Part shown: positions 1 to 64,000 of the stretch, piece after piece
Position numbering within the stretch: the stretch's first letter is position 1
Layout of the letters: each line of letters begins with the position of its first letter
NCBI RefSeq assembly: GCF_009937955.1
Contig: NZ_AP018439.1
Location: 6,076,001 to 6,140,000, forward strand
Direction: 5' to 3'
DNA: 64,000 nucleotides
Source: Undibacterium sp. KW1
GTDB taxonomy: Bacteria > Pseudomonadota > Gammaproteobacteria > Burkholderiales > Burkholderiaceae_D
Notes under the pieces: generated by a model
The model's input: the letters and a program-made list of their open reading frames with translations, nothing else
Databases searched by the model: none
Told to the model about the DNA's origin: nothing
Position numbers and translations under genes: made by a program

Positions 1-394
1 TGCTTTTGATTTTGACTTTTGCAGTTCCCATGTGTAGCAGCCATTTGTGCTGTGCAGAAAATGGATTAGAAATGCCCGTGTTTGAGGTGTAGCAGGGGTT
101 TCGTGCAGCATGCTGCACGCCTGCGAAACGGCAATCGCTTGCAAGCGATTGTGCGCCCTGCAAGGGCAGCGAGTTTCGGGCATTTCCCATTTTTTGTACC
201 GCACAAATGGGAACCCCCTTTAGGGGGCGGCTACGCCTGGGTCGCCTTTCTTTGAATTCTTTCTTTGGCGACGCAAAGAAAGAATTTCGGCCGCCGGGCC
301 GAGACCCGGCTTGTGTCCATGAAGGGTAATCGCTTTAATCAAAGTACGACAATGCAACAAACGACGCTAGGCTCCTGCCTGCGCAGGAGCGACG
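1..394. repeat. Dispersed structured repeat, copy 1 (truncated by window start)
   Basis: This segment and 11815-12120 are two copies of one non-coding repeat. Shared parts, in order, are a left arm (about 21-66), a variable centre, a right arm (about 185-213) that is the inverted repeat of the left arm, a conserved block that includes a perfect 12-bp stem with a 6-nt loop at 256-285, a GC-rich block, and a terminal palindrome at 371-390. In this copy the centre holds extra palindromes at 102-119, 132-151 and 155-167. Small ORFs can be read through it but differ between copies, so I do not call a gene. It is probably a non-autonomous mobile or REP/MITE-like element. Confidence 0.8.
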
Positions 395-632
395 AATCTG
401 AGATTGCCGCGTATCGTATGACTACCGTTCATCGACAGAACCCCATCCTCATCCCAACCTTCTCCACCGCGCCGCTTGCAAGCGGCTTAGAGATTCATGG
501 CACAAAGCTACGCTTTGCGAATTCCCACGAATCTCCTTGAAGGAGAAGGAGCAAAACCGATGCTGCCAATAGAAATTGAACTTGCCTTAATTCAATTAAA
601 GGTTGACCTCGACCAGTGCAATGAGCCTTGGC
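395..632. other. Intergenic, no gene seen
   Basis: This stretch holds several small palindromes (for example GCCGCTTGCAAGCGGC at 472-487 and one built on AAAGC/GCTTT near 504-518) in the same style as the centre of the adjacent repeat. Short ORFs are present but lack a convincing ribosome binding site or any family resemblance. It lies downstream of the leftward thioesterase gene. Confidence 0.5.
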
Positions 633-1178
633 TCAAGGCAAAGGAAAAATCAAACAGGTCGTCGTTGCATGCGCATAAACCTTCCCCGCCGCATCCACAA
701 TACGCCCCTCAGCAGTACCCACCTGCTTGCCCACCTGTATGACCTTGCCCTCAGCACGCACAGGCCCGGTCTTGGCATTCATCGCGCGGATCAGATTCAC
801 CTTGATTTCCAGCGTGGTATAACCCACGCCGGCAGGCAGCATTGATTGCACGGCGCAACCAACGGCAGAATCAAGCAGGGTACAGAAATAGCCACCATGC
901 ACACTGCCCAGCGGGTTGTAATGCTGCAAACCTGGTGTACCCTGGAACACGATGCGGCCAGCTTCACCCTCTACGGGGATGAAATCCAGGGTCTTGCCTA
1001 TGTGGGCGACCGGGTATTTTCCTTCGAGGATGCCACGCAAGAAATCGATACCGCTGACTGCTTTCAATTGATCCAGACCCAGCACGCCTGGTTCTGCCAT
1101 GCGGGCGCGGACTGCGGCTTCCTGTTCCTGCCATTGTTTTAAAATTACAGCTGCGTCATTCTTTGCATCACTCATCAT
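633..1178 (-). CDS. PaaI-family hot-dog thioesterase
   Basis: A 181-residue protein of the PaaI/YdiI hot-dog family, which hydrolyses acyl-CoA thioesters in the cytoplasm. The active-site region is seen as NPLGSVHGGYFCTLLDSAVG, where family members carry the catalytic Gly/Asp-Glu-type residues after the HGG motif. I start it at the ATG at 1178. That start follows GGAAGG at 1184-1189 and overlaps the stop of the upstream gene (ATGA), so the two thioesterase genes are translationally coupled. A longer in-frame start at 1214 would lie inside the upstream gene. The substrate is unknown. The two paralogues differ clearly, so they may act on different chain types or form a hetero-oligomer. Confidence 0.85.
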   Translation of the reverse strand: MMSDAKNDAAVILKQWQEQEAAVRARMAEPGVLGLDQLKAVSGIDFLRGILEGKYPVAHIGKTLDFIPVEGEAGRIVFQGTPGLQHYNPLGSVHGGYFCTLLDSAVGCAVQSMLPAGVGYTTLEIKVNLIRAMNAKTGPVRAEGKVIQVGKQVGTAEGRIVDAAGKVYAHATTTCLIFPLP

Positions 1179-1642
1179 GCATCCTTCCGGGGGAATAAAA
1201 TCATTTGGGTGCAACGGAACAGGGCAATCGTCTTGCCCTCGTAACTGACTACGGCATCCCAGACCTGAGTCGTGCGGCCCAGGTGCACGGCAGTGGCGAC
1301 CACGCTGATGGTGCCGACGCGGGCGGTGCCCAGGTGATTGGATTTCAGTTCTATGGTCGTAAAGCTCTGCGCCCCTTCAGGCAGGCTGGCGACGCAACCA
1401 TAACCACAGGCAGTATCGGCCAGGGTCACGACGCTACCGGCATGCAGATAGCCATTTGGGGCCAGCAGATGTGGCAGCACTGGCAATTCTGCCGTGACTT
1501 TGCCTTTTTCTACCGTCAGGATATTGATGCCCAGGTGACCGGGCAAAAATTTGGCACCAAACTGGTTCAGGCGTTGTGCCTGCTCTTCTGCTGCTGCATT
1601 AGTCGCAGTATCTGCTGAGGACATCATTTTTCCTTTACTCAT
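1175..1642 (-). CDS. PaaI-family hot-dog thioesterase
   Basis: A 155-residue single hot-dog domain protein. The motif region reads LLAPNGYLHAGSVVTLADTA, with the HAG turn and a downstream Asp typical of PaaI/phenylacetate-type acyl-CoA thioesterases. It is the first gene of a two-gene leftward operon and its stop overlaps the start of the second thioesterase gene. It is divergent from the GlxA/AraC regulator at 1730, with an 87-bp shared upstream region, so that regulator may control it. Other in-frame Met codons lie at residues 6 and 7, so the exact start is uncertain by a few codons. The substrate cannot be told from sequence. Confidence 0.85.
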   Translation of the reverse strand: MSKGKMMSSADTATNAAAEEQAQRLNQFGAKFLPGHLGINILTVEKGKVTAELPVLPHLLAPNGYLHAGSVVTLADTACGYGCVASLPEGAQSFTTIELKSNHLGTARVGTISVVATAVHLGRTTQVWDAVVSYEGKTIALFRCTQMILFPRKDA

Positions 1643-1729
1643 ATAAACTACTTTCCAGGCTACATTCTAGTTATTGCAGGAAAGCGCTGACAGTGTCAGT
1701 ATTGACTCTTTTGATGCAGATTACGACAA

Positions 1730-2758
1730 ATGGCACATATCGAAGTCTGGCTTTACCCTCAATGCATGGCATCTGCGGTCACTGGCCCGCTGGATGTGTT
1801 TGCGGTCGCCAATGCCATCTGGTCGCTGAAGAATGTCGATGATGTAGACCCGCTGTTCACCTGGAGCACTCATTCCATCGATGGCAAGCCTGTCATGACA
1901 CCTGCCAGGGTCAGTCTGGGTGCCGATGCCTGCATACGTGCTGACAGCAAGGCTGACATCATTTTATTACCCGGTCTGTACATGGAAAACGGTGTTACCG
2001 GCCTGACCAGCAGCATGCATGCGATGCGGGAGCTGTTCCCTATCTTAAGAACCAGACACGCCCAGGGTTGTGTGCTGGCCGCCAATTGCAGCGCCACGTT
2101 TTTGCTGGCAGAGGCTGGTTTGCTGGATGGCGGCCATGCAACAACAACCTGGTGGCTGGAAAGGGCATTCAAGACCCGTTATCCTGAAGTCAGCCTGCGC
2201 CTGTCCGAGGTGCTGGATGAATATGAAAATATCCTGACCAGCGGTGCAGCCACCAGCTTTTTGAATCTTGCCTATCACCTGGTGGAGCGCTTTGGTGGCC
2301 AGGATATCGCCAGCGGTGTCGCCAAGACTTTGCTGATAGATGCCAACCGCACTTCGCAAATGCCGTATATGCAAATGCTGAGCCTGACCCAGCAAGATAC
2401 CCACCAGCATGAAAACATCCTGGTGCAGCGTGCGCAAAAATGGCTGAGCCTGCATCATCACCTGCCTTTTCGCCTGCCTGCACTGGCCCGGCATCTGGCA
2501 GTCAGTGAACGCACTGTGATACGCCACTTCCATCAGACTCTCGACACAACACCAGCCAGCTATGCCCAGCAAGTCAAGATGGACATCGCCAAACGGCTGT
2601 TGGAAACTACTACCCTGACACTGGAACAAGTGGCAGAACGCACAGGTTATAGCGACCCCAGCTCATTCCGCCGTCTATTTAAAAAACATTCTGGCCTGTC
2701 ACCTGCCAGTTATCGCGAGCAATTCAGACCAGCAAGACGCCTGGCAACCAGCACCTGA
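1730..2758 (+). CDS. GlxA-family transcriptional regulator (DJ-1/PfpI + AraC HTH)
   Basis: A 342-residue regulator with an N-terminal DJ-1/PfpI-like domain (about 1-190) and a C-terminal AraC/XylS double helix-turn-helix (about 240-335). The nucleophile-elbow position is Cys120 in AANCSATFLLAEAG, as in GlxA relatives, where it is thought to help ligand sensing rather than proteolysis. The second HTH ends in the AraC signature around GYSDPSSFRRLFKKHSGLSP. Family members activate genes for amine or amino-acid use. It is transcribed away from the two thioesterase genes, which are plausible targets. The inducer is unknown. Confidence 0.9.
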   Translation: MAHIEVWLYPQCMASAVTGPLDVFAVANAIWSLKNVDDVDPLFTWSTHSIDGKPVMTPARVSLGADACIRADSKADIILLPGLYMENGVTGLTSSMHAMRELFPILRTRHAQGCVLAANCSATFLLAEAGLLDGGHATTTWWLERAFKTRYPEVSLRLSEVLDEYENILTSGAATSFLNLAYHLVERFGGQDIASGVAKTLLIDANRTSQMPYMQMLSLTQQDTHQHENILVQRAQKWLSLHHHLPFRLPALARHLAVSERTVIRHFHQTLDTTPASYAQQVKMDIAKRLLETTTLTLEQVAERTGYSDPSSFRRLFKKHSGLSPASYREQFRPARRLATST

Positions 2759-2855
2759 GAATCAGGCTACAAATTTCATACAAAAAAGTTAAGGAAATTC
2801 GCTTTAATTTCCATAGGGAAATTATTACTGAGGCTTTTCTGGATATAATCTTTGC

Positions 2856-3452
2856 ATGCACAAGCTACCCGGAAAAAGAAAAGTCTCATATGGCGCTGAA
2901 ACGACAGCGCCAGAAGCGCCCGCTTCTTTGAAGGATGCGGCCCCTGAAGCAGGCCTATTGACACCACCCCTGACACCACCCCTGACCGCTCCGGATTTGG
3001 CTGATACCATCCTGGTGCAGGATACTCCCCCATCAGAAAACCCGGTCATCTCGGAGACGCTGGCCAAGTTCAATGTCGTCAGAACACAGCTATTACGTTC
3101 GCACACCCGCTACCTGGTCAAATGGGAAGTGACGCTGACGCATGAACTGGGCGGTAAAAAACTGAGCTATTACGGCAGGGTCAATGATATTTCCGAGAAT
3201 GGTCTCAGCATGTTCTGCGACTACAATGTCTTCTTCAACGGGAAAGTGAAGCTGGTCATGACGCTGCCACCGCTGAACGTGGGCATGCAGGCGCAGAAAA
3301 TAGAAGTCGAGAGCAAGATGGTTTACACCATACTCTCGCAATTCTCATTCCGCATCGGCCTGGAGTTCCTGAACTTCCATGCCGGTGAAAAGAAAATCCT
3401 GATGGACAGGCTGGAAAGCAGCAATGCCGCGCTCAGACCCGGCAATGCTTAA
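2856..3452 (+). CDS. PilZ domain protein (probable c-di-GMP receptor)
   Basis: A 198-residue cytoplasmic protein. The first ~75 residues are low-complexity and Pro/Ala-rich and include two tandem 12-bp coding repeats giving LTPP units near 2958-2985. Residues about 80-185 form a PilZ domain. Both c-di-GMP binding signatures are visible: the RxxxR motif at Arg81/Arg85 (RSHTR) and a D-x-S-x-x-G motif in DISENGLSM. Binding of c-di-GMP is therefore likely. It stands alone, with a chemotaxis receptor and an HDOD protein nearby on the same strand, which fits a role in motility or surface behaviour. The effector partner is unknown. Confidence 0.88.
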   Translation: MHKLPGKRKVSYGAETTAPEAPASLKDAAPEAGLLTPPLTPPLTAPDLADTILVQDTPPSENPVISETLAKFNVVRTQLLRSHTRYLVKWEVTLTHELGGKKLSYYGRVNDISENGLSMFCDYNVFFNGKVKLVMTLPPLNVGMQAQKIEVESKMVYTILSQFSFRIGLEFLNFHAGEKKILMDRLESSNAALRPGNA

Positions 3453-3469
3453 ATAGCAAAACACAAACG

Positions 3470-4210
3470 CTAATCGCCTCCACCACCACAACCGCCGCCG
3501 CAACCTCCGCTACAGCCCGAACTGTCACCGCCGCTGTCGCCACCACCACTATCTGCATGACTGCCATGGCTGCTGTGATGGCTGGAATCACCAAAATAAT
3601 AGACCGGGTCGCTGCTACTGCCGCCATCACTGCCTGCATAAAAGTCACCACCGCAATACACCGTGCCATCCCCGTTCTTGCGCAAGGCGCTGCAATCGGG
3701 TGCGTAGCGGAAGCCATCGGCGATATTCCACTTGGCATCCAGTGCAAACAGTAGCGGCAAACGTGTCGCCCGGCGCGGGTTGATATTTTCTTCGAGACAG
3801 GCAAACCACCAGGTGCGACGCAAGCCTTCGTTACCACGCCGGTTGGCACCCAGAACTGCAGCGGGGGTGTGATGCATGTAGCGGCCAAAAGCTTTGTTAC
3901 AGAATTGCTCGTAGTTTTTTGTATAAAGTATAAATTCATGCCATAGATCATCGACCACTTGCGATGGCATGGAAATATGCTTGAAACCGGATTTCAGATA
4001 CACCAGGAAAAACTGTCTCAAGGCACGTGCGACCAGTTGCTGGTCTTTGACGTTCAGATCGGGACGTTGTTTGTGTAGTCTTTCCAACAGTCCGGGCGGA
4101 AACATATACGTGCGAATATAGTCAGCCTGCGCTGCCCGGCGCCAGCGCATCCAGACGTAAATCAGACTAGCAGTCAACAACAGTACTACAAGACCTAGTA
4201 AGAAGTGCAT
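3470..4210 (-). CDS. GRDP-like glycine-rich membrane-anchored protein
   Basis: A 246-residue protein with an N-terminal membrane segment (about 3-22, LLGLVVLLLTASLIYVW) followed by a basic stretch. The middle part carries a D-x-x-W-H-x-F motif (VVDDLWHEFILYTKNYEQFC) and a later H-x-P (HHTP), which resemble the conserved core of the GRDP-like family (PF07173) known from plants and bacteria. The last ~50 residues are a Gly/Ser/His/Asp/Cys-rich tail ending in repeated GGC and GGG units, which could bind metal. The ATG at 4210 is used. An upstream TTG at 4231 is in frame but less likely. Function unknown. It converges on the PilZ gene, 17 bp away. Confidence 0.75.
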   Translation of the reverse strand: MHFLLGLVVLLLTASLIYVWMRWRRAAQADYIRTYMFPPGLLERLHKQRPDLNVKDQQLVARALRQFFLVYLKSGFKHISMPSQVVDDLWHEFILYTKNYEQFCNKAFGRYMHHTPAAVLGANRRGNEGLRRTWWFACLEENINPRRATRLPLLFALDAKWNIADGFRYAPDCSALRKNGDGTVYCGGDFYAGSDGGSSSDPVYYFGDSSHHSSHGSHADSGGGDSGGDSSGCSGGCGGGCGGGGD

Positions 4211-4620
4211 ATTAAGCTTACTCACAATCAATAGAATTTAACAAAATCTTGTACTTTGCGTGCTTTGCGGCAAAGCAATTTTGGCATAGTATGGAATCAA
4301 GGGTATACCGTAACTGCCATGTGACCAGCACCGTAGCTTATTCCAAGACAGCTACCAGATACCAGATTTTCTCTTCCCCGGACTCTGATATGTTGTTATA
4401 TGAAAATGTTTTTTTCTTAGGGGCCAATCTGAAATCTTGCACATCATTTAAATGATCATCTGGAGCGATGCATCAACGTCGCGCAATAAGTTCATGAATA
4501 GCGCTGGCATGCAGCTTGCATGTCGTGGCATATCAGGATTGTTGATGTCAGCAAAGCCAGATAAAGATTTCAAATAGGCACCACCTCGTAGTAGCAGAAC
4601 TTCTTTATGGGAGATTCACT
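4211..4620. other. Intergenic region upstream of the chemotaxis receptor
   Basis: About 400 bp between the divergent glycine-rich protein gene and the chemotaxis receptor gene. It is AT-rich in the first half. I see no convincing gene, RNA element or clear flagellar sigma-factor promoter, though it must contain the promoters of both flanking genes. A GGGAG-like ribosome binding site precedes the receptor ATG at 4621. Confidence 0.4.
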
Positions 4621-6300
4621 ATGAATTTGCGTCACTTGCGCATAGGTACCCGACTCGCTGTGGGCTTTGGTGTGATACTGGCTAGTCTGGTACTCATACT
4701 GGTCATTGATGGCATCTTCAGCGCCAATAACCGCAAGGAAATGGTTGCAGGTCTCGAACTCTCTCATAGCAAAAGCGAACTTGCCGCTACCATGAAAAGC
4801 AGCATGCTGGAAGGCGGTATCGCAATCCGCAATATAGGCTTGCAAACTGACCTCGGCGAAAGCGACAAACAGAATGTCATCTCGAAAAAGCAGCAAGCCC
4901 GCTTTGCTGAAGCCAGGAGCAAACTCATCGCCCTGGGCCTGAGTGCGGAAGAGAAAAAAATCATCGATGCAGTTTCTGAACTCGACAAGCAAATCGATTT
5001 CCCTATCAAGGAAGCGATGAAGATGTTGTTGGCCTTCAACGGTGAAGATGCCGTCAAACTGATCGCCACCCAAGTCGATCCATTGCAACAAAAAGCCATT
5101 TTGGAAATCAACAAGCTCGTGGAAATCCAGAACAAGGCGGCCTCTGAACTGTCTGCCACGGCAGAGAGCAAGGGCAAGCAACTGACCGTTACCCTGTTCG
5201 CCATTGGTGCGGTCATCCTGTTATTTGGTGCAGGCTTTTCCATCTTCATGACACGCAGTATCACCACCCCCTTGCGCGATGCAGTTTCCATCGCCAAGCG
5301 TGTGGCTGCAGGCGAACTGTCTTTCCGTGAAGCGGCTGACGGTACCGATGAAATCAGCGAGTTGCTCAATGCCCTGAAAGAAATGAGTGATAACCTGCAT
5401 AACATCGTCAGTGAAGTCAGGCAGGGTACCGACGCTATCGCCATTGCTGCGGTAGAAATCTCTACTGGCAATTCCGACCTGTCTTCCCGTACGGAAACTC
5501 AGGCAGGAGCACTCGAAGAAACCGCCAGCTCCATGGAAGAAATCACGGCCACCGTAAGACACAATGCCGACAATGCCAGGCAGGCGAATGGCCTGGTCAC
5601 CTCAGCGTCAAACTTTGCCATCAAGGGTGGTGAAGAAGTCGGCAAGGTGGTGCATACCATGAACTCCATCAAGGAAAGCTCACGCAAGATTGTCGATATT
5701 ATCAGCGTGATTGATGGTATTGCCTTCCAGACCAATATCCTGGCACTGAATGCAGCGGTAGAAGCTGCCCGCGCCGGTGAGCAGGGCCGTGGCTTTGCGG
5801 TGGTGGCCTCAGAAGTGCGCAATCTCGCGCAGCGCAGCGCCAGTGCCGCCAAAGAGATCAAGACCCTGATAGGTGACTCGGTAGAAAAAGTTGATGCCGG
5901 TGGCAAGCTCGTTGATGCAGCGGGCAAGACCATGAATGAAATCGTCAGCTCGGTCAAACATGTGGCCGACATCATGTCCGAAATCACCGCAGCCGGGCTG
6001 GAACAAAGCTCAGGCATAGAAGAAGTCAACCGTGCCATAACCCAGATGGATGAAATGACACAACAGAATGCCGCCCTGGTAGAACAGGCAGCCGCAGCGG
6101 CAGAGAGCATGGAAGAACAGGCAAATATCCTTGCCAGGGCAGTATCTGCCTTCAAACTCGATAATTCCAGCAATACCGTGCGCAGGGTACAGCAAGTGCA
6201 AGCGACTCCCGTGCGTAACGGCTATACTGAAGACGAACCCTCCTTAATCAAGGCAACTGCTGGTAAACTAGTGAGGGCGCTGGGTTTCAATAAAAATTAG
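4621..6300 (+). CDS. Methyl-accepting chemotaxis protein
   Basis: A 559-residue inner-membrane chemoreceptor. TM1 is at about 10-32, a periplasmic four-helix-type sensor domain spans about 33-185, TM2 is at about 189-211, HAMP follows to about 265, and the cytoplasmic signalling domain occupies about 270-515. The hairpin tip contains the conserved IAFQTNILALNAAVEAARAG segment that contacts CheA/CheW. Gln/Glu pairs suited to methylation are present on both arms. The C-terminal tail lacks a clear CheR-binding pentapeptide. The ligand is unknown. The HDOD gene follows on the same strand 51 bp after the stop. Confidence 0.95.
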   Translation: MNLRHLRIGTRLAVGFGVILASLVLILVIDGIFSANNRKEMVAGLELSHSKSELAATMKSSMLEGGIAIRNIGLQTDLGESDKQNVISKKQQARFAEARSKLIALGLSAEEKKIIDAVSELDKQIDFPIKEAMKMLLAFNGEDAVKLIATQVDPLQQKAILEINKLVEIQNKAASELSATAESKGKQLTVTLFAIGAVILLFGAGFSIFMTRSITTPLRDAVSIAKRVAAGELSFREAADGTDEISELLNALKEMSDNLHNIVSEVRQGTDAIAIAAVEISTGNSDLSSRTETQAGALEETASSMEEITATVRHNADNARQANGLVTSASNFAIKGGEEVGKVVHTMNSIKESSRKIVDIISVIDGIAFQTNILALNAAVEAARAGEQGRGFAVVASEVRNLAQRSASAAKEIKTLIGDSVEKVDAGGKLVDAAGKTMNEIVSSVKHVADIMSEITAAGLEQSSGIEEVNRAITQMDEMTQQNAALVEQAAAAAESMEEQANILARAVSAFKLDNSSNTVRRVQQVQATPVRNGYTEDEPSLIKATAGKLVRALGFNKN

Positions 6301-6351
6301 CGGATAGTGGGGAGCAGCGCCCTGCCTGAGGTCTGCTCCAACAAACACATT

Positions 6352-7203
6352 ATGAATAAGACGGCAGCATTAAAGAGTATTGTTGAACAAGCCAGCAAGG
6401 GTGACCTGGTCTTCCCGACCAATGTCAACGCCTCTCTAAAGATACAACAGGCTCTGGACGACCCGGACTGCGGTATAGAAACAGCCGCAAAACTGGTCAT
6501 GACTGAACCCCTGATGTCAGCCCGTGTGGTTGCCATTGCCAATTCTGTAGCCTATAACCGCTTTGGCGGTGGCGTCACGAATATTCGCACTGCCATCACC
6601 ATTTTAGGTTTCAATACCCTGCGCTCAGTCACCGCTGCGGTCGTCATGCGCCAGCTCAGTGCTGCTGTCTCTGACCCAGCCATCCGCAACAAGATGGAAG
6701 CCCTGTGGCGGCATTCTGCCTATGTCGCCGCACTGTCCCACCTGATTGCGCGCAAGGTCAGCAAGGTCGATGCCGAGACGGCCCTGTTTGCTGGCATCGT
6801 GCATGAAGTCGGTAGTTTTTACCTGTTGTCACGCGCGCAGGAATTCCCGGCCCTGCTGGAAATCGATCCCAGCCCGCCCCCGTCAGATGCGCTGGCAGAA
6901 ACAGATGAAACCTTCATAGGCCGCGCTGTGCTGAATAAATTGCTGGTACCCAAACGCGTGGTCTCGGCCGTAGAAGCCCTGTGGTATGGCATGCGCGTCA
7001 TGCCACCAGAAACCCTGGGCGACACCCTGTTGCTGGCGAATGAACTGGCGGCAGTACCATCACCGCTGGACCCGCGCTCACCTGAGAGCATACGGCAGTC
7101 AGCCTCGGAAATTGATTTTGCGGTGGGCGAAGGTACCCTGACTTCCATCCTGTCAGAATCGGCAGAAGAAGTTGATGCACTGACTGCGTCCCTGATCAGC
7201 TAG
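6352..7203 (+). CDS. HDOD domain protein
   Basis: A 283-residue protein filled by an HDOD domain, a non-catalytic relative of HD phosphohydrolases found in bacterial signalling proteins. Seen features are the N-terminal helical array (LMSARVVAIANSVAYNRFGG), the ILGFNTLRSV turn and a degenerate HD-like region around LFAGIVHEVGSFYL. The ATG at 6352 is chosen; an upstream in-frame GTG at 6307 would add a non-conserved peptide. It follows the chemoreceptor gene and could be co-transcribed. HDOD proteins often act with two-component or c-di-GMP systems, but no partner is certain here. An insertion sequence sits 32 bp downstream of the stop. Confidence 0.88.
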   Translation: MNKTAALKSIVEQASKGDLVFPTNVNASLKIQQALDDPDCGIETAAKLVMTEPLMSARVVAIANSVAYNRFGGGVTNIRTAITILGFNTLRSVTAAVVMRQLSAAVSDPAIRNKMEALWRHSAYVAALSHLIARKVSKVDAETALFAGIVHEVGSFYLLSRAQEFPALLEIDPSPPPSDALAETDETFIGRAVLNKLLVPKRVVSAVEALWYGMRVMPPETLGDTLLLANELAAVPSPLDPRSPESIRQSASEIDFAVGEGTLTSILSESAEEVDALTASLIS

Positions 7204-7290
7204 CACTCACTTATCTCCTCATTTTTGGTTTCTAAGAACCTGTTCGAGATCTTATTGTAAACAAAAGGAATATTGCGTAAACTCGGTTAG

Positions 7291-7623
7291 ATGAGAAAAA
7301 TCTACCCAAGCGACATAAGTCGAGAACAGTTTGCAAAGATAGAAGATATTCTGCTGAGCGCACGCAAGAAAACCAAGCCGCGCCAAGTGGATTTATATGA
7401 TGTTTTTTGCGCGGTATTGTACGTGTTAAAAAGTGGCTGCCAGTGGGACATGATACCGAGCGACTTTCCTCCTAAAAGTACGGTGTACACGTACTTTAAG
7501 CAATGGAAAGAGAAGCCGTTGGGAAGTGAGTTAAGCCTGCTGGAGCAGGCTTTAAAAAAATCAGGTTGGCGCGGCCCGTACCAAACATGGTCGGAACGTA
7601 CACAGCACCTTTTTGATTGTTGA
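7291..7623 (+). CDS. IS5/IS427-type transposase, OrfA part
   Basis: A 110-residue frame giving the N-terminal, DNA-binding part of the transposase, with the typical CAVLYVLKSGCQWDMIPSDF segment and the following YTYFKQW region. It ends at 7623 and overlaps OrfB in the +1 frame. The run of T residues at 7610-7614 (CCTTTTTG) is a likely slippage site by which a fused OrfAB transposase is made, as known for this IS group. OrfA alone would lack the DDE residues. Confidence 0.88.
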   Translation: MRKIYPSDISREQFAKIEDILLSARKKTKPRQVDLYDVFCAVLYVLKSGCQWDMIPSDFPPKSTVYTYFKQWKEKPLGSELSLLEQALKKSGWRGPYQTWSERTQHLFDC

Positions 7624-8083
7624 CGCCCAGAGTGTCAAAAACACGGATACGGCAAAACACAAAGGCTACGATGCAGGGAAGAAAATATCAGGAATCAAGC
7701 GCCATATTGCCGTTGACACAGAGGGGCTACCTCATGCCATTGCCGTGACAACAGCCGACATCACGGATAGAAAGGGAGCACTGGAAGCGTTTGAGCAGCA
7801 CAAGCATTCCTTGGGCAAGGTTGCCAGCGTGCTCGTCGATGGTGGTTATACGGGACGCCCTTTTGCTGAGGGTGTCCATCAAATTCTGGGGGCGTCCGTA
7901 CAAGTTGCCAAGCGCAATGAACTCCACACCTTTAGTGTCATGCCTCAGCGGTGGGTGGTGGAACGCTCTTTTGCCTGGCTTGAGAAATGCCATCGCCTTT
8001 GGAAAAACTGTGAGCGACAATTAAATACCAGCTTGCAATTCGTTAATTTGGCATTTCTCACTTTGCTCTTGCGGCGCGGGTGA
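7613..8083 (+). CDS. IS5/IS427-type transposase, OrfB part (DDE)
   Basis: A 156-residue frame giving the catalytic part of the transposase. The DDE triad is visible as Asp in VDAQSVKNT, Asp in VLVDGGYTG and Glu in VVERSFAWLEK. The only early start in frame is TTG at 7613 and there is no good ribosome binding site, so expression is most likely as a fusion by frameshifting from OrfA at the T-run near 7610-7614. No stop or further frameshift interrupts it. Confidence 0.88.
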   Translation: MIVDAQSVKNTDTAKHKGYDAGKKISGIKRHIAVDTEGLPHAIAVTTADITDRKGALEAFEQHKHSLGKVASVLVDGGYTGRPFAEGVHQILGASVQVAKRNELHTFSVMPQRWVVERSFAWLEKCHRLWKNCERQLNTSLQFVNLAFLTLLLRRG

Positions 8084-8228
8084 TCAAAAAAGATCTCGAA
8101 CAGGTTCTAACGAAGTTGGCAGAAATTCGGCATAATAGCTGTCGTATTTGCACTGTCGTCCATCACAGTAGCTGACATGGCGAAATCGCCAGCCTGCTGT
8201 ATCCTCTGCCATCTTCCAAGGAAAAACC

Positions 8229-9209
8229 ATGCAATTGAAAAATTTGCTCCGTTCCGGCCTGTTCAGTTCTTCCATCCTCGCTGGCATTGCCGTGTTTGGC
8301 ATTCCCGCCATCAGCGCTCACGCTGCTGCACCGATGGCGAAAACCAGCGCACCCGGCTTTTACCGCACCATGCTCGGTGATTTTGAAGTCACTGTCCTGT
8401 CTGATGGCACAGTATCCCTGCCTGTCGATAAGTTGCTGACCAATACTACGCCAGAAAAAGTTGGCAAGGCACTCGCCAAATACCATCAACAGAGCCCACT
8501 CGTAACTTCGGTGAATGCATATCTGATCAACACCGGCAGCAAGCTGGTATTGATAGATAGCGGCGCCGGTGTCTTCTTTGGCCCTACCCTGGGTAAACTG
8601 CAGTCCAGCCTCAAAGCATCCGGCTACCAGCCTGAGCAAATCGACGAAATTTACATCACCCACATGCACGCCGACCACATCGGTGGCCTCGTAGATGGTG
8701 ACAAGGCAGCGTTCCCAAATGCTATCGTGCGCATAGACCAGCATGACACCGATTACTGGTTGAGCCAGGCCAACCTGGACAAGGCCACTGGTGATGCCAA
8801 GGGTAGCTTTGAAAAGTCCATCGCCATCCTGAAGCCCTATGTGCAGACTGGCAAGCTGAAATCTTTCGAAGGTGACACCGGACTGGTACCCGGCGTCAAG
8901 GCAGTAGCCTCCCATGGTCATACCCCTGGCCACAGCATCTACAAGGTAGAGAGCAAAGGCCAGACCCTGGTTTTGTGGGGTGACCTCATGCACGTCGCTG
9001 CAGTGCAGTTTGCAGATCCGTCTGTCACCATACAATTCGATAGCGATAGCAAGGCAGCCTATGCGCAAAGACAAAAAGCCTATGCTGATGCAGCGCAGCA
9101 TGGCTATCTCATCGGTGCCGCTCACCTGTCCTTCCCTGCCCTGGGTTATGTACACAAAGAAGGCAAGGGTTATGCCTGGACACCACTGAATTACGCACCC
9201 CTGCCATAA
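8229..9209 (+). CDS. Exported MBL-fold metallo-hydrolase
   Basis: A 326-residue metallo-beta-lactamase-fold hydrolase with an N-terminal signal peptide (about 1-33, ending near AHAA). The zinc site is complete: H145-x-H147-x-D149-H150 in THMHADHIGG, His229/His231 in the SHGHTPGH segment, and the bridging Asp252 in LWGDLMH. The N-terminal part (SVNAYLINTGSKLVLIDSG) resembles the methyl-parathion-hydrolase and lactonase-like branch of the superfamily, so a periplasmic esterase, lactonase or organophosphate-hydrolase activity is possible. The start follows AAGGA. A strong intrinsic terminator follows at 9240-9287. It lies directly downstream of the IS. Confidence 0.88.
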   Translation: MQLKNLLRSGLFSSSILAGIAVFGIPAISAHAAAPMAKTSAPGFYRTMLGDFEVTVLSDGTVSLPVDKLLTNTTPEKVGKALAKYHQQSPLVTSVNAYLINTGSKLVLIDSGAGVFFGPTLGKLQSSLKASGYQPEQIDEIYITHMHADHIGGLVDGDKAAFPNAIVRIDQHDTDYWLSQANLDKATGDAKGSFEKSIAILKPYVQTGKLKSFEGDTGLVPGVKAVASHGHTPGHSIYKVESKGQTLVLWGDLMHVAAVQFADPSVTIQFDSDSKAAYAQRQKAYADAAQHGYLIGAAHLSFPALGYVHKEGKGYAWTPLNYAPLP

Positions 9210-9239
9210 TTTGAATTGTCATCTGCCTGATTGACAGTA

Positions 9240-9287
9240 CCCGGCAAATCGGACACAGTGCAAACTCTGTCCTTTGCCGGGATTTTT
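9240..9287 (+). terminator. Intrinsic terminator after the MBL hydrolase gene
   Basis: A perfect 9-bp outer stem (CCCGGCAAA at 9240-9248, TTTGCCGGG at 9273-9281) encloses a second stem built on GGACA/TGTCC. It is followed by ATTTTT at 9282-9287. The U-tract directly abuts the ATG of the P450 gene at 9288. Confidence 0.8.
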
Positions 9288-10526
9288 ATGCCTTCTCAGT
9301 ATCAGAATACCGTCACATCAGCGCCGCTTATCACTGATGATTTTGACCTGCGCCACCTGCCCGCAGACTTTTACCAGAATCCCTATCCGTACTACCATGC
9401 CTTGCGTGAACAGACACCCGTGCGCAAGATGCCGGATGACTCTTACCTGCTGACACGCTATGCCGACCTGGTGCATGTCTATAAGGATGCCAAGACTTTC
9501 AGTTCAGACAAGAAGCAGGAATTCAAACCCCGCTATGGTGATTCGCTGCTGTATGAACATCACACCAATAGCCTGGTCTTCAATGACCCGCCACTGCACA
9601 CAAGAGTACGTCGCCTCATCATGGGTGGCCTGACACCTGCAGCCATGGCCGAAACCGAACCCGGCCTCATCAAACTGGTGGATGGCTTGCTGGATAAGAT
9701 GGAGAACAAAAACGAAGTCGATCTCATCAGAGATTTCGCCTCCGCCATACCGGTAGAAATCATCGGTAATCTGCTGGCCGTGCCGCATGATGAACGCGAA
9801 CCCTTGCGTGAATGGTCACTCGCCATCCTCGGTGCACTGGAGCCAGCCATCACACCAGAATTTTTTGCCTATGCCAATCAATGTGTCGCTGAATTTTTGG
9901 ACTATCTAAAACAATTGGTGGCACAACGCCGCCTGCATCCCGGTGACCCCAAAACCGATATGCTGACCCGCCTCATAGAAGGCGAAGCCAATGGTGAGAA
10001 ACTGACTGAAACCGAGCTCTTGCAAAACTGTGTCTTCCTGCTCAATGCCGGGCATGAAACCACCACCAACCTGATAGGCAATGGCCTGGTGGCCCTGCAG
10101 GAATGGCCAGAACAAAAAGCCCGCCTGATCGCCCAGCCAGAAATGATCAACACCGCCATAGAAGAATTCCTGCGCTTTGAAAGTTCCAACCAGTTGGGCA
10201 ACCGCATGACGACGGTGGATACGCAGATCGGCGATGTCGCTATCGCCGCTGGCAGCCGCATCAGTCTATGCATAGGTGCGGCCAACCGCGATCCCTTGCA
10301 ATTCCCTGATCCTGACCAGCTCGACCTCAGCCGCAGCCCGAACCGTCATCTGGCTTTCGCCTCCGGCATACACCAGTGCGCGGGCATGTTTTTGGCTCGG
10401 CTGGAAGGCAGGGTAGCAATTTCCCGTCTGCTGGCACGCTTCCCGAATTACCAATTAAGCGCAGCACCTGTCAGAGGTGGACGCGCACGCTTCCGCGGTT
10501 TTTTATCTGTACCCTGCAAACTATAA
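9288..10526 (+). CDS. Cytochrome P450
   Basis: A 412-residue soluble bacterial P450 (monooxygenase). The I-helix oxygen-binding motif is LNAGHETTTN, the K-helix ExxR is seen in EEFLRFES, and the heme-ligating Cys364 lies in FASGIHQCAGMFLARLEGR. It lacks a membrane anchor, so it should need separate ferredoxin and reductase partners, none of which are encoded nearby. The ATG at 9288 gives the usual N-terminus (about 25 residues before the DLRHLP segment) but has no ribosome binding site, because an intrinsic terminator lies immediately upstream. Its substrate is unknown. A binding protein for small polar ligands follows 31 bp downstream. Confidence 0.93.
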   Translation: MPSQYQNTVTSAPLITDDFDLRHLPADFYQNPYPYYHALREQTPVRKMPDDSYLLTRYADLVHVYKDAKTFSSDKKQEFKPRYGDSLLYEHHTNSLVFNDPPLHTRVRRLIMGGLTPAAMAETEPGLIKLVDGLLDKMENKNEVDLIRDFASAIPVEIIGNLLAVPHDEREPLREWSLAILGALEPAITPEFFAYANQCVAEFLDYLKQLVAQRRLHPGDPKTDMLTRLIEGEANGEKLTETELLQNCVFLLNAGHETTTNLIGNGLVALQEWPEQKARLIAQPEMINTAIEEFLRFESSNQLGNRMTTVDTQIGDVAIAAGSRISLCIGAANRDPLQFPDPDQLDLSRSPNRHLAFASGIHQCAGMFLARLEGRVAISRLLARFPNYQLSAAPVRGGRARFRGFLSVPCKL

Positions 10527-10557
10527 AACGACTCACAACAAAAAATACGGAGACAAA

Positions 10558-11730
10558 ATGAAGACAATTACCCTCATCAAAAAAAACCTGCTCGCGACAG
10601 CAGCGATCATGCTCTGCGCCAGCCTCAGTATCAATGCCCAGGCACAGATCAAGATAGGCGTCACAATTTCATCGACGGGCCCGGCTGCCTCTCTGGGCAT
10701 CCCCGAGAAAAATGCGATCGCCATGCTGCCCAAGGAAATCGCGGGTAAAAAAGTCGACTACATCGTCCTCGACGATGCCTCCGATACCACGCAAACCGTG
10801 ACCAATACCCGCAAGTTGATTTCGGAAGAAAAAGTCGATGCCATCATAGGCTCGACCACCACGCCAAACTCCCTCGCCATGCTCGGTGTCATCGGTGAAG
10901 GCAAGACCCCGACCATCAGCCTAGCATCCAGCAACCGCATCATAGAACCTATGGATGCGAATAAATCCTGGATGTTCAAGACTCCACAAACCGACACCAT
11001 GATGGCGATTGCGATTGCTGAAGACATGAGCAAAAAAGGCGCCAAGACCATGGGCTTCATCGGTTTCTCAGATGCCCTCGGTGAAGCCTTCCTGGTCGAA
11101 GTGACGAAGTATGCCGAGCTCAAAAAGATCAAGGTCGTGGCGACAGAACGCTTCAGCCGCAATGACAACAGCGTCGTCGGCCAGGTCTTGAAATTGATGT
11201 CCAGTAATCCCGACGCCATCGTCGTCGGCGCCTCCGGCACACCCGCCGCCCTGCCACCAAAAACCCTGGCAGAACGCGGTTACAAAGGCCGCATCTACCA
11301 CAACCACGGCGTCGCCAACAGCGACTTCCTGCGCGTCTGCGGCAAAGACTGCGACGGCACCTTCCTGCCAACTGGCCCGGTCATGGTCGCCAAACAACTG
11401 GCCGACAACAACCCTGTCAAAAAAGCGGCTCTGGATTTCTCCAACAAGTTTGAAACCACCTATGGCGCTGGCAGCCTGGCCGCGTTTGCCTCCTATGCCT
11501 GGGACGCTGGCCTGCTGCTACAACAAGCCATCCCCACCGCCTTGAAAAAAGCAGCGCCCGGCACAGCAGAATTCCGCGCAGCCTTGCGCGATGCCCTGGA
11601 AGCGACCCAGGGTCTGGCGACTACCAACGGCGTTGTCAACATGAGCAAATCCGATCACCTGGGCCTAGATCAAAGAGCGCGTGTCATGGTGCAGATCAAG
11701 GGTGGGAAGTGGGTTTATCAGGCGGAGTAA
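10558..11730 (+). CDS. ABC transporter substrate-binding protein (Leu/Ile/Val-type)
   Basis: A 390-residue periplasmic binding protein of the branched-chain amino acid type (Peripla_BP_6). The signal peptide is about 1-25 (KNLLATAAIMLCASLSINAQA). The mature part starts with the typical IKIGVTISSTGPAASLGIP segment. It starts at an ATG preceded by GGAG 8 nt upstream. No permease or ATPase genes are adjacent, so it either works with a transporter encoded elsewhere or serves as a sensor. Its closeness to the P450 gene suggests a shared ligand, possibly an aromatic compound, but this is inference. Confidence 0.9.
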   Translation: MKTITLIKKNLLATAAIMLCASLSINAQAQIKIGVTISSTGPAASLGIPEKNAIAMLPKEIAGKKVDYIVLDDASDTTQTVTNTRKLISEEKVDAIIGSTTTPNSLAMLGVIGEGKTPTISLASSNRIIEPMDANKSWMFKTPQTDTMMAIAIAEDMSKKGAKTMGFIGFSDALGEAFLVEVTKYAELKKIKVVATERFSRNDNSVVGQVLKLMSSNPDAIVVGASGTPAALPPKTLAERGYKGRIYHNHGVANSDFLRVCGKDCDGTFLPTGPVMVAKQLADNNPVKKAALDFSNKFETTYGAGSLAAFASYAWDAGLLLQQAIPTALKKAAPGTAEFRAALRDALEATQGLATTNGVVNMSKSDHLGLDQRARVMVQIKGGKWVYQAE

Positions 11731-11814
11731 AGGTTAAGAAATTTGAGTTAGATTAATCAGTAGCAATTACGGCAATAGTCGCACTGACGTTGCGGTTGTT
11801 ATTGAATTTGACGT

Positions 11815-12120
11815 TGCTTTTGACGTTTGCAGTTCCCATGTGTAGCCGCCGCTTGTGCGGTACAGAAAATGGAAAAAGAAGAGCCGCTGTTTGAGCGAAG
11901 CGAGTTTCGGATCTTCCCATTTTTGTACCGCACAAACGGGAACCCCGCAGGGGCGGCTACGCCTGGGTCGCATTTCTTTGAATACTTTCTTTGGCGACGC
12001 AAAGAAAGAATTTCGGCCGCCGGGCCGAGACCCGGCCTGTGTCCACGAAGGGCAATCGTTTTAATAACGACCCAAATACACGACGAACGCCACTGGACTC
12101 CAGCCTGCGCTGGAGCGACG
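11815..12120. repeat. Dispersed structured repeat, copy 2
   Basis: A second, shorter copy of the element at 1-394. The left arm (about 11830-11872) and the right arm (about 11915-11944) are inverted versions of each other, built around TTGTGCGGTAC. They enclose a short centre of about 40 bp. The conserved block carries the stem CTTTCTTTG-gcgacg-CAAAGAAAG at 11985-12008, and the terminal palindrome built on CTCCAGC/GCTGGAG is at 12098-12115. The outer blocks are about 85-90% alike between copies, but the centre is not conserved. It fills most of the 590-bp gap between the two binding-protein genes. Confidence 0.8.
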
Positions 12121-12322
12121 TTAATACGGTAGCAATTTGTCGCCCTCAATTCATATAGCGCATCGCAAAAAACCAACCGCAACTAACACAAGCCCCCTCC
12201 CCCACTATCCCCCAAACCCATATCCAATATTACCCTCAACCCTCTGAAAAAATACAATCTTCCTCCAAGATAAAACCTCATGCTGACCCCGAAGCCAGCA
12301 GAAAAATACCTGGAGGACGACC
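12121..12322. other. Leader region of the BMP-type binding protein gene
   Basis: About 200 bp between the dispersed repeat and the next gene. It is C/A-rich on the plus strand, and no gene is seen. The only feature is a good ribosome binding site (GGAGG at 12312-12316) before the ATG at 12323. The promoter is presumably here but I cannot place it confidently. Confidence 0.4.
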
Positions 12323-13345
12323 ATGCAAACCCGCATCCGCAACACCACAATCATCAGGGCAGTGCTACTGATGATCACCTTCATGCTCAGCATGACAAAC
12401 AGCCCAGCCACTGCCGCAGAAGCACAAAAAATCTTCTACGTACGCCCAGCCCCCGACAACGATGACCCTTACCTGCAACAAGGCAGCGATGGCATCAAAC
12501 AGGCAGCGCAGATGTACCAGATGCAGGCAACTACCCTGGCCAGCCAGGCCGACCGTGCAGGCAGACAAAAGCAGCTGAAAAATGCCATCAGGCTGGGAGC
12601 GAATATCGTCGTCATGATAGGGTATGAATTCAGGGAATTGCTTGATACCGTGCCACACACTGCACCTAACGTTCGCTTCGTCATGCTGGAACAGTGCATT
12701 GCTAATCCACCACCGAATCTACTTTGCATCAGTTTTCGCGAAAGCGAAGCCAGCTATCTGGCGGGCATGGAGGCAGCGCTGGTATCAGCTAGCGGCAAGA
12801 TAGGTGTCATAGGTGCAGTGAAAACGCCATTGAAACAAAAGCCTGTTGATGCCTTCATCGCTGGTGCGAAGTCAATCAGGCCGGATGCTGACCTGAACCA
12901 TGTTGTCTGGATAGAAGGCAACCAGCCCTTCAATGACACAGGGCGTGCCGAAGTGTTGGCGAAGAGCATGCTGGCTGATGGTGTGGATATGATCTATGCC
13001 GCTGCTGGTAGCAGCAATAATGGGGTGTTCAAAGCACTTGCTGGCAACAGCAAGGCGCGGGCCATAGGCAATTATGTGAATCAATGCCCGAAGAATGCGG
13101 GCAAGGTTATCGACAATATGCAGGTACATGGTGATACGGCCATCAGCCTGGCAGTTGCGGCCATTTTGGGCGGATCAACAGCGACCAGAATTGAATATGG
13201 TTTGAAAGAAGGCGCAGTATCTTTGACCGGTATCAGCACCGATGCAGCATATTCCGATTGCGATATCCTGCGCCAGCGGCCTGTGCTGCAAAAACTGCGT
13301 GAAGCCAGTCAGGCGATTATCAAGGGCAAGTTGAAAGTGGAATAA
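12323..13345 (+). CDS. BMP-family substrate-binding protein (nucleoside/purine type)
   Basis: A 340-residue protein with a signal peptide (about 1-31) and a basic-membrane-protein (Bmp, PF02608) fold. Typical segments are the early GIKQAAQMY helix, GANIVVMIGYEFRELL, SYLAGMEAALVS and the AGSSNNGVFKA loop. Family members bind purine nucleosides or related bases for ABC import or sensing. It starts at an ATG after GGAGG. There is no ABC permease or ATPase beside it. It points toward the convergent purine degradation genes (guaD, xdhA-C), so a purine ligand is a reasonable guess. Confidence 0.82.
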   Translation: MQTRIRNTTIIRAVLLMITFMLSMTNSPATAAEAQKIFYVRPAPDNDDPYLQQGSDGIKQAAQMYQMQATTLASQADRAGRQKQLKNAIRLGANIVVMIGYEFRELLDTVPHTAPNVRFVMLEQCIANPPPNLLCISFRESEASYLAGMEAALVSASGKIGVIGAVKTPLKQKPVDAFIAGAKSIRPDADLNHVVWIEGNQPFNDTGRAEVLAKSMLADGVDMIYAAAGSSNNGVFKALAGNSKARAIGNYVNQCPKNAGKVIDNMQVHGDTAISLAVAAILGGSTATRIEYGLKEGAVSLTGISTDAAYSDCDILRQRPVLQKLREASQAIIKGKLKVE

Positions 13346-13380
13346 GAAGGTGTAGCGCAAAGTGCGTGTGCAAGAGGCGC

Positions 13381-13407
13381 GGTAGGGTGCGCATGGCGCA
13401 CCCTACC
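13381..13407. terminator. Perfect hairpin between convergent genes (REP-like, possible bidirectional terminator)
   Basis: A perfect 12-bp stem (GGTAGGGTGCGC at 13381-13392 and its complement at 13396-13407) with a 3-nt loop sits between the convergent BMP gene and tautomerase gene. No U-tract follows on either strand. Sequences of the GTAGGGTGCGC type are common dispersed palindromes in proteobacteria, so it may be a REP-like repeat used as a transcript end. Confidence 0.55.
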
Positions 13408-13437
13408 AAGACTTCTTGACTTGAATTTATTCAGATT

Positions 13438-13626
13438 CTATTTCTTGTCCGACCACAAAGTCCCGCCAGACGCCCAGTCTTCACGCTTGATTTCCTGAAT
13501 GATGATATCCACAGCGTCAAGAGAACAACCCAGAGTCTGGGCGCTGGCTTCGGTGACGGCTTTGACGAAAGCACGTTTTTGCTCGAGCGTGCGGCCCTCA
13601 AACATTTGCACATTGATGGTGGGCAT
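13438..13626 (-). CDS. 4-oxalocrotonate tautomerase family protein
   Basis: A 62-residue member of the tautomerase superfamily, which works as a small oligomer in the cytoplasm. The start at 13626 is chosen because it places the catalytic Pro directly after the initiator Met (MPTINVQMFEGRTLEQKRAF), as needed for the Pro-1 general base. An upstream in-frame ATG would hide it. The conserved Arg of this family may be seen in the GRTLEQ region. Family enzymes convert 2-hydroxymuconate-like enols. Its link with the purine genes upstream is only positional. Confidence 0.88.
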   Translation of the reverse strand: MPTINVQMFEGRTLEQKRAFVKAVTEASAQTLGCSLDAVDIIIQEIKREDWASGGTLWSDKK

Positions 13627-13686
13627 GGTTTTTCCTTGAAAGGTGTTGAACAATACCCACCATCATAAATCAGTCAGACAAGATTT

Positions 13687-15006
13687 TCACAACTGACGCT
13701 GATGGACCAGTTTGCCAGCTGCATATGTTGCAGCCACTGTCCTGTCATCCCCCAGCAAGGCCAGGGCAAACAGCAATTCATCCAGGCTCTCGGTGTGCCC
13801 GGTACGGCGTGCCAGCAAGGGCGTGGCTTGCGGGTCGAGCACAATGAAATCGGCTTCTGCCTCCTTGACGAAATTGCCTATCGTGCCTTCAAGCTGCATG
13901 CTGCGTGCACCACCCAGCGTCGCCAGGTAAAACATGCGCAATGCTGGCAGGTAAGTGCCACCTAGGCGTGCCATCTTGTAGGCTTCATTCATGGTGCGCA
14001 ACATCGAGAATGAAGTGCCGCCACCAACATCGGTAGCCAGTGACAGACTGACTTGCTGGGCGTCGGCACGTTCAAAATTGAACAGGCCACTGCCGAGGAA
14101 GAGATTGGAAGTCGGGCACATCGCCACTGCTGATTGCGTTTCTGCCATGCGCGTACGGTCGGCATCGTCAAGCCAGATGCAGTGGCCGTACATGGCACGC
14201 GGGCGCAGCATGCCGTACTGGTCATACACATCGAGATAGCTGCGTGCTTTTGGATACAGGGACTTGACCCAGGCCACTTCGTCGATATTTTCTGCGACGT
14301 GGGTCTGCAGGAAGGTATCGGGATAAGCCTGCGCCAGTTCGCCTGCCAGCTGCATTTGTGCGTCGCTGGAGGTAGGTGCAAAGCGTGGGGTGATTGCATA
14401 CAACTGGCGGCCACGTTTATGCCATTTCTTAATCAGGGTTTCGCTGTCGCGTATGCCACCTTCTGCGGTATCGCGCAAGAATTCAGGACAATTCCTGTCC
14501 ATCAAGACCTTGCCTGCCACCATACGCAGATTGCGTGCTTCACTCTCGGCGAAAAAGGCTTCGACGGATTCAGGATGGACGGTGCAATACACCATGGCTG
14601 TGGTCGTGCCTGAGCGCAGCAATTCATCAATGAAGAAATGCGCGACCTGGGCACTGTGGTTGATGTCAGCAAACTGGCGTTCAGTCGGGAAGGTATAAGT
14701 CTCCAGCCAGGGCAGCAAACCGGGCGCTGGCGAGGCGATCATGTCGGTCTGGGGGTAGTGGATGTGGGTGTCGATAAAACCCGGCACAATGAGTTTGCCG
14801 CGGTAATCGATGACTTCTGTCCCTTCGGGCAGGCCCGCGTGCAATTGTGCATACTCGCCGGCGGCGGCGATCTTGCCGTCTTCAACAATCAACAGGCCGT
14901 CTTCATGCCAGGCATAAGCCTGCGCATGAAAAGCAGGGTCTTGCTGGAAATGCAGCACACTGGCGCGGTAGGCTTGCAGCGTGTTTTTACTTGAAATATT
15001 GCTCAT
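13687..15006 (-). CDS. guaD: Guanine deaminase
   Basis: A 439-residue amidohydrolase that converts guanine to xanthine and ammonia. The metal motif PGFIDTHIHYPQ is at about residues 75-86, further metal or substrate residues lie around YGHCIWLDD, and the C-terminal Asp is in ATDVGGGTSFSMLRT, a typical guanine deaminase segment. The ATG at 15006 is preceded by a purine-rich AAAGA. The longer frame back to 15054 gives an unrelated peptide. It lies downstream of xdhA-xdhB-xdhC on the same strand, so its xanthine product would feed the dehydrogenase encoded there. Confidence 0.93.
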   Translation of the reverse strand: MSNISSKNTLQAYRASVLHFQQDPAFHAQAYAWHEDGLLIVEDGKIAAAGEYAQLHAGLPEGTEVIDYRGKLIVPGFIDTHIHYPQTDMIASPAPGLLPWLETYTFPTERQFADINHSAQVAHFFIDELLRSGTTTAMVYCTVHPESVEAFFAESEARNLRMVAGKVLMDRNCPEFLRDTAEGGIRDSETLIKKWHKRGRQLYAITPRFAPTSSDAQMQLAGELAQAYPDTFLQTHVAENIDEVAWVKSLYPKARSYLDVYDQYGMLRPRAMYGHCIWLDDADRTRMAETQSAVAMCPTSNLFLGSGLFNFERADAQQVSLSLATDVGGGTSFSMLRTMNEAYKMARLGGTYLPALRMFYLATLGGARSMQLEGTIGNFVKEAEADFIVLDPQATPLLARRTGHTESLDELLFALALLGDDRTVAATYAAGKLVHQRQL

Positions 15007-15131
15007 CGTGGTCTTTCTGAATTCTGTCTTGCAGGCGCAATCAAGCCAGACCACGACTTGTTCATCAAGTCTGCCGGTCTGGCATCACATTCGCATTGAT
15101 CTGGTGGGTGCTAAGCGCTAACAGCGAGAGT

Positions 15132-16262
15132 TTAACGCTTAGCCAGCGAGTGCCGTTTGTCTGGGGCCTGTTTTTCTGCATTTGAGCTAAAAACATGCTG
15201 ACCTGCCTCAGCACCAATACGAGCTAATACGCGGCTAAGTTCTTTTTGCTGATGGATTTCTTGCTCTTCCCAAACCTGCAAGAGCTGGGCTACGACAGAG
15301 GCGGCAATCACTGCCGGTTGCTTGCCGTGTATGCCGGGCAAACCTATGGGGCAGACCATGTCATTGAGACGGGTAGCCGGTATGCCACGTTCACGCAGGC
15401 GGCGTTCAAACTGCACGCGCTTGGTTTGCGAGCCTATGAGGCCAAACCAGCCCACATCCGGCAGGCGCAAGATATGTTCAGACAGTTTCTGGTCCAGTGC
15501 ATGACTATGCGTGAGCACCAGGAAGGATGTGCCTGGTGCTGCCTTGGCTATCAGAGCTTCCGGCGTATCAGTCGCTTCTACCGTGACATTCGCGGCCAGC
15601 CTGGTGGGGAACATATCTTCGCGTTCATCGACCCAGGTGATACGGCAAGGCAAGTCCGCCATGGCACGGACGATGGCAGCACCGACATGCCCAGCGCCAA
15701 ACAGCATCAGGTGGGCGCGGTAAGCGAGGCAGGAATCGAGCAGCCAGCGCTGGCCTGCTGCATCAGTCAGGACCTGGCAAGGATTACTGGTATCAATTTG
15801 CACTGGCAAACCCGCAGGCCAGGCCGGGCCTGTCAGGTGCGTGCCATTGGCATCGCACAGCGTTGGTGCCGCATTGCTATCGAGCGCCAGCAAACGCCAG
15901 CTATCTTGCCCCAGACGCCAGCGCTGGTTCAGGCAATTCAGATAAGCCAGGCTGTCAGCCTGCACACGTTCAAAGGCCAGGTGCACGACACCACCACAGC
16001 ATTGGCCCAGGCTGGGGCCTAGCGGGAAGCGTTCAAGGCGACGCTGGGCAGCAAGCTGGCTTTCTGGTATGGCCAGCATGCTGCGAGCGATTTCTGTCGC
16101 CTTCATTTCGAGATGGCCGCCACCTATCGTGTCGAATAATTCATCTGCCGTGACCAGCATCTTGGCACCCGGCTCACGCGGGCCGGAACCCAATACCGTG
16201 GCAACCGTCACCAGTATCTTGGGAACGGATTGTGTGGCAATTGCATTTAACCAAAGCTTCAT
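15132..16262 (-). CDS. xdhC: Xanthine dehydrogenase accessory protein XdhC
   Basis: A 376-residue XdhC/CoxI-type protein that binds the molybdenum cofactor and helps its sulfuration and insertion into XdhB. The N-terminal XdhC domain carries TVATVLGSGPREPGAKML and the GQCCGG motif. The Rossmann-like C-terminal domain contains LMLFGAGHVG and the LIGSQTKRVQFERRLRERG segment typical of the family. It follows xdhB after a 50-bp gap that contains a perfect tandem 12-bp repeat. The order xdhA-xdhB-xdhC is the usual one. The last ~45 residues are a charged tail not common to all homologues. Confidence 0.93.
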   Translation of the reverse strand: MKLWLNAIATQSVPKILVTVATVLGSGPREPGAKMLVTADELFDTIGGGHLEMKATEIARSMLAIPESQLAAQRRLERFPLGPSLGQCCGGVVHLAFERVQADSLAYLNCLNQRWRLGQDSWRLLALDSNAAPTLCDANGTHLTGPAWPAGLPVQIDTSNPCQVLTDAAGQRWLLDSCLAYRAHLMLFGAGHVGAAIVRAMADLPCRITWVDEREDMFPTRLAANVTVEATDTPEALIAKAAPGTSFLVLTHSHALDQKLSEHILRLPDVGWFGLIGSQTKRVQFERRLRERGIPATRLNDMVCPIGLPGIHGKQPAVIAASVVAQLLQVWEEQEIHQQKELSRVLARIGAEAGQHVFSSNAEKQAPDKRHSLAKR

Positions 16263-16274
16263 GATGAACTCGCT

Positions 16275-16310
16275 TGTCTGACTTTATGTCTGACTTTATG
16301 TCTGACTTTA
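16275..16310. repeat. Three perfect tandem 12-bp repeats in the xdhB-xdhC gap
   Basis: The unit TGTCTGACTTTA occurs three times without change at 16275-16286, 16287-16298 and 16299-16310. The array fills nearly all of the space between the xdhB stop and the xdhC start. On the gene strand each unit begins with TAA, so it is non-coding there. Confidence 0.9.
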
Positions 16311-16312
16311 TC

Positions 16313-18679
16313 TTAGCTGGCAGCAGCCATGGCTGCTACGCCATTAATGGCCGACAGGATCGCTTCGCTGGTCGCCGGTGCATTCAGTGGCGGGTTATAG
16401 CGGTAATCTGCCACGCTGGCAATCGCATCACGTATCGCAAAGAAAACCGAAAATGGCAGCAGCAGAGGTGGCTCACCCACAGCCTTGGACCTGTGTATGC
16501 TGTCTTGTACATTGCGGTTCTTGAACAGGCTGACGCGGAAGTCTTCCGGGCAATCAGAAATCGCTGGTATCTTGTAGGTTGAAGGCGCATGCGTCATCAG
16601 CTTGCCGCCCTTGTTCCACCATAATTCTTCTGTCGTCAGCCAGCCCATACCTTGTATGAAAGCACCTTCTACCTGGCCAATATCGATGGCGGGGTTCAAA
16701 GAATTACCGGCATCGTAAAGAGCATCGGCACGCAAGAGTTTCCATTCACCAGTCAGGGTATCGACGATGACTTCAGATACCGAGGCGCCGTAAGCATAGT
16801 AAGAGAAGGGATTGCCGCTCATGGTTTTCGGGTCCCAGTGCAAACCGGGTGTCGCATAAAAACCGTCAGACCATAATTGCACCCGCGCCAGATAGGCTTT
16901 TTGCACCAGGGCTTCAAACGGGATATCCAGGCCATTGATACTGACCAGGCCCGCCGCAAAGCGGATGTCTGCCAATTCGCCACCATAAGTTTTTACTGCA
17001 AATTCAGCCAGGCGCTGGCGCAGGGTATGCGCGGCGTTTTGCGCAGCCTTACCGTTTAAATCAGCACCTGTAGAAGCGGCAGTAGCCGAGGTATTGGCAA
17101 CCTTGCTGGTGTCAGTGGCAGTAGCGCGTACCTTGTCCAGGTTCAGGCCCAGTTCATGCGCAACGACCTGGCAAACCTTGGTATTGACGCCCTGCCCCAT
17201 TTCACAACCACCGTGATTGACCAGTACCGAGCCATCGGTATAGATGTGCACCAAAGCACCAGCCTGGTTCAGGTGGGTGACGTTAAAGGCGATACCAAAT
17301 TTAACCGGCGTCAGTGCCAGACCTTTTTTGAGAACGGGGCTGCTGGCATTGAATGCCTTGATGTCAGCACGGCGTTGCTGGTATTCACTACTGGTTTCAA
17401 GTTCTGCCACCAGTTCATGGATGACGTTATCGACAACCTTCTGGCCGTACTGTGTAACGTTGCGTCCCTCTTCGTCATTGCGGCCATAGAAATTGATCTT
17501 GCGTATCTCAAGCGCATCCTTGTTCAGGTCGCGGGCGATATTATCGACGATGTATTCAATCGCAATCGCTCCTTGCGGGCCACCAAAGCCACGGAAGGCG
17601 GTATTCGACTGGGTATTGGTCTTGCCGCACATGGCGCGGATATCGACATCACCAAGGTAGTAGGTATTATCGAAATGGCAGACGGCACGGGTTGCTACCG
17701 GGGCTGACAGATCGGCAGAAAAACCGGCACGCGAGACCATCTCTACGCGGGCGGCGATGATGCGGCCTTCATCGTCGTAACCGACTTCATAATCATAATG
17801 GAAGCAATGGCGCTTGCCAGTGACCATCATGTCGTCATCACGGTCGGCACGCAGTTTGACCGGGCGCTTCAGATGCACCGCAGAGATCGCTGCCGCGGCT
17901 GCCCACAAAGCCGATTGTGACTCCTTGCCACCAAAACCACCACCCATGCGGCGGCATTCAACCACGATGTTGTGGCTGTGTACGCCGAGCGCGTGGGCAA
18001 CCACATGCTGCATTTCGCTGGGGTGCTGGGTAGAACACAGTACCAGCATGCCACGGTCTTCTTTGGGTATGGCGTAAGAAATCTGGCCTTCGAGGTAGAA
18101 CTGCTCCTGCCCGCCTACATACAATTCACCCTTGACGCGGCGCGGTGAGCGCTCGAACGCAGCCTGGGCATCGCCGCGCTGCAAGCGCATAGGCGGCAAG
18201 ACGAAGGACTGGGCTTTTTTTGCTTCTTGCGGTGTCAGTATCGCGGGCAATTCTTCATAGGTAATTTCAGCTTTGCGCACGGCGCGACGTGCATTGTCAT
18301 GCGTATCGGCAACGACGATGAAGATGGGCTGGCCCACGTATTCAACCAGGCCTTCTGACAGGATAGGGTCATCATGGATGATGGGGCCGCAGTCATTGGT
18401 GCCGGGGATATCCTTGGCGGTGTATACAGCCACGACGCCACGCGCGCTTCTTACTGCATCAAAATTCATGGCCACAATATTCGCATGCGCCTTGGACGAC
18501 AGCCCAAGTGCCGCGTGCAAGGTGCCCTGTACTTCGGGGATATCGTCGGTATAACGCGCCTCACCCAGCACATGCAGGACTGCTGATTCATGCGGATGCG
18601 ATTTGCCGACCTCTGCCCAGTCTGCATGGTCTTTGGCGAGGTTTTTGTCGGTCAGGAAAGCGTCAGTTTGGGTATTCAT
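16313..18679 (-). CDS. xdhB: Xanthine dehydrogenase, molybdopterin-binding subunit
   Basis: A 788-residue large subunit of bacterial xanthine dehydrogenase, which oxidises hypoxanthine and xanthine to urate at a molybdenum centre. Visible motifs include GGFGGKES (cofactor loop), AFRGFGGPQGA and, near the C-terminus, VGEPPLLLPFSVFFAIRDA with the catalytic Glu position in GEPP. The start at 18679 follows an AGGAG ribosome binding site and overlaps the end of xdhA only slightly upstream, so I prefer it to 18697. It is the second gene of the xdhABC-guaD group. Confidence 0.95.
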   Translation of the reverse strand: MNTQTDAFLTDKNLAKDHADWAEVGKSHPHESAVLHVLGEARYTDDIPEVQGTLHAALGLSSKAHANIVAMNFDAVRSARGVVAVYTAKDIPGTNDCGPIIHDDPILSEGLVEYVGQPIFIVVADTHDNARRAVRKAEITYEELPAILTPQEAKKAQSFVLPPMRLQRGDAQAAFERSPRRVKGELYVGGQEQFYLEGQISYAIPKEDRGMLVLCSTQHPSEMQHVVAHALGVHSHNIVVECRRMGGGFGGKESQSALWAAAAAISAVHLKRPVKLRADRDDDMMVTGKRHCFHYDYEVGYDDEGRIIAARVEMVSRAGFSADLSAPVATRAVCHFDNTYYLGDVDIRAMCGKTNTQSNTAFRGFGGPQGAIAIEYIVDNIARDLNKDALEIRKINFYGRNDEEGRNVTQYGQKVVDNVIHELVAELETSSEYQQRRADIKAFNASSPVLKKGLALTPVKFGIAFNVTHLNQAGALVHIYTDGSVLVNHGGCEMGQGVNTKVCQVVAHELGLNLDKVRATATDTSKVANTSATAASTGADLNGKAAQNAAHTLRQRLAEFAVKTYGGELADIRFAAGLVSINGLDIPFEALVQKAYLARVQLWSDGFYATPGLHWDPKTMSGNPFSYYAYGASVSEVIVDTLTGEWKLLRADALYDAGNSLNPAIDIGQVEGAFIQGMGWLTTEELWWNKGGKLMTHAPSTYKIPAISDCPEDFRVSLFKNRNVQDSIHRSKAVGEPPLLLPFSVFFAIRDAIASVADYRYNPPLNAPATSEAILSAINGVAAMAAAS

Positions 18680-18693
18680 GTTTTCTCCTGAGC

Positions 18694-20175
18694 TCAAGCT
18701 GTGACGGTGACGGGGGCAAAGACATTGATGGCTTGCAGTTTGAGCGGAGCATCGGTGCGCGTCTCCAGCCAGAAACGGCGCAAAAGATTTTGTGCTGTCT
18801 GCATGCGGTAGGTATTGCTGGCACGCATATCGGTCAGTGGTGTGTAATCCTGTGCCAACAAGGCCATGGCATTTTTCACTGTCGCTTCATTCCATGGCTG
18901 GCCGTTCAAGGCTGCTTCTGCCAGAGGTGCGCGGCGTGAGGTAGCGGCCATACCACCGAAGGCGATATGCGCATCACGCACGATTCCTCCGTCTAGGCTG
19001 ATCGCAAAAGCAGCGCAGACGGCAGAAATGTCCTGGTCATAACGCTTGGCGAGTTTATAGGTGCGGAATTGCTGCCCGGCTTTGGGCAAGGGTATGCGCA
19101 CGGCAGCGACAAATTCACCGGGCTGCATATCCTTTTTCATATAGTCGAGGTAAAAACTCTCCAGCAACAACACGCGTTGGCCGCGCACGCTGTGCAAGAC
19201 GATCTCAGCACCCAAGGCAATCATCCACGGTGCTGAATCACCAATCGGCGAGCCATTGGCGACACTGCCACCGAGCGTGCCGGTATTGCGTATGGGTTGC
19301 GAAGCAAAGCGCTGCCACATCTCGGTCAGTTCATCCGGGTAATGCTTGCAGACTGCGCCGTAGGCATCATTCAGGGACACGGCAGCACCTATCTCCAGCA
19401 TGCCATCCACGGTCTTGATATGTTTTAACTCATCAACTTCACGCACATAAATGATATTGCCCAGGTCGCGCATTTGCTTGGTGACCCACAGGCCGACGTC
19501 GGTAGAACCTGCCAGTATGGTGGCCTTGGGGTTGGCTTCACGCACTTCAGCCAGTTGTTGCAAGGTGCGCGGTGCATAGAAAGTCTGGTTATATGCCGTA
19601 TAGCTGAACATCTCTCCACGCTGCAGGTCTTGCAAGCCGCTGATGACAGCCGCACGGTCAAACTCAGCCGCAGGCAATTCACCCATGCGCTTTGCGGCAT
19701 CGATGATGGGGCGGTAACCTGTACAACGGCAGAGGTTGCCGGACAGGGTTTCGTCTATTTCTTTGCGGCACGGAGGAACGGAATCCCCTTCTTTTTTCAG
19801 GTACAGGCTCCACAGGGACATGGCAAACCCCGGGGTGCAAAAGCCGCATTGCGAACCATGGCATTCCACCAGTGCCTGTTGCACAGGATGCAATTCACCA
19901 TTCTTTTGTTGCAAATCTTCTACCGTAAACACCGCCTTGCCATCGAGGGTGGGCAGGAACTGTATGCAGGAATTAACTGACTGCAATTCCAGCTGACCAT
20001 GTTTCATTTCACCAACGACGACCGTACATGCCCCGCAATCGCCCTCTGCACAACCCTCCTTGGTGCCGGTGCAATGCAGGTCTTCACGCAGATGCTGCAA
20101 CAGCGTGCGCGTAGGCGCAGCATTGCTGACTTGCTGGATTTGGCCTTGGTAATAGAAACGTATAGGGTCAGACAT
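18694..20175 (-). CDS. xdhA: Xanthine dehydrogenase, FeS/FAD subunit
   Basis: A 493-residue small subunit with two [2Fe-2S] clusters and an FAD domain. The N-terminal ferredoxin cluster is seen in CTGTKEGCAEGDCGAC and the second cluster in CGFCTPGF plus CRCTGYRP. The FAD-binding domain starts near residue 195 with ATILAGSTDVGLWVTKQMRD and includes TLGGSVANGSPIGD. It passes electrons from XdhB to NAD+. It is the first gene of the leftward operon, with GGAG 6 nt before the ATG. A 390-bp regulatory gap separates it from the divergent monooxygenase gene. Confidence 0.95.
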   Translation of the reverse strand: MSDPIRFYYQGQIQQVSNAAPTRTLLQHLREDLHCTGTKEGCAEGDCGACTVVVGEMKHGQLELQSVNSCIQFLPTLDGKAVFTVEDLQQKNGELHPVQQALVECHGSQCGFCTPGFAMSLWSLYLKKEGDSVPPCRKEIDETLSGNLCRCTGYRPIIDAAKRMGELPAAEFDRAAVISGLQDLQRGEMFSYTAYNQTFYAPRTLQQLAEVREANPKATILAGSTDVGLWVTKQMRDLGNIIYVREVDELKHIKTVDGMLEIGAAVSLNDAYGAVCKHYPDELTEMWQRFASQPIRNTGTLGGSVANGSPIGDSAPWMIALGAEIVLHSVRGQRVLLLESFYLDYMKKDMQPGEFVAAVRIPLPKAGQQFRTYKLAKRYDQDISAVCAAFAISLDGGIVRDAHIAFGGMAATSRRAPLAEAALNGQPWNEATVKNAMALLAQDYTPLTDMRASNTYRMQTAQNLLRRFWLETRTDAPLKLQAINVFAPVTVTA

Positions 20176-20567
20176 GAATGCTCCGGTATGAAATTCTTAT
20201 GGGGCGAGGTTAGCATCCACGGCGCTGACATCTATATGCATAAAATGATGTAGCTTATCTGCAGCTCAAAATATAAAACACCAGACAAACACCCTCGCAG
20301 GCTGCAAAGCCTTGTCAGTATTCAGTATAGACAGTACAGCGGAAAACGCAGGCCAGCGCTTGTATGGGGAATATCACGGTTTTTATATACCGGCTTGAGC
20401 AAACGATATGCTTTGCTCTGCGCTTAAGTCCCGACGTCTGGTATAGGCTCCAGCCTTGCCCGGAGCCAAGGTCAATATCCAGACCATGATCAACCATGAA
20501 TTAAAAGCTCAAAAAAGCTACAAATTTATGTATGATTTGCAACTCATTTAATCAGCCGGGCTTGCAC
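20176..20567. other. Divergent regulatory gap upstream of xdhA
   Basis: About 390 bp between xdhA (leftward) and the small monooxygenase gene (rightward). No gene or known riboswitch is recognised. A short hairpin (GGCTCC...GGAGCC at 20446-20467) is present. The gap should hold the promoters of both sides and possibly an operator for a purine-responsive regulator. Confidence 0.45.
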
Positions 20568-20897
20568 ATGTACACCTCTACGTTCACTTTCAAGAAAAAA
20601 CAGTACGACGATGTTTTTTATGCGCTGGATGAGCAAATTGCCTCTCTGGCGAAAGCCACGCCCGGTTATCTCGGTGAAGAGACCTGGGAAAATGCGGCTA
20701 CGGGCCAGATTTCCAATGTGTATTACTGGGACAGCCTGGAAGCCTTGCAGGCCCTGATTGCCAATCCCGTACACCAGCAGGCCAAGGCAGCCCAGGCCAA
20801 CTGGCTGGATGGTTACCAGGTCGTCGTGGCAGAAGTCTTGCGTACCTATGGTGATGGCAAGCTGGAACATCCCTGTGTTGAAATTCACAGGGCGTAA
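20568..20897 (+). CDS. Antibiotic biosynthesis monooxygenase (ABM) domain protein
   Basis: A 109-residue protein with a single ABM ferredoxin-like fold. Recognisable parts are the first strand and helix (YTSTFTFKKKQYDDVFYALDEQI), the PGYLGEETWEN segment and the VYYWDSLEALQALIANPVHQQAK helix pair. Family members include small cofactor-free monooxygenases and heme or stress-related enzymes. The start at 20568 is chosen because the fold begins directly after it. It is divergent from xdhA. The substrate is unknown. Confidence 0.82.
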   Translation: MYTSTFTFKKKQYDDVFYALDEQIASLAKATPGYLGEETWENAATGQISNVYYWDSLEALQALIANPVHQQAKAAQANWLDGYQVVVAEVLRTYGDGKLEHPCVEIHRA

Positions 20898-20947
20898 ATT
20901 GACTAAGCATCCGAGTAAACTCTGATCATTTCTGAAAGCATAAGCAT

Positions 20948-21523
20948 ATGAAAACCGGTCTCAGCATAGTTCTGGTTGTCGCGTTATTGAGCAATGCACC
21001 AATGGGCAAGGCAAGCAGCCAGGATGAACAGGCATTGATGGCTGGCGTGCAGGGTTTTTATGGCTGGGTGCTGAAGAAAGGCAAACAGGTCTCGGCCTTG
21101 CAGCCGCAAATCAAGGATATTGCTGGCAGCAAGAAATTTCAGCTTGATACCAAAAACCTCAAGGCTTTCAGTGGCAAGTTCATGGCTTCCGGCTATTTTG
21201 CACCAGACTTTCCGGCAGTGCTGGAGCGTTACTATGGCAAGTACCAGCAGCAATTCAAGGCTTATACCGATGCCGAGTTTGCCCAGATGGCCAAGGATGG
21301 CCGTGGGCCGCTGATGGAAACAGAAGATATGGATATTTTCTTTTGCGCCCAGGAATATGAGTACAAGACGTCTTTCATCAAGAAAATCAAGGCCAAGACG
21401 ATCAAGCTGGGTGGTGACAAAGCCAGCGTCACCGTAGTCTCGCCTTATCAGTGGGAAGCTGAATTCAAGTTCGTCAAAGTCGATCAGCGCTGGCTGATTG
21501 CTGGTTACTGTGTGTTCCAATAA
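20948..21523 (+). CDS. Exported DUF3828-like protein
   Basis: A 191-residue protein with a signal peptide (about 1-22, MKTGLSIVLVVALLSNAPMG). The pattern of an early VQGFYGWVLKK segment, a middle acidic MDIFFCAQEYE strand and a C-terminal VTVVSPYQWEAEFKFVKVDQRWLI strand pair resembles the NTF2-like DUF3828 family. Function is unknown. It lies just upstream of the four-gene kinase/ATPase cassette, with a 73-bp gap, and is probably a separate unit. Confidence 0.65.
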   Translation: MKTGLSIVLVVALLSNAPMGKASSQDEQALMAGVQGFYGWVLKKGKQVSALQPQIKDIAGSKKFQLDTKNLKAFSGKFMASGYFAPDFPAVLERYYGKYQQQFKAYTDAEFAQMAKDGRGPLMETEDMDIFFCAQEYEYKTSFIKKIKAKTIKLGGDKASVTVVSPYQWEAEFKFVKVDQRWLIAGYCVFQ

Positions 21524-21596
21524 GCCTGCGGCCCATGGCTAGGGTCTTCTTGTGCATGCTATATTATGTTTTCTTGCAACTTCCTGAACAGGGCTT

Positions 21597-22667
21597 ATGA
21601 GCGGTCCTACCACCGTTTTAACCAGAGCCGATGCGATGCGGGTTTTGCTGTCAGCAGCAGGCATACGTGCTGCCATGGCTGTCAAGCAGGCGCATCAGGA
21701 TGCCGGCCTATTGCGCACGCAACAGAATGAGCAGCAAGCCATTCTGCAAGAACGCCTGCGTGCTGCAACTGGCTTGAGTCAACAGGCTTTGCAGCAGCAA
21801 TTGCAAACGACAGAGCAAGACTATGCCGATTTATTGCTATTGGCTGAAAAAATAGGCTACAGTGATCAGGTACAGGCAATTCGTCCGCCGTCTCCACAAG
21901 GAGCGGATGAGCAGGAAATCATTACTTACCTGCGTAACTTGCATGCACTGGTGTATGAGCTCAGACCTGTGCTTTTGCAAGAGTCTGCCAGACGGGCCGA
22001 TTCCCTCTTTGATCAGACAGATTTTGATGTGGCAACGGCCAGCAGTGCAACTCTGCCGCAAGACCGGCTGGCGCGCCTGCTGAAACGCGTCGCCCACCTG
22101 CCACAATTACCAGAAGATATCGCAGGGCTGGCAAGAGAGCTGGAAATATCCCTGCCCGGCGAGCGGGCTGATCTGCTTGCCAGCGATTTGCGCCTGCACA
22201 TCCAGAACCTGCTGGAAGCCGAGAAAAAACGCCAGGTAGGTGAAGCCCAGGCCCTGATACTAGAGCAGACTTTGAAAGACCTTGGCTACCAGGTCGAAGA
22301 GATATCCCACACCCTGTTTGTAGAAGGTGGCACCGTTCATTTTCGCCGCAACAGCTGGGACAAGTACATGGTGCGCATGCGCATGGATGCCAAGACCGGG
22401 CAAGCCAATTTCAATGTCATCCGTGCCGTCAAACAGGGTGAAAATGAACGCAGCGTACTTGACCATCTGGCAGAAGACCGCTGGTGCAGTGAATTCCCGA
22501 CTCTGATGGCAGCACTGGAAGCGCGTGGCATACACATGCAGGTGACACGGCTATTGCAGGCAGGTGAACTGCCAGTGCAACTGGTCGTGGAAGACAAACT
22601 GCCGCGATTTGCAGAAGAAGAGCAAATCGAAAGCCGCAAACAACAACGTAGCAATAAATTGCCATGA
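21597..22667 (+). CDS. Coiled-coil protein, first gene of the AAA+/radical-SAM/kinase cassette
   Basis: A 356-residue cytoplasmic protein with no family that I can name. Residues about 30-105 and 195-220 are Gln/Glu/Leu-rich and predicted coiled coil. The C-terminal part (about 215-330) looks like a compact alpha/beta domain with LEQTLKDLGYQVEEIS, VHFRRNSWDKYMVRMRMD and a VLDHLAEDRWCSEFPTL helix. Its stop overlaps the start of the AAA+ gene (ATGA at 22664), so the two proteins are translationally coupled and likely act together, perhaps as adaptor and ATPase. It could be a substrate or scaffold of the kinase. Confidence 0.75.
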   Translation: MSGPTTVLTRADAMRVLLSAAGIRAAMAVKQAHQDAGLLRTQQNEQQAILQERLRAATGLSQQALQQQLQTTEQDYADLLLLAEKIGYSDQVQAIRPPSPQGADEQEIITYLRNLHALVYELRPVLLQESARRADSLFDQTDFDVATASSATLPQDRLARLLKRVAHLPQLPEDIAGLARELEISLPGERADLLASDLRLHIQNLLEAEKKRQVGEAQALILEQTLKDLGYQVEEISHTLFVEGGTVHFRRNSWDKYMVRMRMDAKTGQANFNVIRAVKQGENERSVLDHLAEDRWCSEFPTLMAALEARGIHMQVTRLLQAGELPVQLVVEDKLPRFAEEEQIESRKQQRSNKLP

Positions 22668-24511
22668 ATGTACCTGACATACGCTGGCTGCAAGACTTGC
22701 AGCGCCTGCTGCCCATACGATCCCAGTATGTGGTTTCTGGCAGCATACGCGACAGTTTTCTGTTGCCACTTGACGCTGCTTCTGGCAGTGCCACCCTGGT
22801 GCCTTTCAACCGTGCCTTGTGGGAGTTTTTAAAAAGCCAGGACTACAGTCTTTTACTTGCGTTTGACCCTGTCGATGGCTTGCGCGTCTATCCTGACGAA
22901 GCAGCGCAGCGTGATCTGGCCGCCCGCCTGTTCGATGTGAAGCTGGCAGATGGTTGTCAGCAAATGAGCCTGGAAAGCCTGAGCAAGCTGATGAAAAAAA
23001 TCAGTGCTGAACGCGAAGTACGTTGCGCTCTGGTGCTGGATTTTGCCTCACGCATCAGCCGCAAGCCTGAGCAGTTGAGTGAGGCTGAACACCGCTTCTT
23101 TGTCGCCGCAGAAAAAATCTCGCTGAATGCCTCTGCCATAGTCCCGCGTCAGAAAGGTGGACCACCGCTATACAATCCCATACTGTGGCTGGTGAACCGG
23201 GCGCAGGATTTGCCATCCTGGTTCACGCTCGATAGCGAGCGGATTGCGACCCTGCATATCGGCAAACCCGACTTTGAAATGCGCCAGGCTGCGGCACAAC
23301 AACTGGCACCCTTGTTTGCCGGGTTTGCTGATGCGCAAGCGGATGTCCGCACCCAATTCGTCAAAGCTTTTACTGAAGGAACGGATGGCATGTCCCTGTC
23401 TGCCCTGGCAGATATCACTGAGCTGGCGGACCGGCAAAAACTCGCTATCAGTGATATAGATGATGCAGTACGCTGCTATAAAGTTGGGGTGCTGGATAAT
23501 CCCTGGCGCAAGGAATACCTGCGCGACAAGATACGCGATGCTGAAAATTTTATCGAAGACCGTGTCAAGGGCCAACGCCCTGCGGTCATCAAGACCCTCG
23601 ATATTCTGAAGCGCTCGGTTATGAGCCTGACAGGGGCGCAAACTCGCTCGGTCGGCAGCAGGCCACGCGGCGTCTTGTTTTTTGCCGGTCCAACCGGTGT
23701 GGGTAAGACCGAACTGGCCAAGACCCTGACAAAACTGGTGTTTGGTGATGAAGCGGCTTATTCACGTTTTGACATGAGTGAATTTGCAGAAGAGCATACC
23801 AGCGCCAGGTTGCTCGGTGCCCAACTGGGTTTCGTCGATTCTGAAGCTGGTGGCGAACTCACCAACGCCGTCAGGCAAAAACCTTTTTCTGTCGTGCTGT
23901 TTGATGAAATCGAAAAAGCCCATCCGCGCATACTCGATAAATTCTTGCAGATACTGGAAGATGGCCGCCTGACCGATGGCCGTGGCGACACCGCGTATTT
24001 TTCTGAAACCATTTTGATCTTCACTTCCAACCTGGGTATCTATGTAGAAGACAATCACGGGCAACGCCACGAAAATGTCAAACCAGGTGACAGCTATGAA
24101 ACCGTGGAATTCAAGGTGCGTGCAGCCATAGGTAATTATTTCAAATTCAATTTGTCACGACCAGAATTATTGAACCGCATCGGTGACAATATCGTGGTCT
24201 TTGATTTTATTTCTGCTGAAGTCGCCGCCAAGATTTTTGATGGCATGCTGCGCAATGTCGCGCGTCGTTTGCAGGAAGAACTCAAGCTGCAACTGGCCAT
24301 GCCAGCGGCAGTGCGCGATGACTTGCTGGCACGTTGCATACGTGACCTCAGCAACGGTGGCCGTGGCATAGGCAACCAGCTGGAATCAAATTTCATCAAC
24401 CCCTTGTCGCGCGCCTTGTTTGAACAGGAACTGACAGGCAAGCAGCGCCTCACTGTAACGGCGATTACCGAAGCCGATAAAGTCATCAGCCTGAGCCTGC
24501 AATTAGCATGA
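22664..24511 (+). CDS. ClpB-like AAA+ ATPase with degenerate N-terminal ATPase half
   Basis: A 615-residue AAA+ protein. The C-terminal half (about 320-612) matches the second ATPase domain of ClpA/ClpB/HslU-type unfoldases. It has Walker A GPTGVGKT at 342-349, Walker B VVLFDEIEKAH with Asp414/Glu415, sensor-1 TSN after ETILIF, and an arginine finger Arg505 in PELLNRIGD. The N-terminal half (about 1-300) has the length and helical pattern of an AAA+ module but no Walker A, so it is likely inactive. No ClpP-binding IGF/IGL loop is seen. It overlaps both neighbouring genes by 4 bp. Its role is probably ATP-driven remodelling of a partner protein. Confidence 0.85.
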   Translation: MNVPDIRWLQDLQRLLPIRSQYVVSGSIRDSFLLPLDAASGSATLVPFNRALWEFLKSQDYSLLLAFDPVDGLRVYPDEAAQRDLAARLFDVKLADGCQQMSLESLSKLMKKISAEREVRCALVLDFASRISRKPEQLSEAEHRFFVAAEKISLNASAIVPRQKGGPPLYNPILWLVNRAQDLPSWFTLDSERIATLHIGKPDFEMRQAAAQQLAPLFAGFADAQADVRTQFVKAFTEGTDGMSLSALADITELADRQKLAISDIDDAVRCYKVGVLDNPWRKEYLRDKIRDAENFIEDRVKGQRPAVIKTLDILKRSVMSLTGAQTRSVGSRPRGVLFFAGPTGVGKTELAKTLTKLVFGDEAAYSRFDMSEFAEEHTSARLLGAQLGFVDSEAGGELTNAVRQKPFSVVLFDEIEKAHPRILDKFLQILEDGRLTDGRGDTAYFSETILIFTSNLGIYVEDNHGQRHENVKPGDSYETVEFKVRAAIGNYFKFNLSRPELLNRIGDNIVVFDFISAEVAAKIFDGMLRNVARRLQEELKLQLAMPAAVRDDLLARCIRDLSNGGRGIGNQLESNFINPLSRALFEQELTGKQRLTVTAITEADKVISLSLQLA

Positions 24512-25164
24512 AGATAGCGATCAATAAAGCGCATTTCCCGGTCACTGTACTCGGGCCGGGGAGGCGCATCGGCATCTGGGTACAGGGTTGCAGCATAGGC
24601 TGCAAGGGCTGTGTTTCGCAAGATACCTGGGCCAGGGATAGCAGCAAGGAAATGACAGTGGCGGGTTTAGTGAGCTGGTGCCGCGAAGTCAGCGCCGGGC
24701 AATTTGATGGCATTACCATTTCAGGTGGTGAACCATTCGAGCAACCCAAGGCCCTGCATGCCTTGCTTGATGGTTTGCATTACTGGCGCAATAGTGCAGG
24801 GATGGATTTCGACATCCTTTGCTATAGCGGTTATCCACTCGCAACTCTGCAAAAAAGGCATGCAGACTTGCTGCAGAAACTTGATGCCCTGATCCCTGAG
24901 CCTTTTATCGTCAATAAGCCGCTGACCCAGGCCTGGCGTGGCTCAGCCAATCAACCGCTGGTACTCTTGTCAGACCGTGCAAGGGCGCGCATGCAGACTT
25001 ATGTGGATGCCCCCATCGATGAACAGGACAAACGCATACAAACCATGATAGACGGCCAGCATGTCTGGTATGTAGGCATACCGGCGCGTGGTGACATGCA
25101 GGCACTCGAGCAATTATGTGCCAGTCGTGGTCTGAGCTTTGATAGCGTCAGCTGGAGGCCCTGA
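24508..25164 (+). CDS. Radical SAM protein, NrdG/PflA activase-like
   Basis: A 218-residue protein with the radical-SAM cluster motif C-x3-C-x2-C at Cys28, Cys32 and Cys35 (CSIGCKGC) and the SAM-binding GGE motif in ITISGGEPFEQP. The short length and the GIWVQGC entry place it with 4Fe-4S single-cluster activases such as NrdG and pyruvate-formate-lyase activase. No glycyl-radical enzyme is encoded in the window, so its target is probably another protein or small molecule. It is locked between the AAA+ gene (4-bp overlap) and the kinase gene (TGAGTG junction), which implies joint expression. Confidence 0.85.
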   Translation: MKIAINKAHFPVTVLGPGRRIGIWVQGCSIGCKGCVSQDTWARDSSKEMTVAGLVSWCREVSAGQFDGITISGGEPFEQPKALHALLDGLHYWRNSAGMDFDILCYSGYPLATLQKRHADLLQKLDALIPEPFIVNKPLTQAWRGSANQPLVLLSDRARARMQTYVDAPIDEQDKRIQTMIDGQHVWYVGIPARGDMQALEQLCASRGLSFDSVSWRP

Positions 25165-27531
25165 GTGAGTCAGATTTACATACGCCGCTGCCCCGCCTGT
25201 GAAACCGACAACGCGCCTGAAGTCATGCGCTGTGTTTGCGGCACTTTGCTGTCTGGTGTGGACTTGATGGAAAAACGCGAGCAAACAGAACCATCCATTG
25301 AGATAACGCAGCCAGCAACCACAGTCACAGCAACAGAATTATTTTGCAGTTATGAGGATTGCGAACAAAGCAATCCGCCAAATAGTGATCTTTGCCTGTA
25401 TTGCAATCGCCCACTGAGCAAGGAACCAACAACTCAAGATAGCAGCCAAATTCATAGCCTGTTATCGTTGCCGCAAGCCCTGCGCGATCGCTACAAAATA
25501 CTACATCACCTGCCAACCCTGGGAGCAGAGGCCGAACTGCTAGTGGTAGCAGAAAATACCTCTGCTATACAACGTGTCGCCAAGATTTATCGACATGGCA
25601 TACATGGCAAATCTGAAGTCAGTGAAAGGCTGCAAGCGGTACCAGCCGAGCACCGCGTCGTCGTGCTGGAAGCTGGCGTATCTGACGGCCATGCCTATGA
25701 GCTCATGGAATACTGTGAGCTTGGCTCATTAAAAAAATTCGTACAAGACAGTCGGCCAGATCCTGCCATGCTGGAAAGCATAGTGCGTGAACTGGCAACA
25801 GCCATCGCCAGTGTGCATAAAGCCGGACTTATCCACCGCGACCTGAAGCCCGAGAATATTCTGGTGCGCACGCTGCAACCGCTGGATTTAATACTCACTG
25901 ACTTTGGCATTTCATCTGTGCTGGATGCCACACAAAGGCTGACTGGCACAGCGCGCACCTTGCCGTATGCCTCACCAGAAAGCCTGTCTGGCGTCATCGA
26001 TGCCAAGGCAGATTACTGGGCGCTGGGCATGATCATGCTGGAACTGGCTATGGGCCAGCATCCATTTGCCGGTTTGTCAGAAGCTGTGATCCTGCACCAC
26101 CTGACTACGCGCGAGCTGGAACTCAATGCCGTGCCGGATGCCTATCTGCGCAAGCTGCTGCGTGGCCTGCTGTTGCGTGACCCTAAAAAACGCTGGGGTA
26201 AGGATCAGATCATGCGCTGGCTGGCGCGTGACACCAGCCTGCCAGAGGCCGTGGAAACCATGGCCATGGGCGGTTTTCGTGAGCCCTATCATATAGGTCA
26301 ATATCTCTGCCACACCCGCGAACAACTGGCAGTGGCACTGGCCCGTAACTGGGATGATGGCGTCAGGGATATCTCGAATGCGCAATTGCTGGCCTGGTTC
26401 CGCGATGTACAAAAAGACCAGAATGCGGTGCGGGTCTTGCTCGATATGCGCCAGGATAAAAAGCTCTCGGTCGATGTACAGCTATTGCGACTGATATTGC
26501 ATCTGGCACCCGGCATACCACCGGTATGGCGCGGTGAAACCATAGAACTGCCAGCGATACTCGGCTATGCCAATAGCTCATTGAAAGGTGATGAAACCGC
26601 CAGCAACTGGCTGAAACAGCTGTACAACTACGGCGTGCTGGAAGCCTATGCCGATGCGGGCAACAAAGAAGTCGCCAGCATAGTGCAAAAATGGCAGGCT
26701 TGCTGCAAACAAATCGAGCAGGCCTGGCAAGAAGCTTTTGGTCTCGTGAAAAACTATGCCAGCAAGCAATTGCCGGGAGAACATAGCAATATCGACAAAC
26801 TCATGTACGGCCTTGAGACAGATGACAGCGCACCGCTGCATAGATTGCATGCACGGGTGCTGGCGCTGGTCTATGATGAACGCTGGCCTGAGCGCCTGCG
26901 CAAGCGCCTGCAGGTCGCCTATGCCGGCCTGCAAGCTTATTGCCCCTGGTTATCTGCATTGGGTGAGATAGAAAAAATGCCGGTCGCCTCGCTGCTGGTG
27001 CTTGAAGCCCTGTTGCCGGAGGCGCAAAAAGCAGTTGAACGCCAGCAAAAAGCCGATGCCTGGCTGCGCAGCACAGAGCAGGATGCCGCCGCCGCAATAA
27101 AGCAGGAAGTCTTGCAAAGTATCAGAAGCTTGCGCACGGCTGCCACTGACAGTCTCTTGCCTGACAGCGCCGTAGAAGACTTGCAAAAGGCGCTGGAAGA
27201 GTATTATGTGTTGCTGGAAAAACTGCGCGCCTCAGCCAGCACCGAAGCAGCATGGCAGGAAGCAAAGAAGAGCGCATCGCGGGTAGAACATATTGCCGCA
27301 GGAATATCCCGCGAGCTCAATCAACTGCTGGCAAGACGCACAGAAAACCAGGGCTGGGCGGGGCAGGAAATGCAGGTTTTTCTGGCCATTGCCATCATCG
27401 TCATACTTATCTTTTTCAGAAAGAGTAATTTTTACTGGATATTGCTGCTGGTCTCAGGCCTTGCCGCCTGGCGCTTCTTGCCTAATTTTTTGAGCATGCG
27501 CAAAATCCGCGAGTTGGGTGAGCAACTATAA
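25165..27531 (+). CDS. Zinc-ribbon Ser/Thr protein kinase, membrane-anchored
   Basis: A 788-residue Hanks-type kinase. The N-terminus has two zinc-ribbon-like Cys clusters (CPAC...CVC at about 9-28 and CSYEDC...CLYC at about 56-77). The kinase domain spans about 105-355 with VAIK-type Lys140, catalytic HRD at 224-226 (HRDLKPEN) and DFG at Asp246. The Gly-rich loop is weak. A long helical region (about 360-725) follows, then two closely spaced membrane segments at about 737-751 and 757-773. It uses GTG start 25165 directly after the TGA of the radical-SAM gene, with GGAGG at 25154-25158. It is likely the regulator or sensor of the cassette. No PASTA or FHA domain is seen. Confidence 0.88.
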   Translation: MSQIYIRRCPACETDNAPEVMRCVCGTLLSGVDLMEKREQTEPSIEITQPATTVTATELFCSYEDCEQSNPPNSDLCLYCNRPLSKEPTTQDSSQIHSLLSLPQALRDRYKILHHLPTLGAEAELLVVAENTSAIQRVAKIYRHGIHGKSEVSERLQAVPAEHRVVVLEAGVSDGHAYELMEYCELGSLKKFVQDSRPDPAMLESIVRELATAIASVHKAGLIHRDLKPENILVRTLQPLDLILTDFGISSVLDATQRLTGTARTLPYASPESLSGVIDAKADYWALGMIMLELAMGQHPFAGLSEAVILHHLTTRELELNAVPDAYLRKLLRGLLLRDPKKRWGKDQIMRWLARDTSLPEAVETMAMGGFREPYHIGQYLCHTREQLAVALARNWDDGVRDISNAQLLAWFRDVQKDQNAVRVLLDMRQDKKLSVDVQLLRLILHLAPGIPPVWRGETIELPAILGYANSSLKGDETASNWLKQLYNYGVLEAYADAGNKEVASIVQKWQACCKQIEQAWQEAFGLVKNYASKQLPGEHSNIDKLMYGLETDDSAPLHRLHARVLALVYDERWPERLRKRLQVAYAGLQAYCPWLSALGEIEKMPVASLLVLEALLPEAQKAVERQQKADAWLRSTEQDAAAAIKQEVLQSIRSLRTAATDSLLPDSAVEDLQKALEEYYVLLEKLRASASTEAAWQEAKKSASRVEHIAAGISRELNQLLARRTENQGWAGQEMQVFLAIAIIVILIFFRKSNFYWILLLVSGLAAWRFLPNFLSMRKIRELGEQL

Positions 27532-27545
27532 ATTCTGGAGTATCC

Positions 27546-27965
27546 ATGTCTGCCATTTTTAACAAATTGAATTTGAAAGATCAGAGTGAAATACTGGTCT
27601 TGCATGCACCCGCATCATTTGAGCCTGAAATCGCGGCCTTGACCAAGGTCAAGGTACACAAGAAATTGTCTGGCATCAAAAAACTGAATTTTGCTTTGGT
27701 ATTCGTCAGCAAGCAGCAAGAGCTTGATGAAATCTCACTGGCCCTGAGCAAGCTGGTAGAGGGAGATGCCCTACTGTGGTTTGCTTATCCCAAGGGAAGC
27801 TCGAAAAAATATCAATGTGAATTCAACCGTGATACTGGCTGGGATGTGATCAAAGCGGCTGGGTTTGATACGGTGAGGATGGTGGCGATTGATGAAGACT
27901 GGTCAGCATTACGGTTCAGGCATGGCGACTTTATCAAAAATTCTAGCAGGAAGGCTGCTGGCTGA
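27546..27965 (+). CDS. DUF3052-like small protein
   Basis: A 139-residue cytoplasmic protein. The pattern ALLWFAYPKGSSKKY, NRDTGWDVIKAAGFDTVRMVAIDEDWSALRFRH is typical of the DUF3052-like family, whose function is unknown. It starts 14 bp after the kinase gene with GGAG before the ATG. It may belong to the same transcript, but such proteins are also found alone, so its membership in the cassette is uncertain. A stem-loop at 28005-28037 follows. Confidence 0.75.
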   Translation: MSAIFNKLNLKDQSEILVLHAPASFEPEIAALTKVKVHKKLSGIKKLNFALVFVSKQQELDEISLALSKLVEGDALLWFAYPKGSSKKYQCEFNRDTGWDVIKAAGFDTVRMVAIDEDWSALRFRHGDFIKNSSRKAAG

Positions 27966-28004
27966 AGGCCTGATTATTTTACAGATAAATAGAACTCAAT
28001 TCGG

Positions 28005-28037
28005 GCTCAATCCAGTTAGCCCTTAGCTGGATTGAGC
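28005..28037. terminator. Stem-loop between convergent genes
   Basis: A perfect 11-bp stem (GCTCAATCCAG at 28005-28015 and its complement at 28027-28037) with an 11-nt loop lies between the convergent DUF3052-like and YkvA genes. U-tracts are weak on both strands, so it may end transcripts with Rho or just stabilise 3' ends. Confidence 0.55.
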
Positions 28038-28064
28038 TTCATAGTAGCCTGGCAAGGCAAGACC

Positions 28065-28406
28065 TCAAACTTGTCCACTGCCGAACCAGCCCGTCATCTT
28101 ATCCCTGGCACTCTGCTTCACATCGTCAGTAATATAAAAACTGACGGTCACCAGAGCGCCCGCAATGACACCGAGATCATCACTGTAACCGACCACTGGC
28201 AACATATCCGGCACTGCATCCAGCGGGAAAATGAAGTAACCCAATGTACCAAAGATGACAGTCTTGGCCCAGGCTGGTGTCTCCGGCCTCTGAGCCGCAT
28301 AGTACAGGCACAGCACTTTTTCTATGACTTCACTGCCTGCCGCTTGTGCATATTTCTTGAGCTTGTCCCAAAAACCTTTTTCACTATACGCTTTGCCATG
28401 TGACAT
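28065..28406 (-). CDS. YkvA-like DUF1232 membrane protein
   Basis: A 113-residue protein of the DUF1232 (YkvA) family. The core segment TVIFGTLGYFIFPLDAVPDMLPVVGYSDDLGVIAGALV is the family hallmark and spans about 50-87. A GAGGAG ribosome binding site precedes the ATG. The gene starts 11 bp after the end of the LysE-type gene on the same strand, so they likely form an operon. Function unknown. Confidence 0.88.
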   Translation of the reverse strand: MSHGKAYSEKGFWDKLKKYAQAAGSEVIEKVLCLYYAAQRPETPAWAKTVIFGTLGYFIFPLDAVPDMLPVVGYSDDLGVIAGALVTVSFYITDDVKQSARDKMTGWFGSGQV

Positions 28407-28417
28407 GACACTGCTCC

Positions 28418-29049
28418 TCAGTCATTCGCTTTTTTCACGGTGGCCAGCAAACCCGCCGCTGCCACGAATACGCCGCCAGAAAACTGGTTGAACATTTTTG
28501 CCTTGCCTTTGGACCGCAGCCAGGGTCCCATGCGTTCGGCAAATACCGCATACAGCATCAGCACACTGAATTCAAAAAATACAAAGGTGCTGCACAGGAC
28601 TAAAAATTGCGGCAGCTTGGCGGCAGCCGGATTGATGAATTGCGGGAAGAAGGCGGTAAAGAACAGCAAGGCCTTGGGATTGCTGGCGCCGACCAGCATG
28701 CCTTTGACATACAGGCGCAGGCGGGTGCCGCGCAACTCGGTTTCTGTCGGCAAGATAAAATCACTGCTCTTGGCACGCAAGCTGCTGATGCCGAGATACA
28801 AGAGATAAGCCACACCGAGGTATTTGATGATGGTAAATACCAGCGCCGAGGTCGCCAGAATCGCACCTATGCCTATTGCCGAACAAGTCATGATGGCAAT
28901 CAGGGAAGTAATATTCCCCAGCGCCGGAAACAGGGTCATGCGCGCACCGAAATTGATGCTGTTGGTGATGCACATCAAAACGGCGGGACCGGGGTGATGG
29001 TCAGTACCAATACGGCGATAACATACAGCAACCAGGTTTCTATAGACAT
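28418..29049 (-). pseudogene. LysE/RhtB-family exporter with a one-base frameshift
   Basis: LysE-type amino-acid exporters have about 205-210 residues. Most of the frame (about residues 22-210) is intact, with FTIIKYLGVAYLLYLGISSLRAKSS, MLVGASNPKALLFFTAFFPQF and the other membrane helices. The true N-terminus, MSIETWLLYVIAVLVLTITP, is read from the ATG at 29049 in another frame. The two join at the expected TPGPAVLM motif only if one base is added near 28988-28994, where a C/G run occurs. So the gene carries a single-base deletion, or there is a sequencing error. The ORF from 29062 as it stands gives a wrong N-terminus. Confidence 0.85.
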
Positions 29050-29125
29050 ACGGGCTCCCCATGAGTTAAATATCCTGTTACAGATATCTTAGTCGATTTC
29101 AGGGGCAGCCATCATATTTGCTTTT

Positions 29126-29953
29126 TTATGCTGGTTTCACCACTTTGCGTGGTGCTAGCGGCGGCGGTGTATAAGCGGCCCATTCTGGTTTTTGCTCTTT
29201 ACCGCTATCGATGATGACCATATAGCGCCCAGCCCAGGGATTGTCCTGGCGGTTTTTGTCGAGCACCCAAAATTTCTTGCCCTCTGCCACGCCTTGCAAA
29301 TAGTCCGCATCCAGCACCGAGTAGCGGTCTAGCAAGAGATTCAAAGTACCTGGTATCCGTACACAGCCCTTGGATTGCACTGTGCCCAGACGTGATTCGA
29401 GTACGCCAGGGTCAGTCGCATGCATTTGCAGACGCATGTCGGCGATAATTTTATCGCCCCAGCCTTTTTTGGCCTTTTGCCAGCCAAAATCAAAGACGCG
29501 CCGGCCTTTGATGCCATAACCGCGTATGCCCTTGCTGTTTTTGCTGCCCTCGGCACGGTAATCCGGATTGGCCAGGCTATGCGCATACACCCCGATAGGG
29601 GTTTCAAAATGCTCAAAACCAAGAGAGCGCCCTGTAGAAACAGGTGAAGCACCAATGAACTGGTATTGCCCTTCCTGGTCTAACCAAAACAACATGGCAA
29701 CCTGGACCTTGGGATTGCGATCGACCAGCATAATATATTGAGAAGGCAGGCTGGTGATGCTGTTAGTGCTGAGGGCGGTAGCCATCTGCTCTATATAAAA
29801 TTGCAAATCTTCTGGTGGCGGTTGTACCTGCTGCACTACAGTGGTGGCGTAAATGTCCTTAAGACTAAGGGCAGACTCCAGTGCTTGCGAGGGTGCGGCA
29901 AAGGCAAGTGCCACCGTGATGGCTATGGCAGGTTTAAGCAGGGATGAAAGCAT
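29126..29953 (-). CDS. L,D-transpeptidase family protein
   Basis: A 275-residue exported protein with a signal peptide (about 1-24, ending near SQALE). The YkuD-type catalytic site is seen as SKGCVRIPG with nucleophile Cys197, and the upstream His in YAHSLANPDYR fits the family. These enzymes act in the periplasm on peptidoglycan, making 3-3 cross-links or linking proteins. The SxGCxR motif shows an intact active site. The C-terminal ~40 residues are a Pro-rich tail. It is transcribed alone. Confidence 0.85.
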   Translation of the reverse strand: MLSSLLKPAIAITVALAFAAPSQALESALSLKDIYATTVVQQVQPPPEDLQFYIEQMATALSTNSITSLPSQYIMLVDRNPKVQVAMLFWLDQEGQYQFIGASPVSTGRSLGFEHFETPIGVYAHSLANPDYRAEGSKNSKGIRGYGIKGRRVFDFGWQKAKKGWGDKIIADMRLQMHATDPGVLESRLGTVQSKGCVRIPGTLNLLLDRYSVLDADYLQGVAEGKKFWVLDKNRQDNPWAGRYMVIIDSGKEQKPEWAAYTPPPLAPRKVVKPA

Positions 29954-30148
29954 CTTGAATGAGAAAAAGGAATCTGTAGTCTATGCAATGAGGCCCCGGG
30001 GCCTGTCCCTTTCAATATGCCGCAGTTTGATGGTCACAGACAAGTATAAACATCATGCTGGTATGCAAGGTGTTGCAACTTTGACTCATCGCAAACACCT
30101 TCATATCACAAATACTATATTGCATGTTTTACACAGGAGGACTCAGCC

Positions 30149-30616
30149 GTGAAACTTATGAAATTAGCCTCACTCTTGCCCTTGTCGCTATCGCTCTGTC
30201 TGAGCATGCCTGCATTGGCCGCGGGCAGCAATTGTTCAAACAAGGATATCGCTTGTGTCACTGGCGGTATAGGCAGTACGGAAAGGGAAGAATTACAACA
30301 GCAGGCAGGGCAATACAATCTGTGGCTGCGCACTGCTGCCAATAAATCTGGCGCTTATCTGGCGGATATCAAAGTTATTGTGAGAGACGACAAAACCAAA
30401 GCCGTGCTGCTGACAACGACGCTGGATGGTCCCTGGCTATTCTTGAATCTGCCCGAAGGCCGCTATGAAGTGGAGACGCAATACCATGACAAGACTAAAC
30501 GATCTGATCAGATCGTCAAAAAAATCACCGAGATCAAAAAAGGCAGCCAGCGCCAGATGATGATGTATTTCGAAGCCAGCAATGTCGGTGAACTGAATTA
30601 CCAGCCTGCTCAATAA
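30149..30616 (+). CDS. Exported small protein with a carboxypeptidase-regulatory-like beta fold
   Basis: A 155-residue protein with a signal peptide (about 1-24, SLLPLSLSLCLSMPALAAG). After two Cys residues (NCSNKDIAC) it has a beta-sandwich-like stretch in which AYLADIKVIVRDDKTKAVLLTTTLDGPWLFLNLPEGRYEVETQYHD resembles CarboxypepD_reg-like repeats. It starts at GTG 30149 with a strong AGGAGG upstream. An ATG at 30158 is an alternative. Function unknown, probably periplasmic. Confidence 0.75.
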   Translation: MKLMKLASLLPLSLSLCLSMPALAAGSNCSNKDIACVTGGIGSTEREELQQQAGQYNLWLRTAANKSGAYLADIKVIVRDDKTKAVLLTTTLDGPWLFLNLPEGRYEVETQYHDKTKRSDQIVKKITEIKKGSQRQMMMYFEASNVGELNYQPAQ

Positions 30617-30628
30617 AACGCCGGGGCG

Positions 30629-31069
30629 TCAGTCCAGGTAAATCCTGGGCTTGTACACTTCCATGAAATTGTCCGGTTTGCTCAGTGGAGTAAAACCAAA
30701 CTTTTCATACAGGCCAGCGGCGGTGCTGGTCGATAGCGTAAAGCGGCGCAGCTTGCTGACTACCGGGTGAGCCATGACTTCTTCCATCAGTAATCTGGAG
30801 ATGCCCTTGCCGCGCATGTCGGTCACGACAAACACATCGACGAGGTTACCAAAGGTCGCCATGTCGGTGATGATGCGGCAAAAGCCCACCATGCGCTGTT
30901 GCTGGAAGATACTGAAACACAGGGAATTGCGCAGAGATTCCTCTACCACAGGTCGTGAAATGCCGGTGGCCCAACCACTTTCGGTCGTCAAGAATTGATG
31001 GACGAGGTCGATATCGATCTTGTCCTTGTCTGTCGTGATCCAGTATTCGCCAGCCTGTGTTGCGTTCAT
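30629..31069 (-). CDS. GNAT-family N-acetyltransferase
   Basis: A 146-residue single-domain GNAT protein. The acetyl-CoA binding loop lies in VVTDMRGKGISRLLMEEVM, matching the R/Q-x-x-G-x-G/A motif, and the C-terminal strand pair with GLYEKFGFTPL is typical. These enzymes transfer acetyl groups from acetyl-CoA to amines. The substrate cannot be told from sequence. It stands convergent to the preceding small exported protein gene, with an in-between gap of 12 bp. Confidence 0.88.
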   Translation of the reverse strand: MNATQAGEYWITTDKDKIDIDLVHQFLTTESGWATGISRPVVEESLRNSLCFSIFQQQRMVGFCRIITDMATFGNLVDVFVVTDMRGKGISRLLMEEVMAHPVVSKLRRFTLSTSTAAGLYEKFGFTPLSKPDNFMEVYKPRIYLD

Positions 31070-31175
31070 GCCGTTCTGTCCTTGTGCTTAGGTGCTAAGG
31101 TGATTAGGTGCGTGGTTGCTTGGGAATCTTTCAAAAATGCATTGCCAGGTTCAGACCACAAAGTAGTTTTCAAGT

Positions 31176-31727
31176 TTATTCAGATGGCTGGGCTACAACG
31201 GTGGCCAGGTAATTATTCTTGATACGAACATAGTGCTCTGCCGAGTATTTGAAATAGCTGATTTCTTCTGGGGTCAAGGCGCGGACTTTGACCGCCGGGC
31301 GGCCTACATATAAAAAGCCGCTTTCCAGTACCTTGCCCGGTGGCACCAGGCTGCCTGCACCGAGCATGACATGCTTGTGGATAATGACATCATCCATGAC
31401 GATGCTGCCCATGCCTATCAGGCATTCATCACCGATATTGCAGCCATGCAGGATGACGGAATGGGCTATCGTCACATAATCACCAATAATCAAAGGTGAG
31501 CCAGCTGGCTTGCTGGCATTCTTGTGTGAGACATGGCCCATGGCCAGATCCTGGAAATTACTGCTATGGCCTATGCGTATGTGATTGACGTCGCCACGCA
31601 AGACGGCATTGCACCAGACCGAACTATCCGGCCCGATTTGTACATCACCGATGATCTGGGCGCTGGGGTGGAGGTAGCAATTTTCAGATATTTCAGGGAA
31701 GGTGGTCAGGTAGGGACTGAGTGGCAT
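31176..31727 (-). CDS. Gamma-carbonic anhydrase family protein
   Basis: A 183-residue left-handed beta-helix protein of the YrdA/CaiE type. Hexapeptide repeats are seen, such as IIGDVQIGPDSSVWCNAVLRGD. The zinc-binding His residues are in GHVSHKN and in the YVTIAHSVILHGC segment, so metal binding looks intact. The start at 31727 matches the usual family N-terminus. The frame back to 31793 has no matching extension. Activity as carbonic anhydrase is not proven for most members. Confidence 0.9.
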   Translation of the reverse strand: MPLSPYLTTFPEISENCYLHPSAQIIGDVQIGPDSSVWCNAVLRGDVNHIRIGHSSNFQDLAMGHVSHKNASKPAGSPLIIGDYVTIAHSVILHGCNIGDECLIGMGSIVMDDVIIHKHVMLGAGSLVPPGKVLESGFLYVGRPAVKVRALTPEEISYFKYSAEHYVRIKNNYLATVVAQPSE

Positions 31728-31807
31728 GGTGCAATCTTTGCGTTCATTGGAAGGTTTGAGCACTGATTTTAACTGATCGACATCATCAAGCACATGTGGA
31801 CAGATAC

Positions 31808-33844
31808 TTAGATATCCACAGGATCAATTTCCACCGACCACCGGACCCGGCTTTTCATGGCACGCAGATCAGCGATCCAGGCTTTGACAAAGGCTTGCAG
31901 AGCTGGGCGTGAAACTGATTCGACCAGCAACTGTGCCCTATCGACGTTAGCCACCCGCGTCATGGTCATGGGGATGGGGTCGTTGATCATGATGCCCTGA
32001 TGCTCGGTACAGAGCGCGGCTTCTTTCAAAAAGGCGATGGCAGTTTCCAGCTCTTTGGCTTCTGCCCGCAATAAAGCCTGGTACATGAAAGGTGGCATAT
32101 GGGCTTGCTGGCGTTCATCCAGCAAGTCTTTGGCAAAGTCGGGGTAATTGTGTGACATCAGCGCATGGTAGAGAGGATGATCGGGGTAGCGGGTTTGTAC
32201 CAGTACCTCGGATGCATTGCCGCCTTCTTTTTGCGCGGCCCGCCCAGCCCGGCCTGCTACCTGCATGAGCTGGGCAAACAGGCGTTCACTGGCGCGGTAA
32301 TCTTGCGAGAACAGAGCAGCGTCCGGGTTCAGCGCTGCCACCAGGGTCAGGCGTTTGAAGTCATGCCCCTTGGCCACCATTTGGGTGCCAATCAGTATAT
32401 CGACTTCACCGGCATGCACACGTTCAAAAGCAGCGGCAGCACTGCCTTTGAGACGGGTGGAGTCGGCATCAATGCGGAAAACCCTGGCCTCCGGGAAAAG
32501 CAGGGCCAGGCTTTCTTCCATGCGCTGGGTACCGCGACCCAGCGGTTGCAGGTCTATATTGCCGCAAGTAGGGCATGAGCGCGGTATGCGTTGTTCCAGG
32601 CCGCAGTGATGACAGCGCAATCTATGGTCACCTTTATGCAAGACCAGATGGGCAGTACAGCGCGTGCAATTGCTGATCCAGCCACAGGCGTCGCAAGCCA
32701 GTACCGGTGCATAACCACGCCGATTGAGGAACAGTAGTGATTGCTCACCTTTCTCCAGACGTAGCTTGATTGCGCCTATCAATCTTTGCGTCAGGCCTTC
32801 GCTGGGTTTTTCTCTTTCCAGGTTGATGATGCGTATGATGGGCAGGACGGCGTGCTGGACTGCCCGCTCACGCAATTCCAGCAAGCGGTAACGGCCAGTC
32901 TGCGCACCCTGCCAGCTTTCCAGCGAGGGCGTGGCTGAACCCAGCAAGATGGGTATCGAGAGCTGGCGCGCCCGCCATACAGCAAGGTCACGGGCAGAGT
33001 AACGCAGGCCTTCCTGTTGCTTGTAGGAAGGGTCATGCTCTTCATCGATGATGATCAGCTTCAACCTAGGCAGGGATGCCAGCATGGCCAGGCGTGTACC
33101 GAGCACGATGCGGGCACGACCGGTATGCGCAGCCAGCCAGTTCAACATGCGTTCACCTTCTGCCATGCCACTGTGCAGGGTAGATAGCATCAGGCCAGGG
33201 AAACGGGCGCGGATATGCGATTCAAGCTGTGGCGTCAGGTTAATTTCTGGCACCAGGATCAGGATCTGGGCATCCGGCGCCTTTGCCAGTATTTTGGCGG
33301 CAGTCTGCAAATACACTTCCGTCTTCCCGCTGCCGGTCACACCAAACAAGAGATGCGGCGCATAGCCCTCGGCGTTGGCAACTGCATCCACCGCAGCTTG
33401 TTGCTCGGGATTTAATTGCGGTTCGCCTACCGGGCTGACATCAGCCTGCTCAGGCAATTTGGCCAGCTTCTTGATGGAGCGCTGCAAGGATACTGTCTTG
33501 ATGGCTTTCAGGTTCTTGGGCAAGGCGGGTACAGCCACCTCGCCTATGGGGCGCTGATAATACTCGGCGGCAAACTGGCATAGCGCTAGCCATTCCTTGT
33601 TCATGGGTGGCAGCTCATGCCTGACAGCGATTGCGTCGCGCAGCTTGGCGGGTGGGACATCGGTCTCATTCACCACATCCATGATCAGACCGACGACTTC
33701 CTGGCGGCCAAAGGGCACAGCAGCCAGTTGCCCGGGTTGAGGCAAGTCGGCAACTGCCCCTCCCTCTTCCTGTGTTGCCCACCGATAATCGAAGGTGCTG
33801 TCAAGTGGGGTATCGAGGGCTACGCGTAAATAAACTTGTTTCAC
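31808..33844 (-). CDS. priA: Primosomal protein N' (replication restart helicase PriA)
   Basis: A 678-residue superfamily 2 helicase that restarts stalled forks. It has a N-terminal DNA-binding region (about 1-150), Walker A GVTGSGKTEVYL, DEEH box in IIIDEEHDPSYKQQ, and the zinc-binding Cys block (CDACGWISNCTRC, CHHCG, CPTCG). The ATG at 33844 gives the standard N-terminus. It is transcribed leftward, downstream of hemE, with a 525-bp intergenic region between. Slightly shorter than the E. coli protein (732), as usual in betaproteobacteria. Confidence 0.96.
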   Translation of the reverse strand: MKQVYLRVALDTPLDSTFDYRWATQEEGGAVADLPQPGQLAAVPFGRQEVVGLIMDVVNETDVPPAKLRDAIAVRHELPPMNKEWLALCQFAAEYYQRPIGEVAVPALPKNLKAIKTVSLQRSIKKLAKLPEQADVSPVGEPQLNPEQQAAVDAVANAEGYAPHLLFGVTGSGKTEVYLQTAAKILAKAPDAQILILVPEINLTPQLESHIRARFPGLMLSTLHSGMAEGERMLNWLAAHTGRARIVLGTRLAMLASLPRLKLIIIDEEHDPSYKQQEGLRYSARDLAVWRARQLSIPILLGSATPSLESWQGAQTGRYRLLELRERAVQHAVLPIIRIINLEREKPSEGLTQRLIGAIKLRLEKGEQSLLFLNRRGYAPVLACDACGWISNCTRCTAHLVLHKGDHRLRCHHCGLEQRIPRSCPTCGNIDLQPLGRGTQRMEESLALLFPEARVFRIDADSTRLKGSAAAAFERVHAGEVDILIGTQMVAKGHDFKRLTLVAALNPDAALFSQDYRASERLFAQLMQVAGRAGRAAQKEGGNASEVLVQTRYPDHPLYHALMSHNYPDFAKDLLDERQQAHMPPFMYQALLRAEAKELETAIAFLKEAALCTEHQGIMINDPIPMTMTRVANVDRAQLLVESVSRPALQAFVKAWIADLRAMKSRVRWSVEIDPVDI

Positions 33845-34369
33845 GATCTAAGCCTGAACATGAAAATCGGCGCTAACTATTGATTTCATAAGGCTTTTTG
33901 ACATATCCACAGTTTCTGTGGATAACTTTGTGGAGAAAGGTCTATTGACATCGGTTTTCGCTAGCGTTTACGGGGGTTTCCACAAAATGCCCTGTCTCAG
34001 AGCCAAGAATTTAGTCGTTTAAAATCAATGACTTATAAAAAATGCCGGGAGACAAAAAAATATTTTTGAAAATATTTTTTGCCGCCCCGATTTTGTGCAT
34101 AAGTGACAGAAAATGTGCATAGAAATGCAAAATTTTTCTGCGGCGTATCCATTGGTTTTCCACAGCTTTCAGGCTGGAAAAGCACGCCAGTTCTATGTTT
34201 TGCAGAGCAACATGATGCAAAGACAAGCGTCTCAGCCACTTGTTGTTTTGCCAGTGCCTGAATATACATACTTTACCAGCGGCCTGAGCAGAAACACTGG
34301 CTGGACCAGCCACACTACTGTCAATCCGTGGCAGAAAATCATGCTTATTTTATAAATAAATACCAGTTT
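33845..34369. other. AT-rich intergenic region with DnaA-box-like motifs
   Basis: About 525 bp between priA and hemE. Motifs matching the relaxed DnaA box TTWTNCACA are at 33917-33925 (minus), 34094-34102 (minus) and 34156-34164 (plus). One-mismatch copies are at 33903-33911, 33976-33984 and 34114-34122. A very AT-rich stretch with mirrored A/T runs is at 34053-34080. Shared with the region upstream of hemE are CTGTGGATAACTTTGTGGA (33916-33934) and, inverted, the 16-mer at 34020-34035. No gene is seen. It may be part of a replication-control region or only a promoter. Confidence 0.55.
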
Positions 34370-35458
34370 TTATGCAGACTGACGTTGCTGGCGGCTATAT
34401 TCATGCACCGTTTCGACCAGCACGCTGACCGACTCAACCGGGGTAAATTGCGAAATGCCATGACCAAGGTTAAATACATGGCCATGACCAGCAGCAGGCT
34501 TGCCATAACTGTCGAGCGCAGCAATGACTTGCTTGCGGATTTGTTCTGGTTCGGCAAACAGTACTGCCGGATCAAGATTACCCTGCAAGGCGACCTTGTC
34601 ACCCACTTTGGCGCGTGCCTGACCCAAATTCATGGTCCAGTCCAGTCCCAGGGCATCCGCACCGATATCGGCCAGTTGTTCCAGCCACAGACCACCGCCC
34701 TTGGTAAAGACAATGGCAGGAATGCGCTTGCCATCTTTTTCTTTTTGCAGTTGGCTGACGATATCGCGCATATAAGACAGCGAAAACTCTTGATAAGCAC
34801 CATCTGCCAGCGCCCCACCCCAGCTGTCAAAAATCATCACGGCCTGGGCACCGGCATCGATTTGCGCGTTCAGGTAAGCAGCGACAGCATCGGCATTCGT
34901 GCGCAGGATATGGTGCATGAGGTCCGGCCGCTTATACATCATGCTCTTGACGGTATGAAAGTCGCGCGAGCCCTGGCCTTCCACCATATAACAGGCCAGC
35001 GTCCATGGGCTGCCGGAAAAACCGATCAGCGGCACACGGCCATCCAATGCCGTGCGGATTTGCGTTACGGCATCAAATACATATTGCAGGCTGCCTGCTT
35101 CGGGCACTTTGAGTGCCATGACGTCTTTTTCGTCTTTCAGCGGACGTTCAAACTTGGGGCCTTCGCCTTCTTCAAAATACAGGCCCAGACCCATCGCATC
35201 CGGCACGGTCAGAATGTCGGAAAACAGGATCGCAGCATCGAGGCCATAACGGTCTATAGGCTGCAAGGTTACTTCAGTCGCGAAACCAGGGTTCTTGGCC
35301 AGGCTCAGAAAAGAACCCGCACCTTTGCGGGTAGCGCGGTATTCTGGCAAATAACGGCCAGCCTGGCGCATCAACCATAAAGGTGTGTAATCAGTTTCCT
35401 GGCGCAACAAGGCTCTGAGGAAGGTGTCGTTTTTGAGTGGGGCAAAATTCATGGACAT
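34370..35458 (-). CDS. hemE: Uroporphyrinogen decarboxylase
   Basis: A 362-residue enzyme of heme synthesis that removes four carboxyl groups from uroporphyrinogen III. Hallmarks seen are the N-terminal [57 protein letters not shown], and C-terminal FNLGHGI. The start at 35458 gives the usual N-terminus of five to ten residues before [11 protein letters not shown]; 35452 is also possible. Upstream in-frame starts would add a non-conserved extension. It is monocistronic or precedes priA. Confidence 0.96.
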
Positions 35459-35800
35459 AAGTGCTTTCGGTGACGCTGCGTGCATCTGCTTATCTACTGA
35501 CATGGTCAAACTACGCAGACTATTGCTGTATAAGCGACATTATCGCCTATGCGCGCAGGATAGGCATCTGATCTGCAGCAAGTGGCGCAATTTTCAGCAA
35601 AATTTCCGGTAATAAACTGTGGATAACTTTGTGGATAGAAATGACAGAATGCCAGTTTACTGATTTATTTTAAATTCGGTTAACAGGATTATTCTGTAAG
35701 TCATTGATTTTATTGGGAAGGAATACCAGTTTATGAAGAATTCCCATTTTTTAGCATAAATCGCGTGCAAACGAAATTGTGCATAAGTACCAAAGCTTTA
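35459..35800. other. AT-rich intergenic region upstream of hemE with DnaA-box-like motifs
   Basis: About 340 bp between the SGNH hydrolase gene and hemE. TGTGGATAA at 35618-35626 and TGTGCATAA at 35778-35786 match DnaA boxes, and a one-mismatch copy is at 35630-35638. A 60-bp strongly AT-rich part (about 35660-35715) follows. Shared with the region on the other side of hemE are the 19-mer at 35617-35635 and the 16-mer TAAGTCATTGATTTTA at 35697-35712. It also has to contain the hemE promoter. No gene is seen. Confidence 0.55.
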
Positions 35801-36565
35801 TTATTTTTCTTGACGATTTTGCAGAAATGTTTTCGCTAATTCTTCTGCCCAAATACTGACGCCAAGTGCTGACGGATGGTAGCCATCTTCGGCCATCTGG
35901 CGCGCATCTTGAAGATTTGCGGTAAACGGCAAATGCAAAACCCGGGCCCTGCTCATCGCCATCTCGCGGTTTATTTGATCCAGGGCATGCGCCTTCATGC
36001 CCAAAACCTGGCGCAAAGGAGCTGGCAAAGCAAGAAAAACCTGCATGGGAGGTACGCCAGCCAGAACGATAAGACCAGTTGTTTTTAGCATCAACTGCAA
36101 TTCATCCAGCAGGCTCTGCAACTCTGCCCGGTAACTGTTGGCCGGGCAAAAGCTGGTTGTATCATTGACTCCAAAAGCGACCAGAATGAGATCCCACGCT
36201 GGCGATGCATGGCCTTGTGCCTGACGAAATGCTGGCAAAGCTTGCCTGGCCCAGGACAGGCGTGCGCCGTTTTGCCCCAAAGCCTGCCATTCCACAGCAG
36301 TATCAAGTTTGCCAGCCAGGGTTTTGGCCATTTGTGCGGTAATGGCTTCTTGATAATTCGCCACGCCCACACCCGCAACCGGTGACTCCCCTATACCCAG
36401 CACCCTTAAGTTATCCACAGGCCGACTCGCATGAGTCCACAGCCCATGTGCCTGGTCAATGGCTTCGGGCAGGCGTGGTGTGGCTGCGCGGGTACGCCTC
36501 CCCTGCCATGCCAGCAAGGGATACAGCGGTGCTGCCAGCAGCTCAGGCCAGTAGCTAAATTTCAT
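35801..36565 (-). CDS. SGNH/GDSL-type hydrolase
   Basis: A 254-residue esterase-like protein of the SGNH fold. Block I is GIGESPVAGVG, where the usual GDS is GES, so the nucleophile Ser follows Glu. Block III has the Asn in VAFGVNDTTS and Block V the DxxH in DGYHPSALG. The catalytic Ser, Asn, Asp and His are all present, so it should be active. The N-terminal ~40 residues are a short non-cleaved hydrophobic or linker segment. Substrate unknown. It is followed on the same strand by hemE. Confidence 0.82.
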   Translation of the reverse strand: MKFSYWPELLAAPLYPLLAWQGRRTRAATPRLPEAIDQAHGLWTHASRPVDNLRVLGIGESPVAGVGVANYQEAITAQMAKTLAGKLDTAVEWQALGQNGARLSWARQALPAFRQAQGHASPAWDLILVAFGVNDTTSFCPANSYRAELQSLLDELQLMLKTTGLIVLAGVPPMQVFLALPAPLRQVLGMKAHALDQINREMAMSRARVLHLPFTANLQDARQMAEDGYHPSALGVSIWAEELAKTFLQNRQEK

Positions 36566-36603
36566 TTACTGAACTTCATGCATTGAGTTTGATGAACTGA
36601 GCT

Positions 36604-37428
36604 TCACTCTACCTTGAGCTTGCTGTAATCAGGATTACCCGGTGGATATGTGAGCTTCAGGCTCAGCATTTTTTCTTGCACGATGCTGGCTATCACGAGG
36701 TTGCGCTGGGTCTTGGAGTCTGATGGCACGGCATACCATGGCGCGTGATCGGCATCTGTTGCCTGCAAGGCATCTTCATACGCCTCTTGATACGCGTCCC
36801 AGTATTGACGCTCGACCAGATCCTGGGGATCAAACTTCCAGTGTTTTTCAGGATCAGCCAGACGCTCTTCCAGCCTGGCTTTTTGTTCGGCCTTGGAAAT
36901 GTGCAGGAAGAATTTCAGTATCACGGTGCCAGTTTCGGCCAACATACGTTCAAAATCGCGTATCTGTGCATAGCGGCGCTTGCATTCAGCCTGGTCTATC
37001 CACCCATGAACGCGGGTAATCAGCACGTCTTCATAATGGCTGCGGTTGAAGATGGTGACTTCACCCTTGCCTGGCACTTCTTTATGCACGCGCCACAGAT
37101 AATCATGATTTTTTTCATCAGTACTGGGGGCTTTAAAGGCGACCGTGCGTGCTCCCAGAGGATTGATTTGCCCGAACACGCCGTTGACCGTACCGTCTTT
37201 ACCGGAAGTATCCATGCCCTGCAGGATGATCAATAGCTTGCGTTCACGACCAGCATACAAGACATTTTGGAGGTTAGAAATTTCTTCTGCCAGCTTTAGT
37301 GTCGCCAGTTTGTCGGCGGCCTTGTCTGCATTCTTTTCAGTGGCTGCCGTACCCAGCAGTTTTTTATTGGCATTAGCATCCTTGACCTGAAAACCTTTAC
37401 CTACCCGAAACAAGTCCGCAACTGTCAT
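36604..37428 (-). CDS. ppk2: Polyphosphate kinase 2 family protein
   Basis: A 274-residue PPK2-family polyphosphate:nucleotide phosphotransferase. It shows the P-loop-like LQGMDTSGKDGTVNGVFGQINP, the lid segment KAPSTDEKNHDYLWRVHKEVPGKG and the Walker-B-like EVTIFNRSHYEDVL. These enzymes move phosphate between polyphosphate and nucleoside mono- or diphosphates. The one-domain length and the sequence suggest the class that makes NTPs or NDPs from AMP/ADP, but the class cannot be fixed from sequence alone. The start is at 37428. Confidence 0.92.
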   Translation of the reverse strand: MTVADLFRVGKGFQVKDANANKKLLGTAATEKNADKAADKLATLKLAEEISNLQNVLYAGRERKLLIILQGMDTSGKDGTVNGVFGQINPLGARTVAFKAPSTDEKNHDYLWRVHKEVPGKGEVTIFNRSHYEDVLITRVHGWIDQAECKRRYAQIRDFERMLAETGTVILKFFLHISKAEQKARLEERLADPEKHWKFDPQDLVERQYWDAYQEAYEDALQATDADHAPWYAVPSDSKTQRNLVIASIVQEKMLSLKLTYPPGNPDYSKLKVE

Positions 37429-37590
37429 TCAAGTCCCCAATCAATATTGTTAGCTTACAAAAAATATATCTCACAATTAGAGATAATGTTTTGATGATAA
37501 TATGAAAAGTGCAGCATACCCTAGCAAGACTACAAATGTGTTCACCAGAATTGCATTTTTCGGGTGGCATACATCACCAACTCATTGCAC

Positions 37591-38037
37591 ATGATACGAA
37601 AGAAAACCTATTACCTGGCCGCATTGTTATTGCCCATAGCCCTGAGCTTGCTCAGTGTCGCATGCGCACAATTTGGCGTGCTGCGTGACTTTTCGCGCTT
37701 TCTGCTTGGGTCTCTGTTCATTGGTGGCATACCGTATTTACTGACGCTACTGGTGTTCAGCATTGCTTTTTTTCGTCTGGATGAAAACAAGTTTGTTTTC
37801 TACTGCCATTTTGCGCCATTCGTCATGGCGCTGGCATTTGGTGTTAGTGCTGCGGTCATTATGATGATCAACGAAAGGCGCATCTATATCGCTGACCTGT
37901 TCCATCTGTTTATCATCGGCGGCTTATACAGCCTGCTGGTAGGGTATTTCTATGTATTGCTGGCAGCGATCATTTTCAAACTGCTCCAGTCGATAAAGTT
38001 GATTTACGTTGAACCACACCGGGCTTTTTATGAATAA
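37591..38037 (+). CDS. Small integral membrane protein, unknown
   Basis: A 148-residue protein with four hydrophobic segments (about 7-25, 37-60, 72-90 and 105-128), so an inner-membrane protein. Start 37591 (ATG) is preferred to GTG 37564 because the extra residues look unlike a membrane protein start. No family is recognised. Its end overlaps the start region of the next gene only loosely. It is transcribed rightward, opposite to most neighbours. Confidence 0.6.
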   Translation: MIRKKTYYLAALLLPIALSLLSVACAQFGVLRDFSRFLLGSLFIGGIPYLLTLLVFSIAFFRLDENKFVFYCHFAPFVMALAFGVSAAVIMMINERRIYIADLFHLFIIGGLYSLLVGYFYVLLAAIIFKLLQSIKLIYVEPHRAFYE

Positions 38038-38083
38038 TCACCTTACCATGAACATGACTGTTTTTTTTATTCCACATCGAATA

Positions 38084-38815
38084 ATGAGTGTCCGCAAATG
38101 GATAGCTGCTTTTGCATTGGCGGCGGCCTTGCCTGCTTGCGCTATGGCTGACGACAAGATTATTACGATTACCACCCATACCAATTTAGTCGCGGACAGT
38201 GCCAAGGGAGTGGAATTCTCAGCTGCATCAAATGCATTGAATCTGCTGATCAAGGAGGGCAAATTTGAAGAAGCAGACAGAAAAGCAAAAGAAAATTGCC
38301 GGTCTTATGAATCCATCTTTGACAGCAGCAAAAAGCAATTCTCTTTTCAGACGACTCAAGAATTTGAGGAATTCAGCAAATCCAGCAAGCTGAATTTTGA
38401 ATGGATAGAATGGGGTTATAAAAACTGCCTGCAAGTCCAGGCCTTTGTTGCGGTTGAAAGAAGGGATTTGCAACAGGCCTTGTCCATGCTCAGGAAATTG
38501 GAATATCTGGCCCCGGTTTCTGCCGGCACTTCGGTAGAAATTGGCTATGTCTTGAACCAGCTGGCCAAACCCACAGAAGCCTTGCAAACCTATCGTCACG
38601 CCCATGAATTGAGCAAACAATATTCCTCACAACGTCCTTACCTGGCGATGTCCCTGCGCGGCATAGGATTTTCTTTGATAGAGCTTAAGCAGCTTGATGA
38701 GGCAGAAAGAGCTTTTCAGGAATCCTTGCAAATCGAACCTGAGAATAAACTGGCGCAAAACGAACTTGCCTACATACAGCAATTGCGCTCAGCAAAGCAA
38801 ACTCAGACACGGTAA
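38084..38815 (+). CDS. Exported TPR-repeat protein
   Basis: A 243-residue protein. The start at 38084 gives a clear signal peptide (MSVRKWIAAFALAAALPACAMADD); the Cys is not in a clean lipobox. The C-terminal half has tetratricopeptide repeats, for example PTEALQTYRHAHELSKQ and QLDEAERAFQESLQIEPEN, which mediate protein contacts. The N-terminal half has no recognised domain. It ends 13 bp inside the end of the convergent CoA-binding protein gene. Function unknown, probably periplasmic. Confidence 0.72.
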   Translation: MSVRKWIAAFALAAALPACAMADDKIITITTHTNLVADSAKGVEFSAASNALNLLIKEGKFEEADRKAKENCRSYESIFDSSKKQFSFQTTQEFEEFSKSSKLNFEWIEWGYKNCLQVQAFVAVERRDLQQALSMLRKLEYLAPVSAGTSVEIGYVLNQLAKPTEALQTYRHAHELSKQYSSQRPYLAMSLRGIGFSLIELKQLDEAERAFQESLQIEPENKLAQNELAYIQQLRSAKQTQTR

Positions 38816-39219
38816 AGATGTTCTATCTTGATGCACCTGTCCATCACTACTCTGATGCCTGCTGCCTCTGCCCTGGCGGCAGCTTCTGTATTTACGATGC
38901 CTGATTGCATCCATAGATAAGGCACAGCTATTTGTATCGCTTCTTCGACGATGGGCGGAATATCAGCCGCGTTGCGGAAGCAATCGACGATATCGATACG
39001 GTGTTCTGCCGCAGCAGTAATCAGATCAGGATAGCAATGCTCGCCCAGTATGATGTTTCCTGCCTCACGCGGGTTGACCGGGATAATGCGATAGCCATGC
39101 GCCTGCATATAGGCGGACACTCCGTAACTGGGACGTGAGGTTTTTGAGGACAGGCCGACGACGGCGATGGTTTTACTTTTGCTCAGTATCTCGGCAATCA
39201 AGTCTTGTTCCATAGGCAT
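38803..39219 (-). CDS. CoA-binding (YccU-type) protein
   Basis: A 138-residue CoA_binding domain protein. Recognisable are KTIAVVGLSSKTSRPSYGVSAYM and the GYRIIPVNPREAGNIILGE segment, plus PYLWMQSGIVNTEAAARAEAAG and VMDRCIKIEH. Family members bind CoA but most have no proven function. It overlaps the convergent TPR gene by 13 bp. The first Met may be 39219 or 39213. Confidence 0.85.
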   Translation of the reverse strand: MPMEQDLIAEILSKSKTIAVVGLSSKTSRPSYGVSAYMQAHGYRIIPVNPREAGNIILGEHCYPDLITAAAEHRIDIVDCFRNAADIPPIVEEAIQIAVPYLWMQSGIVNTEAAARAEAAGIRVVMDRCIKIEHLYRV

Positions 39220-39255
39220 GGGCAGTTCCAGTATTGGTCCAGTTTGACAGCTTGG

Positions 39256-39285
39256 AAAAACAAAAAGGCAGCCTGAGCTGCCTTT
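39256..39285 (-). terminator. Intrinsic terminator of the atp operon
   Basis: On the minus strand a 9-bp stem (AAAGGCAGC/GCTGCCTTT, plus-strand 39264-39272 and 39277-39285) is followed by two T-runs (plus-strand A-runs at 39256-39266). It lies just after the atpC stop and fits a strong Rho-independent terminator. Confidence 0.85.
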
Positions 39286-39326
39286 CCATTGTACTGCTTT
39301 CGTCGCGAAAAATTTTCGCAGCGAAA

Positions 39327-39749
39327 TTAACGCTTTTGACGCAATTTTTGTATCGCTGCCAATTGGGCGATCGCTGAAGCCAATTCTGCCTGTGCTTGCG
39401 CATAGTCAATTTTGGAATCACGATTAACCAAAGCTTGTTCTGCCAGTTTCTTGGCTTCATTGGCTTTGGCTTCGTCCAGGTCGTGACCGCGAATCGCGGT
39501 ATCGGCCAAAACTGTCACTGCATTCGGTTGCACTTCAAGCAGGCCACCGGCAACGAATACGAATTCGTCTTCCGCTTTGCCTGGAACCTTGATGCGCACC
39601 GCACCCGGCTTGATGCGGGTAATCAGTGGTGTATGTTTCGGATAGATACCCAATTCACCAGCCTCACCCGGCAACGCGACGAATTCGGCTTCACCGGAGA
39701 AGATCAACTCTTCTGCGGAAACCACGTCAACGTGAATAGTGTGTGCCAT
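39327..39749 (-). CDS. atpC: ATP synthase epsilon subunit
   Basis: A 140-residue epsilon subunit of F1, the central-stalk inhibitor and coupling subunit. The N-terminal beta-sandwich ([29 protein letters not shown]) and the C-terminal helical hairpin are both present. It is the last gene of the operon, followed by an intrinsic terminator. Length is as usual for the family (about 140). Confidence 0.97.
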
Positions 39750-39826
39750 GTTGGACCCTTATTATTCGCTCAAAAAAGCTATGGTGCAGTCAATGATTCA
39801 ACTGCACCGCCAGTGCGCTTGATTAA

Positions 39827-41263
<1,437 letters not shown>

Positions 41264-42133
41264 TTAGACCGCTGCCGCGCCGGCGACGATCTCGGAGAGC
41301 TCTTTGGTAATGGCAGCCTGACGGGTCTTGTTATAAACCAGTTTCAGTTCGCCAATCACGTTACCTGCGTTATCTGTTGCCGCTTTCATCGCCACCATAC
41401 GGGCCGATTGTTCAGAAGCCATGTTTTCCGCTACCGCCTGGAAAATCAGTGCTTCTACATAGCGTATCAACAGTTCATCAATGACCGTTGCTGCATCTGG
41501 CTCATACAGATAATCCCAGGAATGGGCATTCTTGTCTGTCGTCAGCCTGTCCGCTGTCAGGGGCAACAACTGCTCCATCACCGGCTCTTGCTTCATGGTG
41601 TTGATGAACTTGGTATAACTCAGGTAAACCGCGTCCAGCTTGCCTTCCTGATACGCGTCCAGCAAAACTTTGACTGGACCTATCAGTTTGTCGAGGTGAG
41701 GAGTGTCGCCCAATTGTGTAACATGGGAAACCACTTGCGCACCTACGCGATTCAGGAAGCCGAGACCTTTATTACCAATTGCGACCGCTTCTATCTTTGA
41801 ACCCTTGCCTTCGAGTTCACGCATTTTGCTGGTGACCAAACGCAACACGTTCGTGTTGAGACCACCACACAAACCTTTATCTGTCGTTACAACAATCACG
41901 CCAACTTTCTTGGACAGATCTTGTTGCACCATAAAAGGATGCGTGTACTCTGGGTTGGCCTGTGACAAGTTAGCCGTAATCGTACGAATCTTTTCACTGT
42001 AAGGACGAGCCGCACGCATCCGGTCTTGCGCTTTACGCATTTTGGATGCAGCGACCATTTCCATCGCCTTCGTGATCTTCTTCGTATTTTCTACGCTTTT
42101 GATCTTGCCACGTATCTCTTTGCCTGCAGCCAT
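41264..42133 (-). CDS. atpG: ATP synthase gamma subunit
   Basis: A 289-residue gamma subunit, the rotor shaft of F1. The N-terminal [26 protein letters not shown] and the C-terminal [20 protein letters not shown] helices are typical. It starts at ATG 42133, a short gap after atpA. No anomaly is seen. Confidence 0.97.
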
Positions 42134-42162
42134 GAGTATTGACTCCTTCTAGCTACAGTAAA

Positions 42163-43704
42163 TTAATAGGAACCGGTTTTTTTGAAATCAGCAATTGCGG
42201 CAGCCATGGCAGCTTCACCATCTTTGTCGAGTTGCTTGGTTTCTTCGATTTTCTGCAGCAATGCTGCATGGTTCGTTTTCATGTAGCCATGTACGCCTGC
42301 TTCGAATGCCAGCACTTGCTTGACCGCTACATCATCCAGGAAGCCTTTGTTCACGGAGAACAGAGTAACGGCCATCAGGGAGATAGACAGTGGAGCATAT
42401 TGAGCTTGCTTCAACAATTCAGTCACGCGGGCACCACGATCGAGCTGCTTGCGTGTTACTTCATCGAGGTCAGAAGCGAACTGGGCAAACGCTGCCAGTT
42501 CACGGTACTGTGCCAAGTCATTACGGATACCGCCGGACAGGTTTTTGATTACCTTGGTCTGAGCAGCACCACCAACGCGGGAAACCGAGATACCAGCGTT
42601 AATCGCTGGACGGATACCTGCATTGAACAAGGATGTTTCCAGGAAGATCTGACCGTCAGTAATCGAAATTACGTTGGTAGGAACGAAAGCGGAAACGTCA
42701 CCAGCCTGAGTTTCAATGATAGGCAATGCTGTCAAAGAACCTGTTTTACCTTTAACTTCACCTTTGGTGAAAGCTTCAACGTAGTCTGGGTTAACGCGTG
42801 CTGCACGTTCCAGCAAACGGCTGTGCAAATAGAATACGTCACCTGGGTAAGCTTCACGGCCTGGTGGGCGGCGCAGCAACAGGGAAACCTGACGGTAAGC
42901 AACAGCTTGTTTGGACAGATCATCATAAATGATCAGTGCATCTTGACCGCGGTCACGGAAGTATTCACCCATCGCGCAACCGGAGTATGCGGATACGTAT
43001 TGCATCGCTGCAGATTCAGCAGCAGTAGCAGCAACAACGATGGTGTATTCCATGGCGCCGTGGGCTTCGAGAGCGCGCACAACGTTTTTAACGGAAGAAG
43101 CTTTTTGACCAATCGCTACATAGATACAGGTAACGTTTTGACCTTTTTGATTGATCACGGCATCGATCGCAACAGCTGTTTTACCAGTTTGACGATCGCC
43201 AATGATCAATTCGCGCTGACCACGGCCAACCGGTACCATGGAGTCGATAGACTTCAGGCCAGTTTGCATAGGTTCAGAAACGGATTGACGTGCAATAACG
43301 CCAGGCGCAATCTTTTCGATAGGCGCGGACAGTTTTGCATTGATAGGACCTTTGCCGTCGATAGGCTGACCCAGCGCGTTAACTACACGACCACGCAGTT
43401 CAGGACCGATAGGCACTTCCAGAATACGGCCGGTACATTTGACTGTATCGCCTTCGGAGATGTGTTCGTAGTCACCCAGGATAACGGCACCAACGGAATC
43501 ACGTTCCAGGTTCAGCGCCAGACCAAATGTATTGCCTGGGAATTCCAGCATCTCGCCTTGCATCGCGTCAGACAGACCGTGAATGCGGCAGATACCGTCG
43601 GTAACGGAGATAACCGTACCTTGATTGCGAATCTCAGCTGTGTCGCCAAGGCCTTGAATCCGGCTCTTGATCAGCTCGCTGATTTCAGATGGGTTGAGTT
43701 GCAT
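42163..43704 (-). CDS. atpA: ATP synthase alpha subunit
   Basis: A 513-residue regulatory alpha subunit of F1. The P-loop is [13 protein letters not shown] and the conserved [11 protein letters not shown]... region precedes it. The C-terminal domain with the conserved QVAVLKAF-like segment is seen as [16 protein letters not shown] 525-residue frame on the opposite strand is a shadow caused by codon bias. Confidence 0.98.
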
Positions 43705-43730
43705 ACTAACTCCTAATATTTATTACGTTC

Positions 43731-44264
43731 TTACGCGGTCAGGGCGACGTGCATTTTCTGCAGCTTCGCGCGTACCGACGTGTCGAGCACCTGATCACCA
43801 ACCACGATGCGTACACCACCGATCAAAGAGGAATCCACTTTGACTGTAGGGTGCAACTTGCGGCCAAATTTCTTTTCCAATGTCACTGCCAGTTCGCTCA
43901 ACTGAGCTGCCGTCAATTCAAATGCGCTAGTCACTTCTGCATCTGCTGCGCCTTCGAAGGCGTTTTTCAGAGCATGAAACTGGAAAGCGATTTCCGGCAA
44001 CAGAGTCAGGCGGTCATAGTCAGCAAGTGTGTTGATGAAGTTTTTCGCTTCAGCAGTCACTGGAGATTTGATCGCAGACAAGAAAATCTCAGCTTTTTGA
44101 TCAGCCGAGACTTTGGGGTTGTGTGCAAGAGCTTGTACATCGGGATGCGCACCTACCTGTGCCATCTCGGTAACCAGTTCCGACCAGGCGGACAGGTTAC
44201 CGGTTTGGGCAACACGAAACAGCGCTTCTGCGTAAGGACGAGCGATCGTTGCGATTTCGGCCAT
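43731..44264 (-). CDS. atpH: ATP synthase delta subunit
   Basis: A 177-residue delta subunit, the connector of the F1 crown with the peripheral stalk. The N-terminal [15 protein letters not shown] and the C-terminal [29 protein letters not shown] are diagnostic. It is immediately downstream of atpF (2-bp gap), as usual. Confidence 0.96.
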
Positions 44265-44266
44265 GA

Positions 44267-44737
44267 TTACAGCTCGGTTTTCAGTTGGTTCAACAGATCA
44301 GCATGAGCAGATGCGTTGACTTCACGTTTCAGAATTTGTTCTGCGCCTTTGACTGCCAGAGTGGCAACCTGGTCGCGCAATTCTTCGCGTGCTTTGGTCA
44401 CTTGATTTTCAGCATCGGCGTTTGCAGCAGCAAGAATGCGTGCAGCTTCAACAGCGGCTGTGTTTTTGGCTTCGTCAACAATCTTGGCAGCGCGTTGTTC
44501 TGCGTTGAGGATCTGTTTTTGGCCTTCTTCACGAGCAGCATTCAATGCGTCTTGAGCCGCTTTGGCACCGTCTTGCAATGTTTTTTGCGCTTTATCGGAG
44601 GCAGCCAGTCCGTCTGCGATTTTCTTCGCACGCTCGTCGAGCGCGTTCATCAGTGGCGGCCACACAAATTTCATTGTGAACATTGCCAAGATGAAGAAAA
44701 CCCCAAACTGAACGAACAATGTTGCGTTTAAGTTCAC
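44267..44737 (-). CDS. atpF: ATP synthase b subunit
   Basis: A 156-residue b subunit of the peripheral stalk. One N-terminal membrane helix (about 4-25, [22 protein letters not shown]) precedes a long Ala/Glu/Lys-rich helix predicted as a coiled coil. This is the usual length for a non-duplicated b subunit. It lies between atpE and atpH. Confidence 0.96.
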
Positions 44738-44803
44738 GGTAATTCCTTATCTAAATGGATCAAGCCGGAAGCAAATGCTCCCGGCAGTAGAAGGAAGAAC
44801 TGA

Positions 44804-45052
<249 letters not shown>

Positions 45053-45125
45053 TTAAAAGTTAAAAATAATAAAAAGCTAAAACCAAAAAACCAAAACTGT
45101 TACTACTACAAAAACTTCGCAAAAC

Positions 45126-45947
45126 TTAGTGAGACTCGTGCGCCTGGCCGATATATACCAGTGTCAGCATCATGAAAATGAAGGCTTGCAAGAATACGAT
45201 CAAAATGTGGAAGATTGCCCAAATGGAACCTGCAACCAAATGACCAAACACGCCAAATACTGTTGCCATCGAACCCAGCAAAGCGATCAACAGGAACAAC
45301 AATTCACCCGCAAACATGTTACCGAACAGTCGCATACCCAGGGATACAGTTTTTGCAGCAAATTCAATCAATTGCAAGATCAGGTTGAATGGTGCCATCT
45401 TAATACCGAAAGGCGCAGAAACCAATTCATGCAGGAAGCCACCCAGACCTTTGATCTTGATACTGTAATACAGCATCAGTGCCAGCACGCCCAGAGATAT
45501 GCCCAGGGTGCCATTCAAGTCAGCAGTCGGCACTACGCGATGGTGGGTGAATATATGCTCAACACCCAACAATGCAAACAAACCGGAAAACAGATCCACT
45601 GGCAGGAAATCCAGTGAGTTCATCAGGGCAACCCAGACAAATACAGTCAAGGCCAACGGAGCGATAAAGCTACGGTCACCGTGGACAATACCCTTGGATT
45701 GTTCTTCCACCATTTCTACCAGGATTTCTACAGCCGCCTGGAAGCGGCCTGGAACTCCAGAAGTGGCTTTACGTGCAGCCAGGAACAAAATCAGGCTGCC
45801 AAGTACACCTGCAAAAATGGACCAAAAAATGGTATCCATATTGAAGATGGAAAAATCAACGATCTTGTCTTGATGTTTGGTCGAAAAATGTCCAAGGTGA
45901 TGGACAATATATTCTGACGCGGTTGGGGCGTGCTCGGTTGCGCTCAT
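45126..45947 (-). CDS. atpB: ATP synthase a subunit
   Basis: A 273-residue membrane subunit that forms the half-channels with the c ring. The essential Arg appears in [13 protein letters not shown], and the C-terminal helix holds [19 protein letters not shown]. Five or six membrane segments are visible. The gene overlaps atpI by 4 bp (ATGA type). Confidence 0.97.
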
Positions 45948-46288
45948 GGTCGTTGTCTAAATAGTAAAATAAAATAACTTTTCAGCACTACGATGAAGGC
46001 GATCAGAAAAGCCGGCCAGTTGACATCGCGGTACCAGAAGACAACTGCAGCCATCAGCGCAATTGTCAATGCAATCTTGATAAATTCACCGATGAAAAAA
46101 CTCACCGGGTTGGCTCCTCCAGGCTTCCGGGCGCTGATACTCAAGCGCAACGCAAAAAAAGCATTTGGAATCGCACAACACAATCCACCTACCAGGGCAG
46201 AAAGTGCGAGGGAAAAACCACCTATGATACCGGCCAGCACGGTCACGACCACGGCTGCCAGCATTTGCAGCAGTACGATACGTGCCAT
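45944..46288 (-). CDS. atpI: ATP synthase I protein (AtpI)
   Basis: A 114-residue membrane protein that helps assemble the c ring. Four hydrophobic segments are visible, with [18 protein letters not shown] at the start and [15 protein letters not shown] at the end. It is the first gene of the operon. Its 5' leader runs back about 180 nt to the promoter and contains an 85-bp hairpin at 46306-46390. Confidence 0.9.
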
Positions 46289-46305
46289 GCTTCCCTCACT
46301 ATTTA

Positions 46306-46390
46306 GGACTTACGCAAAATTGCCTCTGGGACATTGCGGCTTGTAATGTATAGCAGCGCTATACGTTGCCGGATAATTTTGCGTAAAGCC
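46306..46390. repeat. Inverted repeat in the atp leader, MITE-like
   Basis: Ends GGACTTACGCAAAATT (46306-46321) and AATTTTGCGTAAAGCC (46375-46390) are near-perfect inverted repeats. Inside lies a second perfect palindrome, GTATAGC-gct-GCTATAC type, at about 46348-46364. The whole element of 85 bp lies within the probable atp mRNA leader, between the promoter and the AtpI start. It may be a small non-autonomous transposon or an mRNA regulatory stem-loop. Confidence 0.7.
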
Positions 46391-46474
46391 TATTTTTACG
46401 GTCAGGCATTGAATTTGTTTGTCTTGCCACGATATAACCGGGCAGCGCAAATCCTCGCCTATCAAAACCACGGA

Positions 46475-46504
46475 ATTATACGTGGTTGTGCGTAATAACG
46501 TCAA
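46475..46504 (-). promoter_or_regulatory. Near-consensus sigma-70 promoter of the atp operon
   Basis: On the minus strand TTGACG (plus-strand 46499-46504) and TATAAT (plus-strand 46475-46480) are separated by 18 bp. This is a strong housekeeping promoter with the start expected near 46467, giving a leader of about 180 nt before atpI. It overlaps a pair of CGTCAAACGTTTG palindrome repeats just upstream (46498-46534), which could be an operator. Confidence 0.75.
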
Positions 46505-46539
46505 ACGTTTGATGTATATCGTCAAACGTTTGGTGCACA

Positions 46540-46570
46540 GCACCAAAATGCAACATTTTGGTGCTTTTTT
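46540..46570 (+). terminator. Orphan intrinsic terminator on the plus strand
   Basis: A perfect 11-bp stem (GCACCAAAATG and its complement, 46540-46550 and 46554-46564) with a 3-nt loop is followed by six T (46565-46570). No plus-strand gene lies upstream. TTTGGTG at 46529-46535 can pair with CACCAAA at 46541-46547, giving a competing hairpin. On the minus strand the stem directly follows the stop of the hydrolase gene but lacks a U-tract. Confidence 0.7.
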
Positions 46571-46571
46571 A

Positions 46572-47129
46572 TTATTGTACTGGCTTTGCCGTTTTTGTGA
46601 TTAATGTGTTGAGCCAGTCCTGGCCTTGCTTCCAGCTACCCAGTCCAGAATCGCCATTGATATGGCCTTTCGCACCGATCAGGTGCAGCACCGCCCCCCA
46701 GCTTTTCGCCCAGGCTTGTGCAATTGACAGGTCACACCAGGGGTCGTCGCTGGATGCTACCACGACAACCGGAAACGGAAACCGGATCTGCGGCATGGGA
46801 TTAAATGTGGGTGCGGGGAAATTTTCCCTGCCCACATTTGGTGGAGCCACCAGGAATGCCGCCCTGACTTTGCTTTTATCCACAACGCCGGGCATATCTG
46901 ACGCCAGCCACCAGGCCGTCAGCGCACAACCCATACTATGCGCAACCAGCACTACTTCGTCAGGCACTGCATTGACAGCCGCTGATAAAGTGGCGACCCA
47001 CACATCCTTGACTGGATTATCCCAGTCTTGTTGCTCTACTCTTTTTACATTCGGTAATTCGGCTTCCCAGCGTGTTTGCCAGTGGCCGGGGCCGGAGCTA
47101 TACAGGCCGGGTAAAGTCAGTATCTGCAT
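46572..47129 (-). CDS. RBBP9/YdeN-family serine hydrolase
   Basis: A 185-residue small alpha/beta hydrolase. The N-terminal LTLPGLYSSGPGHWQTRWE and the nucleophile elbow VLVAHSMGCALTAWW (Ser) are typical of the RBBP9/YdeN family, and the Asp/His region is in SSDDPWC and in GHINGDSGLG. It is a predicted cytoplasmic hydrolase of unknown substrate. It starts 14 bp after the parB stop, so it is likely co-transcribed with the par genes. Confidence 0.85.
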   Translation of the reverse strand: MQILTLPGLYSSGPGHWQTRWEAELPNVKRVEQQDWDNPVKDVWVATLSAAVNAVPDEVVLVAHSMGCALTAWWLASDMPGVVDKSKVRAAFLVAPPNVGRENFPAPTFNPMPQIRFPFPVVVVASSDDPWCDLSIAQAWAKSWGAVLHLIGAKGHINGDSGLGSWKQGQDWLNTLITKTAKPVQ

Positions 47130-47142
47130 GGGTCAAATCTTT

Positions 47143-48036
47143 TTACTGTCCACGTATCTTTAAAATGATGCCATCCAGACTATCAAGGTCGGCAAAATCG
47201 ATCAGCATTTGCCCCCTGCCCTTGCTGCCTAATTTAAGGGCAACCTGGGTTGCCAGCAAATCAGACAGTTCTTCTTCAAGGCGGGTGATGTCACGGGATT
47301 TTTCTGCCTTGTCGCGCGGCTTGCCATTGGCGCTCATCTCAGCCGTGGTCTTGGCGACCAGCTTTTCTGCTTCACGGACAGACATGCGTTTGGCGACGAT
47401 CTGGTTGGCCAGTTGTATCTGGGTGGCGGCGTCGGTCACCAGCAGCGAACGGGCATGGCCCATGTCGATGTCACCGGCCATCAGCATGGTTTGCACCGGC
47501 TTGGCCAGGTTCAGCAGACGCAACAGGTTAGACACTGCACTGCGTGAGCGCCCTACTGCATTGGCTGCCTGCTCATGGGTAAATGAGAAATCCGTGATCA
47601 GCCTGTGTATGCCCTGGGCTTCCTCAAGAGGATTCAGGTCTTCACGCTGCATGTTCTCGATGAGAGCCATGGCGGCGGCGGCCTGGTCATCGACATCCTT
47701 GACCAGTACCGGCACTTCATCCATGCCTGCCATTTGCGAAGCGCGGAAACGGCGTTCACCGGCAATGATTTCGTAACGGGTTACGCCATTATTTTGTCCT
47801 ATCGGGCGAACCAGGATGGGTTGCATCAAACCCTGGGCCTTGATGGAGGCTGCCAGCTCGGCCAATGCGCCCTCGTCCATACGGGTACGGGGTTGGTACT
47901 TACCAGCTTGCATTTGTGCAACGTTGAGGCTGGTAGGGGCACCAGTGACGGTAGGTACGGCTTCGGCAAAGTCGGCGGCACCGCCGAGCAAGGCGTCCAG
48001 GCCACGGCCCAGACCTTTTTGTTTTTTGATCGACAT
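47143..48036 (-). CDS. parB: Chromosome partitioning protein ParB
   Basis: A 297-residue ParB/Spo0J-family CTPase-type parS-binding protein. The N-terminal KGLGRGLDALLGG, the ParB core with ERRFRASQMAGMDEVPVLV, and the HTH SFTHEQAANAVGRSRSAVSNLLRL are clear. It binds parS sites, of which several are in this window. It follows parA by 3 bp. Confidence 0.96.
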   Translation of the reverse strand: MSIKKQKGLGRGLDALLGGAADFAEAVPTVTGAPTSLNVAQMQAGKYQPRTRMDEGALAELAASIKAQGLMQPILVRPIGQNNGVTRYEIIAGERRFRASQMAGMDEVPVLVKDVDDQAAAAMALIENMQREDLNPLEEAQGIHRLITDFSFTHEQAANAVGRSRSAVSNLLRLLNLAKPVQTMLMAGDIDMGHARSLLVTDAATQIQLANQIVAKRMSVREAEKLVAKTTAEMSANGKPRDKAEKSRDITRLEEELSDLLATQVALKLGSKGRGQMLIDFADLDSLDGIILKIRGQ

Positions 48037-48038
48037 AC

Positions 48039-48815
48039 TTATTTTTCCAGTTGTTTAATTCTTTCCACCATCTCTGCACCAAAGGCGATATAGGCTTGCG
48101 CCCCTTTGGATGCAGGATCAAACACCACGCCGGGGATACCGTAAGATGGTGCTTCTGCCAGACGCACATTGCGCGGGATCAGGGTCTTGAAGACCTTGTC
48201 GCCAAAATGCTGCTCGAGCTGGTCAGAGACTTGTTGCGACAGCGTCATGCGCGGGTCAAACATCACGCGCAGCAGACCGACTATCTTCAGGTCAGGATTC
48301 AGGTTGGCCGAGACTTTCTTGATGGTATTGGCAAGATCGGACAAACCTTCCAGCGCATAGTATTCGCACTGCATGGGGATGATCACGCCATGGGCGGCGC
48401 ACAGGCCATTCAGAGTCAGCAGCGACAAGGCTGGCGGACAGTCGATGAGAATGAAGTCATAGTCAGCATCGACCTTGGCCAGAGCTTCACGCAGGCGTTT
48501 GTCGCGGTTATCCAGCGAGACCATTTCCACTTCTGCACCTGCAAGTTCACGGTTGGCCGGGAGAACATCAAAGCGCCCAGATTCTGAACGCTGCTTGGCG
48601 GTCGCAACGTCCGACATACCAAGCAGAACTTCATAGATGGAAGCAGTCAGCTTGGCCTTGTTGATACCAGCGCCCATGGTGGCATTACCCTGGGGGTCGA
48701 GATCAACCAGTAAGACACGTTGATCGAGTTTCGCCAGGCCTGCGGCGAGATTGACGGTAGTGGTGGTTTTACCCACGCCACCTTTTTGATTTGCTACACA
48801 AAAGATTTTTGCCAT
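48039..48815 (-). CDS. parA: Chromosome partitioning ATPase ParA
   Basis: A 258-residue ParA/Soj-type ATPase with the deviant Walker A motif CVANQKGGVGKTTTTVNLAAGLA at the N-terminus and the DLDPQGNATMG segment. It moves ParB-parS complexes along the nucleoid. It is the third gene of mnmG-rsmG-parA-parB and starts 17 bp after rsmG. Confidence 0.96.
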   Translation of the reverse strand: MAKIFCVANQKGGVGKTTTTVNLAAGLAKLDQRVLLVDLDPQGNATMGAGINKAKLTASIYEVLLGMSDVATAKQRSESGRFDVLPANRELAGAEVEMVSLDNRDKRLREALAKVDADYDFILIDCPPALSLLTLNGLCAAHGVIIPMQCEYYALEGLSDLANTIKKVSANLNPDLKIVGLLRVMFDPRMTLSQQVSDQLEQHFGDKVFKTLIPRNVRLAEAPSYGIPGVVFDPASKGAQAYIAFGAEMVERIKQLEK

Positions 48816-48831
48816 AGAGGTTTCCGTGAGA

Positions 48832-49482
48832 TCAGGCCTGGGTTTTCTTGATAAAGACGAGGTGACGTTCTGCCTGTAAACCAGGCACCGTCAAGGCTTG
48901 CAACTTATCCACATGCCAGCCAGCAGGCAGGCTATCTATTTCCTGCTTCGGTTCCACGCCTTTCATGGCGATGAACTGGCCACCATCCGCCAGCAGGTGA
49001 CCGGACCAATTGACGAAATTGGCCAGCTCAGAAAATGCGCGTGAAGTGATGACGTCAAATGCTTCTTTGACCTGCAGAGCTTCTACCCTGCCAGTATGGA
49101 CGGTGACATTCTTCAAACCCAGCTCAGTCTTGGCCTGGGTCAGGAAGGCAGTCTTTTTACTGACCGTATCTATCATGGACACTTTTGCCTGTGGATAAGT
49201 AATGGCCAGCATCATACCGGGCAAACCACCACCGGCACCTACATCCAGTATATTTTTTGCATCCTTGAATGCCGGAGCCGCAGAAAGCGAATCCAGCAAA
49301 TGTTGCCTGACCATTTCTTTGGGGTCGCGGATAGCCGTCAGGTTATAAACAGAGTTCCATTTTGACAATAATGACAAATAAGCAATCATGTTATCAATTT
49401 GATCATTATTTAGATCCAGCGCCAATTCCTCAACACCGCTCTGTAACATCGATCTTAACTGTGCTTGTTCCACGTGAATCAT
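48832..49482 (-). CDS. rsmG: 16S rRNA (guanine-N7) methyltransferase
   Basis: A 216-residue SAM-dependent methyltransferase (GidB) that methylates G527 of 16S rRNA. The motif I is ILDVGAGGGLPGMMLA and the N-terminus has WNSVYNLTAIRDPKEMVRQHLLDSL. Its loss gives streptomycin resistance in other species. The first codons overlap a parS-like site at 49466-49481. Confidence 0.96.
   Translation of the reverse strand: MIHVEQAQLRSMLQSGVEELALDLNNDQIDNMIAYLSLLSKWNSVYNLTAIRDPKEMVRQHLLDSLSAAPAFKDAKNILDVGAGGGLPGMMLAITYPQAKVSMIDTVSKKTAFLTQAKTELGLKNVTVHTGRVEALQVKEAFDVITSRAFSELANFVNWSGHLLADGGQFIAMKGVEPKQEIDSLPAGWHVDKLQALTVPGLQAERHLVFIKKTQA
49466..49481. promoter_or_regulatory. parS-like site at the rsmG start
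   Basis: TGTTCCACGTGAATCA differs at one place from the consensus TGTTNCACGTGAAACA and overlaps the first codons of rsmG. A ParB-binding site is likely. Confidence 0.75.
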
Positions 49483-49602
49483 ACGGCCCCACCCTCGATT
49501 AACTTCTTGTTTTTCATTTCAGTTTTATTTTTCGTTTTAATTTATTGTGCTTGGCAGGCATACTCATGCCAATGCGCTTGCAAAAACACGCCTGCAATCT
49601 GA

Positions 49603-49618
49603 TGTTCCACGTGAATCA
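49603..49618. promoter_or_regulatory. parS-like site at the mnmG stop
   Basis: TGTTCCACGTGAATCA, the same sequence as at 49466, covers the stop codon of mnmG. Confidence 0.75.
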
Positions 49619-51571
49619 ATCTACTGGGGTGTCAGCAACCGTCTCAGGCATTACATCTGCATTCGCCATGAACTCTTTAAAACCACGCTTCTTCAGATGT
49701 ACCAAAAGCAGGGAAATCGCGGCAGGCGTCACGCCAGAAATACGGCCACACTGGCCAAGGCTTTCAGGCTGATGCTTGTTCAGTTTTTGCCTGACTTCGA
49801 TAGAAAGCCCATTGACTTCCATATAGTCAAAGCCAACTGGCATTTTGAGATTTTCAAAATGCGCATGGCGTTCAACCTCTTTGGCCTGCCTGTCGATATA
49901 ACCGGCATACTTGACCTGTATCTCCACCTGCTCGCGCACATGTGGATCAAGCACACCTGGCCCGGCCAGTTCCTGCCCTTCCACACCTTGCAGACTCATG
50001 AGGCTTTCATAAGTCACTTGTGGACGACGCAATAAATCAGCCAGGGAATATTCACGCTCCAAAGCCTTGCCAACGACACGCTCAGCTTCTACATCTGCAA
50101 GGATGCGCGGATTGACCCAGGTCGAGCGCAGCCTCTCCATTTCACGTGAAACACTTTCACGCTTTTCTTCAAACTGCTGCCACTGCGCATCGCTGACGCA
50201 ACCGAGTTGACGTCCTATCTCAGTCAGGCGCATATCGGCATTATCTTCACGCAGACTGAGGCGGAATTCGGCACGGCTGGTGAACATGCGGTAAGGTTCT
50301 TGCACGCCCTTGGTAATCAGGTCATCCACCAGCACACCGAGATAAGCTTCATCACGGCGCGGCACCCAGGCTTCTTTACCCTGGGTTTTCAGTGCTGCAT
50401 TCAAGCCTGCCAACATACCTTGAGCTGCTGCTTCTTCGTAACCTGTCGTGCCGTTAATCTGCCCGGCAAAGAACAAGCCCTCAATTTGGCGAGTCTCCAG
50501 CGACGATTTCAAACCACGCGGGTCAAAATAATCATACTCAATCGCATAGCCAGGACGCAGGATGTAAGCGTTTTCCATACCGCGCATGGAACGCACGAGG
50601 TCCAGCTGCACATCAAAAGGCAGGCTGGTAGAGATACCATTAGGGTAAAACTCATTGGTCGTCAGGCCTTCAGGCTCCAGGAAAATCTGGTGCGACTCTT
50701 TGCTGGCGAAGCGGTGTATTTTGTCTTCTATCGATGGGCAATAGCGTGGCCCTACCCCTTCAATAACCCCCGTGTACATGGGGCTGCGGTCCAGACCGGC
50801 CCGGATAATGTCGTGGGTTTTTTCATTGGTATGGGTAATCCAGCATGGCAACTGCCTTGGATGCATGCTGGAATTGCCCATATAAGAGAACACTGGCACA
50901 GGATCAAGATCACCCGGCTGTTCTTGCATCAGTGAAAAATCGATGCTGCGACCATCTATACGTGGTGGCGTACCAGTCTTCAAACGACCTTGTGGCAGCG
51001 CCAGCTCTTTCAAACGAACAGACAAAGATATCGCTGGCGGGTCACCGGCACGGCCTGCCGAGTAGTTATTCAAGCCCACGTGAATCTTCCCATCAAGGAA
51101 AGTACCTGCTGTCAGCACGACGGCGCGGGCGCGGAACCTGATGCCAACCTGGGTCACGGCACCGACAACACGGTTACCTTCGACCAGCAAATCATCGACA
51201 GCCTGCTGGAACAACCACAGATTAGGCTGATTTTCCAGGCGACTACGTATCGCCTGCTTGTACAAAATACGGTCCGCCTGGGCACGGGTGGCACGCACTG
51301 CTGGGCCTTTGGATGAATTCAGGATACGGAATTGTATGCCTGCCTCATCAGTGGCAATCGCCATGGCACCGCCCATGGCATCGACCTCCTTCACCAGATG
51401 ACCCTTACCTATCCCACCTATGGATGGGTTGCAAGACATCTGACCCAGGGTCTCGATATTATGGGTCAACAACAGTGTAGATTGCCCCATACGAGCAGAG
51501 GCAAGTGCAGCTTCGGTACCGGCGTGACCGCCGCCGACGACGATAACATCGAATTCTTTTGGATAAAACAT
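49616..51571 (-). CDS. mnmG: tRNA uridine-5-carboxymethylaminomethyl modification enzyme MnmG (GidA)
   Basis: A 651-residue FAD enzyme that, with MnmE, modifies the wobble uridine of tRNA. The dinucleotide motif [19 protein letters not shown] is at the N-terminus and [21 protein letters not shown] follows. It is first in the mnmG-rsmG-parA-parB run. A parS-like palindrome lies inside the gene at 50138-50153. Length is as expected. Confidence 0.97.
50138..50153. promoter_or_regulatory. parS-like site within mnmG
   Basis: CATTTCACGTGAAACA matches the perfect 16-mer at 14 of 16 places, with the central TTTCACGTGAAA intact. It lies inside the coding sequence. Confidence 0.6.
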
Positions 51572-51669
51572 GGTGGATTTCTGAGAAACTTGGGACGGGA
51601 GGCACGATTATAGTTTGTTTTGCGCGTAAACTTTTGCAGAACTAAAGATTCTCTTTTTATTTAGAACCA

Positions 51670-51685
51670 TGTTTCACGTGAAACA
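51670..51685. promoter_or_regulatory. parS site upstream of mnmG
   Basis: TGTTTCACGTGAAACA is a perfect 16-bp parS palindrome in the gap between mnmG and the TauE gene. Confidence 0.92.
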
Positions 51686-51700
51686 TGAGCATCTGGACAT

Positions 51701-51724
51701 AAAAAATGGGACCAAAGTCCCATT
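51701..51724 (-). terminator. Intrinsic terminator of the TauE/SafE gene
   Basis: On the minus strand an AATGGGAC/GTCCCATT stem (plus-strand 51705-51712 and 51717-51724, 4-nt loop) is followed by six T (plus-strand A at 51701-51706). It lies 33 nt after the TauE/SafE stop and between the two perfect parS sites. Confidence 0.8.
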
Positions 51725-51737
51725 ATCACTAACTGAT

Positions 51738-51753
51738 TGTTTCACGTGAAACA
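51738..51753. promoter_or_regulatory. parS site downstream of the TauE gene
   Basis: A second perfect TGTTTCACGTGAAACA palindrome, 68 bp from the first. It lies directly after the TauE/SafE stop codon at 51757. Confidence 0.92.
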
Positions 51754-51756
51754 CTA

Positions 51757-52551
51757 CTATTTGAGAAAGCCATCGTAAGTCGTCTTGCATATCAGCGCCA
51801 CCACCACGCCAAGGAACATCTTGCGAACAAACGAGGTACCACGCTTTATTGCCAAATGACTACCTAAAATAGAACCGCCAACACCACATACCGCCATCGT
51901 CAAACCCAGCATCCAGAGTACGTGGCCGCTATAACCAAACCAGATAAGTGCCGCAGTATTGCAGGCAACATTCAATACCTTGGCTGCAGCAGAGGCACGC
52001 AGGAAGTCATAACCAAAGATACGCACGAACAAAAACATGAAGAAACTGCCTGTACCCGGCCCAAAGAAACCATCGTAAAACCCTATGCCTGCACCCACCA
52101 GCATAGCCATATAGGTTTCTTTTGACCCCGAGAATACAGGTCTATTGTCTGCACCAAACTCTTTCTTCATGAAGGTATAGACAGCCACAGCCACCAGGAT
52201 AAAGGGTAAAGCCTTGCGCAAATAGGTGGGCGGAATATGTGTCACAAGGAAAGCCCCGGCAAAAGAAAACGCAAATGCCATGAATGCGGCTGGTGCCACC
52301 ATGCTCCAGCGCAGGCTGACTGTCTTCATATAGCGAGTCGCTGCGACTGTCGTTCCCCAGATACCTGCCATCTTATTGGTACCCAGCAAGGTAGCAGGAG
52401 CCGTCCCTGGCATGAAAGAGAACAAGGCGGGAACCTGTATCAAACCACCGCCACCGACGATGGAATCAACAAAACCAGCAAAGAAGGCAGCCAGGGCTAA
52501 AAGAAAAATATCCATATTGAGCACGTTTGATTTGTAATGAGGGGTCATCAT
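51757..52551 (-). CDS. TauE/SafE-family sulfite/sulfonate exporter
   Basis: A 264-residue membrane protein of the TSUP family. Eight or so membrane segments are visible. The paired signature motifs are GFVDSIVGGGGLIQVPAL near the start and GIGFYDGFFGPGTGSFFMF in the middle. Members export or import sulfite, sulfonates or other organosulfur anions. The upstream start at 52551 has GAGG 4 nt upstream, while a start at 52515 also fits the first membrane segment. No sulfur-use genes lie beside it. Confidence 0.88.
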   Translation of the reverse strand: MMTPHYKSNVLNMDIFLLALAAFFAGFVDSIVGGGGLIQVPALFSFMPGTAPATLLGTNKMAGIWGTTVAATRYMKTVSLRWSMVAPAAFMAFAFSFAGAFLVTHIPPTYLRKALPFILVAVAVYTFMKKEFGADNRPVFSGSKETYMAMLVGAGIGFYDGFFGPGTGSFFMFLFVRIFGYDFLRASAAAKVLNVACNTAALIWFGYSGHVLWMLGLTMAVCGVGGSILGSHLAIKRGTSFVRKMFLGVVVALICKTTYDGFLK

Positions 52552-52751
52552 GTTGCCTCAAGAAAACACCTGAAGAAGCAAACATGGCACAAATAACTTA
52601 TACAGAAGCAAGCTGTGGGCAACAAGGTACAGGCCGTGCCATAACAGTTGCAGCAGTAGCTTGCCTGTTTGACTGGCTGTGACAAATCAGACAAGATGCA
52701 AATCCGGTGTAATCAACCTGTCGCTATGTGTCTTTCACAAGGATCAACGCA

Positions 52752-53627
52752 ATGAAGATATCCCTGTCTCTGATGTTTGCAGCATGCATCTTGTTCAGCA
52801 CCGGCAGTAAGGCGCAAGCAGAAATCGAAATCCCCTTATGGCAAAACGGCGCACCCGGCCTGCAACATCAACAGGCAGAGGCAGCAGAAGACAGGCATGA
52901 AACTGGCCGCCTCGACAGATACCTCAGCTATGTCAGCAAACCTACGCTGACCATTTATCCGGCCCCAGCCGACAAGGCCACTGGGACGGCGGTGCTGGTC
53001 GTACCAGGCGGTGGCTTCCGTTATGTCTGCATAGACAAGGAAGGCATAGAAGCCGCGCACTGGCTGAATGCCCAGGGGATCACCGCCGCCGTACTCAAAT
53101 ACCGCACCCCGGCACTGGATACCGAGCGCAAATGGAAAGCCATACAGCCTCTGACAGCAGACACCAGCCGCGCCATGCGGGTTCTGCGGCAACATGCAGC
53201 AGACTGGAAAATCGACAGCAAGAAGATAGGCGTACTCGGTTTCTCTGCTGGCGGCGTCATGGCCTTGCAACTGTTGATGAATCAGGATTAAGGCGACTCA
53301 GGCGCTGCGGACGCCACAGAAAAATTGGGCAACCGCGCAGACTTTATCGCCCTGGTATATACCGGGGTCCCCGGTGGAAAAATCCCAAAGGCCGGCAAGA
53401 ACACCCCGCCCGTATTCATAGTCCATGCCTCGGACGATCCCAAAGCCCCACCGGTGGTTGCCGCAAAAATCTATCAACAATTACTGGAAGGCGGTGCCCA
53501 GGCAGAACTGCATGCCTTCCGCCGTGGCGACCATGGCTTTGGCATGACACCCGCCAGCGGCAGCGTGCGCAACTGGACCAGCCTGTATGCCGACTGGATG
53601 CGCGATTTGAAACTGTTGGACAAATAA
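52752..53627 (+). pseudogene. Exported alpha/beta-hydrolase (acetyl-esterase type) interrupted by an in-frame stop
   Basis: The frame from ATG 52752 (ribosome binding site AAGGA) encodes a signal peptide (about 1-24), then an alpha/beta-hydrolase of the xylan-esterase/BD-FAE-like type with an oxyanion motif VLVVPGGGFRY and a nucleophile elbow GFSAGG. It stops at TAA 53289-53291. The same frame goes on without change to 53627 and carries the missing C-terminal part, with Asp in HASDDPKAPP and His in RRGDHGFGM. So only one codon, TAA, breaks the gene. It is a pseudogene by nonsense mutation or needs readthrough, or a sequencing error is present. Confidence 0.88.
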
Positions 53628-53689
53628 CATTGCTCGCGAAGTCCTTAAGGCCAGCATGTGCTAAGGTAGATATCCCTACAACGAGCTAA

Positions 53690-53850
53690 GAACCTGTTTA
53701 CGATCTGTAGCGAGCGTGCGTCAGCGGGGTCAGGGTAACCAAGCGCAGCGCAAAAAGCGGAATGTACTCTAGTACATGAGCATTTTGAGCAGCACATGAG
53801 CCCCGCGCAGACTCCGATTGCGCTCGCGCAGTAAGATCGAAAACAGGTTC
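53690..53850. mobile_element. MITE with ends like those of the IS5/IS427 element
   Basis: A 161-bp element with no coding capacity. Ends are GAACCTGTTTACGATCTG at 53690 and, on the complementary strand from 53850, GAACCTGTTTTCGATCTT. These are near-identical to the IS end GAACCTGTTCGAGATCTT. It is flanked by the direct repeat TAA (53687-53689 and 53851-53853), as is the IS. The inner sequence is also largely self-complementary. A transposase of the IS427 type could have moved it. It ends 20 bp before the iron-alcohol-dehydrogenase ATG. Confidence 0.85.
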
Positions 53851-53870
53851 TAAATGAAAATGAGATAAAG

Positions 53871-55028
53871 ATGAACGACTTTGAATTCAGAACCGTCCCC
53901 AGCCTGATCAGCCAAACCGGTGCAGCAACGCGCCTGGGCAAAATCATACGCCAGGAATTTCCAGCGATTAGCCATGTACTGCTGGTGACCGATGCCGGTT
54001 TCCTGCGTACCGGCCTGGTCCAACCTGCAATTGACAGCCTGGAAACGGAACAACTCAAAGTCAGCATTTTCTCCGATGTGATTGCCGATCCGCCAGAGTC
54101 CATCGTCTTGCAGGCAGTAGCCAATGCCCGTGACCTGCAAGTCGAACTGGTGGTCGGTCTGGGTGGTGGCAGCTCCATGGACGTGGCCAAACTCATCGCC
54201 ATCCTGGCAGGCAGTGATCAAAGCCTGTCCACCATGTATGGCATAGGCAATGTCAAAGGTAAGCGCCTGCCATTGATACAAATCCCGACCACGGCAGGCA
54301 CAGGTTCTGAAGTCACCCCTATCTCCATCGTCACCACCGGTGCCACCACCAAGATGGGTGTGGTCGCGCCGCAACTGTATGCCGACATCGCCATCCTCGA
54401 TGCGCACCTAACGACAGGCTTGCCAGCCAAGGTCACCGCTGCCACCGGCATTGATGCCATGGTGCATGCGATTGAAGCCTACACGACCAAGCACAAAAAG
54501 AACCCGCTGTCCGACATGCTGGCGGTACAGGCATTGAAATTACTCTGGAACAACATCGATGAAGCCTGCACCAATGGCGGCAACCTGGCGGCAAGGCAGG
54601 CCATGTTGCTGGGTGCCATGCTGGCCGGGCAGTCCTTTGCCAATGCGCCCTGCGCCGCAGTGCATGCGCTGGCCTATCCGGTGGGCGGCATCTTCCATGT
54701 GCCGCATGGTTTGTCGAACTCCCTGGTCTTGCCACACGTGCTGCGTTTCAATGCGAGCCACGCGGCTGAACTGTACGCAGAGCTGGCCGCCATCATCGCA
54801 CCAGCAGCCACAGGAACGGCAGAGCAGCGTTGCCACGCCATGATCAAGGCCATGGAAGACCTGGCAGTGCGGGTAGGGATAGAAACCCGCCTGAGCCAGG
54901 TAGGCATCACAGAGAAAGACCTGGACCAGCTCGCCAGCGACGCCATGTTGCAAACGCGCCTGCTGGGTAATAATCCACGTGAAGTAACGAAGGAAGATGC
55001 CAGGGCAATTTACGCAGCGGCTTTGTAA
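53871..55028 (+). CDS. Iron-containing alcohol dehydrogenase
   Basis: A 385-residue group III (iron-type) alcohol dehydrogenase. The NAD-binding motif is GLGGGSSMDVAK, the first metal-ligand region is in ATGIDAMVHAIEAY, and further ligands are seen in AVHALAYPVGGIFHVPHGLSNSLV. It oxidises or reduces an unknown alcohol or aldehyde. It sits alone, directly downstream of the MITE, so its original promoter may be separated or the MITE may supply one. A stem-loop follows the stop. Confidence 0.94.
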   Translation: MNDFEFRTVPSLISQTGAATRLGKIIRQEFPAISHVLLVTDAGFLRTGLVQPAIDSLETEQLKVSIFSDVIADPPESIVLQAVANARDLQVELVVGLGGGSSMDVAKLIAILAGSDQSLSTMYGIGNVKGKRLPLIQIPTTAGTGSEVTPISIVTTGATTKMGVVAPQLYADIAILDAHLTTGLPAKVTAATGIDAMVHAIEAYTTKHKKNPLSDMLAVQALKLLWNNIDEACTNGGNLAARQAMLLGAMLAGQSFANAPCAAVHALAYPVGGIFHVPHGLSNSLVLPHVLRFNASHAAELYAELAAIIAPAATGTAEQRCHAMIKAMEDLAVRVGIETRLSQVGITEKDLDQLASDAMLQTRLLGNNPREVTKEDARAIYAAAL

Positions 55029-55047
55029 GTAGAAGGATAGTAGTTGA

Positions 55048-55081
55048 GGACGGCGCATGGAGCGGTAGCTATGCACCGTCC
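55048..55081 (+). terminator. Stem-loop after the alcohol dehydrogenase gene
   Basis: GGACGG-c-GCAT (55048-55058) pairs with ATGC-a-CCGTCC (55071-55081), one mismatch. The U-tract is weak, so its action as a terminator is uncertain. Confidence 0.5.
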
Positions 55082-55153
55082 TTGCAAGCCTTGGCACATC
55101 ACATCTCCCCCGCATCACGCACCTCCTCAGTAGCCTGAAGGACGATTCCAGAC

Positions 55154-55933
55154 ATGGTGAACTTTGCGCATGAAGTCTCCGGTAATTCCATACTGCCCAT
55201 CATCATGGCTTGTGCGGCAACCCGCAATGCCGATGACTTCAGCCTGATCGCCCAGGGGATTTTGCGCGAAGTCTTGCCGCATGAAATGATGGTCTGCGGC
55301 ATAGGCGGCGTGAGCCCGCAGGGCAACTATGTACATAAGCTGCTGCAGTTCAACTGTCCGGTTGAAACATATCAATACTATCAATCCCTGCTAGACAGCA
55401 AAGGCCGGGCCAATAGCCCCCTGATGCAAAAATGGCGCGAAACCCAGGAACCAGTTTTCTTCCAGGCCGGACGTGATGATCATGCAGTTCCTGCTGACTG
55501 GTTGGCTTCATTCAGGAAGCAGAAAATGCATAACACCGTCGCCCACGGCATGCTGGACCTGAACGGACATTTCTCCAGTTATTTCATCTTTACAAATCTA
55601 CCCTTTGAAGTCAGCCATCAACACGCATATCTGCTGAGCCTGTTGACACCTCATCTGCACCTGGCACTTGCCCATGCCCTGACAAACGTAGAAGAATTTC
55701 CCGTCAAGCCCGGTATCAGCAACAAGACCCTCAGTAAACGGCAAAGAGAAATCCTGCACTGGCTGCATGAAGGCAAAACCAACTGGGAAATCGCCACCAT
55801 CCTCGGGCTCACCGAAGTCAACGTCAAATACCACATAGACCAGATCTTCGCCAAACTGGATGTACGCAGCCGCGTACATGCCGTCGCCAAAGCCTATGAA
55901 CTGGGCTTGCTGTTACCAAACCATAAAAACTGA
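55154..55933 (+). CDS. LuxR-family transcriptional regulator (EpsA-like)
   Basis: A 259-residue regulator with a C-terminal LuxR-type helix-turn-helix (about 195-250, LSKRQREILHWLHEGKTNWEIATILGL, then VNVKYHIDQIFAKLDVRSRVHAVAKA). The N-terminal ~185 residues resemble EpsA-type regulators that control exopolysaccharide genes in Burkholderiales, but no autoinducer-domain signature is clear and no EPS genes are near. Its targets may be the adjacent dehydrogenase or lipase genes, by position only. Confidence 0.85.
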   Translation: MVNFAHEVSGNSILPIIMACAATRNADDFSLIAQGILREVLPHEMMVCGIGGVSPQGNYVHKLLQFNCPVETYQYYQSLLDSKGRANSPLMQKWRETQEPVFFQAGRDDHAVPADWLASFRKQKMHNTVAHGMLDLNGHFSSYFIFTNLPFEVSHQHAYLLSLLTPHLHLALAHALTNVEEFPVKPGISNKTLSKRQREILHWLHEGKTNWEIATILGLTEVNVKYHIDQIFAKLDVRSRVHAVAKAYELGLLLPNHKN

Positions 55934-56051
55934 CATACACCTCAACTACTATCTGAATGGATAGTGGTGCTCCTGCCGACTTGCTCCTACCCTGTTTTTT
56001 CCCGCGAACCAAAGCGCGGGATTACATAAAAAAACCACTGGAGACAACACC

Positions 56052-56753
56052 ATGCAACATCGCACACTCGCCCGGGTGCTCATTGCCATGAGCCTCAGCT
56101 TTATCGCCTGCGTCAGCCAGGCCGCCTGCCTCGACAATGTGGTACTGGTACACGGCAATGCCGGTTCACCGTCGGACTGGAATGCCACCGTCAGCACCCT
56201 CAAAAGCCAGGGGTATACCGATGCCCAGTTGTACCGCCCCAACTGGGGTTCCAAGACCAACCCCTCCATCAATGACCATAGTGCCGCCAACACCAATCCC
56301 GTCAAAACATCCATGCAGGCAGCCAAGGCTGCATCATGCACTGGCAGGATCGACGTCATCAGTCATTCCATGGGCGTGACGCTGGCGATGAAAGCCATCA
56401 ATGAGCTGGCCTACTCTACGTCCGTGAATTCCTTCATCGGCATCGCCGGTGCTCAGCATGGGCTGGAGTCTTGCGGCGTTTATCCCTTCAATGTCTGGAC
56501 TCCAACCTGCGGCAGTAATGGCCTGTCCATAGACAGCCCGCTGATACTCTCAGTCAAGAACAAGCGCTACGGTAGCAAGATGTATTCGATCAAAAGCTAT
56601 ATCGATGAAGTGGTCTGTTACGGCAGTTGCTATGTGTATGGTTCGCACACCAGCAATATCGATGGCCAGAATGCGACGTATGACTTTGCCCTTGGCCATT
56701 TTGGTTTGAAGGACTATACGACGAATACCCAGGCCAGCCTGGTATTTCAATAA
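56052..56753 (+). CDS. Secreted lipase/esterase (Lipase_2-like)
   Basis: A 233-residue exported protein with signal peptide (about 1-26, LARVLIAMSLSFIACVSQAA). The oxyanion region is VVLVHGNAGSPSDW and the nucleophile elbow is VISHSMGVTLAM. These and the small size match the Lipase_2 family, which includes Bacillus LipA. Several Cys may form disulfides. The start follows GGAG. It is expected to act outside the cell or in the periplasm. Upstream of it lies the LuxR gene. Confidence 0.87.
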   Translation: MQHRTLARVLIAMSLSFIACVSQAACLDNVVLVHGNAGSPSDWNATVSTLKSQGYTDAQLYRPNWGSKTNPSINDHSAANTNPVKTSMQAAKAASCTGRIDVISHSMGVTLAMKAINELAYSTSVNSFIGIAGAQHGLESCGVYPFNVWTPTCGSNGLSIDSPLILSVKNKRYGSKMYSIKSYIDEVVCYGSCYVYGSHTSNIDGQNATYDFALGHFGLKDYTTNTQASLVFQ

Positions 56754-56843
56754 AACAGTATCTTTGAAAAAAGTGCCAGACTCTCGCTCATGGACTAACG
56801 CAACAACATCCGTCCATGGGCAGTACTAACCAGGATTAAGACC

Positions 56844-57803
56844 GTGAAAAAATTCCTGCCTCTGCTTGCCCTGCCCGTCCTGGTTTTACTGGCGACCATG
56901 ATCATATCGTCCAGTCAGGACAGCGCAGACCAGCCAGCATTGCAAGATGCCGCGTTGACACAAAACCCGCCCGCAGCACCTGCCAAAAACAGCCTCGCCC
57001 AATTCACCAGTCTGTGGCGCAATGCAGGCAGCACTGAAGCCGAAAAGAGCGATCCCTTCGATATGCTATGGGCACGCGTCATCGCGGCAACAGACCAAGG
57101 CAACACGGGCGACGATGCGGAGGATCAGTTAAGAATACTCATGCAAGAGCGGCCCTATTATCTGAAACGCATCATCAGTCTGTATGAAAAAGAACCGTCA
57201 GCTCGGGTCAAAGAAATCATCAGGAATCTGTTGTCAGGCATCCGCAGTCCAGAAGTATTCGCGCTGTCCAGACAACTTGCCAGCAGTGCCGATAGAGAGC
57301 AGAGAATCGCTGGCCTGATCATGCTGCGCAACCTGCATATCTATCCCCAGGAAGAGCGATTACTGATCAGCCTGTCACTCAATAATGAACAAGAACCCGC
57401 CGTCATCCTGCAGGCACTTTCTGCTTTGAAGCCGCCAGCACCAGCAGCGTCTGATGCACCAGCCAGCAGTGCTGCGGTGGACAACATCGATGCCAAAAGC
57501 CACCATGCCATCATCAACCTGCTACAAAGCCTGACGCACAACACCGACCCGGCTGTACGTAGCCAGAGTGTATTGCAACTTGCCTTATGGGATAAAAACG
57601 AGAGCAGCCTCAGCTATTTTTCCGCAGCCTTGAATGACCCAGCAGCCAGTGTGCGCCAGACGGCCATCTTTGCCCTTGCCCAGTCAGGCAGCAATGCAGA
57701 TAACGTGAAACAATTACTGGGTGGTGTCATCAGCAACGAAAACGAAAGTGCCCAGATCAAAGCGAGCGCCAGGCAGGTACTGCAAGCGCTGCATACATCG
57801 TGA
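56844..57803 (+). CDS. HEAT-repeat-like exported or membrane protein
   Basis: A 319-residue protein with an N-terminal hydrophobic segment (about 5-22, LLALPVLVLLATMIISSS), so either a signal anchor or a signal peptide. The rest is Ala/Gln/Leu-rich and helical, with repeat-like segments (for example REQRIAGLIMLRNLHIY and ASVRQTAIFALAQSGSN) that resemble HEAT repeats. It starts at GTG 56844 after AGGA. Function unknown; such proteins are usually scaffolds. Next gene is convergent. Confidence 0.68.
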   Translation: MKKFLPLLALPVLVLLATMIISSSQDSADQPALQDAALTQNPPAAPAKNSLAQFTSLWRNAGSTEAEKSDPFDMLWARVIAATDQGNTGDDAEDQLRILMQERPYYLKRIISLYEKEPSARVKEIIRNLLSGIRSPEVFALSRQLASSADREQRIAGLIMLRNLHIYPQEERLLISLSLNNEQEPAVILQALSALKPPAPAASDAPASSAAVDNIDAKSHHAIINLLQSLTHNTDPAVRSQSVLQLALWDKNESSLSYFSAALNDPAASVRQTAIFALAQSGSNADNVKQLLGGVISNENESAQIKASARQVLQALHTS

Positions 57804-57811
57804 GCTATCAA

Positions 57812-58267
57812 TCAGGGATAGACATCATGCACAAAACTCAAACCCAGCCCGGCACAGCGCTGCATGAATTGCGGGCTCAGTTCCAGTGCATAATTGCGCT
57901 TGCCATAGGAACTCGCTTTCAAATGCAGGCGTGCATTCTGTTCTCTCAGCATCAACAGGAATTGCGCATGCGATGTCAGTTCCTCCATCACTTCTGCCAG
58001 AGCATCCTCCAGAATAATATCGGTGGAAAGAGATTCACCTCGCTCAAATGGATCGGCCCACCAATAACTTTCGGCATAAACACCGTCCAATAATTGCCCC
58101 TTAGGCGTTTGCCTTTGCGTACCAAACATCCATGAGCGTCTGGGCGTCATACCCAGGCGTTTGGTAATAAAGGAAGGATCGATATTGGGATGCCAGATTT
58201 GTAAAGAAAGGGAAAAGGAATAATTTTGCAATACAGGCTTTCCATGAAAAATTTCAACAACAAACAA
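57812..58267 (-). CDS. DUF4279-domain protein
   Basis: A 151-residue protein. The pattern QIWHPNIDPSFITKRLGMTPRRSWMFGTQR and WWADPF is characteristic of DUF4279, a family often near polymorphic toxins and their immunity genes, of unknown function. The first codon is TTG (58267) with no good ribosome binding site; a TTG at 58231 is also possible. The gene is convergent to the HEAT-like gene by only 8 bp. Confidence 0.72.
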   Translation of the reverse strand: MFVVEIFHGKPVLQNYSFSLSLQIWHPNIDPSFITKRLGMTPRRSWMFGTQRQTPKGQLLDGVYAESYWWADPFERGESLSTDIILEDALAEVMEELTSHAQFLLMLREQNARLHLKASSYGKRNYALELSPQFMQRCAGLGLSFVHDVYP

Positions 58268-58345
58268 GTTACTTTGTTACGCAAAGAAACTGAGAACTTT
58301 TAAACCGGCTCGCCAAGCTGCAGACCGCATTTGCCATACTTGTTT

Positions 58346-58729
58346 TCAGAGGTAATAGAACAGCAACAGGCTCAAACCTGAGCCAATGCCAAGCAAAAAA
58401 AAGCAGCGCTGATGCTTCTTGATATCGCTTGCCGGGAGATTGCCAGAGCCATCGCTGATGACAAACAGCATTCCCCATAAAGCATAGGCGAGACACAAGA
58501 CAGCTTCAACAATGATATTCCCAAAGAAAAAGCCCATACAGGCAAAGACTAGCGCCGTATAAGGTATCAGCACCAAATGTGCTTTGTGCGTAAAAGCAAA
58601 GATCAACAGGCAGATGACGACGGCATAGGCTGCCCCTGTCAAACCACCAAGCATTGCAAAGGCAATCCTGTCCCATAAACTGGAATCAAGGTTCGGCGTG
58701 GCTGGCGTATACGGTGTTTTGGGTTTCAT
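58346..58729 (-). CDS. Small membrane protein, unknown
   Basis: A 127-residue protein with four hydrophobic segments (about 25-45, 48-66, 68-90 and 105-125), and a Pro/Thr-rich N-terminus. No family is recognised. It lies between two other small minus-strand genes and has lower GC than the flanking operons. Confidence 0.55.
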   Translation of the reverse strand: MKPKTPYTPATPNLDSSLWDRIAFAMLGGLTGAAYAVVICLLIFAFTHKAHLVLIPYTALVFACMGFFFGNIIVEAVLCLAYALWGMLFVISDGSGNLPASDIKKHQRCFFLLGIGSGLSLLLFYYL

Positions 58730-58785
58730 GCAAGCCCGAGAGAGAAATCCCTATATTTTTAATAAAATAATAACTGTACTTGTTG

Positions 58786-59196
58786 TTATCGCTTTTTATT
58801 AAAACTCGCCGTTCTTGCAAAAATTTTAAGCACCTCGTTGGTGCTTTCACACTTTGCAAGTTCGATGGATAGATCATGATCACTTGCCAAAGACTGCGCA
58901 ACCTGTTTGAGCACTTTAAGATCCATATCACGTAAACTTTCTGCTGCCCCTAAAGTTACCTGTTTGTCTGCCAGACAAAACATGTTGATCAACAAGCTTG
59001 CTTCGCGCTCTACAGCGCCATCTCCCAAGATATAGGCGAGCCTCTCTTGCCATTCCATGCTTTGCGAACTCCAAAGGACTGAGAGTTCTTGCCATTCATA
59101 ATCATCAAATTTTTTCAACTTACGAACAGAAAATTCGAAGCCATGGTCATACCAATAGTCGACGCTATGCCCATCTATAAAACCTGGGTCTATCAT
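58786..59196 (-). CDS. Small helical protein of unknown function
   Basis: A 136-residue soluble, helix-rich protein. Segments such as EWQERLAYILGDGAVEREASLLINMF and LGAAESLRDMDLKVLKQVAQ resemble immunity-like or HEAT-like small proteins, but I cannot name a family. The start at 59196 is preferred. It is the first of three AT-rich, minus-strand genes that end with DUF4279. Confidence 0.6.
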   Translation of the reverse strand: MIDPGFIDGHSVDYWYDHGFEFSVRKLKKFDDYEWQELSVLWSSQSMEWQERLAYILGDGAVEREASLLINMFCLADKQVTLGAAESLRDMDLKVLKQVAQSLASDHDLSIELAKCESTNEVLKIFARTASFNKKR

Positions 59197-59260
59197 AGAA
59201 AAGAATATCAATCAAAAAATAATATCTATATCTGCATTCTTGCATAAACTGATTATCTAG

Positions 59261-59295
59261 CAAAAAATAAAGCCCCGTGAATTTCTTCACGAGGC
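59261..59295 (-). terminator. Intrinsic terminator of the liv operon
   Basis: On the minus strand a stem (plus-strand 59272-59281 and 59286-59295, one mismatch, 4-nt loop) is followed by a T-rich run (plus-strand CAAAAAATAAA at 59261-59271). It lies just after the livM stop. Confidence 0.85.
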
Positions 59296-59322
59296 CTCAC
59301 TTGAAACAAGCAATTCACAATT

Positions 59323-60303
59323 TCAACTTGCCCGGGCTTTGCCATTCCTTTCCACATAAGCCATCAACTCACCAACAATACCGCGCCTGAAAGCCAGTAC
59401 GCAGACAATGAAAATCAGGCCAGTGACGATGGTGACTGAATCGCCTATGGTGCGGAACCATTCTATCGTTGTCACGTTTGCCAGCAGGTTGCCGAGGTCA
59501 CCCAGTTTGTTTTCCAGCGCGATGATGATGATGGCACCAACTATCGGGCCCACCAGCGTGCCCAAACCGCCCACCAGGGTCATCAACACCACCAGGCCAG
59601 ACATAGACCAGTGTACGTCCGTCAGCGTCTCAAAACCCAGTACCAGGGTTTTGGTGGCACCGGCCAGGCCAGCCAGGGCAGCTGACAAAACGAAGGCCAT
59701 GAGCTTGTAGCGATCTACGTCATAACCCAGCGAAATGGCACGTGGCTCGTTTTCCTTGACGGCTTTCAGGACCTGGCCGAACGGTGAATGCACGGTGCGC
59801 ATGACGATAGCGAATCCAGCAATCGCCACCACCAGCACAAAGTAATACAGCGTCAGGTCAGAACTCAGATCCACCATGCCCAGCAGTTTGCCGCGTGGCA
59901 CACCTTGCAAACCATCTTCACCGCCGGTGAACTTGGCCTGCAGGAAAACGAAGTAGAGCATTTGCGCCAGCGCCAGCGTAATCATGGTGAAGTAAATACC
60001 CTGGCGGCGTATCGCCAGTGCGCCCATCACCAGGCCTATCAGGGCGGCTGCCCCTACTCCCAGCAAAATCCCCAGCTCAGTCGGCAAACCGGCATCACGC
60101 AAGGCCCAGCCTGCGATATAACCGGCGGCGCCAAAAAAGGCAGCATGGCCAAAGGACAGCAAGCCGGTAAAGCCGATCAGCAAATTAAAGGCACAGGCAA
60201 ACAGGGCGAAGCACAAGAGCTTCATCAGGAACACCGGATAGATAATAAACGGTGCCGCCAGTAACAGGGCAAAAGCAATGCCGTAACTGATTTTCTTATT
60301 CAT
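59323..60303 (-). CDS. livM: Branched-chain amino acid-type ABC permease LivM
   Basis: A 326-residue membrane permease of the LivM type with 8-10 hydrophobic segments and the conserved PFGQVLKAVKENEPRAISLGYDVDRYKLMAF loop. ATG 60303 has GGAG a few nt upstream; the alternative start 60318 would overlap livH by 4 bp. It forms the membrane channel with LivH. An intrinsic terminator follows. Confidence 0.93.
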   Translation of the reverse strand: MNKKISYGIAFALLLAAPFIIYPVFLMKLLCFALFACAFNLLIGFTGLLSFGHAAFFGAAGYIAGWALRDAGLPTELGILLGVGAAALIGLVMGALAIRRQGIYFTMITLALAQMLYFVFLQAKFTGGEDGLQGVPRGKLLGMVDLSSDLTLYYFVLVVAIAGFAIVMRTVHSPFGQVLKAVKENEPRAISLGYDVDRYKLMAFVLSAALAGLAGATKTLVLGFETLTDVHWSMSGLVVLMTLVGGLGTLVGPIVGAIIIIALENKLGDLGNLLANVTTIEWFRTIGDSVTIVTGLIFIVCVLAFRRGIVGELMAYVERNGKARAS

Positions 60304-60314
60304 GGTGGCTCCGT

Positions 60315-61199
60315 TCATTTTTCTTTACCGAACAAACCGGCAGGGCGGATCATCAGGACGATGGCCATGACGATGAACACAACAGTCGCCGACAGCTCAG
60401 GATAAAACACCCGCGTCAGGCCTTCGATAATGCCCAGGCCCAGACCTGTCAAAATCGAACCCAGAATAGAACCCATGCCACCGATCACCACCACCGCAAA
60501 CACCGTGATAATCAGATTGGAACCCATCAGCGGCGACACCTGTATGACAGGTGCAGCCAGCACACCGGCAAAGGCGGCCAATGCTACACCGAAGCCGTAA
60601 GTCAGGGTCACCATCAGCGGCACGTTGACACCAAAAGCTTCGACCAGTTTGGGGTTTTCAGTACCGGCACGCAGGTAGGCACCGAGCTTGGTTTTTTCGA
60701 TGACGAACCAGGTGGCAAAGCACACCACCAGTGAAGCTACCACTACCCATGCACGGTAATTAGGCAGGATCATGAAGCCAAGATTGGTCGCCCCTGTCAG
60801 TGCTTCCGGCACCTGATAAGGCTGGCCGGATACGCCATAGATGGAACGGAACACCCCTTCCAGCATCAGCGTGATACCAAAGGTCAGCAGCAGGCCATAC
60901 AGATGATCAAGCTTGTACAGCCAGCGCAGCATGGTCTTTTCTATGATGATGCCAAACAGCCCTACCAGCAAAGGCGCAGCAAGCAACATGACCCAGTAAT
61001 TGATACCAAAATAATTCATGCCCATCCATGCGAGGAAGGCACCCATCATATACAGGGCACCATGGGCAAAATTGATTACATTGAGCAAGCCAAAAATCAC
61101 AGCCAGACCCAGAGACAGCATCGCGTAAAACGAGCCGTTGACCAAGCCCAGCAACAGCTGGCTCAGCATCGCTTGCAGCGGAATACCAAATATTTCCAT
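60315..61199 (-). CDS. livH: Branched-chain amino acid-type ABC permease LivH
   Basis: A 294-residue LivH-type permease with about eight membrane segments and the conserved LGLAVIFGLLNVINFAHGALYMMGAF and AGTENPKLVEAFGVNV regions. It lies 310 bp downstream of the binding-protein gene and next to livM. It shares the same transcript direction. Confidence 0.94.
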   Translation of the reverse strand: MEIFGIPLQAMLSQLLLGLVNGSFYAMLSLGLAVIFGLLNVINFAHGALYMMGAFLAWMGMNYFGINYWVMLLAAPLLVGLFGIIIEKTMLRWLYKLDHLYGLLLTFGITLMLEGVFRSIYGVSGQPYQVPEALTGATNLGFMILPNYRAWVVVASLVVCFATWFVIEKTKLGAYLRAGTENPKLVEAFGVNVPLMVTLTYGFGVALAAFAGVLAAPVIQVSPLMGSNLIITVFAVVVIGGMGSILGSILTGLGLGIIEGLTRVFYPELSATVVFIVMAIVLMIRPAGLFGKEK

Positions 61200-61510
61200 G
61201 GCACGCTAAATAAAAAATGGATGGAAAGGGGAAGACCTCTCAACACAGAGGCACGGAGACACAGAGAAAATCAGGAGAAAAGCCGCATCTTTCTGGCTGA
61301 TCAGTAAGCAATTTTTCTGTGAAAGACTCTGAGAGAAACGGTTTCGTTTTTAACATTGGAAGCATCGCGACGAAGTCCGCGACGCTTCCATTTCAAATTA
61401 CAGGCACGGCATAAAATTCAATTCCCGGGATGCAGAGCAAGGCGCAAAACACAGCAATACTTTAGTATTGCGAGGCTTTGCAACGCAGCTATGCGCCCGG
61501 AAATTGGATT
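61200..61510. other. Intergenic region between binding protein and livH genes
   Basis: About 310 bp with no gene. It contains a 104-bp imperfect palindrome at 61411-61514 that also includes the stop codon of the binding-protein gene. The rest has an A/G-rich block (61225-61290) with no clear meaning. The gap could lower expression of livHM relative to the binding protein. Confidence 0.6.
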
Positions 61511-61514
61511 TTAT
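61411..61514. repeat. Long imperfect palindrome at the end of the binding-protein gene
   Basis: The sequence folds into one long hairpin. ATAAAAT at 61411-61417 pairs with ATTTTAT at 61508-61514, CCCGG pairs with CCGGG-type bases, and the apex is GCAATACTttAGTATTGC around 61464-61481. It covers the stop codon of the gene. Its central part resembles that of the MITE at 53690-53850 in style (AGTACAT-type apex between GCAAAA/TTTTG arms), though not in exact sequence. Confidence 0.75.
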
Positions 61515-62731
61515 TTCCAGAGGGAGCACTTGGATTCTGATTTAGTCGTGAAGGCTTGTTCACCCGGAATAGTCTGCGCCACCTTGTAATAATCCCAAGG
61601 TTCTTTCGACTCAGCGCTGGTCTTTACCTGCATGAGATACATGTCATGGATCATGCTGCCGTCGCCACGGATGTAACCATTTTTCGCATAGATGTCATTG
61701 ACCTTGGCAGCCTTCAGTTTTTCCATGACCTTGGCTGTGTCATCCGTACCGGCTGCCTTGACGGCATTCAGGTAAGTCAGGGTCGCTGAGTAATCAGCGG
61801 CTTGCAGACTGGAGGGCATTTTCTTCATTTTTTCAAAATAGCGGCGCGACCATTTGCGCGCTTCTTCGTTCTGGTTCCAGTACCAGCTATCAGTCAGGTA
61901 CATACCTTGCGTGGCATTCAGACCCAGCGAGTGGATGTCATTGATAAACATCAGCAAGCCAGCCAGTTTCATGGTCTTGGTAATGCCAAATTCATTCGCC
62001 GCTTTTACGGCATTGATGGTATCGCCACCAGCATTTGCCAGGCCCAGGATTTGCGCCTTGGAAGCCTGTGCCTGCAACAGGAAAGAAGAAAAGTCAGATG
62101 CTGACAAAGGATGTTTGACCGAGCCCGCCACCGTACCGCCATTGGCTTTGACAACATTGGCAGTGTCGCTTTCCAGTGAAGCACCAAAGGCATAATCGGC
62201 AGTCAGGAAATACCAGCTCTTGCCACCCTGTTTGACAACAGCAGAACCCGTGCCCTTGGCCAGTGCCACGGTGTCGTAGGCATAATGGATGGTATTGGCT
62301 GTACATTCTTCATTCGTCAGGCGGGCTGTGCCGGCGCCGATGGAAATGAAGATACGTTTCTTTTCAGCAGCCACTTTGGACATGGACAAAGAAGTACCGG
62401 AATTGGTACCGCCTATCAGCATATCGACGCCATCGCGGTCAAACCATTCACGGGCACGACTGGCTGCAATATCGGCCTTGTTTTGATGGTCGGCTGTGAC
62501 CAGTTCGATTTTCTTGCCCAGTACTGTGCCGCCAAAATCGGCAATCGCCATCTTGATAGCTTCTGCACCGCCCTGACCATCGATATCAGAATACAGACCG
62601 GAAATATCGGTGATAAAACCTATCTTGACCGTGTCACCAGACACTTGCGCATTTGCATTCAGCGCCAGGCCAGCCAGTGCAGCGGAAACAGCGAGACTTG
62701 CTACTTTTAATTTCGTGAATGTTGCTTTCAT
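61511..62731 (-). CDS. ABC transporter substrate-binding protein (branched-chain amino acid-type)
   Basis: A 406-residue periplasmic binding protein with a signal peptide (about 1-28, ending NANAQ). Its mature N-terminus is VKIGFITDISGLYSDIDGQGG. It belongs to the Peripla_BP_6 group used for amino acids, amides, urea or aromatic acids, so the ligand is open. It begins at ATG 62731 with GGAGA upstream. It lies between livF and livH, an unusual position in the operon. Confidence 0.92.
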   Translation of the reverse strand: MKATFTKLKVASLAVSAALAGLALNANAQVSGDTVKIGFITDISGLYSDIDGQGGAEAIKMAIADFGGTVLGKKIELVTADHQNKADIAASRAREWFDRDGVDMLIGGTNSGTSLSMSKVAAEKKRIFISIGAGTARLTNEECTANTIHYAYDTVALAKGTGSAVVKQGGKSWYFLTADYAFGASLESDTANVVKANGGTVAGSVKHPLSASDFSSFLLQAQASKAQILGLANAGGDTINAVKAANEFGITKTMKLAGLLMFINDIHSLGLNATQGMYLTDSWYWNQNEEARKWSRRYFEKMKKMPSSLQAADYSATLTYLNAVKAAGTDDTAKVMEKLKAAKVNDIYAKNGYIRGDGSMIHDMYLMQVKTSAESKEPWDYYKVAQTIPGEQAFTTKSESKCSLWK

Positions 62732-62819
62732 GCGTCTTCTCCAATCATATTTTTATTCAAACCTGCTTCACCAAGACAGCGAGGCAGTTACTTAACCATG
62801 CCAACCAAACACACTTACA

Positions 62820-63554
62820 TTACACGCCCAATAATTCATTCAGGACCGGCATTTTTTCCTGCAATTGCGCAGACGCAAAACTCTCGACGATCTGCCCATG
62901 CTCCATGACATAAAACCTGTCCGCCAGCGGAGCAGCAAAGCGGAAATTCTGTTCAACCATGACGATGGTATAACCCTTGGATTTGAGCATCGTGATCATG
63001 CGCGCCAAAGCCTGCACGATGACCGGTGCCAGGCCTTCGGAAATTTCATCTAGCAGCAACAGGCGGGCACCCGTGCGCAAGATACGAGCAACTGCCAGCA
63101 TCTGTTGTTCACCGCCAGACAGGCGTGTGCCCTGGCTGTTTTTACGTTCTGCCAGATTGGGGAACATCTCGTAAATCTCGGCAACCGACATACCCTGGTC
63201 ATCTTTCGATACCGAGGGTGGCAGCATCAGATTTTCTTCTGTGGATAAGGATGAAAATATCCCCCGCTCTTCCGGGCAATAACCTACGCCCAGATGAGCA
63301 ACCTTATAAGTTGGCAGGTGGATAGCCTCTTGTCCATTGATCTTGATCGAGCCTTTGCGTGCACCAGTCAGGCCCATGATGGCGCGCATGGTCGTGGTAC
63401 GCCCGGCACCGTTACGACCGAGTATGGTCACGACTTCGCCCTGGTTCACTTTCAGGTTCACGTCATGCAGGATATGCGATTCACCATACCAGGCTTGCAG
63501 GCCGGTAATTTCCAGTGCCGGATTTGTACTCGTATTTTTACTCGTGGCACTCAT
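62820..63554 (-). CDS. livF: Branched-chain amino acid-type ABC ATPase LivF
   Basis: A 244-residue ABC ATPase. The Walker A is GRNGAGRTT, with Arg in place of the usual Lys. The signature LSGGEQQMLAVARIL and Walker B LLLLDEISEGLAP are normal, and the H-loop is replaced by Q-N-type residues in VEQNFRFA. The Arg variant occurs in other LivF-like proteins of Burkholderiales as far as I recall. It overlaps livG by 4 bp (ATGA). Confidence 0.93.
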   Translation of the reverse strand: MSATSKNTSTNPALEITGLQAWYGESHILHDVNLKVNQGEVVTILGRNGAGRTTTMRAIMGLTGARKGSIKINGQEAIHLPTYKVAHLGVGYCPEERGIFSSLSTEENLMLPPSVSKDDQGMSVAEIYEMFPNLAERKNSQGTRLSGGEQQMLAVARILRTGARLLLLDEISEGLAPVIVQALARMITMLKSKGYTIVMVEQNFRFAAPLADRFYVMEHGQIVESFASAQLQEKMPVLNELLGV

Positions 63555-64000
63555 GCATGCGCCCCTTCCAGCTCGCCGCTGGTACTGCCCATATAGGCTT
63601 CCATGACTTTGGGATTGGTGGATACTTCCTTGTACGTGCCTTCAGCCAGCATGGCACCGCGCTGCAAGACCGAGATCTTGTCGCAAATACCTGACACCAC
63701 GTTCATATTATGTTCCACCATGAGGATGGTGCGGCCCGCCGACACCTTCTTGATCAGCTCGGTCACGCGATGCACATCTTCATGGCCCATGCCTTGCGTG
63801 GGTTCATCGAGCAACATCATTTCTGGTTCCATCGCCAGGGTGGTGGCTATTTCCAGCGCACGCTTGCGGCCATAGGGCAGATCGACGGTGACCGTGTCAG
63901 CGAACGAAGTCAGATCGACTTCGGCCAGCAATTCCATGGCACGTGCATTGAGCTGGTTCAGCGATTGTTCGCTTTTCCAGAAATGAAAGGATGTGCCGAG
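63551..64000 (-). CDS. livG: Branched-chain amino acid-type ABC ATPase LivG (partial, C-terminal part)
   Basis: The C-terminal ~150 residues of a LivG ATPase; the 5' part lies beyond the window end. The frame reads on to base 64000 with no start or stop, so the apparent ATG at 63937 is internal. Seen are the signature-derived VDLPYGRKRALEIATTLAMEP, the Walker B MMLLDEPTQGMGHED and the H-loop VEHNMNVV. The P-loop lies outside the window. Confidence 0.93.
   Translation of the reverse strand, partial: LGTSFHFWKSEQSLNQLNARAMELLAEVDLTSFADTVTVDLPYGRKRALEIATTLAMEPEMMLLDEPTQGMGHEDVHRVTELIKKVSAGRTILMVEHNMNVVSGICDKISVLQRGAMLAEGTYKEVSTNPKVMEAYMGSTSGELEGAHA

Follow-up and report, generated by a model that had tools for sequence, protein, structure and literature searches.

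A four-gene operon of Undibacterium sp. KW1 with a coiled-coil, Hsp100-like and radical-SAM trio that recurs in distant bacteria

Four consecutive genes of Undibacterium sp. KW1, encoding a coiled-coil protein (CC), a Clp/Hsp100-like AAA+ protein (AAA), a radical-SAM protein (rSAM) and a Ser/Thr kinase (STK), form a real unit, in which CC, AAA and rSAM are the core trio and the fourth partner varies. Further copies of the trio, many of them on plasmids, occur in Alpha- and Gammaproteobacteria, Bacillota and Cyanobacteriota. The reading we favour, at a probability of roughly 0.45, is that of a self-contained protein-modification switch resting on the three-protein core, in which CC would serve as the adaptor and the kinase as the gate or output.

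The operon and its surroundings

The operon is chromosomal, and the positions of its genes and motifs in the window (that is, the whole stretch of 64,000 nucleotides that was analysed) are given in Table 1.

Table 1. Genes, domains and motifs of the operon, with positions in the window
Feature	Position	Strand	Remarks
CC, coiled-coil protein, 356 aa	21597..22667	+	MSGP conserved at the N-terminus; long helices; alpha+beta domain at the C-terminus
MSGP N-terminal motif of CC	21597..21608	+	118/120 homologues among the matches listed
C-terminal domain of CC, residues about 200-331	22194..22589	+	Leave-one-class-out profile search; structure comparison
Cys297 of CC, WC.EF motif	22485..22487	+	Alignments
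AAA, Clp/Hsp100-like, 615 aa	22664..24511	+	D1-D2, without N-domain or middle domain
Degenerate first ring D1 of AAA, residues about 3-285	22670..23518	+	No Walker A
Active-type second ring D2 of AAA, residues about 286-600	23519..24463	+	Walker A and B present; sensors and Arg finger placed by invariant columns
rSAM, minimal NrdG-like radical SAM protein (Fer4_12), 218 aa	24508..25164	+	
CX3CX2C iron-sulphur motif of rSAM, Cys28, Cys32, Cys35	24589..24612	+	18/18 window-type
STK, Ser/Thr kinase, 788 aa, GTG start	25165..27531	+	Kinase domain preceded by two zinc ribbons; long region behind it, with membrane segment(s) at the C-terminus
Two zinc-ribbon Cys clusters of STK, residues 9-25 and 61-80	25189..25404	+	Both in 16/16
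Kinase domain of STK, residues about 99-350	25459..26214	+	Lys140, HRDLKPEN from 224, DFG from 246
Hydrophobic C-terminal stretch of STK, residues 730-763	27352..27453	+	Hydropathy
Fifth ORF, 139 aa	27546..27965	+	

The ORFs of CC and AAA, and those of AAA and rSAM, overlap by 4 bases each, and the gap between rSAM and STK is 0 bases. In Pfam, the window proteins match AAA_2 (E 7.5e-45) together with ClpB D2-small, Fer4_12 (3.3e-27) and Pkinase (1.4e-31). One genome scan for close relatives of rSAM returned 17 loci of the window class (class A); in all 17, AAA lies upstream and a kinase downstream of rSAM, with order and strand kept. The CC gene is visible in 16 of them, and in the other (L016) the contig stops just upstream of AAA. 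The earlier note had taken the four genes for a unit that fits no nameable system, and both points hold: the genes are intact and tightly overlapped or abutting, their order is kept among genera while the flanking genes differ, and the four-gene set fits no known system among those tested. No RNA element of Rfam was matched at window positions 20000-29000, the promoter and terminator scans gave counts no different from shuffle level, and neither the ORF list nor Pfam revealed a protease gene among the operon ORFs.

Inspected by eye in lists of ORFs, the flanks of 10 of the 17 loci read as mostly housekeeping genes, and the G+C content of the operon matches its surroundings (0.535, against 0.519 for the window). 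The mobile or defence island in which the earlier note sought support was not seen in these flanks of the window version, and the housekeeping-like flanks weaken a defence role of the window class. For distant relatives of the trio such settings were found, with plasmid copies beside helicase and nuclease genes and, in one genome, a copy beside other conflict genes. Within the genus the operon is patchy (10 of 36 genomes, some of them incomplete). The flank of one locus (L007) includes one toxin-antitoxin-like pair.

Several neighbours were rejected as parts of the system. The fifth ORF, which had been read as DUF3052-like and as a possible member, has no Pfam match at E<=0.1 and adjoins the operon in only five of the 17 loci, those of the five closest relatives, of which four are named Undibacterium and the fifth is a Burkholderiales MAG. 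An upstream DUF3828-like gene is near the operon in only four of these five, and a downstream DUF1232 gene in only the five. A prophage or phage origin was rejected as well: pattern scans of viral contigs confirmed 0 CC relatives of the window class, 0 of Bacillota type and one of class C, and in the phage collection 0 of 149 AAA-matching records reach 80% coverage of AAA.

Features of CC, AAA and the kinase

MSGP occurs within the first 120 residues of 118 of 120 CC homologues among the matches listed (at residue 1 in 114), a count that is not independent, since the motif was present in the query alignment. Among 119 further Bacillota-type homologues, 101 start with MSGPK, and some distant relatives carry MSGPK, MSGxPK or MSGEK instead; CC proteins of class C are without MSGP, so the motif is not strictly tied to the rSAM enzyme. 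What the different architectures have in common is the C-terminal domain of CC: in the leave-one-class-out profile test, 19 of 23 held-out proteins outrank the best of 2541 decoys, and the other 4 failed. The last conserved helix is opened by a Cys in 22 of 23 CC proteins; it is missing in the CC of Calothrix and sits one alignment column off in class C. By profile comparison, no significant match was obtained between class C CC and class A or B, nor between Aristaeella CC and class A, and the links of both groups to the family rest on alignment, leave-one-class-out profiles and gene neighbourhood. Foldseek against PDB folds gave no significant match for CC; by structure comparison, the C-terminal domain may have a KA1-like fold, which is a weak lead.

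The predicted model of AAA aligns over Clp D1 and D2 with its residues 3-615, that is to say, as two tandem AAA+ rings, part of D2 being of low model confidence. The large rmsd over both rings relative to Hsp100 is perhaps due to the way the rings are placed when a single chain is modelled. The N-terminal ATPase half had been described earlier as inactive, and this was supported, with GK[ST] in 0 of 18 N-halves and a model that aligns to Clp; the D2 motifs, including Walker A, are intact in 23 of 23 proteins. ClpB, ClpC and ClpA share the two-ring architecture. Unlike them, however, AAA lacks the N-domain, the middle domain and Walker A of D1, and it is tied to a radical-SAM gene. Of the two ATP sites that mark ClpB and ClpC, one per ring, only that of D2 is present, and the curated ClpB cut-off is missed (231.9 against 1232.1 bits).

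In the kinase, the two Cys clusters and the C-terminal membrane segments foreseen in the earlier note were recovered, the former in 16 of 16 kinases and the latter, by hydropathy, as one or two hydrophobic segments in 7 of 8. The catalytic motifs (the last one as DF[GS]) are intact in 16/16 window-class kinases, and in the helicase-fusion pseudokinases the catalytic Lys is lost and DFG is changed to GFG (3 of 3 aligned). STK misses the curated cut-offs of the BREX/MADS kinases (MAD6, 76.4 against 460 bits; PglW, 44.7 against 990 bits). Gating of the system by phosphorylation, which had also been proposed, is a hypothesis that gains strength from the intact motifs of STK and from the surroundings of the trio in a Bacillota relative, where an FHA protein, a PP2C-like phosphatase and two kinases are encoded.

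The trio in distant bacteria and its likeness to known systems

In the window version the fourth partner is a kinase whose catalytic motifs are intact and which carries zinc ribbons and a membrane segment; elsewhere the trio is accompanied by a pseudokinase-helicase-nuclease fusion, by a Mokosh-like helicase and a PIN protein, or by kinases with FHA and phosphatase. All 9 plasmid regions that were retrieved through AAA matches, a subset of the matches listed, encode AAA, rSAM and CC together. The phylum sample of 8 genomes gave 4 with all three, 1 with AAA and rSAM, and 2 short contigs with AAA and CC and no rSAM, one fragment being left out. In the genome G258, where AAA and rSAM are present, three profiles detected no CC within 19 kb, and in Geminocystis the rSAM gene is about 9 kb away from AAA. 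For AAA D1, AAA D2, rSAM and CC, pairwise distances across 19 systems show correlations of 0.94-0.98, or of 0.54-0.88 when between-class pairs alone are taken. Within class A, the distance correlation also tracks host relatedness. No E. coli genomes with DNA close to the Moellerella copy were found.

Among known systems, Mokosh (MkoA/MkoC) resembles the class C relatives, whose helicases match MkoA in 6 of 6 scanned (best E 8e-93 to 7e-102), whereas the window system has neither a helicase nor a nuclease domain. To our knowledge, Mokosh includes no radical-SAM enzyme and no Hsp100. With the PDC-S37 and Hhe helicases of PADLOC the likeness lies in the class B fusion, which matches PDC-S37 (4e-149). 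Kaur et al. 2020 (PMC7159879) present the vWA-MoxR FtsH ternary conflict systems as predicted, with AAA+ proteins joined to a radical-SAM domain whose presumed role is the modification of a peptide effector. The pairing of AAA+ with radical SAM is common to both; however, those systems are built on vWA and MoxR, and the window proteins have no vWA match and reach only 12.6 bits for bpMoxR against a cut-off of 27. The AAA-DUF1257-DUF2997-Fer4_12 cassettes, carried by Paenibacillus and (without the DUF1257 label) by Paenarthrobacter plasmids, also combine an AAA+ protein, a Fer4_12 radical-SAM protein and small proteins, and their DUF2997 has a G..C helix start resembling that of class C CC. This homology is a weak one, with a pairwise E of 0.0077 at 5% probability, and does not rise above decoys, on which ground DUF2997/DUF1257 was rejected as the source of the CC C-terminal domain, and no DUF2997 was found in the 21 genomes searched. 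In the accessible text of the literature searched, including PMC7159879, PMC10853773, PMC12458937, PMC12839542 and PMC4158269, with subscription journals outside the coverage, the trio is undescribed.

Possible mechanism, alternatives and meaning

The analysis establishes the order of the genes, their domains, which motifs are intact or lost, and the recurrence; we infer that the products of the operon act in one complex. CC would be the adaptor, its N-terminal strand and C-terminal domain probably forming one head and the coiled coil an arm, and it would also be the likeliest substrate of rSAM. AAA, with its dead first ring and live-type second ring, might spend ATP on pulling or remodelling either CC or a protein that CC brings to it. 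This would expose a site for rSAM, for which the almost invariant Cys of CC or the Ser-Gly-Pro at its N-terminus are candidates. The membrane-anchored zinc-ribbon kinase may either gate the rSAM reaction or carry its output, and the biological role may be one in immunity. In the relatives, the same core could be joined to other outputs, namely those of the fusion, of the helicase with PIN, and of the kinases with FHA and phosphatase.

The chemistry of rSAM bears on two alternatives. The protein shares the Fer4_12 family with the NrdG/PFL activating enzymes, and in NCBIfam it comes closest to NrdG-type models and PFLA, which would suit an ordinary activase that sits by chance in a kinase operon, the four genes not acting together. 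However, it stays below the family cut-offs (NrdG, 83 against 126.1 bits; PFLA, 53.2 against 231.75 bits), and the AAA-rSAM gene pair recurs across phyla. The host genome (G000) matches neither PF01228 nor PF13597, nor do 12 of the 18 class-A genomes, several of which are MAGs (6 have at least one match); in the control genomes, matches were obtained in 3 and 6 of 14. Such a chance placement is very improbable; and because no glycyl-radical enzyme is detectable in the host, rSAM is probably not a glycyl-radical activase, so the activase without a partner enzyme suggested by the earlier note is an unlikely description. An rSAM that no longer catalyses and instead serves an AAA/kinase complex as an iron-sulphur sensor of oxygen or redox state would agree with the small size of the protein, its lack of extra Pfam domains and an operon without a known substrate. 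This is nevertheless distinctly unlikely, since CX3CX2C (in all 18 window-type proteins and in 15 of 15 taken from across the classes) and GG[ED]P (15 of 15 diverse proteins) point to retained SAM binding and catalysis.

As for the role of the whole system, anti-phage or anti-plasmid defence is quite possible, if short of an even chance: the core would sense infection, and the kinase version would abort growth or block invaders, as the helicase and nuclease cousins presumably do. Related trios stand beside MkoA-like helicases in every class C case scanned, beside PIN proteins and MTES_1575 nuclease domains and, in one genome, beside GAP1/DO-GTPase conflict genes; plasmid copies adjoin integrases or ArdA; the STK kinase domain resembles the mad6 and PD-T4-6 defence profiles, though these are seemingly generic kinase matches; and the distribution in the genus is patchy. 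On the other hand, the flanks of the 10 loci read as mostly housekeeping genes, there is no G+C anomaly, the context is alike among the five closest relatives, and the viral contigs and phage records yielded neither a confirmed window-class copy nor a nearly complete AAA. The same flanks, the chromosomal position, the conserved order, the clear ClpB/ClpC-type motor and the hydrophobic C-terminus of the kinase would also be in keeping with stress quality control, in which the motor remodels damaged membrane or cytosolic proteins picked by CC, the kinase reports the envelope state and rSAM repairs or marks oxidised side chains. We consider this unlikely, as the operon is patchy in the genus and has no protease gene, and the nuclease and helicase domains of the relatives would be superfluous for such a role.

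To return to the modification switch, the presence of the same core beside differing possible outputs in the relatives hints at a "sense and fire" module of general use when cells face conflict or stress. A bolder and rather doubtful extension is a new class of ATP-driven radical protein-modification machine, in which a half-dead Hsp100 would unfold or position the MSGP adaptor, rSAM would install a modification or a protein radical, and the adaptor would then fire interchangeable outputs (the membrane kinase here, helicases and nucleases elsewhere) in immunity or stress across phyla. If the trio is one machine, it would couple the unfolding of proteins to radical chemistry on them, and we know of no characterised system that pairs the two. 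If true, it would also give several plasmid-borne, defence-like operons, uncharacterised and seemingly unrelated until now, a core in common, and the window version, compact with four genes and no nuclease, would be a convenient form in which to probe the function of that core.

Gene order and distribution of the four-gene unit

The unit encodes, in order, a coiled-coil protein (CC, 356 aa), a Clp/Hsp100-like protein of two rings, D1 and D2 (AAA, 615 aa), a minimal radical-SAM protein (rSAM, Fer4_12, 218 aa) and a zinc-ribbon Ser/Thr kinase (STK, 788 aa). All four ORFs, coordinates and overlaps of the earlier note were borne out by ORF calls and a junction check. When genomes were scanned with the window rSAM protein, 53 stretches were matched, 17 of them encoding relatives. 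In 17/17 of these loci AAA lies directly upstream of rSAM and a kinase downstream; CC lies upstream of AAA in 16, and in the remaining one (L016) the contig stops there. By title, the hosts are Undibacterium, Rhodoferax, other Burkholderiales, Azonexus, Accumulibacter, an uncultured beta proteobacterium and one "uncultured proteobacterium". A protein search added 478 CC homologues, of which 120 were listed; Sideroxydans, Rhodocyclaceae and Methylococcaceae are among the sources named.

Across the 17 loci, the neighbours of the unit vary beyond the five closest relatives. The flanks of 10 loci hold mostly genes that we take to be housekeeping-like, by names assigned from sequence, and one presumed toxin-antitoxin-like pair, named in the same way, flanks L007. 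Within the genus, a full-length and closely related AAA gene is present in 10/36 genomes, not all of them complete; the host genome itself is 6.69 Mb in two contigs. By gene order in the 17 loci, the changing, mostly housekeeping-like flanks and the 10/36 count, the unit is real, patchy in distribution and, in the loci examined, outside mobile or defence islands; such an island placement, which the earlier note would have counted as support, was seen in none of the 10 flanks.

Properties of the component proteins

Pfam matches to AAA_2 and ClpB D2-small are confined to the C-terminal half of AAA. In the predicted model (mean pLDDT 80.3; residues ~320–520 weaker, 44–80 per block), residues 3–615 align with the whole D1–D2 span of Clp proteins. 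The inactive N-terminal ATPase half proposed in the earlier note is supported: GK[ST] is missing from D1 in 18/18 AAA proteins, and D2 keeps Walker A and B in 23/23. The D2 pore-loop region is altered in the window protein, which reads GFVDSEAGG; at this place the other 17 alignment rows show PPGY[VI]G, with AGG again after it, and the closest relative of the window protein (genome G027, L019) reads GFIDSEAGG.

The rSAM motif CX3CX2C is present in 18/18 proteins of the window class and 15/15 across classes. Since its scores fall under the glycyl-radical activase family cut-offs and the host genome has no match to the glycyl-radical families PF01228 or PF13597, rSAM is probably not a glycyl-radical activase. 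Among the 18 genomes with the window-type system (class A), 12 match neither family and 6 match at least one; the control for these searches gave 3 and 6 matches among 14 control genomes.

The catalytic Lys, HRDLKPEN and DF[GS] are found in 16/16 STK proteins, as are both zinc-ribbon clusters, in agreement with the two Cys clusters first read from the sequence; a hydrophobic C-terminal segment is found in 7 of 8 checked. The kinase-like domain of class B belongs to the same zinc-ribbon kinase subfamily (profile E 1e-54 to 7e-57), but in 3/3 aligned it no longer has its catalytic Lys or the Asp of DFG. That is to say, the subfamily has two forms, an intact-motif membrane kinase and a degenerate module fused to helicase and nuclease.

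MSGP stands in the first 120 residues of 118 of the 120 CC homologues listed (of 478), a count that is not independent, the motif being present in the query alignment. Of the two exceptions, one is apparently a late start call and the other has MSAP.

The trio as the core of several systems

CC, AAA and rSAM form the core of systems of further architectures, which were reached by profiles and tblastn.

Coordinates and gene content of the window-type unit, the other classes and adjoining features
Feature	Source	Coordinates	Content
Four-gene unit (class A)	window	21597–27531 (+)	CC, AAA, rSAM, STK
AAA D2 pore-loop region	window	23819–23854	AAA residues 386–397
Class B			AAA, rSAM, ~2100-residue fusion (zinc ribbon, kinase-like domain, DUF4011/AAA_11/AAA_12 helicase, MTES_1575 nuclease; Pfam, one fusion), CC starting MSGPK
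Class C	one Undibacterium genome; plasmids of Photobacterium, Acinetobacter, Moellerella, Polaromonas, Leisingera		MkoA-like helicase, PIN protein (Pfam in Undibacterium, annotation on plasmids), CC, AAA, rSAM
Class D	Aristaeella lactis (Bacillota)		DUF4011-helicase-MTES_1575 protein, kinase, CC (MSGPK), FHA with zinc ribbons, rSAM, AAA, phosphatase, second kinase
Class E	Geminocystis; two Pseudomonadota genomes		CC start MSGxPKY or MSATPKY (one at internal Met)
Class F	G069		kinase, rSAM, AAA, CC
Class G	Calothrix		more remote
GAP1-N1/DO-GTPase2/GASH conflict locus	L042 (G378)	1986–8324	adjoins class B trio
Class B kinase-helicase gene	L069 (G258)	11800–15965	seemingly interrupted; profile matches in two different open frames
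Second AAA/radical-SAM pair	L051 (Acinetobacter plasmid pNDM1_010055)	11709–13213	beside class C trio

The class D phosphatase is annotated as Ser/Thr phosphatase (PP2C_2, E 2e-4, slightly under the Pfam cut-off). In class E, rSAM lies ~9 kb off in Geminocystis and was not seen on the two short Pseudomonadota contigs. G258 has AAA and rSAM, with no CC detectable by profile within 19 kb. In 398 genomes sampled evenly across the phylum, the AAA N-terminal profile matched 8 and the CC profile 3; among the 8, the complete trio is present in four, one is G258, two are short contigs with AAA and CC only, and one, a fragment, is outside the tally.

Pairwise distances of AAA D1, AAA D2, rSAM and CC correlate at 0.94–0.98 over 19 systems, the class A portion being partly due to host relatedness, and for each pair 0/2000 permutations were as high. 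Between-class pairs alone give 0.54–0.88, with CC weakest.

Several loci were observed besides. One genome of the window's genus (G001; L025, L043) has both a window-type and a class C system. The name pNDM1_010055 hints at carbapenem resistance, and a viral-collection contig of IMG/VR (L073) encodes a relative of the class C coiled-coil protein (31% identity). Calothrix plasmid pCAL6303.02 (L056) carries in one run Hsp70-family, TPR, radical-SAM, MSG-start coiled-coil and AAA genes and a zinc-ribbon-like coiled-coil protein, the last, like the GTPase-like genes nearby, being read by eye.

Relation to known systems and proposed role

The nearest published likeness to the trio, in the literature searched, is the FtsH ternary conflict system, whose radical-SAM domain likely modifies a peptide effector (PMC7159879). 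The trio misses a defining feature of every known system tested, and no description of it was found in the non-subscription literature searched. Plasmids of Paenibacillus and Paenarthrobacter (L057, L058) carry cassettes in which AAA and Fer4_12 radical-SAM genes accompany DUF2997 and a small protein that is DUF1257 in Paenibacillus; DUF2997 has a G..C helix start, as in class C CC. Radical-SAM and AAA genes also occur within a contractile-injection-like cluster on Treponema succinifaciens plasmid pTRESU01 (L059).

An immune theme is supported by the helicase, PIN and MTES_1575 partners, by plasmid location and, in one genome, by adjacent GAP1/DO-GTPase genes, but the genes around the window version lend it no support, and an immune role of the window version is put forward tentatively. 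The intact STK motifs, together with the FHA protein, phosphatase and two kinases of the Bacillota system, support a phosphorylation theme. CC is the only component other than an enzyme that accompanies AAA and rSAM at almost every locus examined; its terminal elements are conserved, one Cys in it is almost invariant, and the neighbouring output gene is the variable part. On these grounds a mechanism is proposed, at a probability of roughly 0.45, in which CC would be both adaptor and substrate, the half-dead Hsp100 would act as the motor presenting it, rSAM would make the chemical change, and STK may serve as gate or output.
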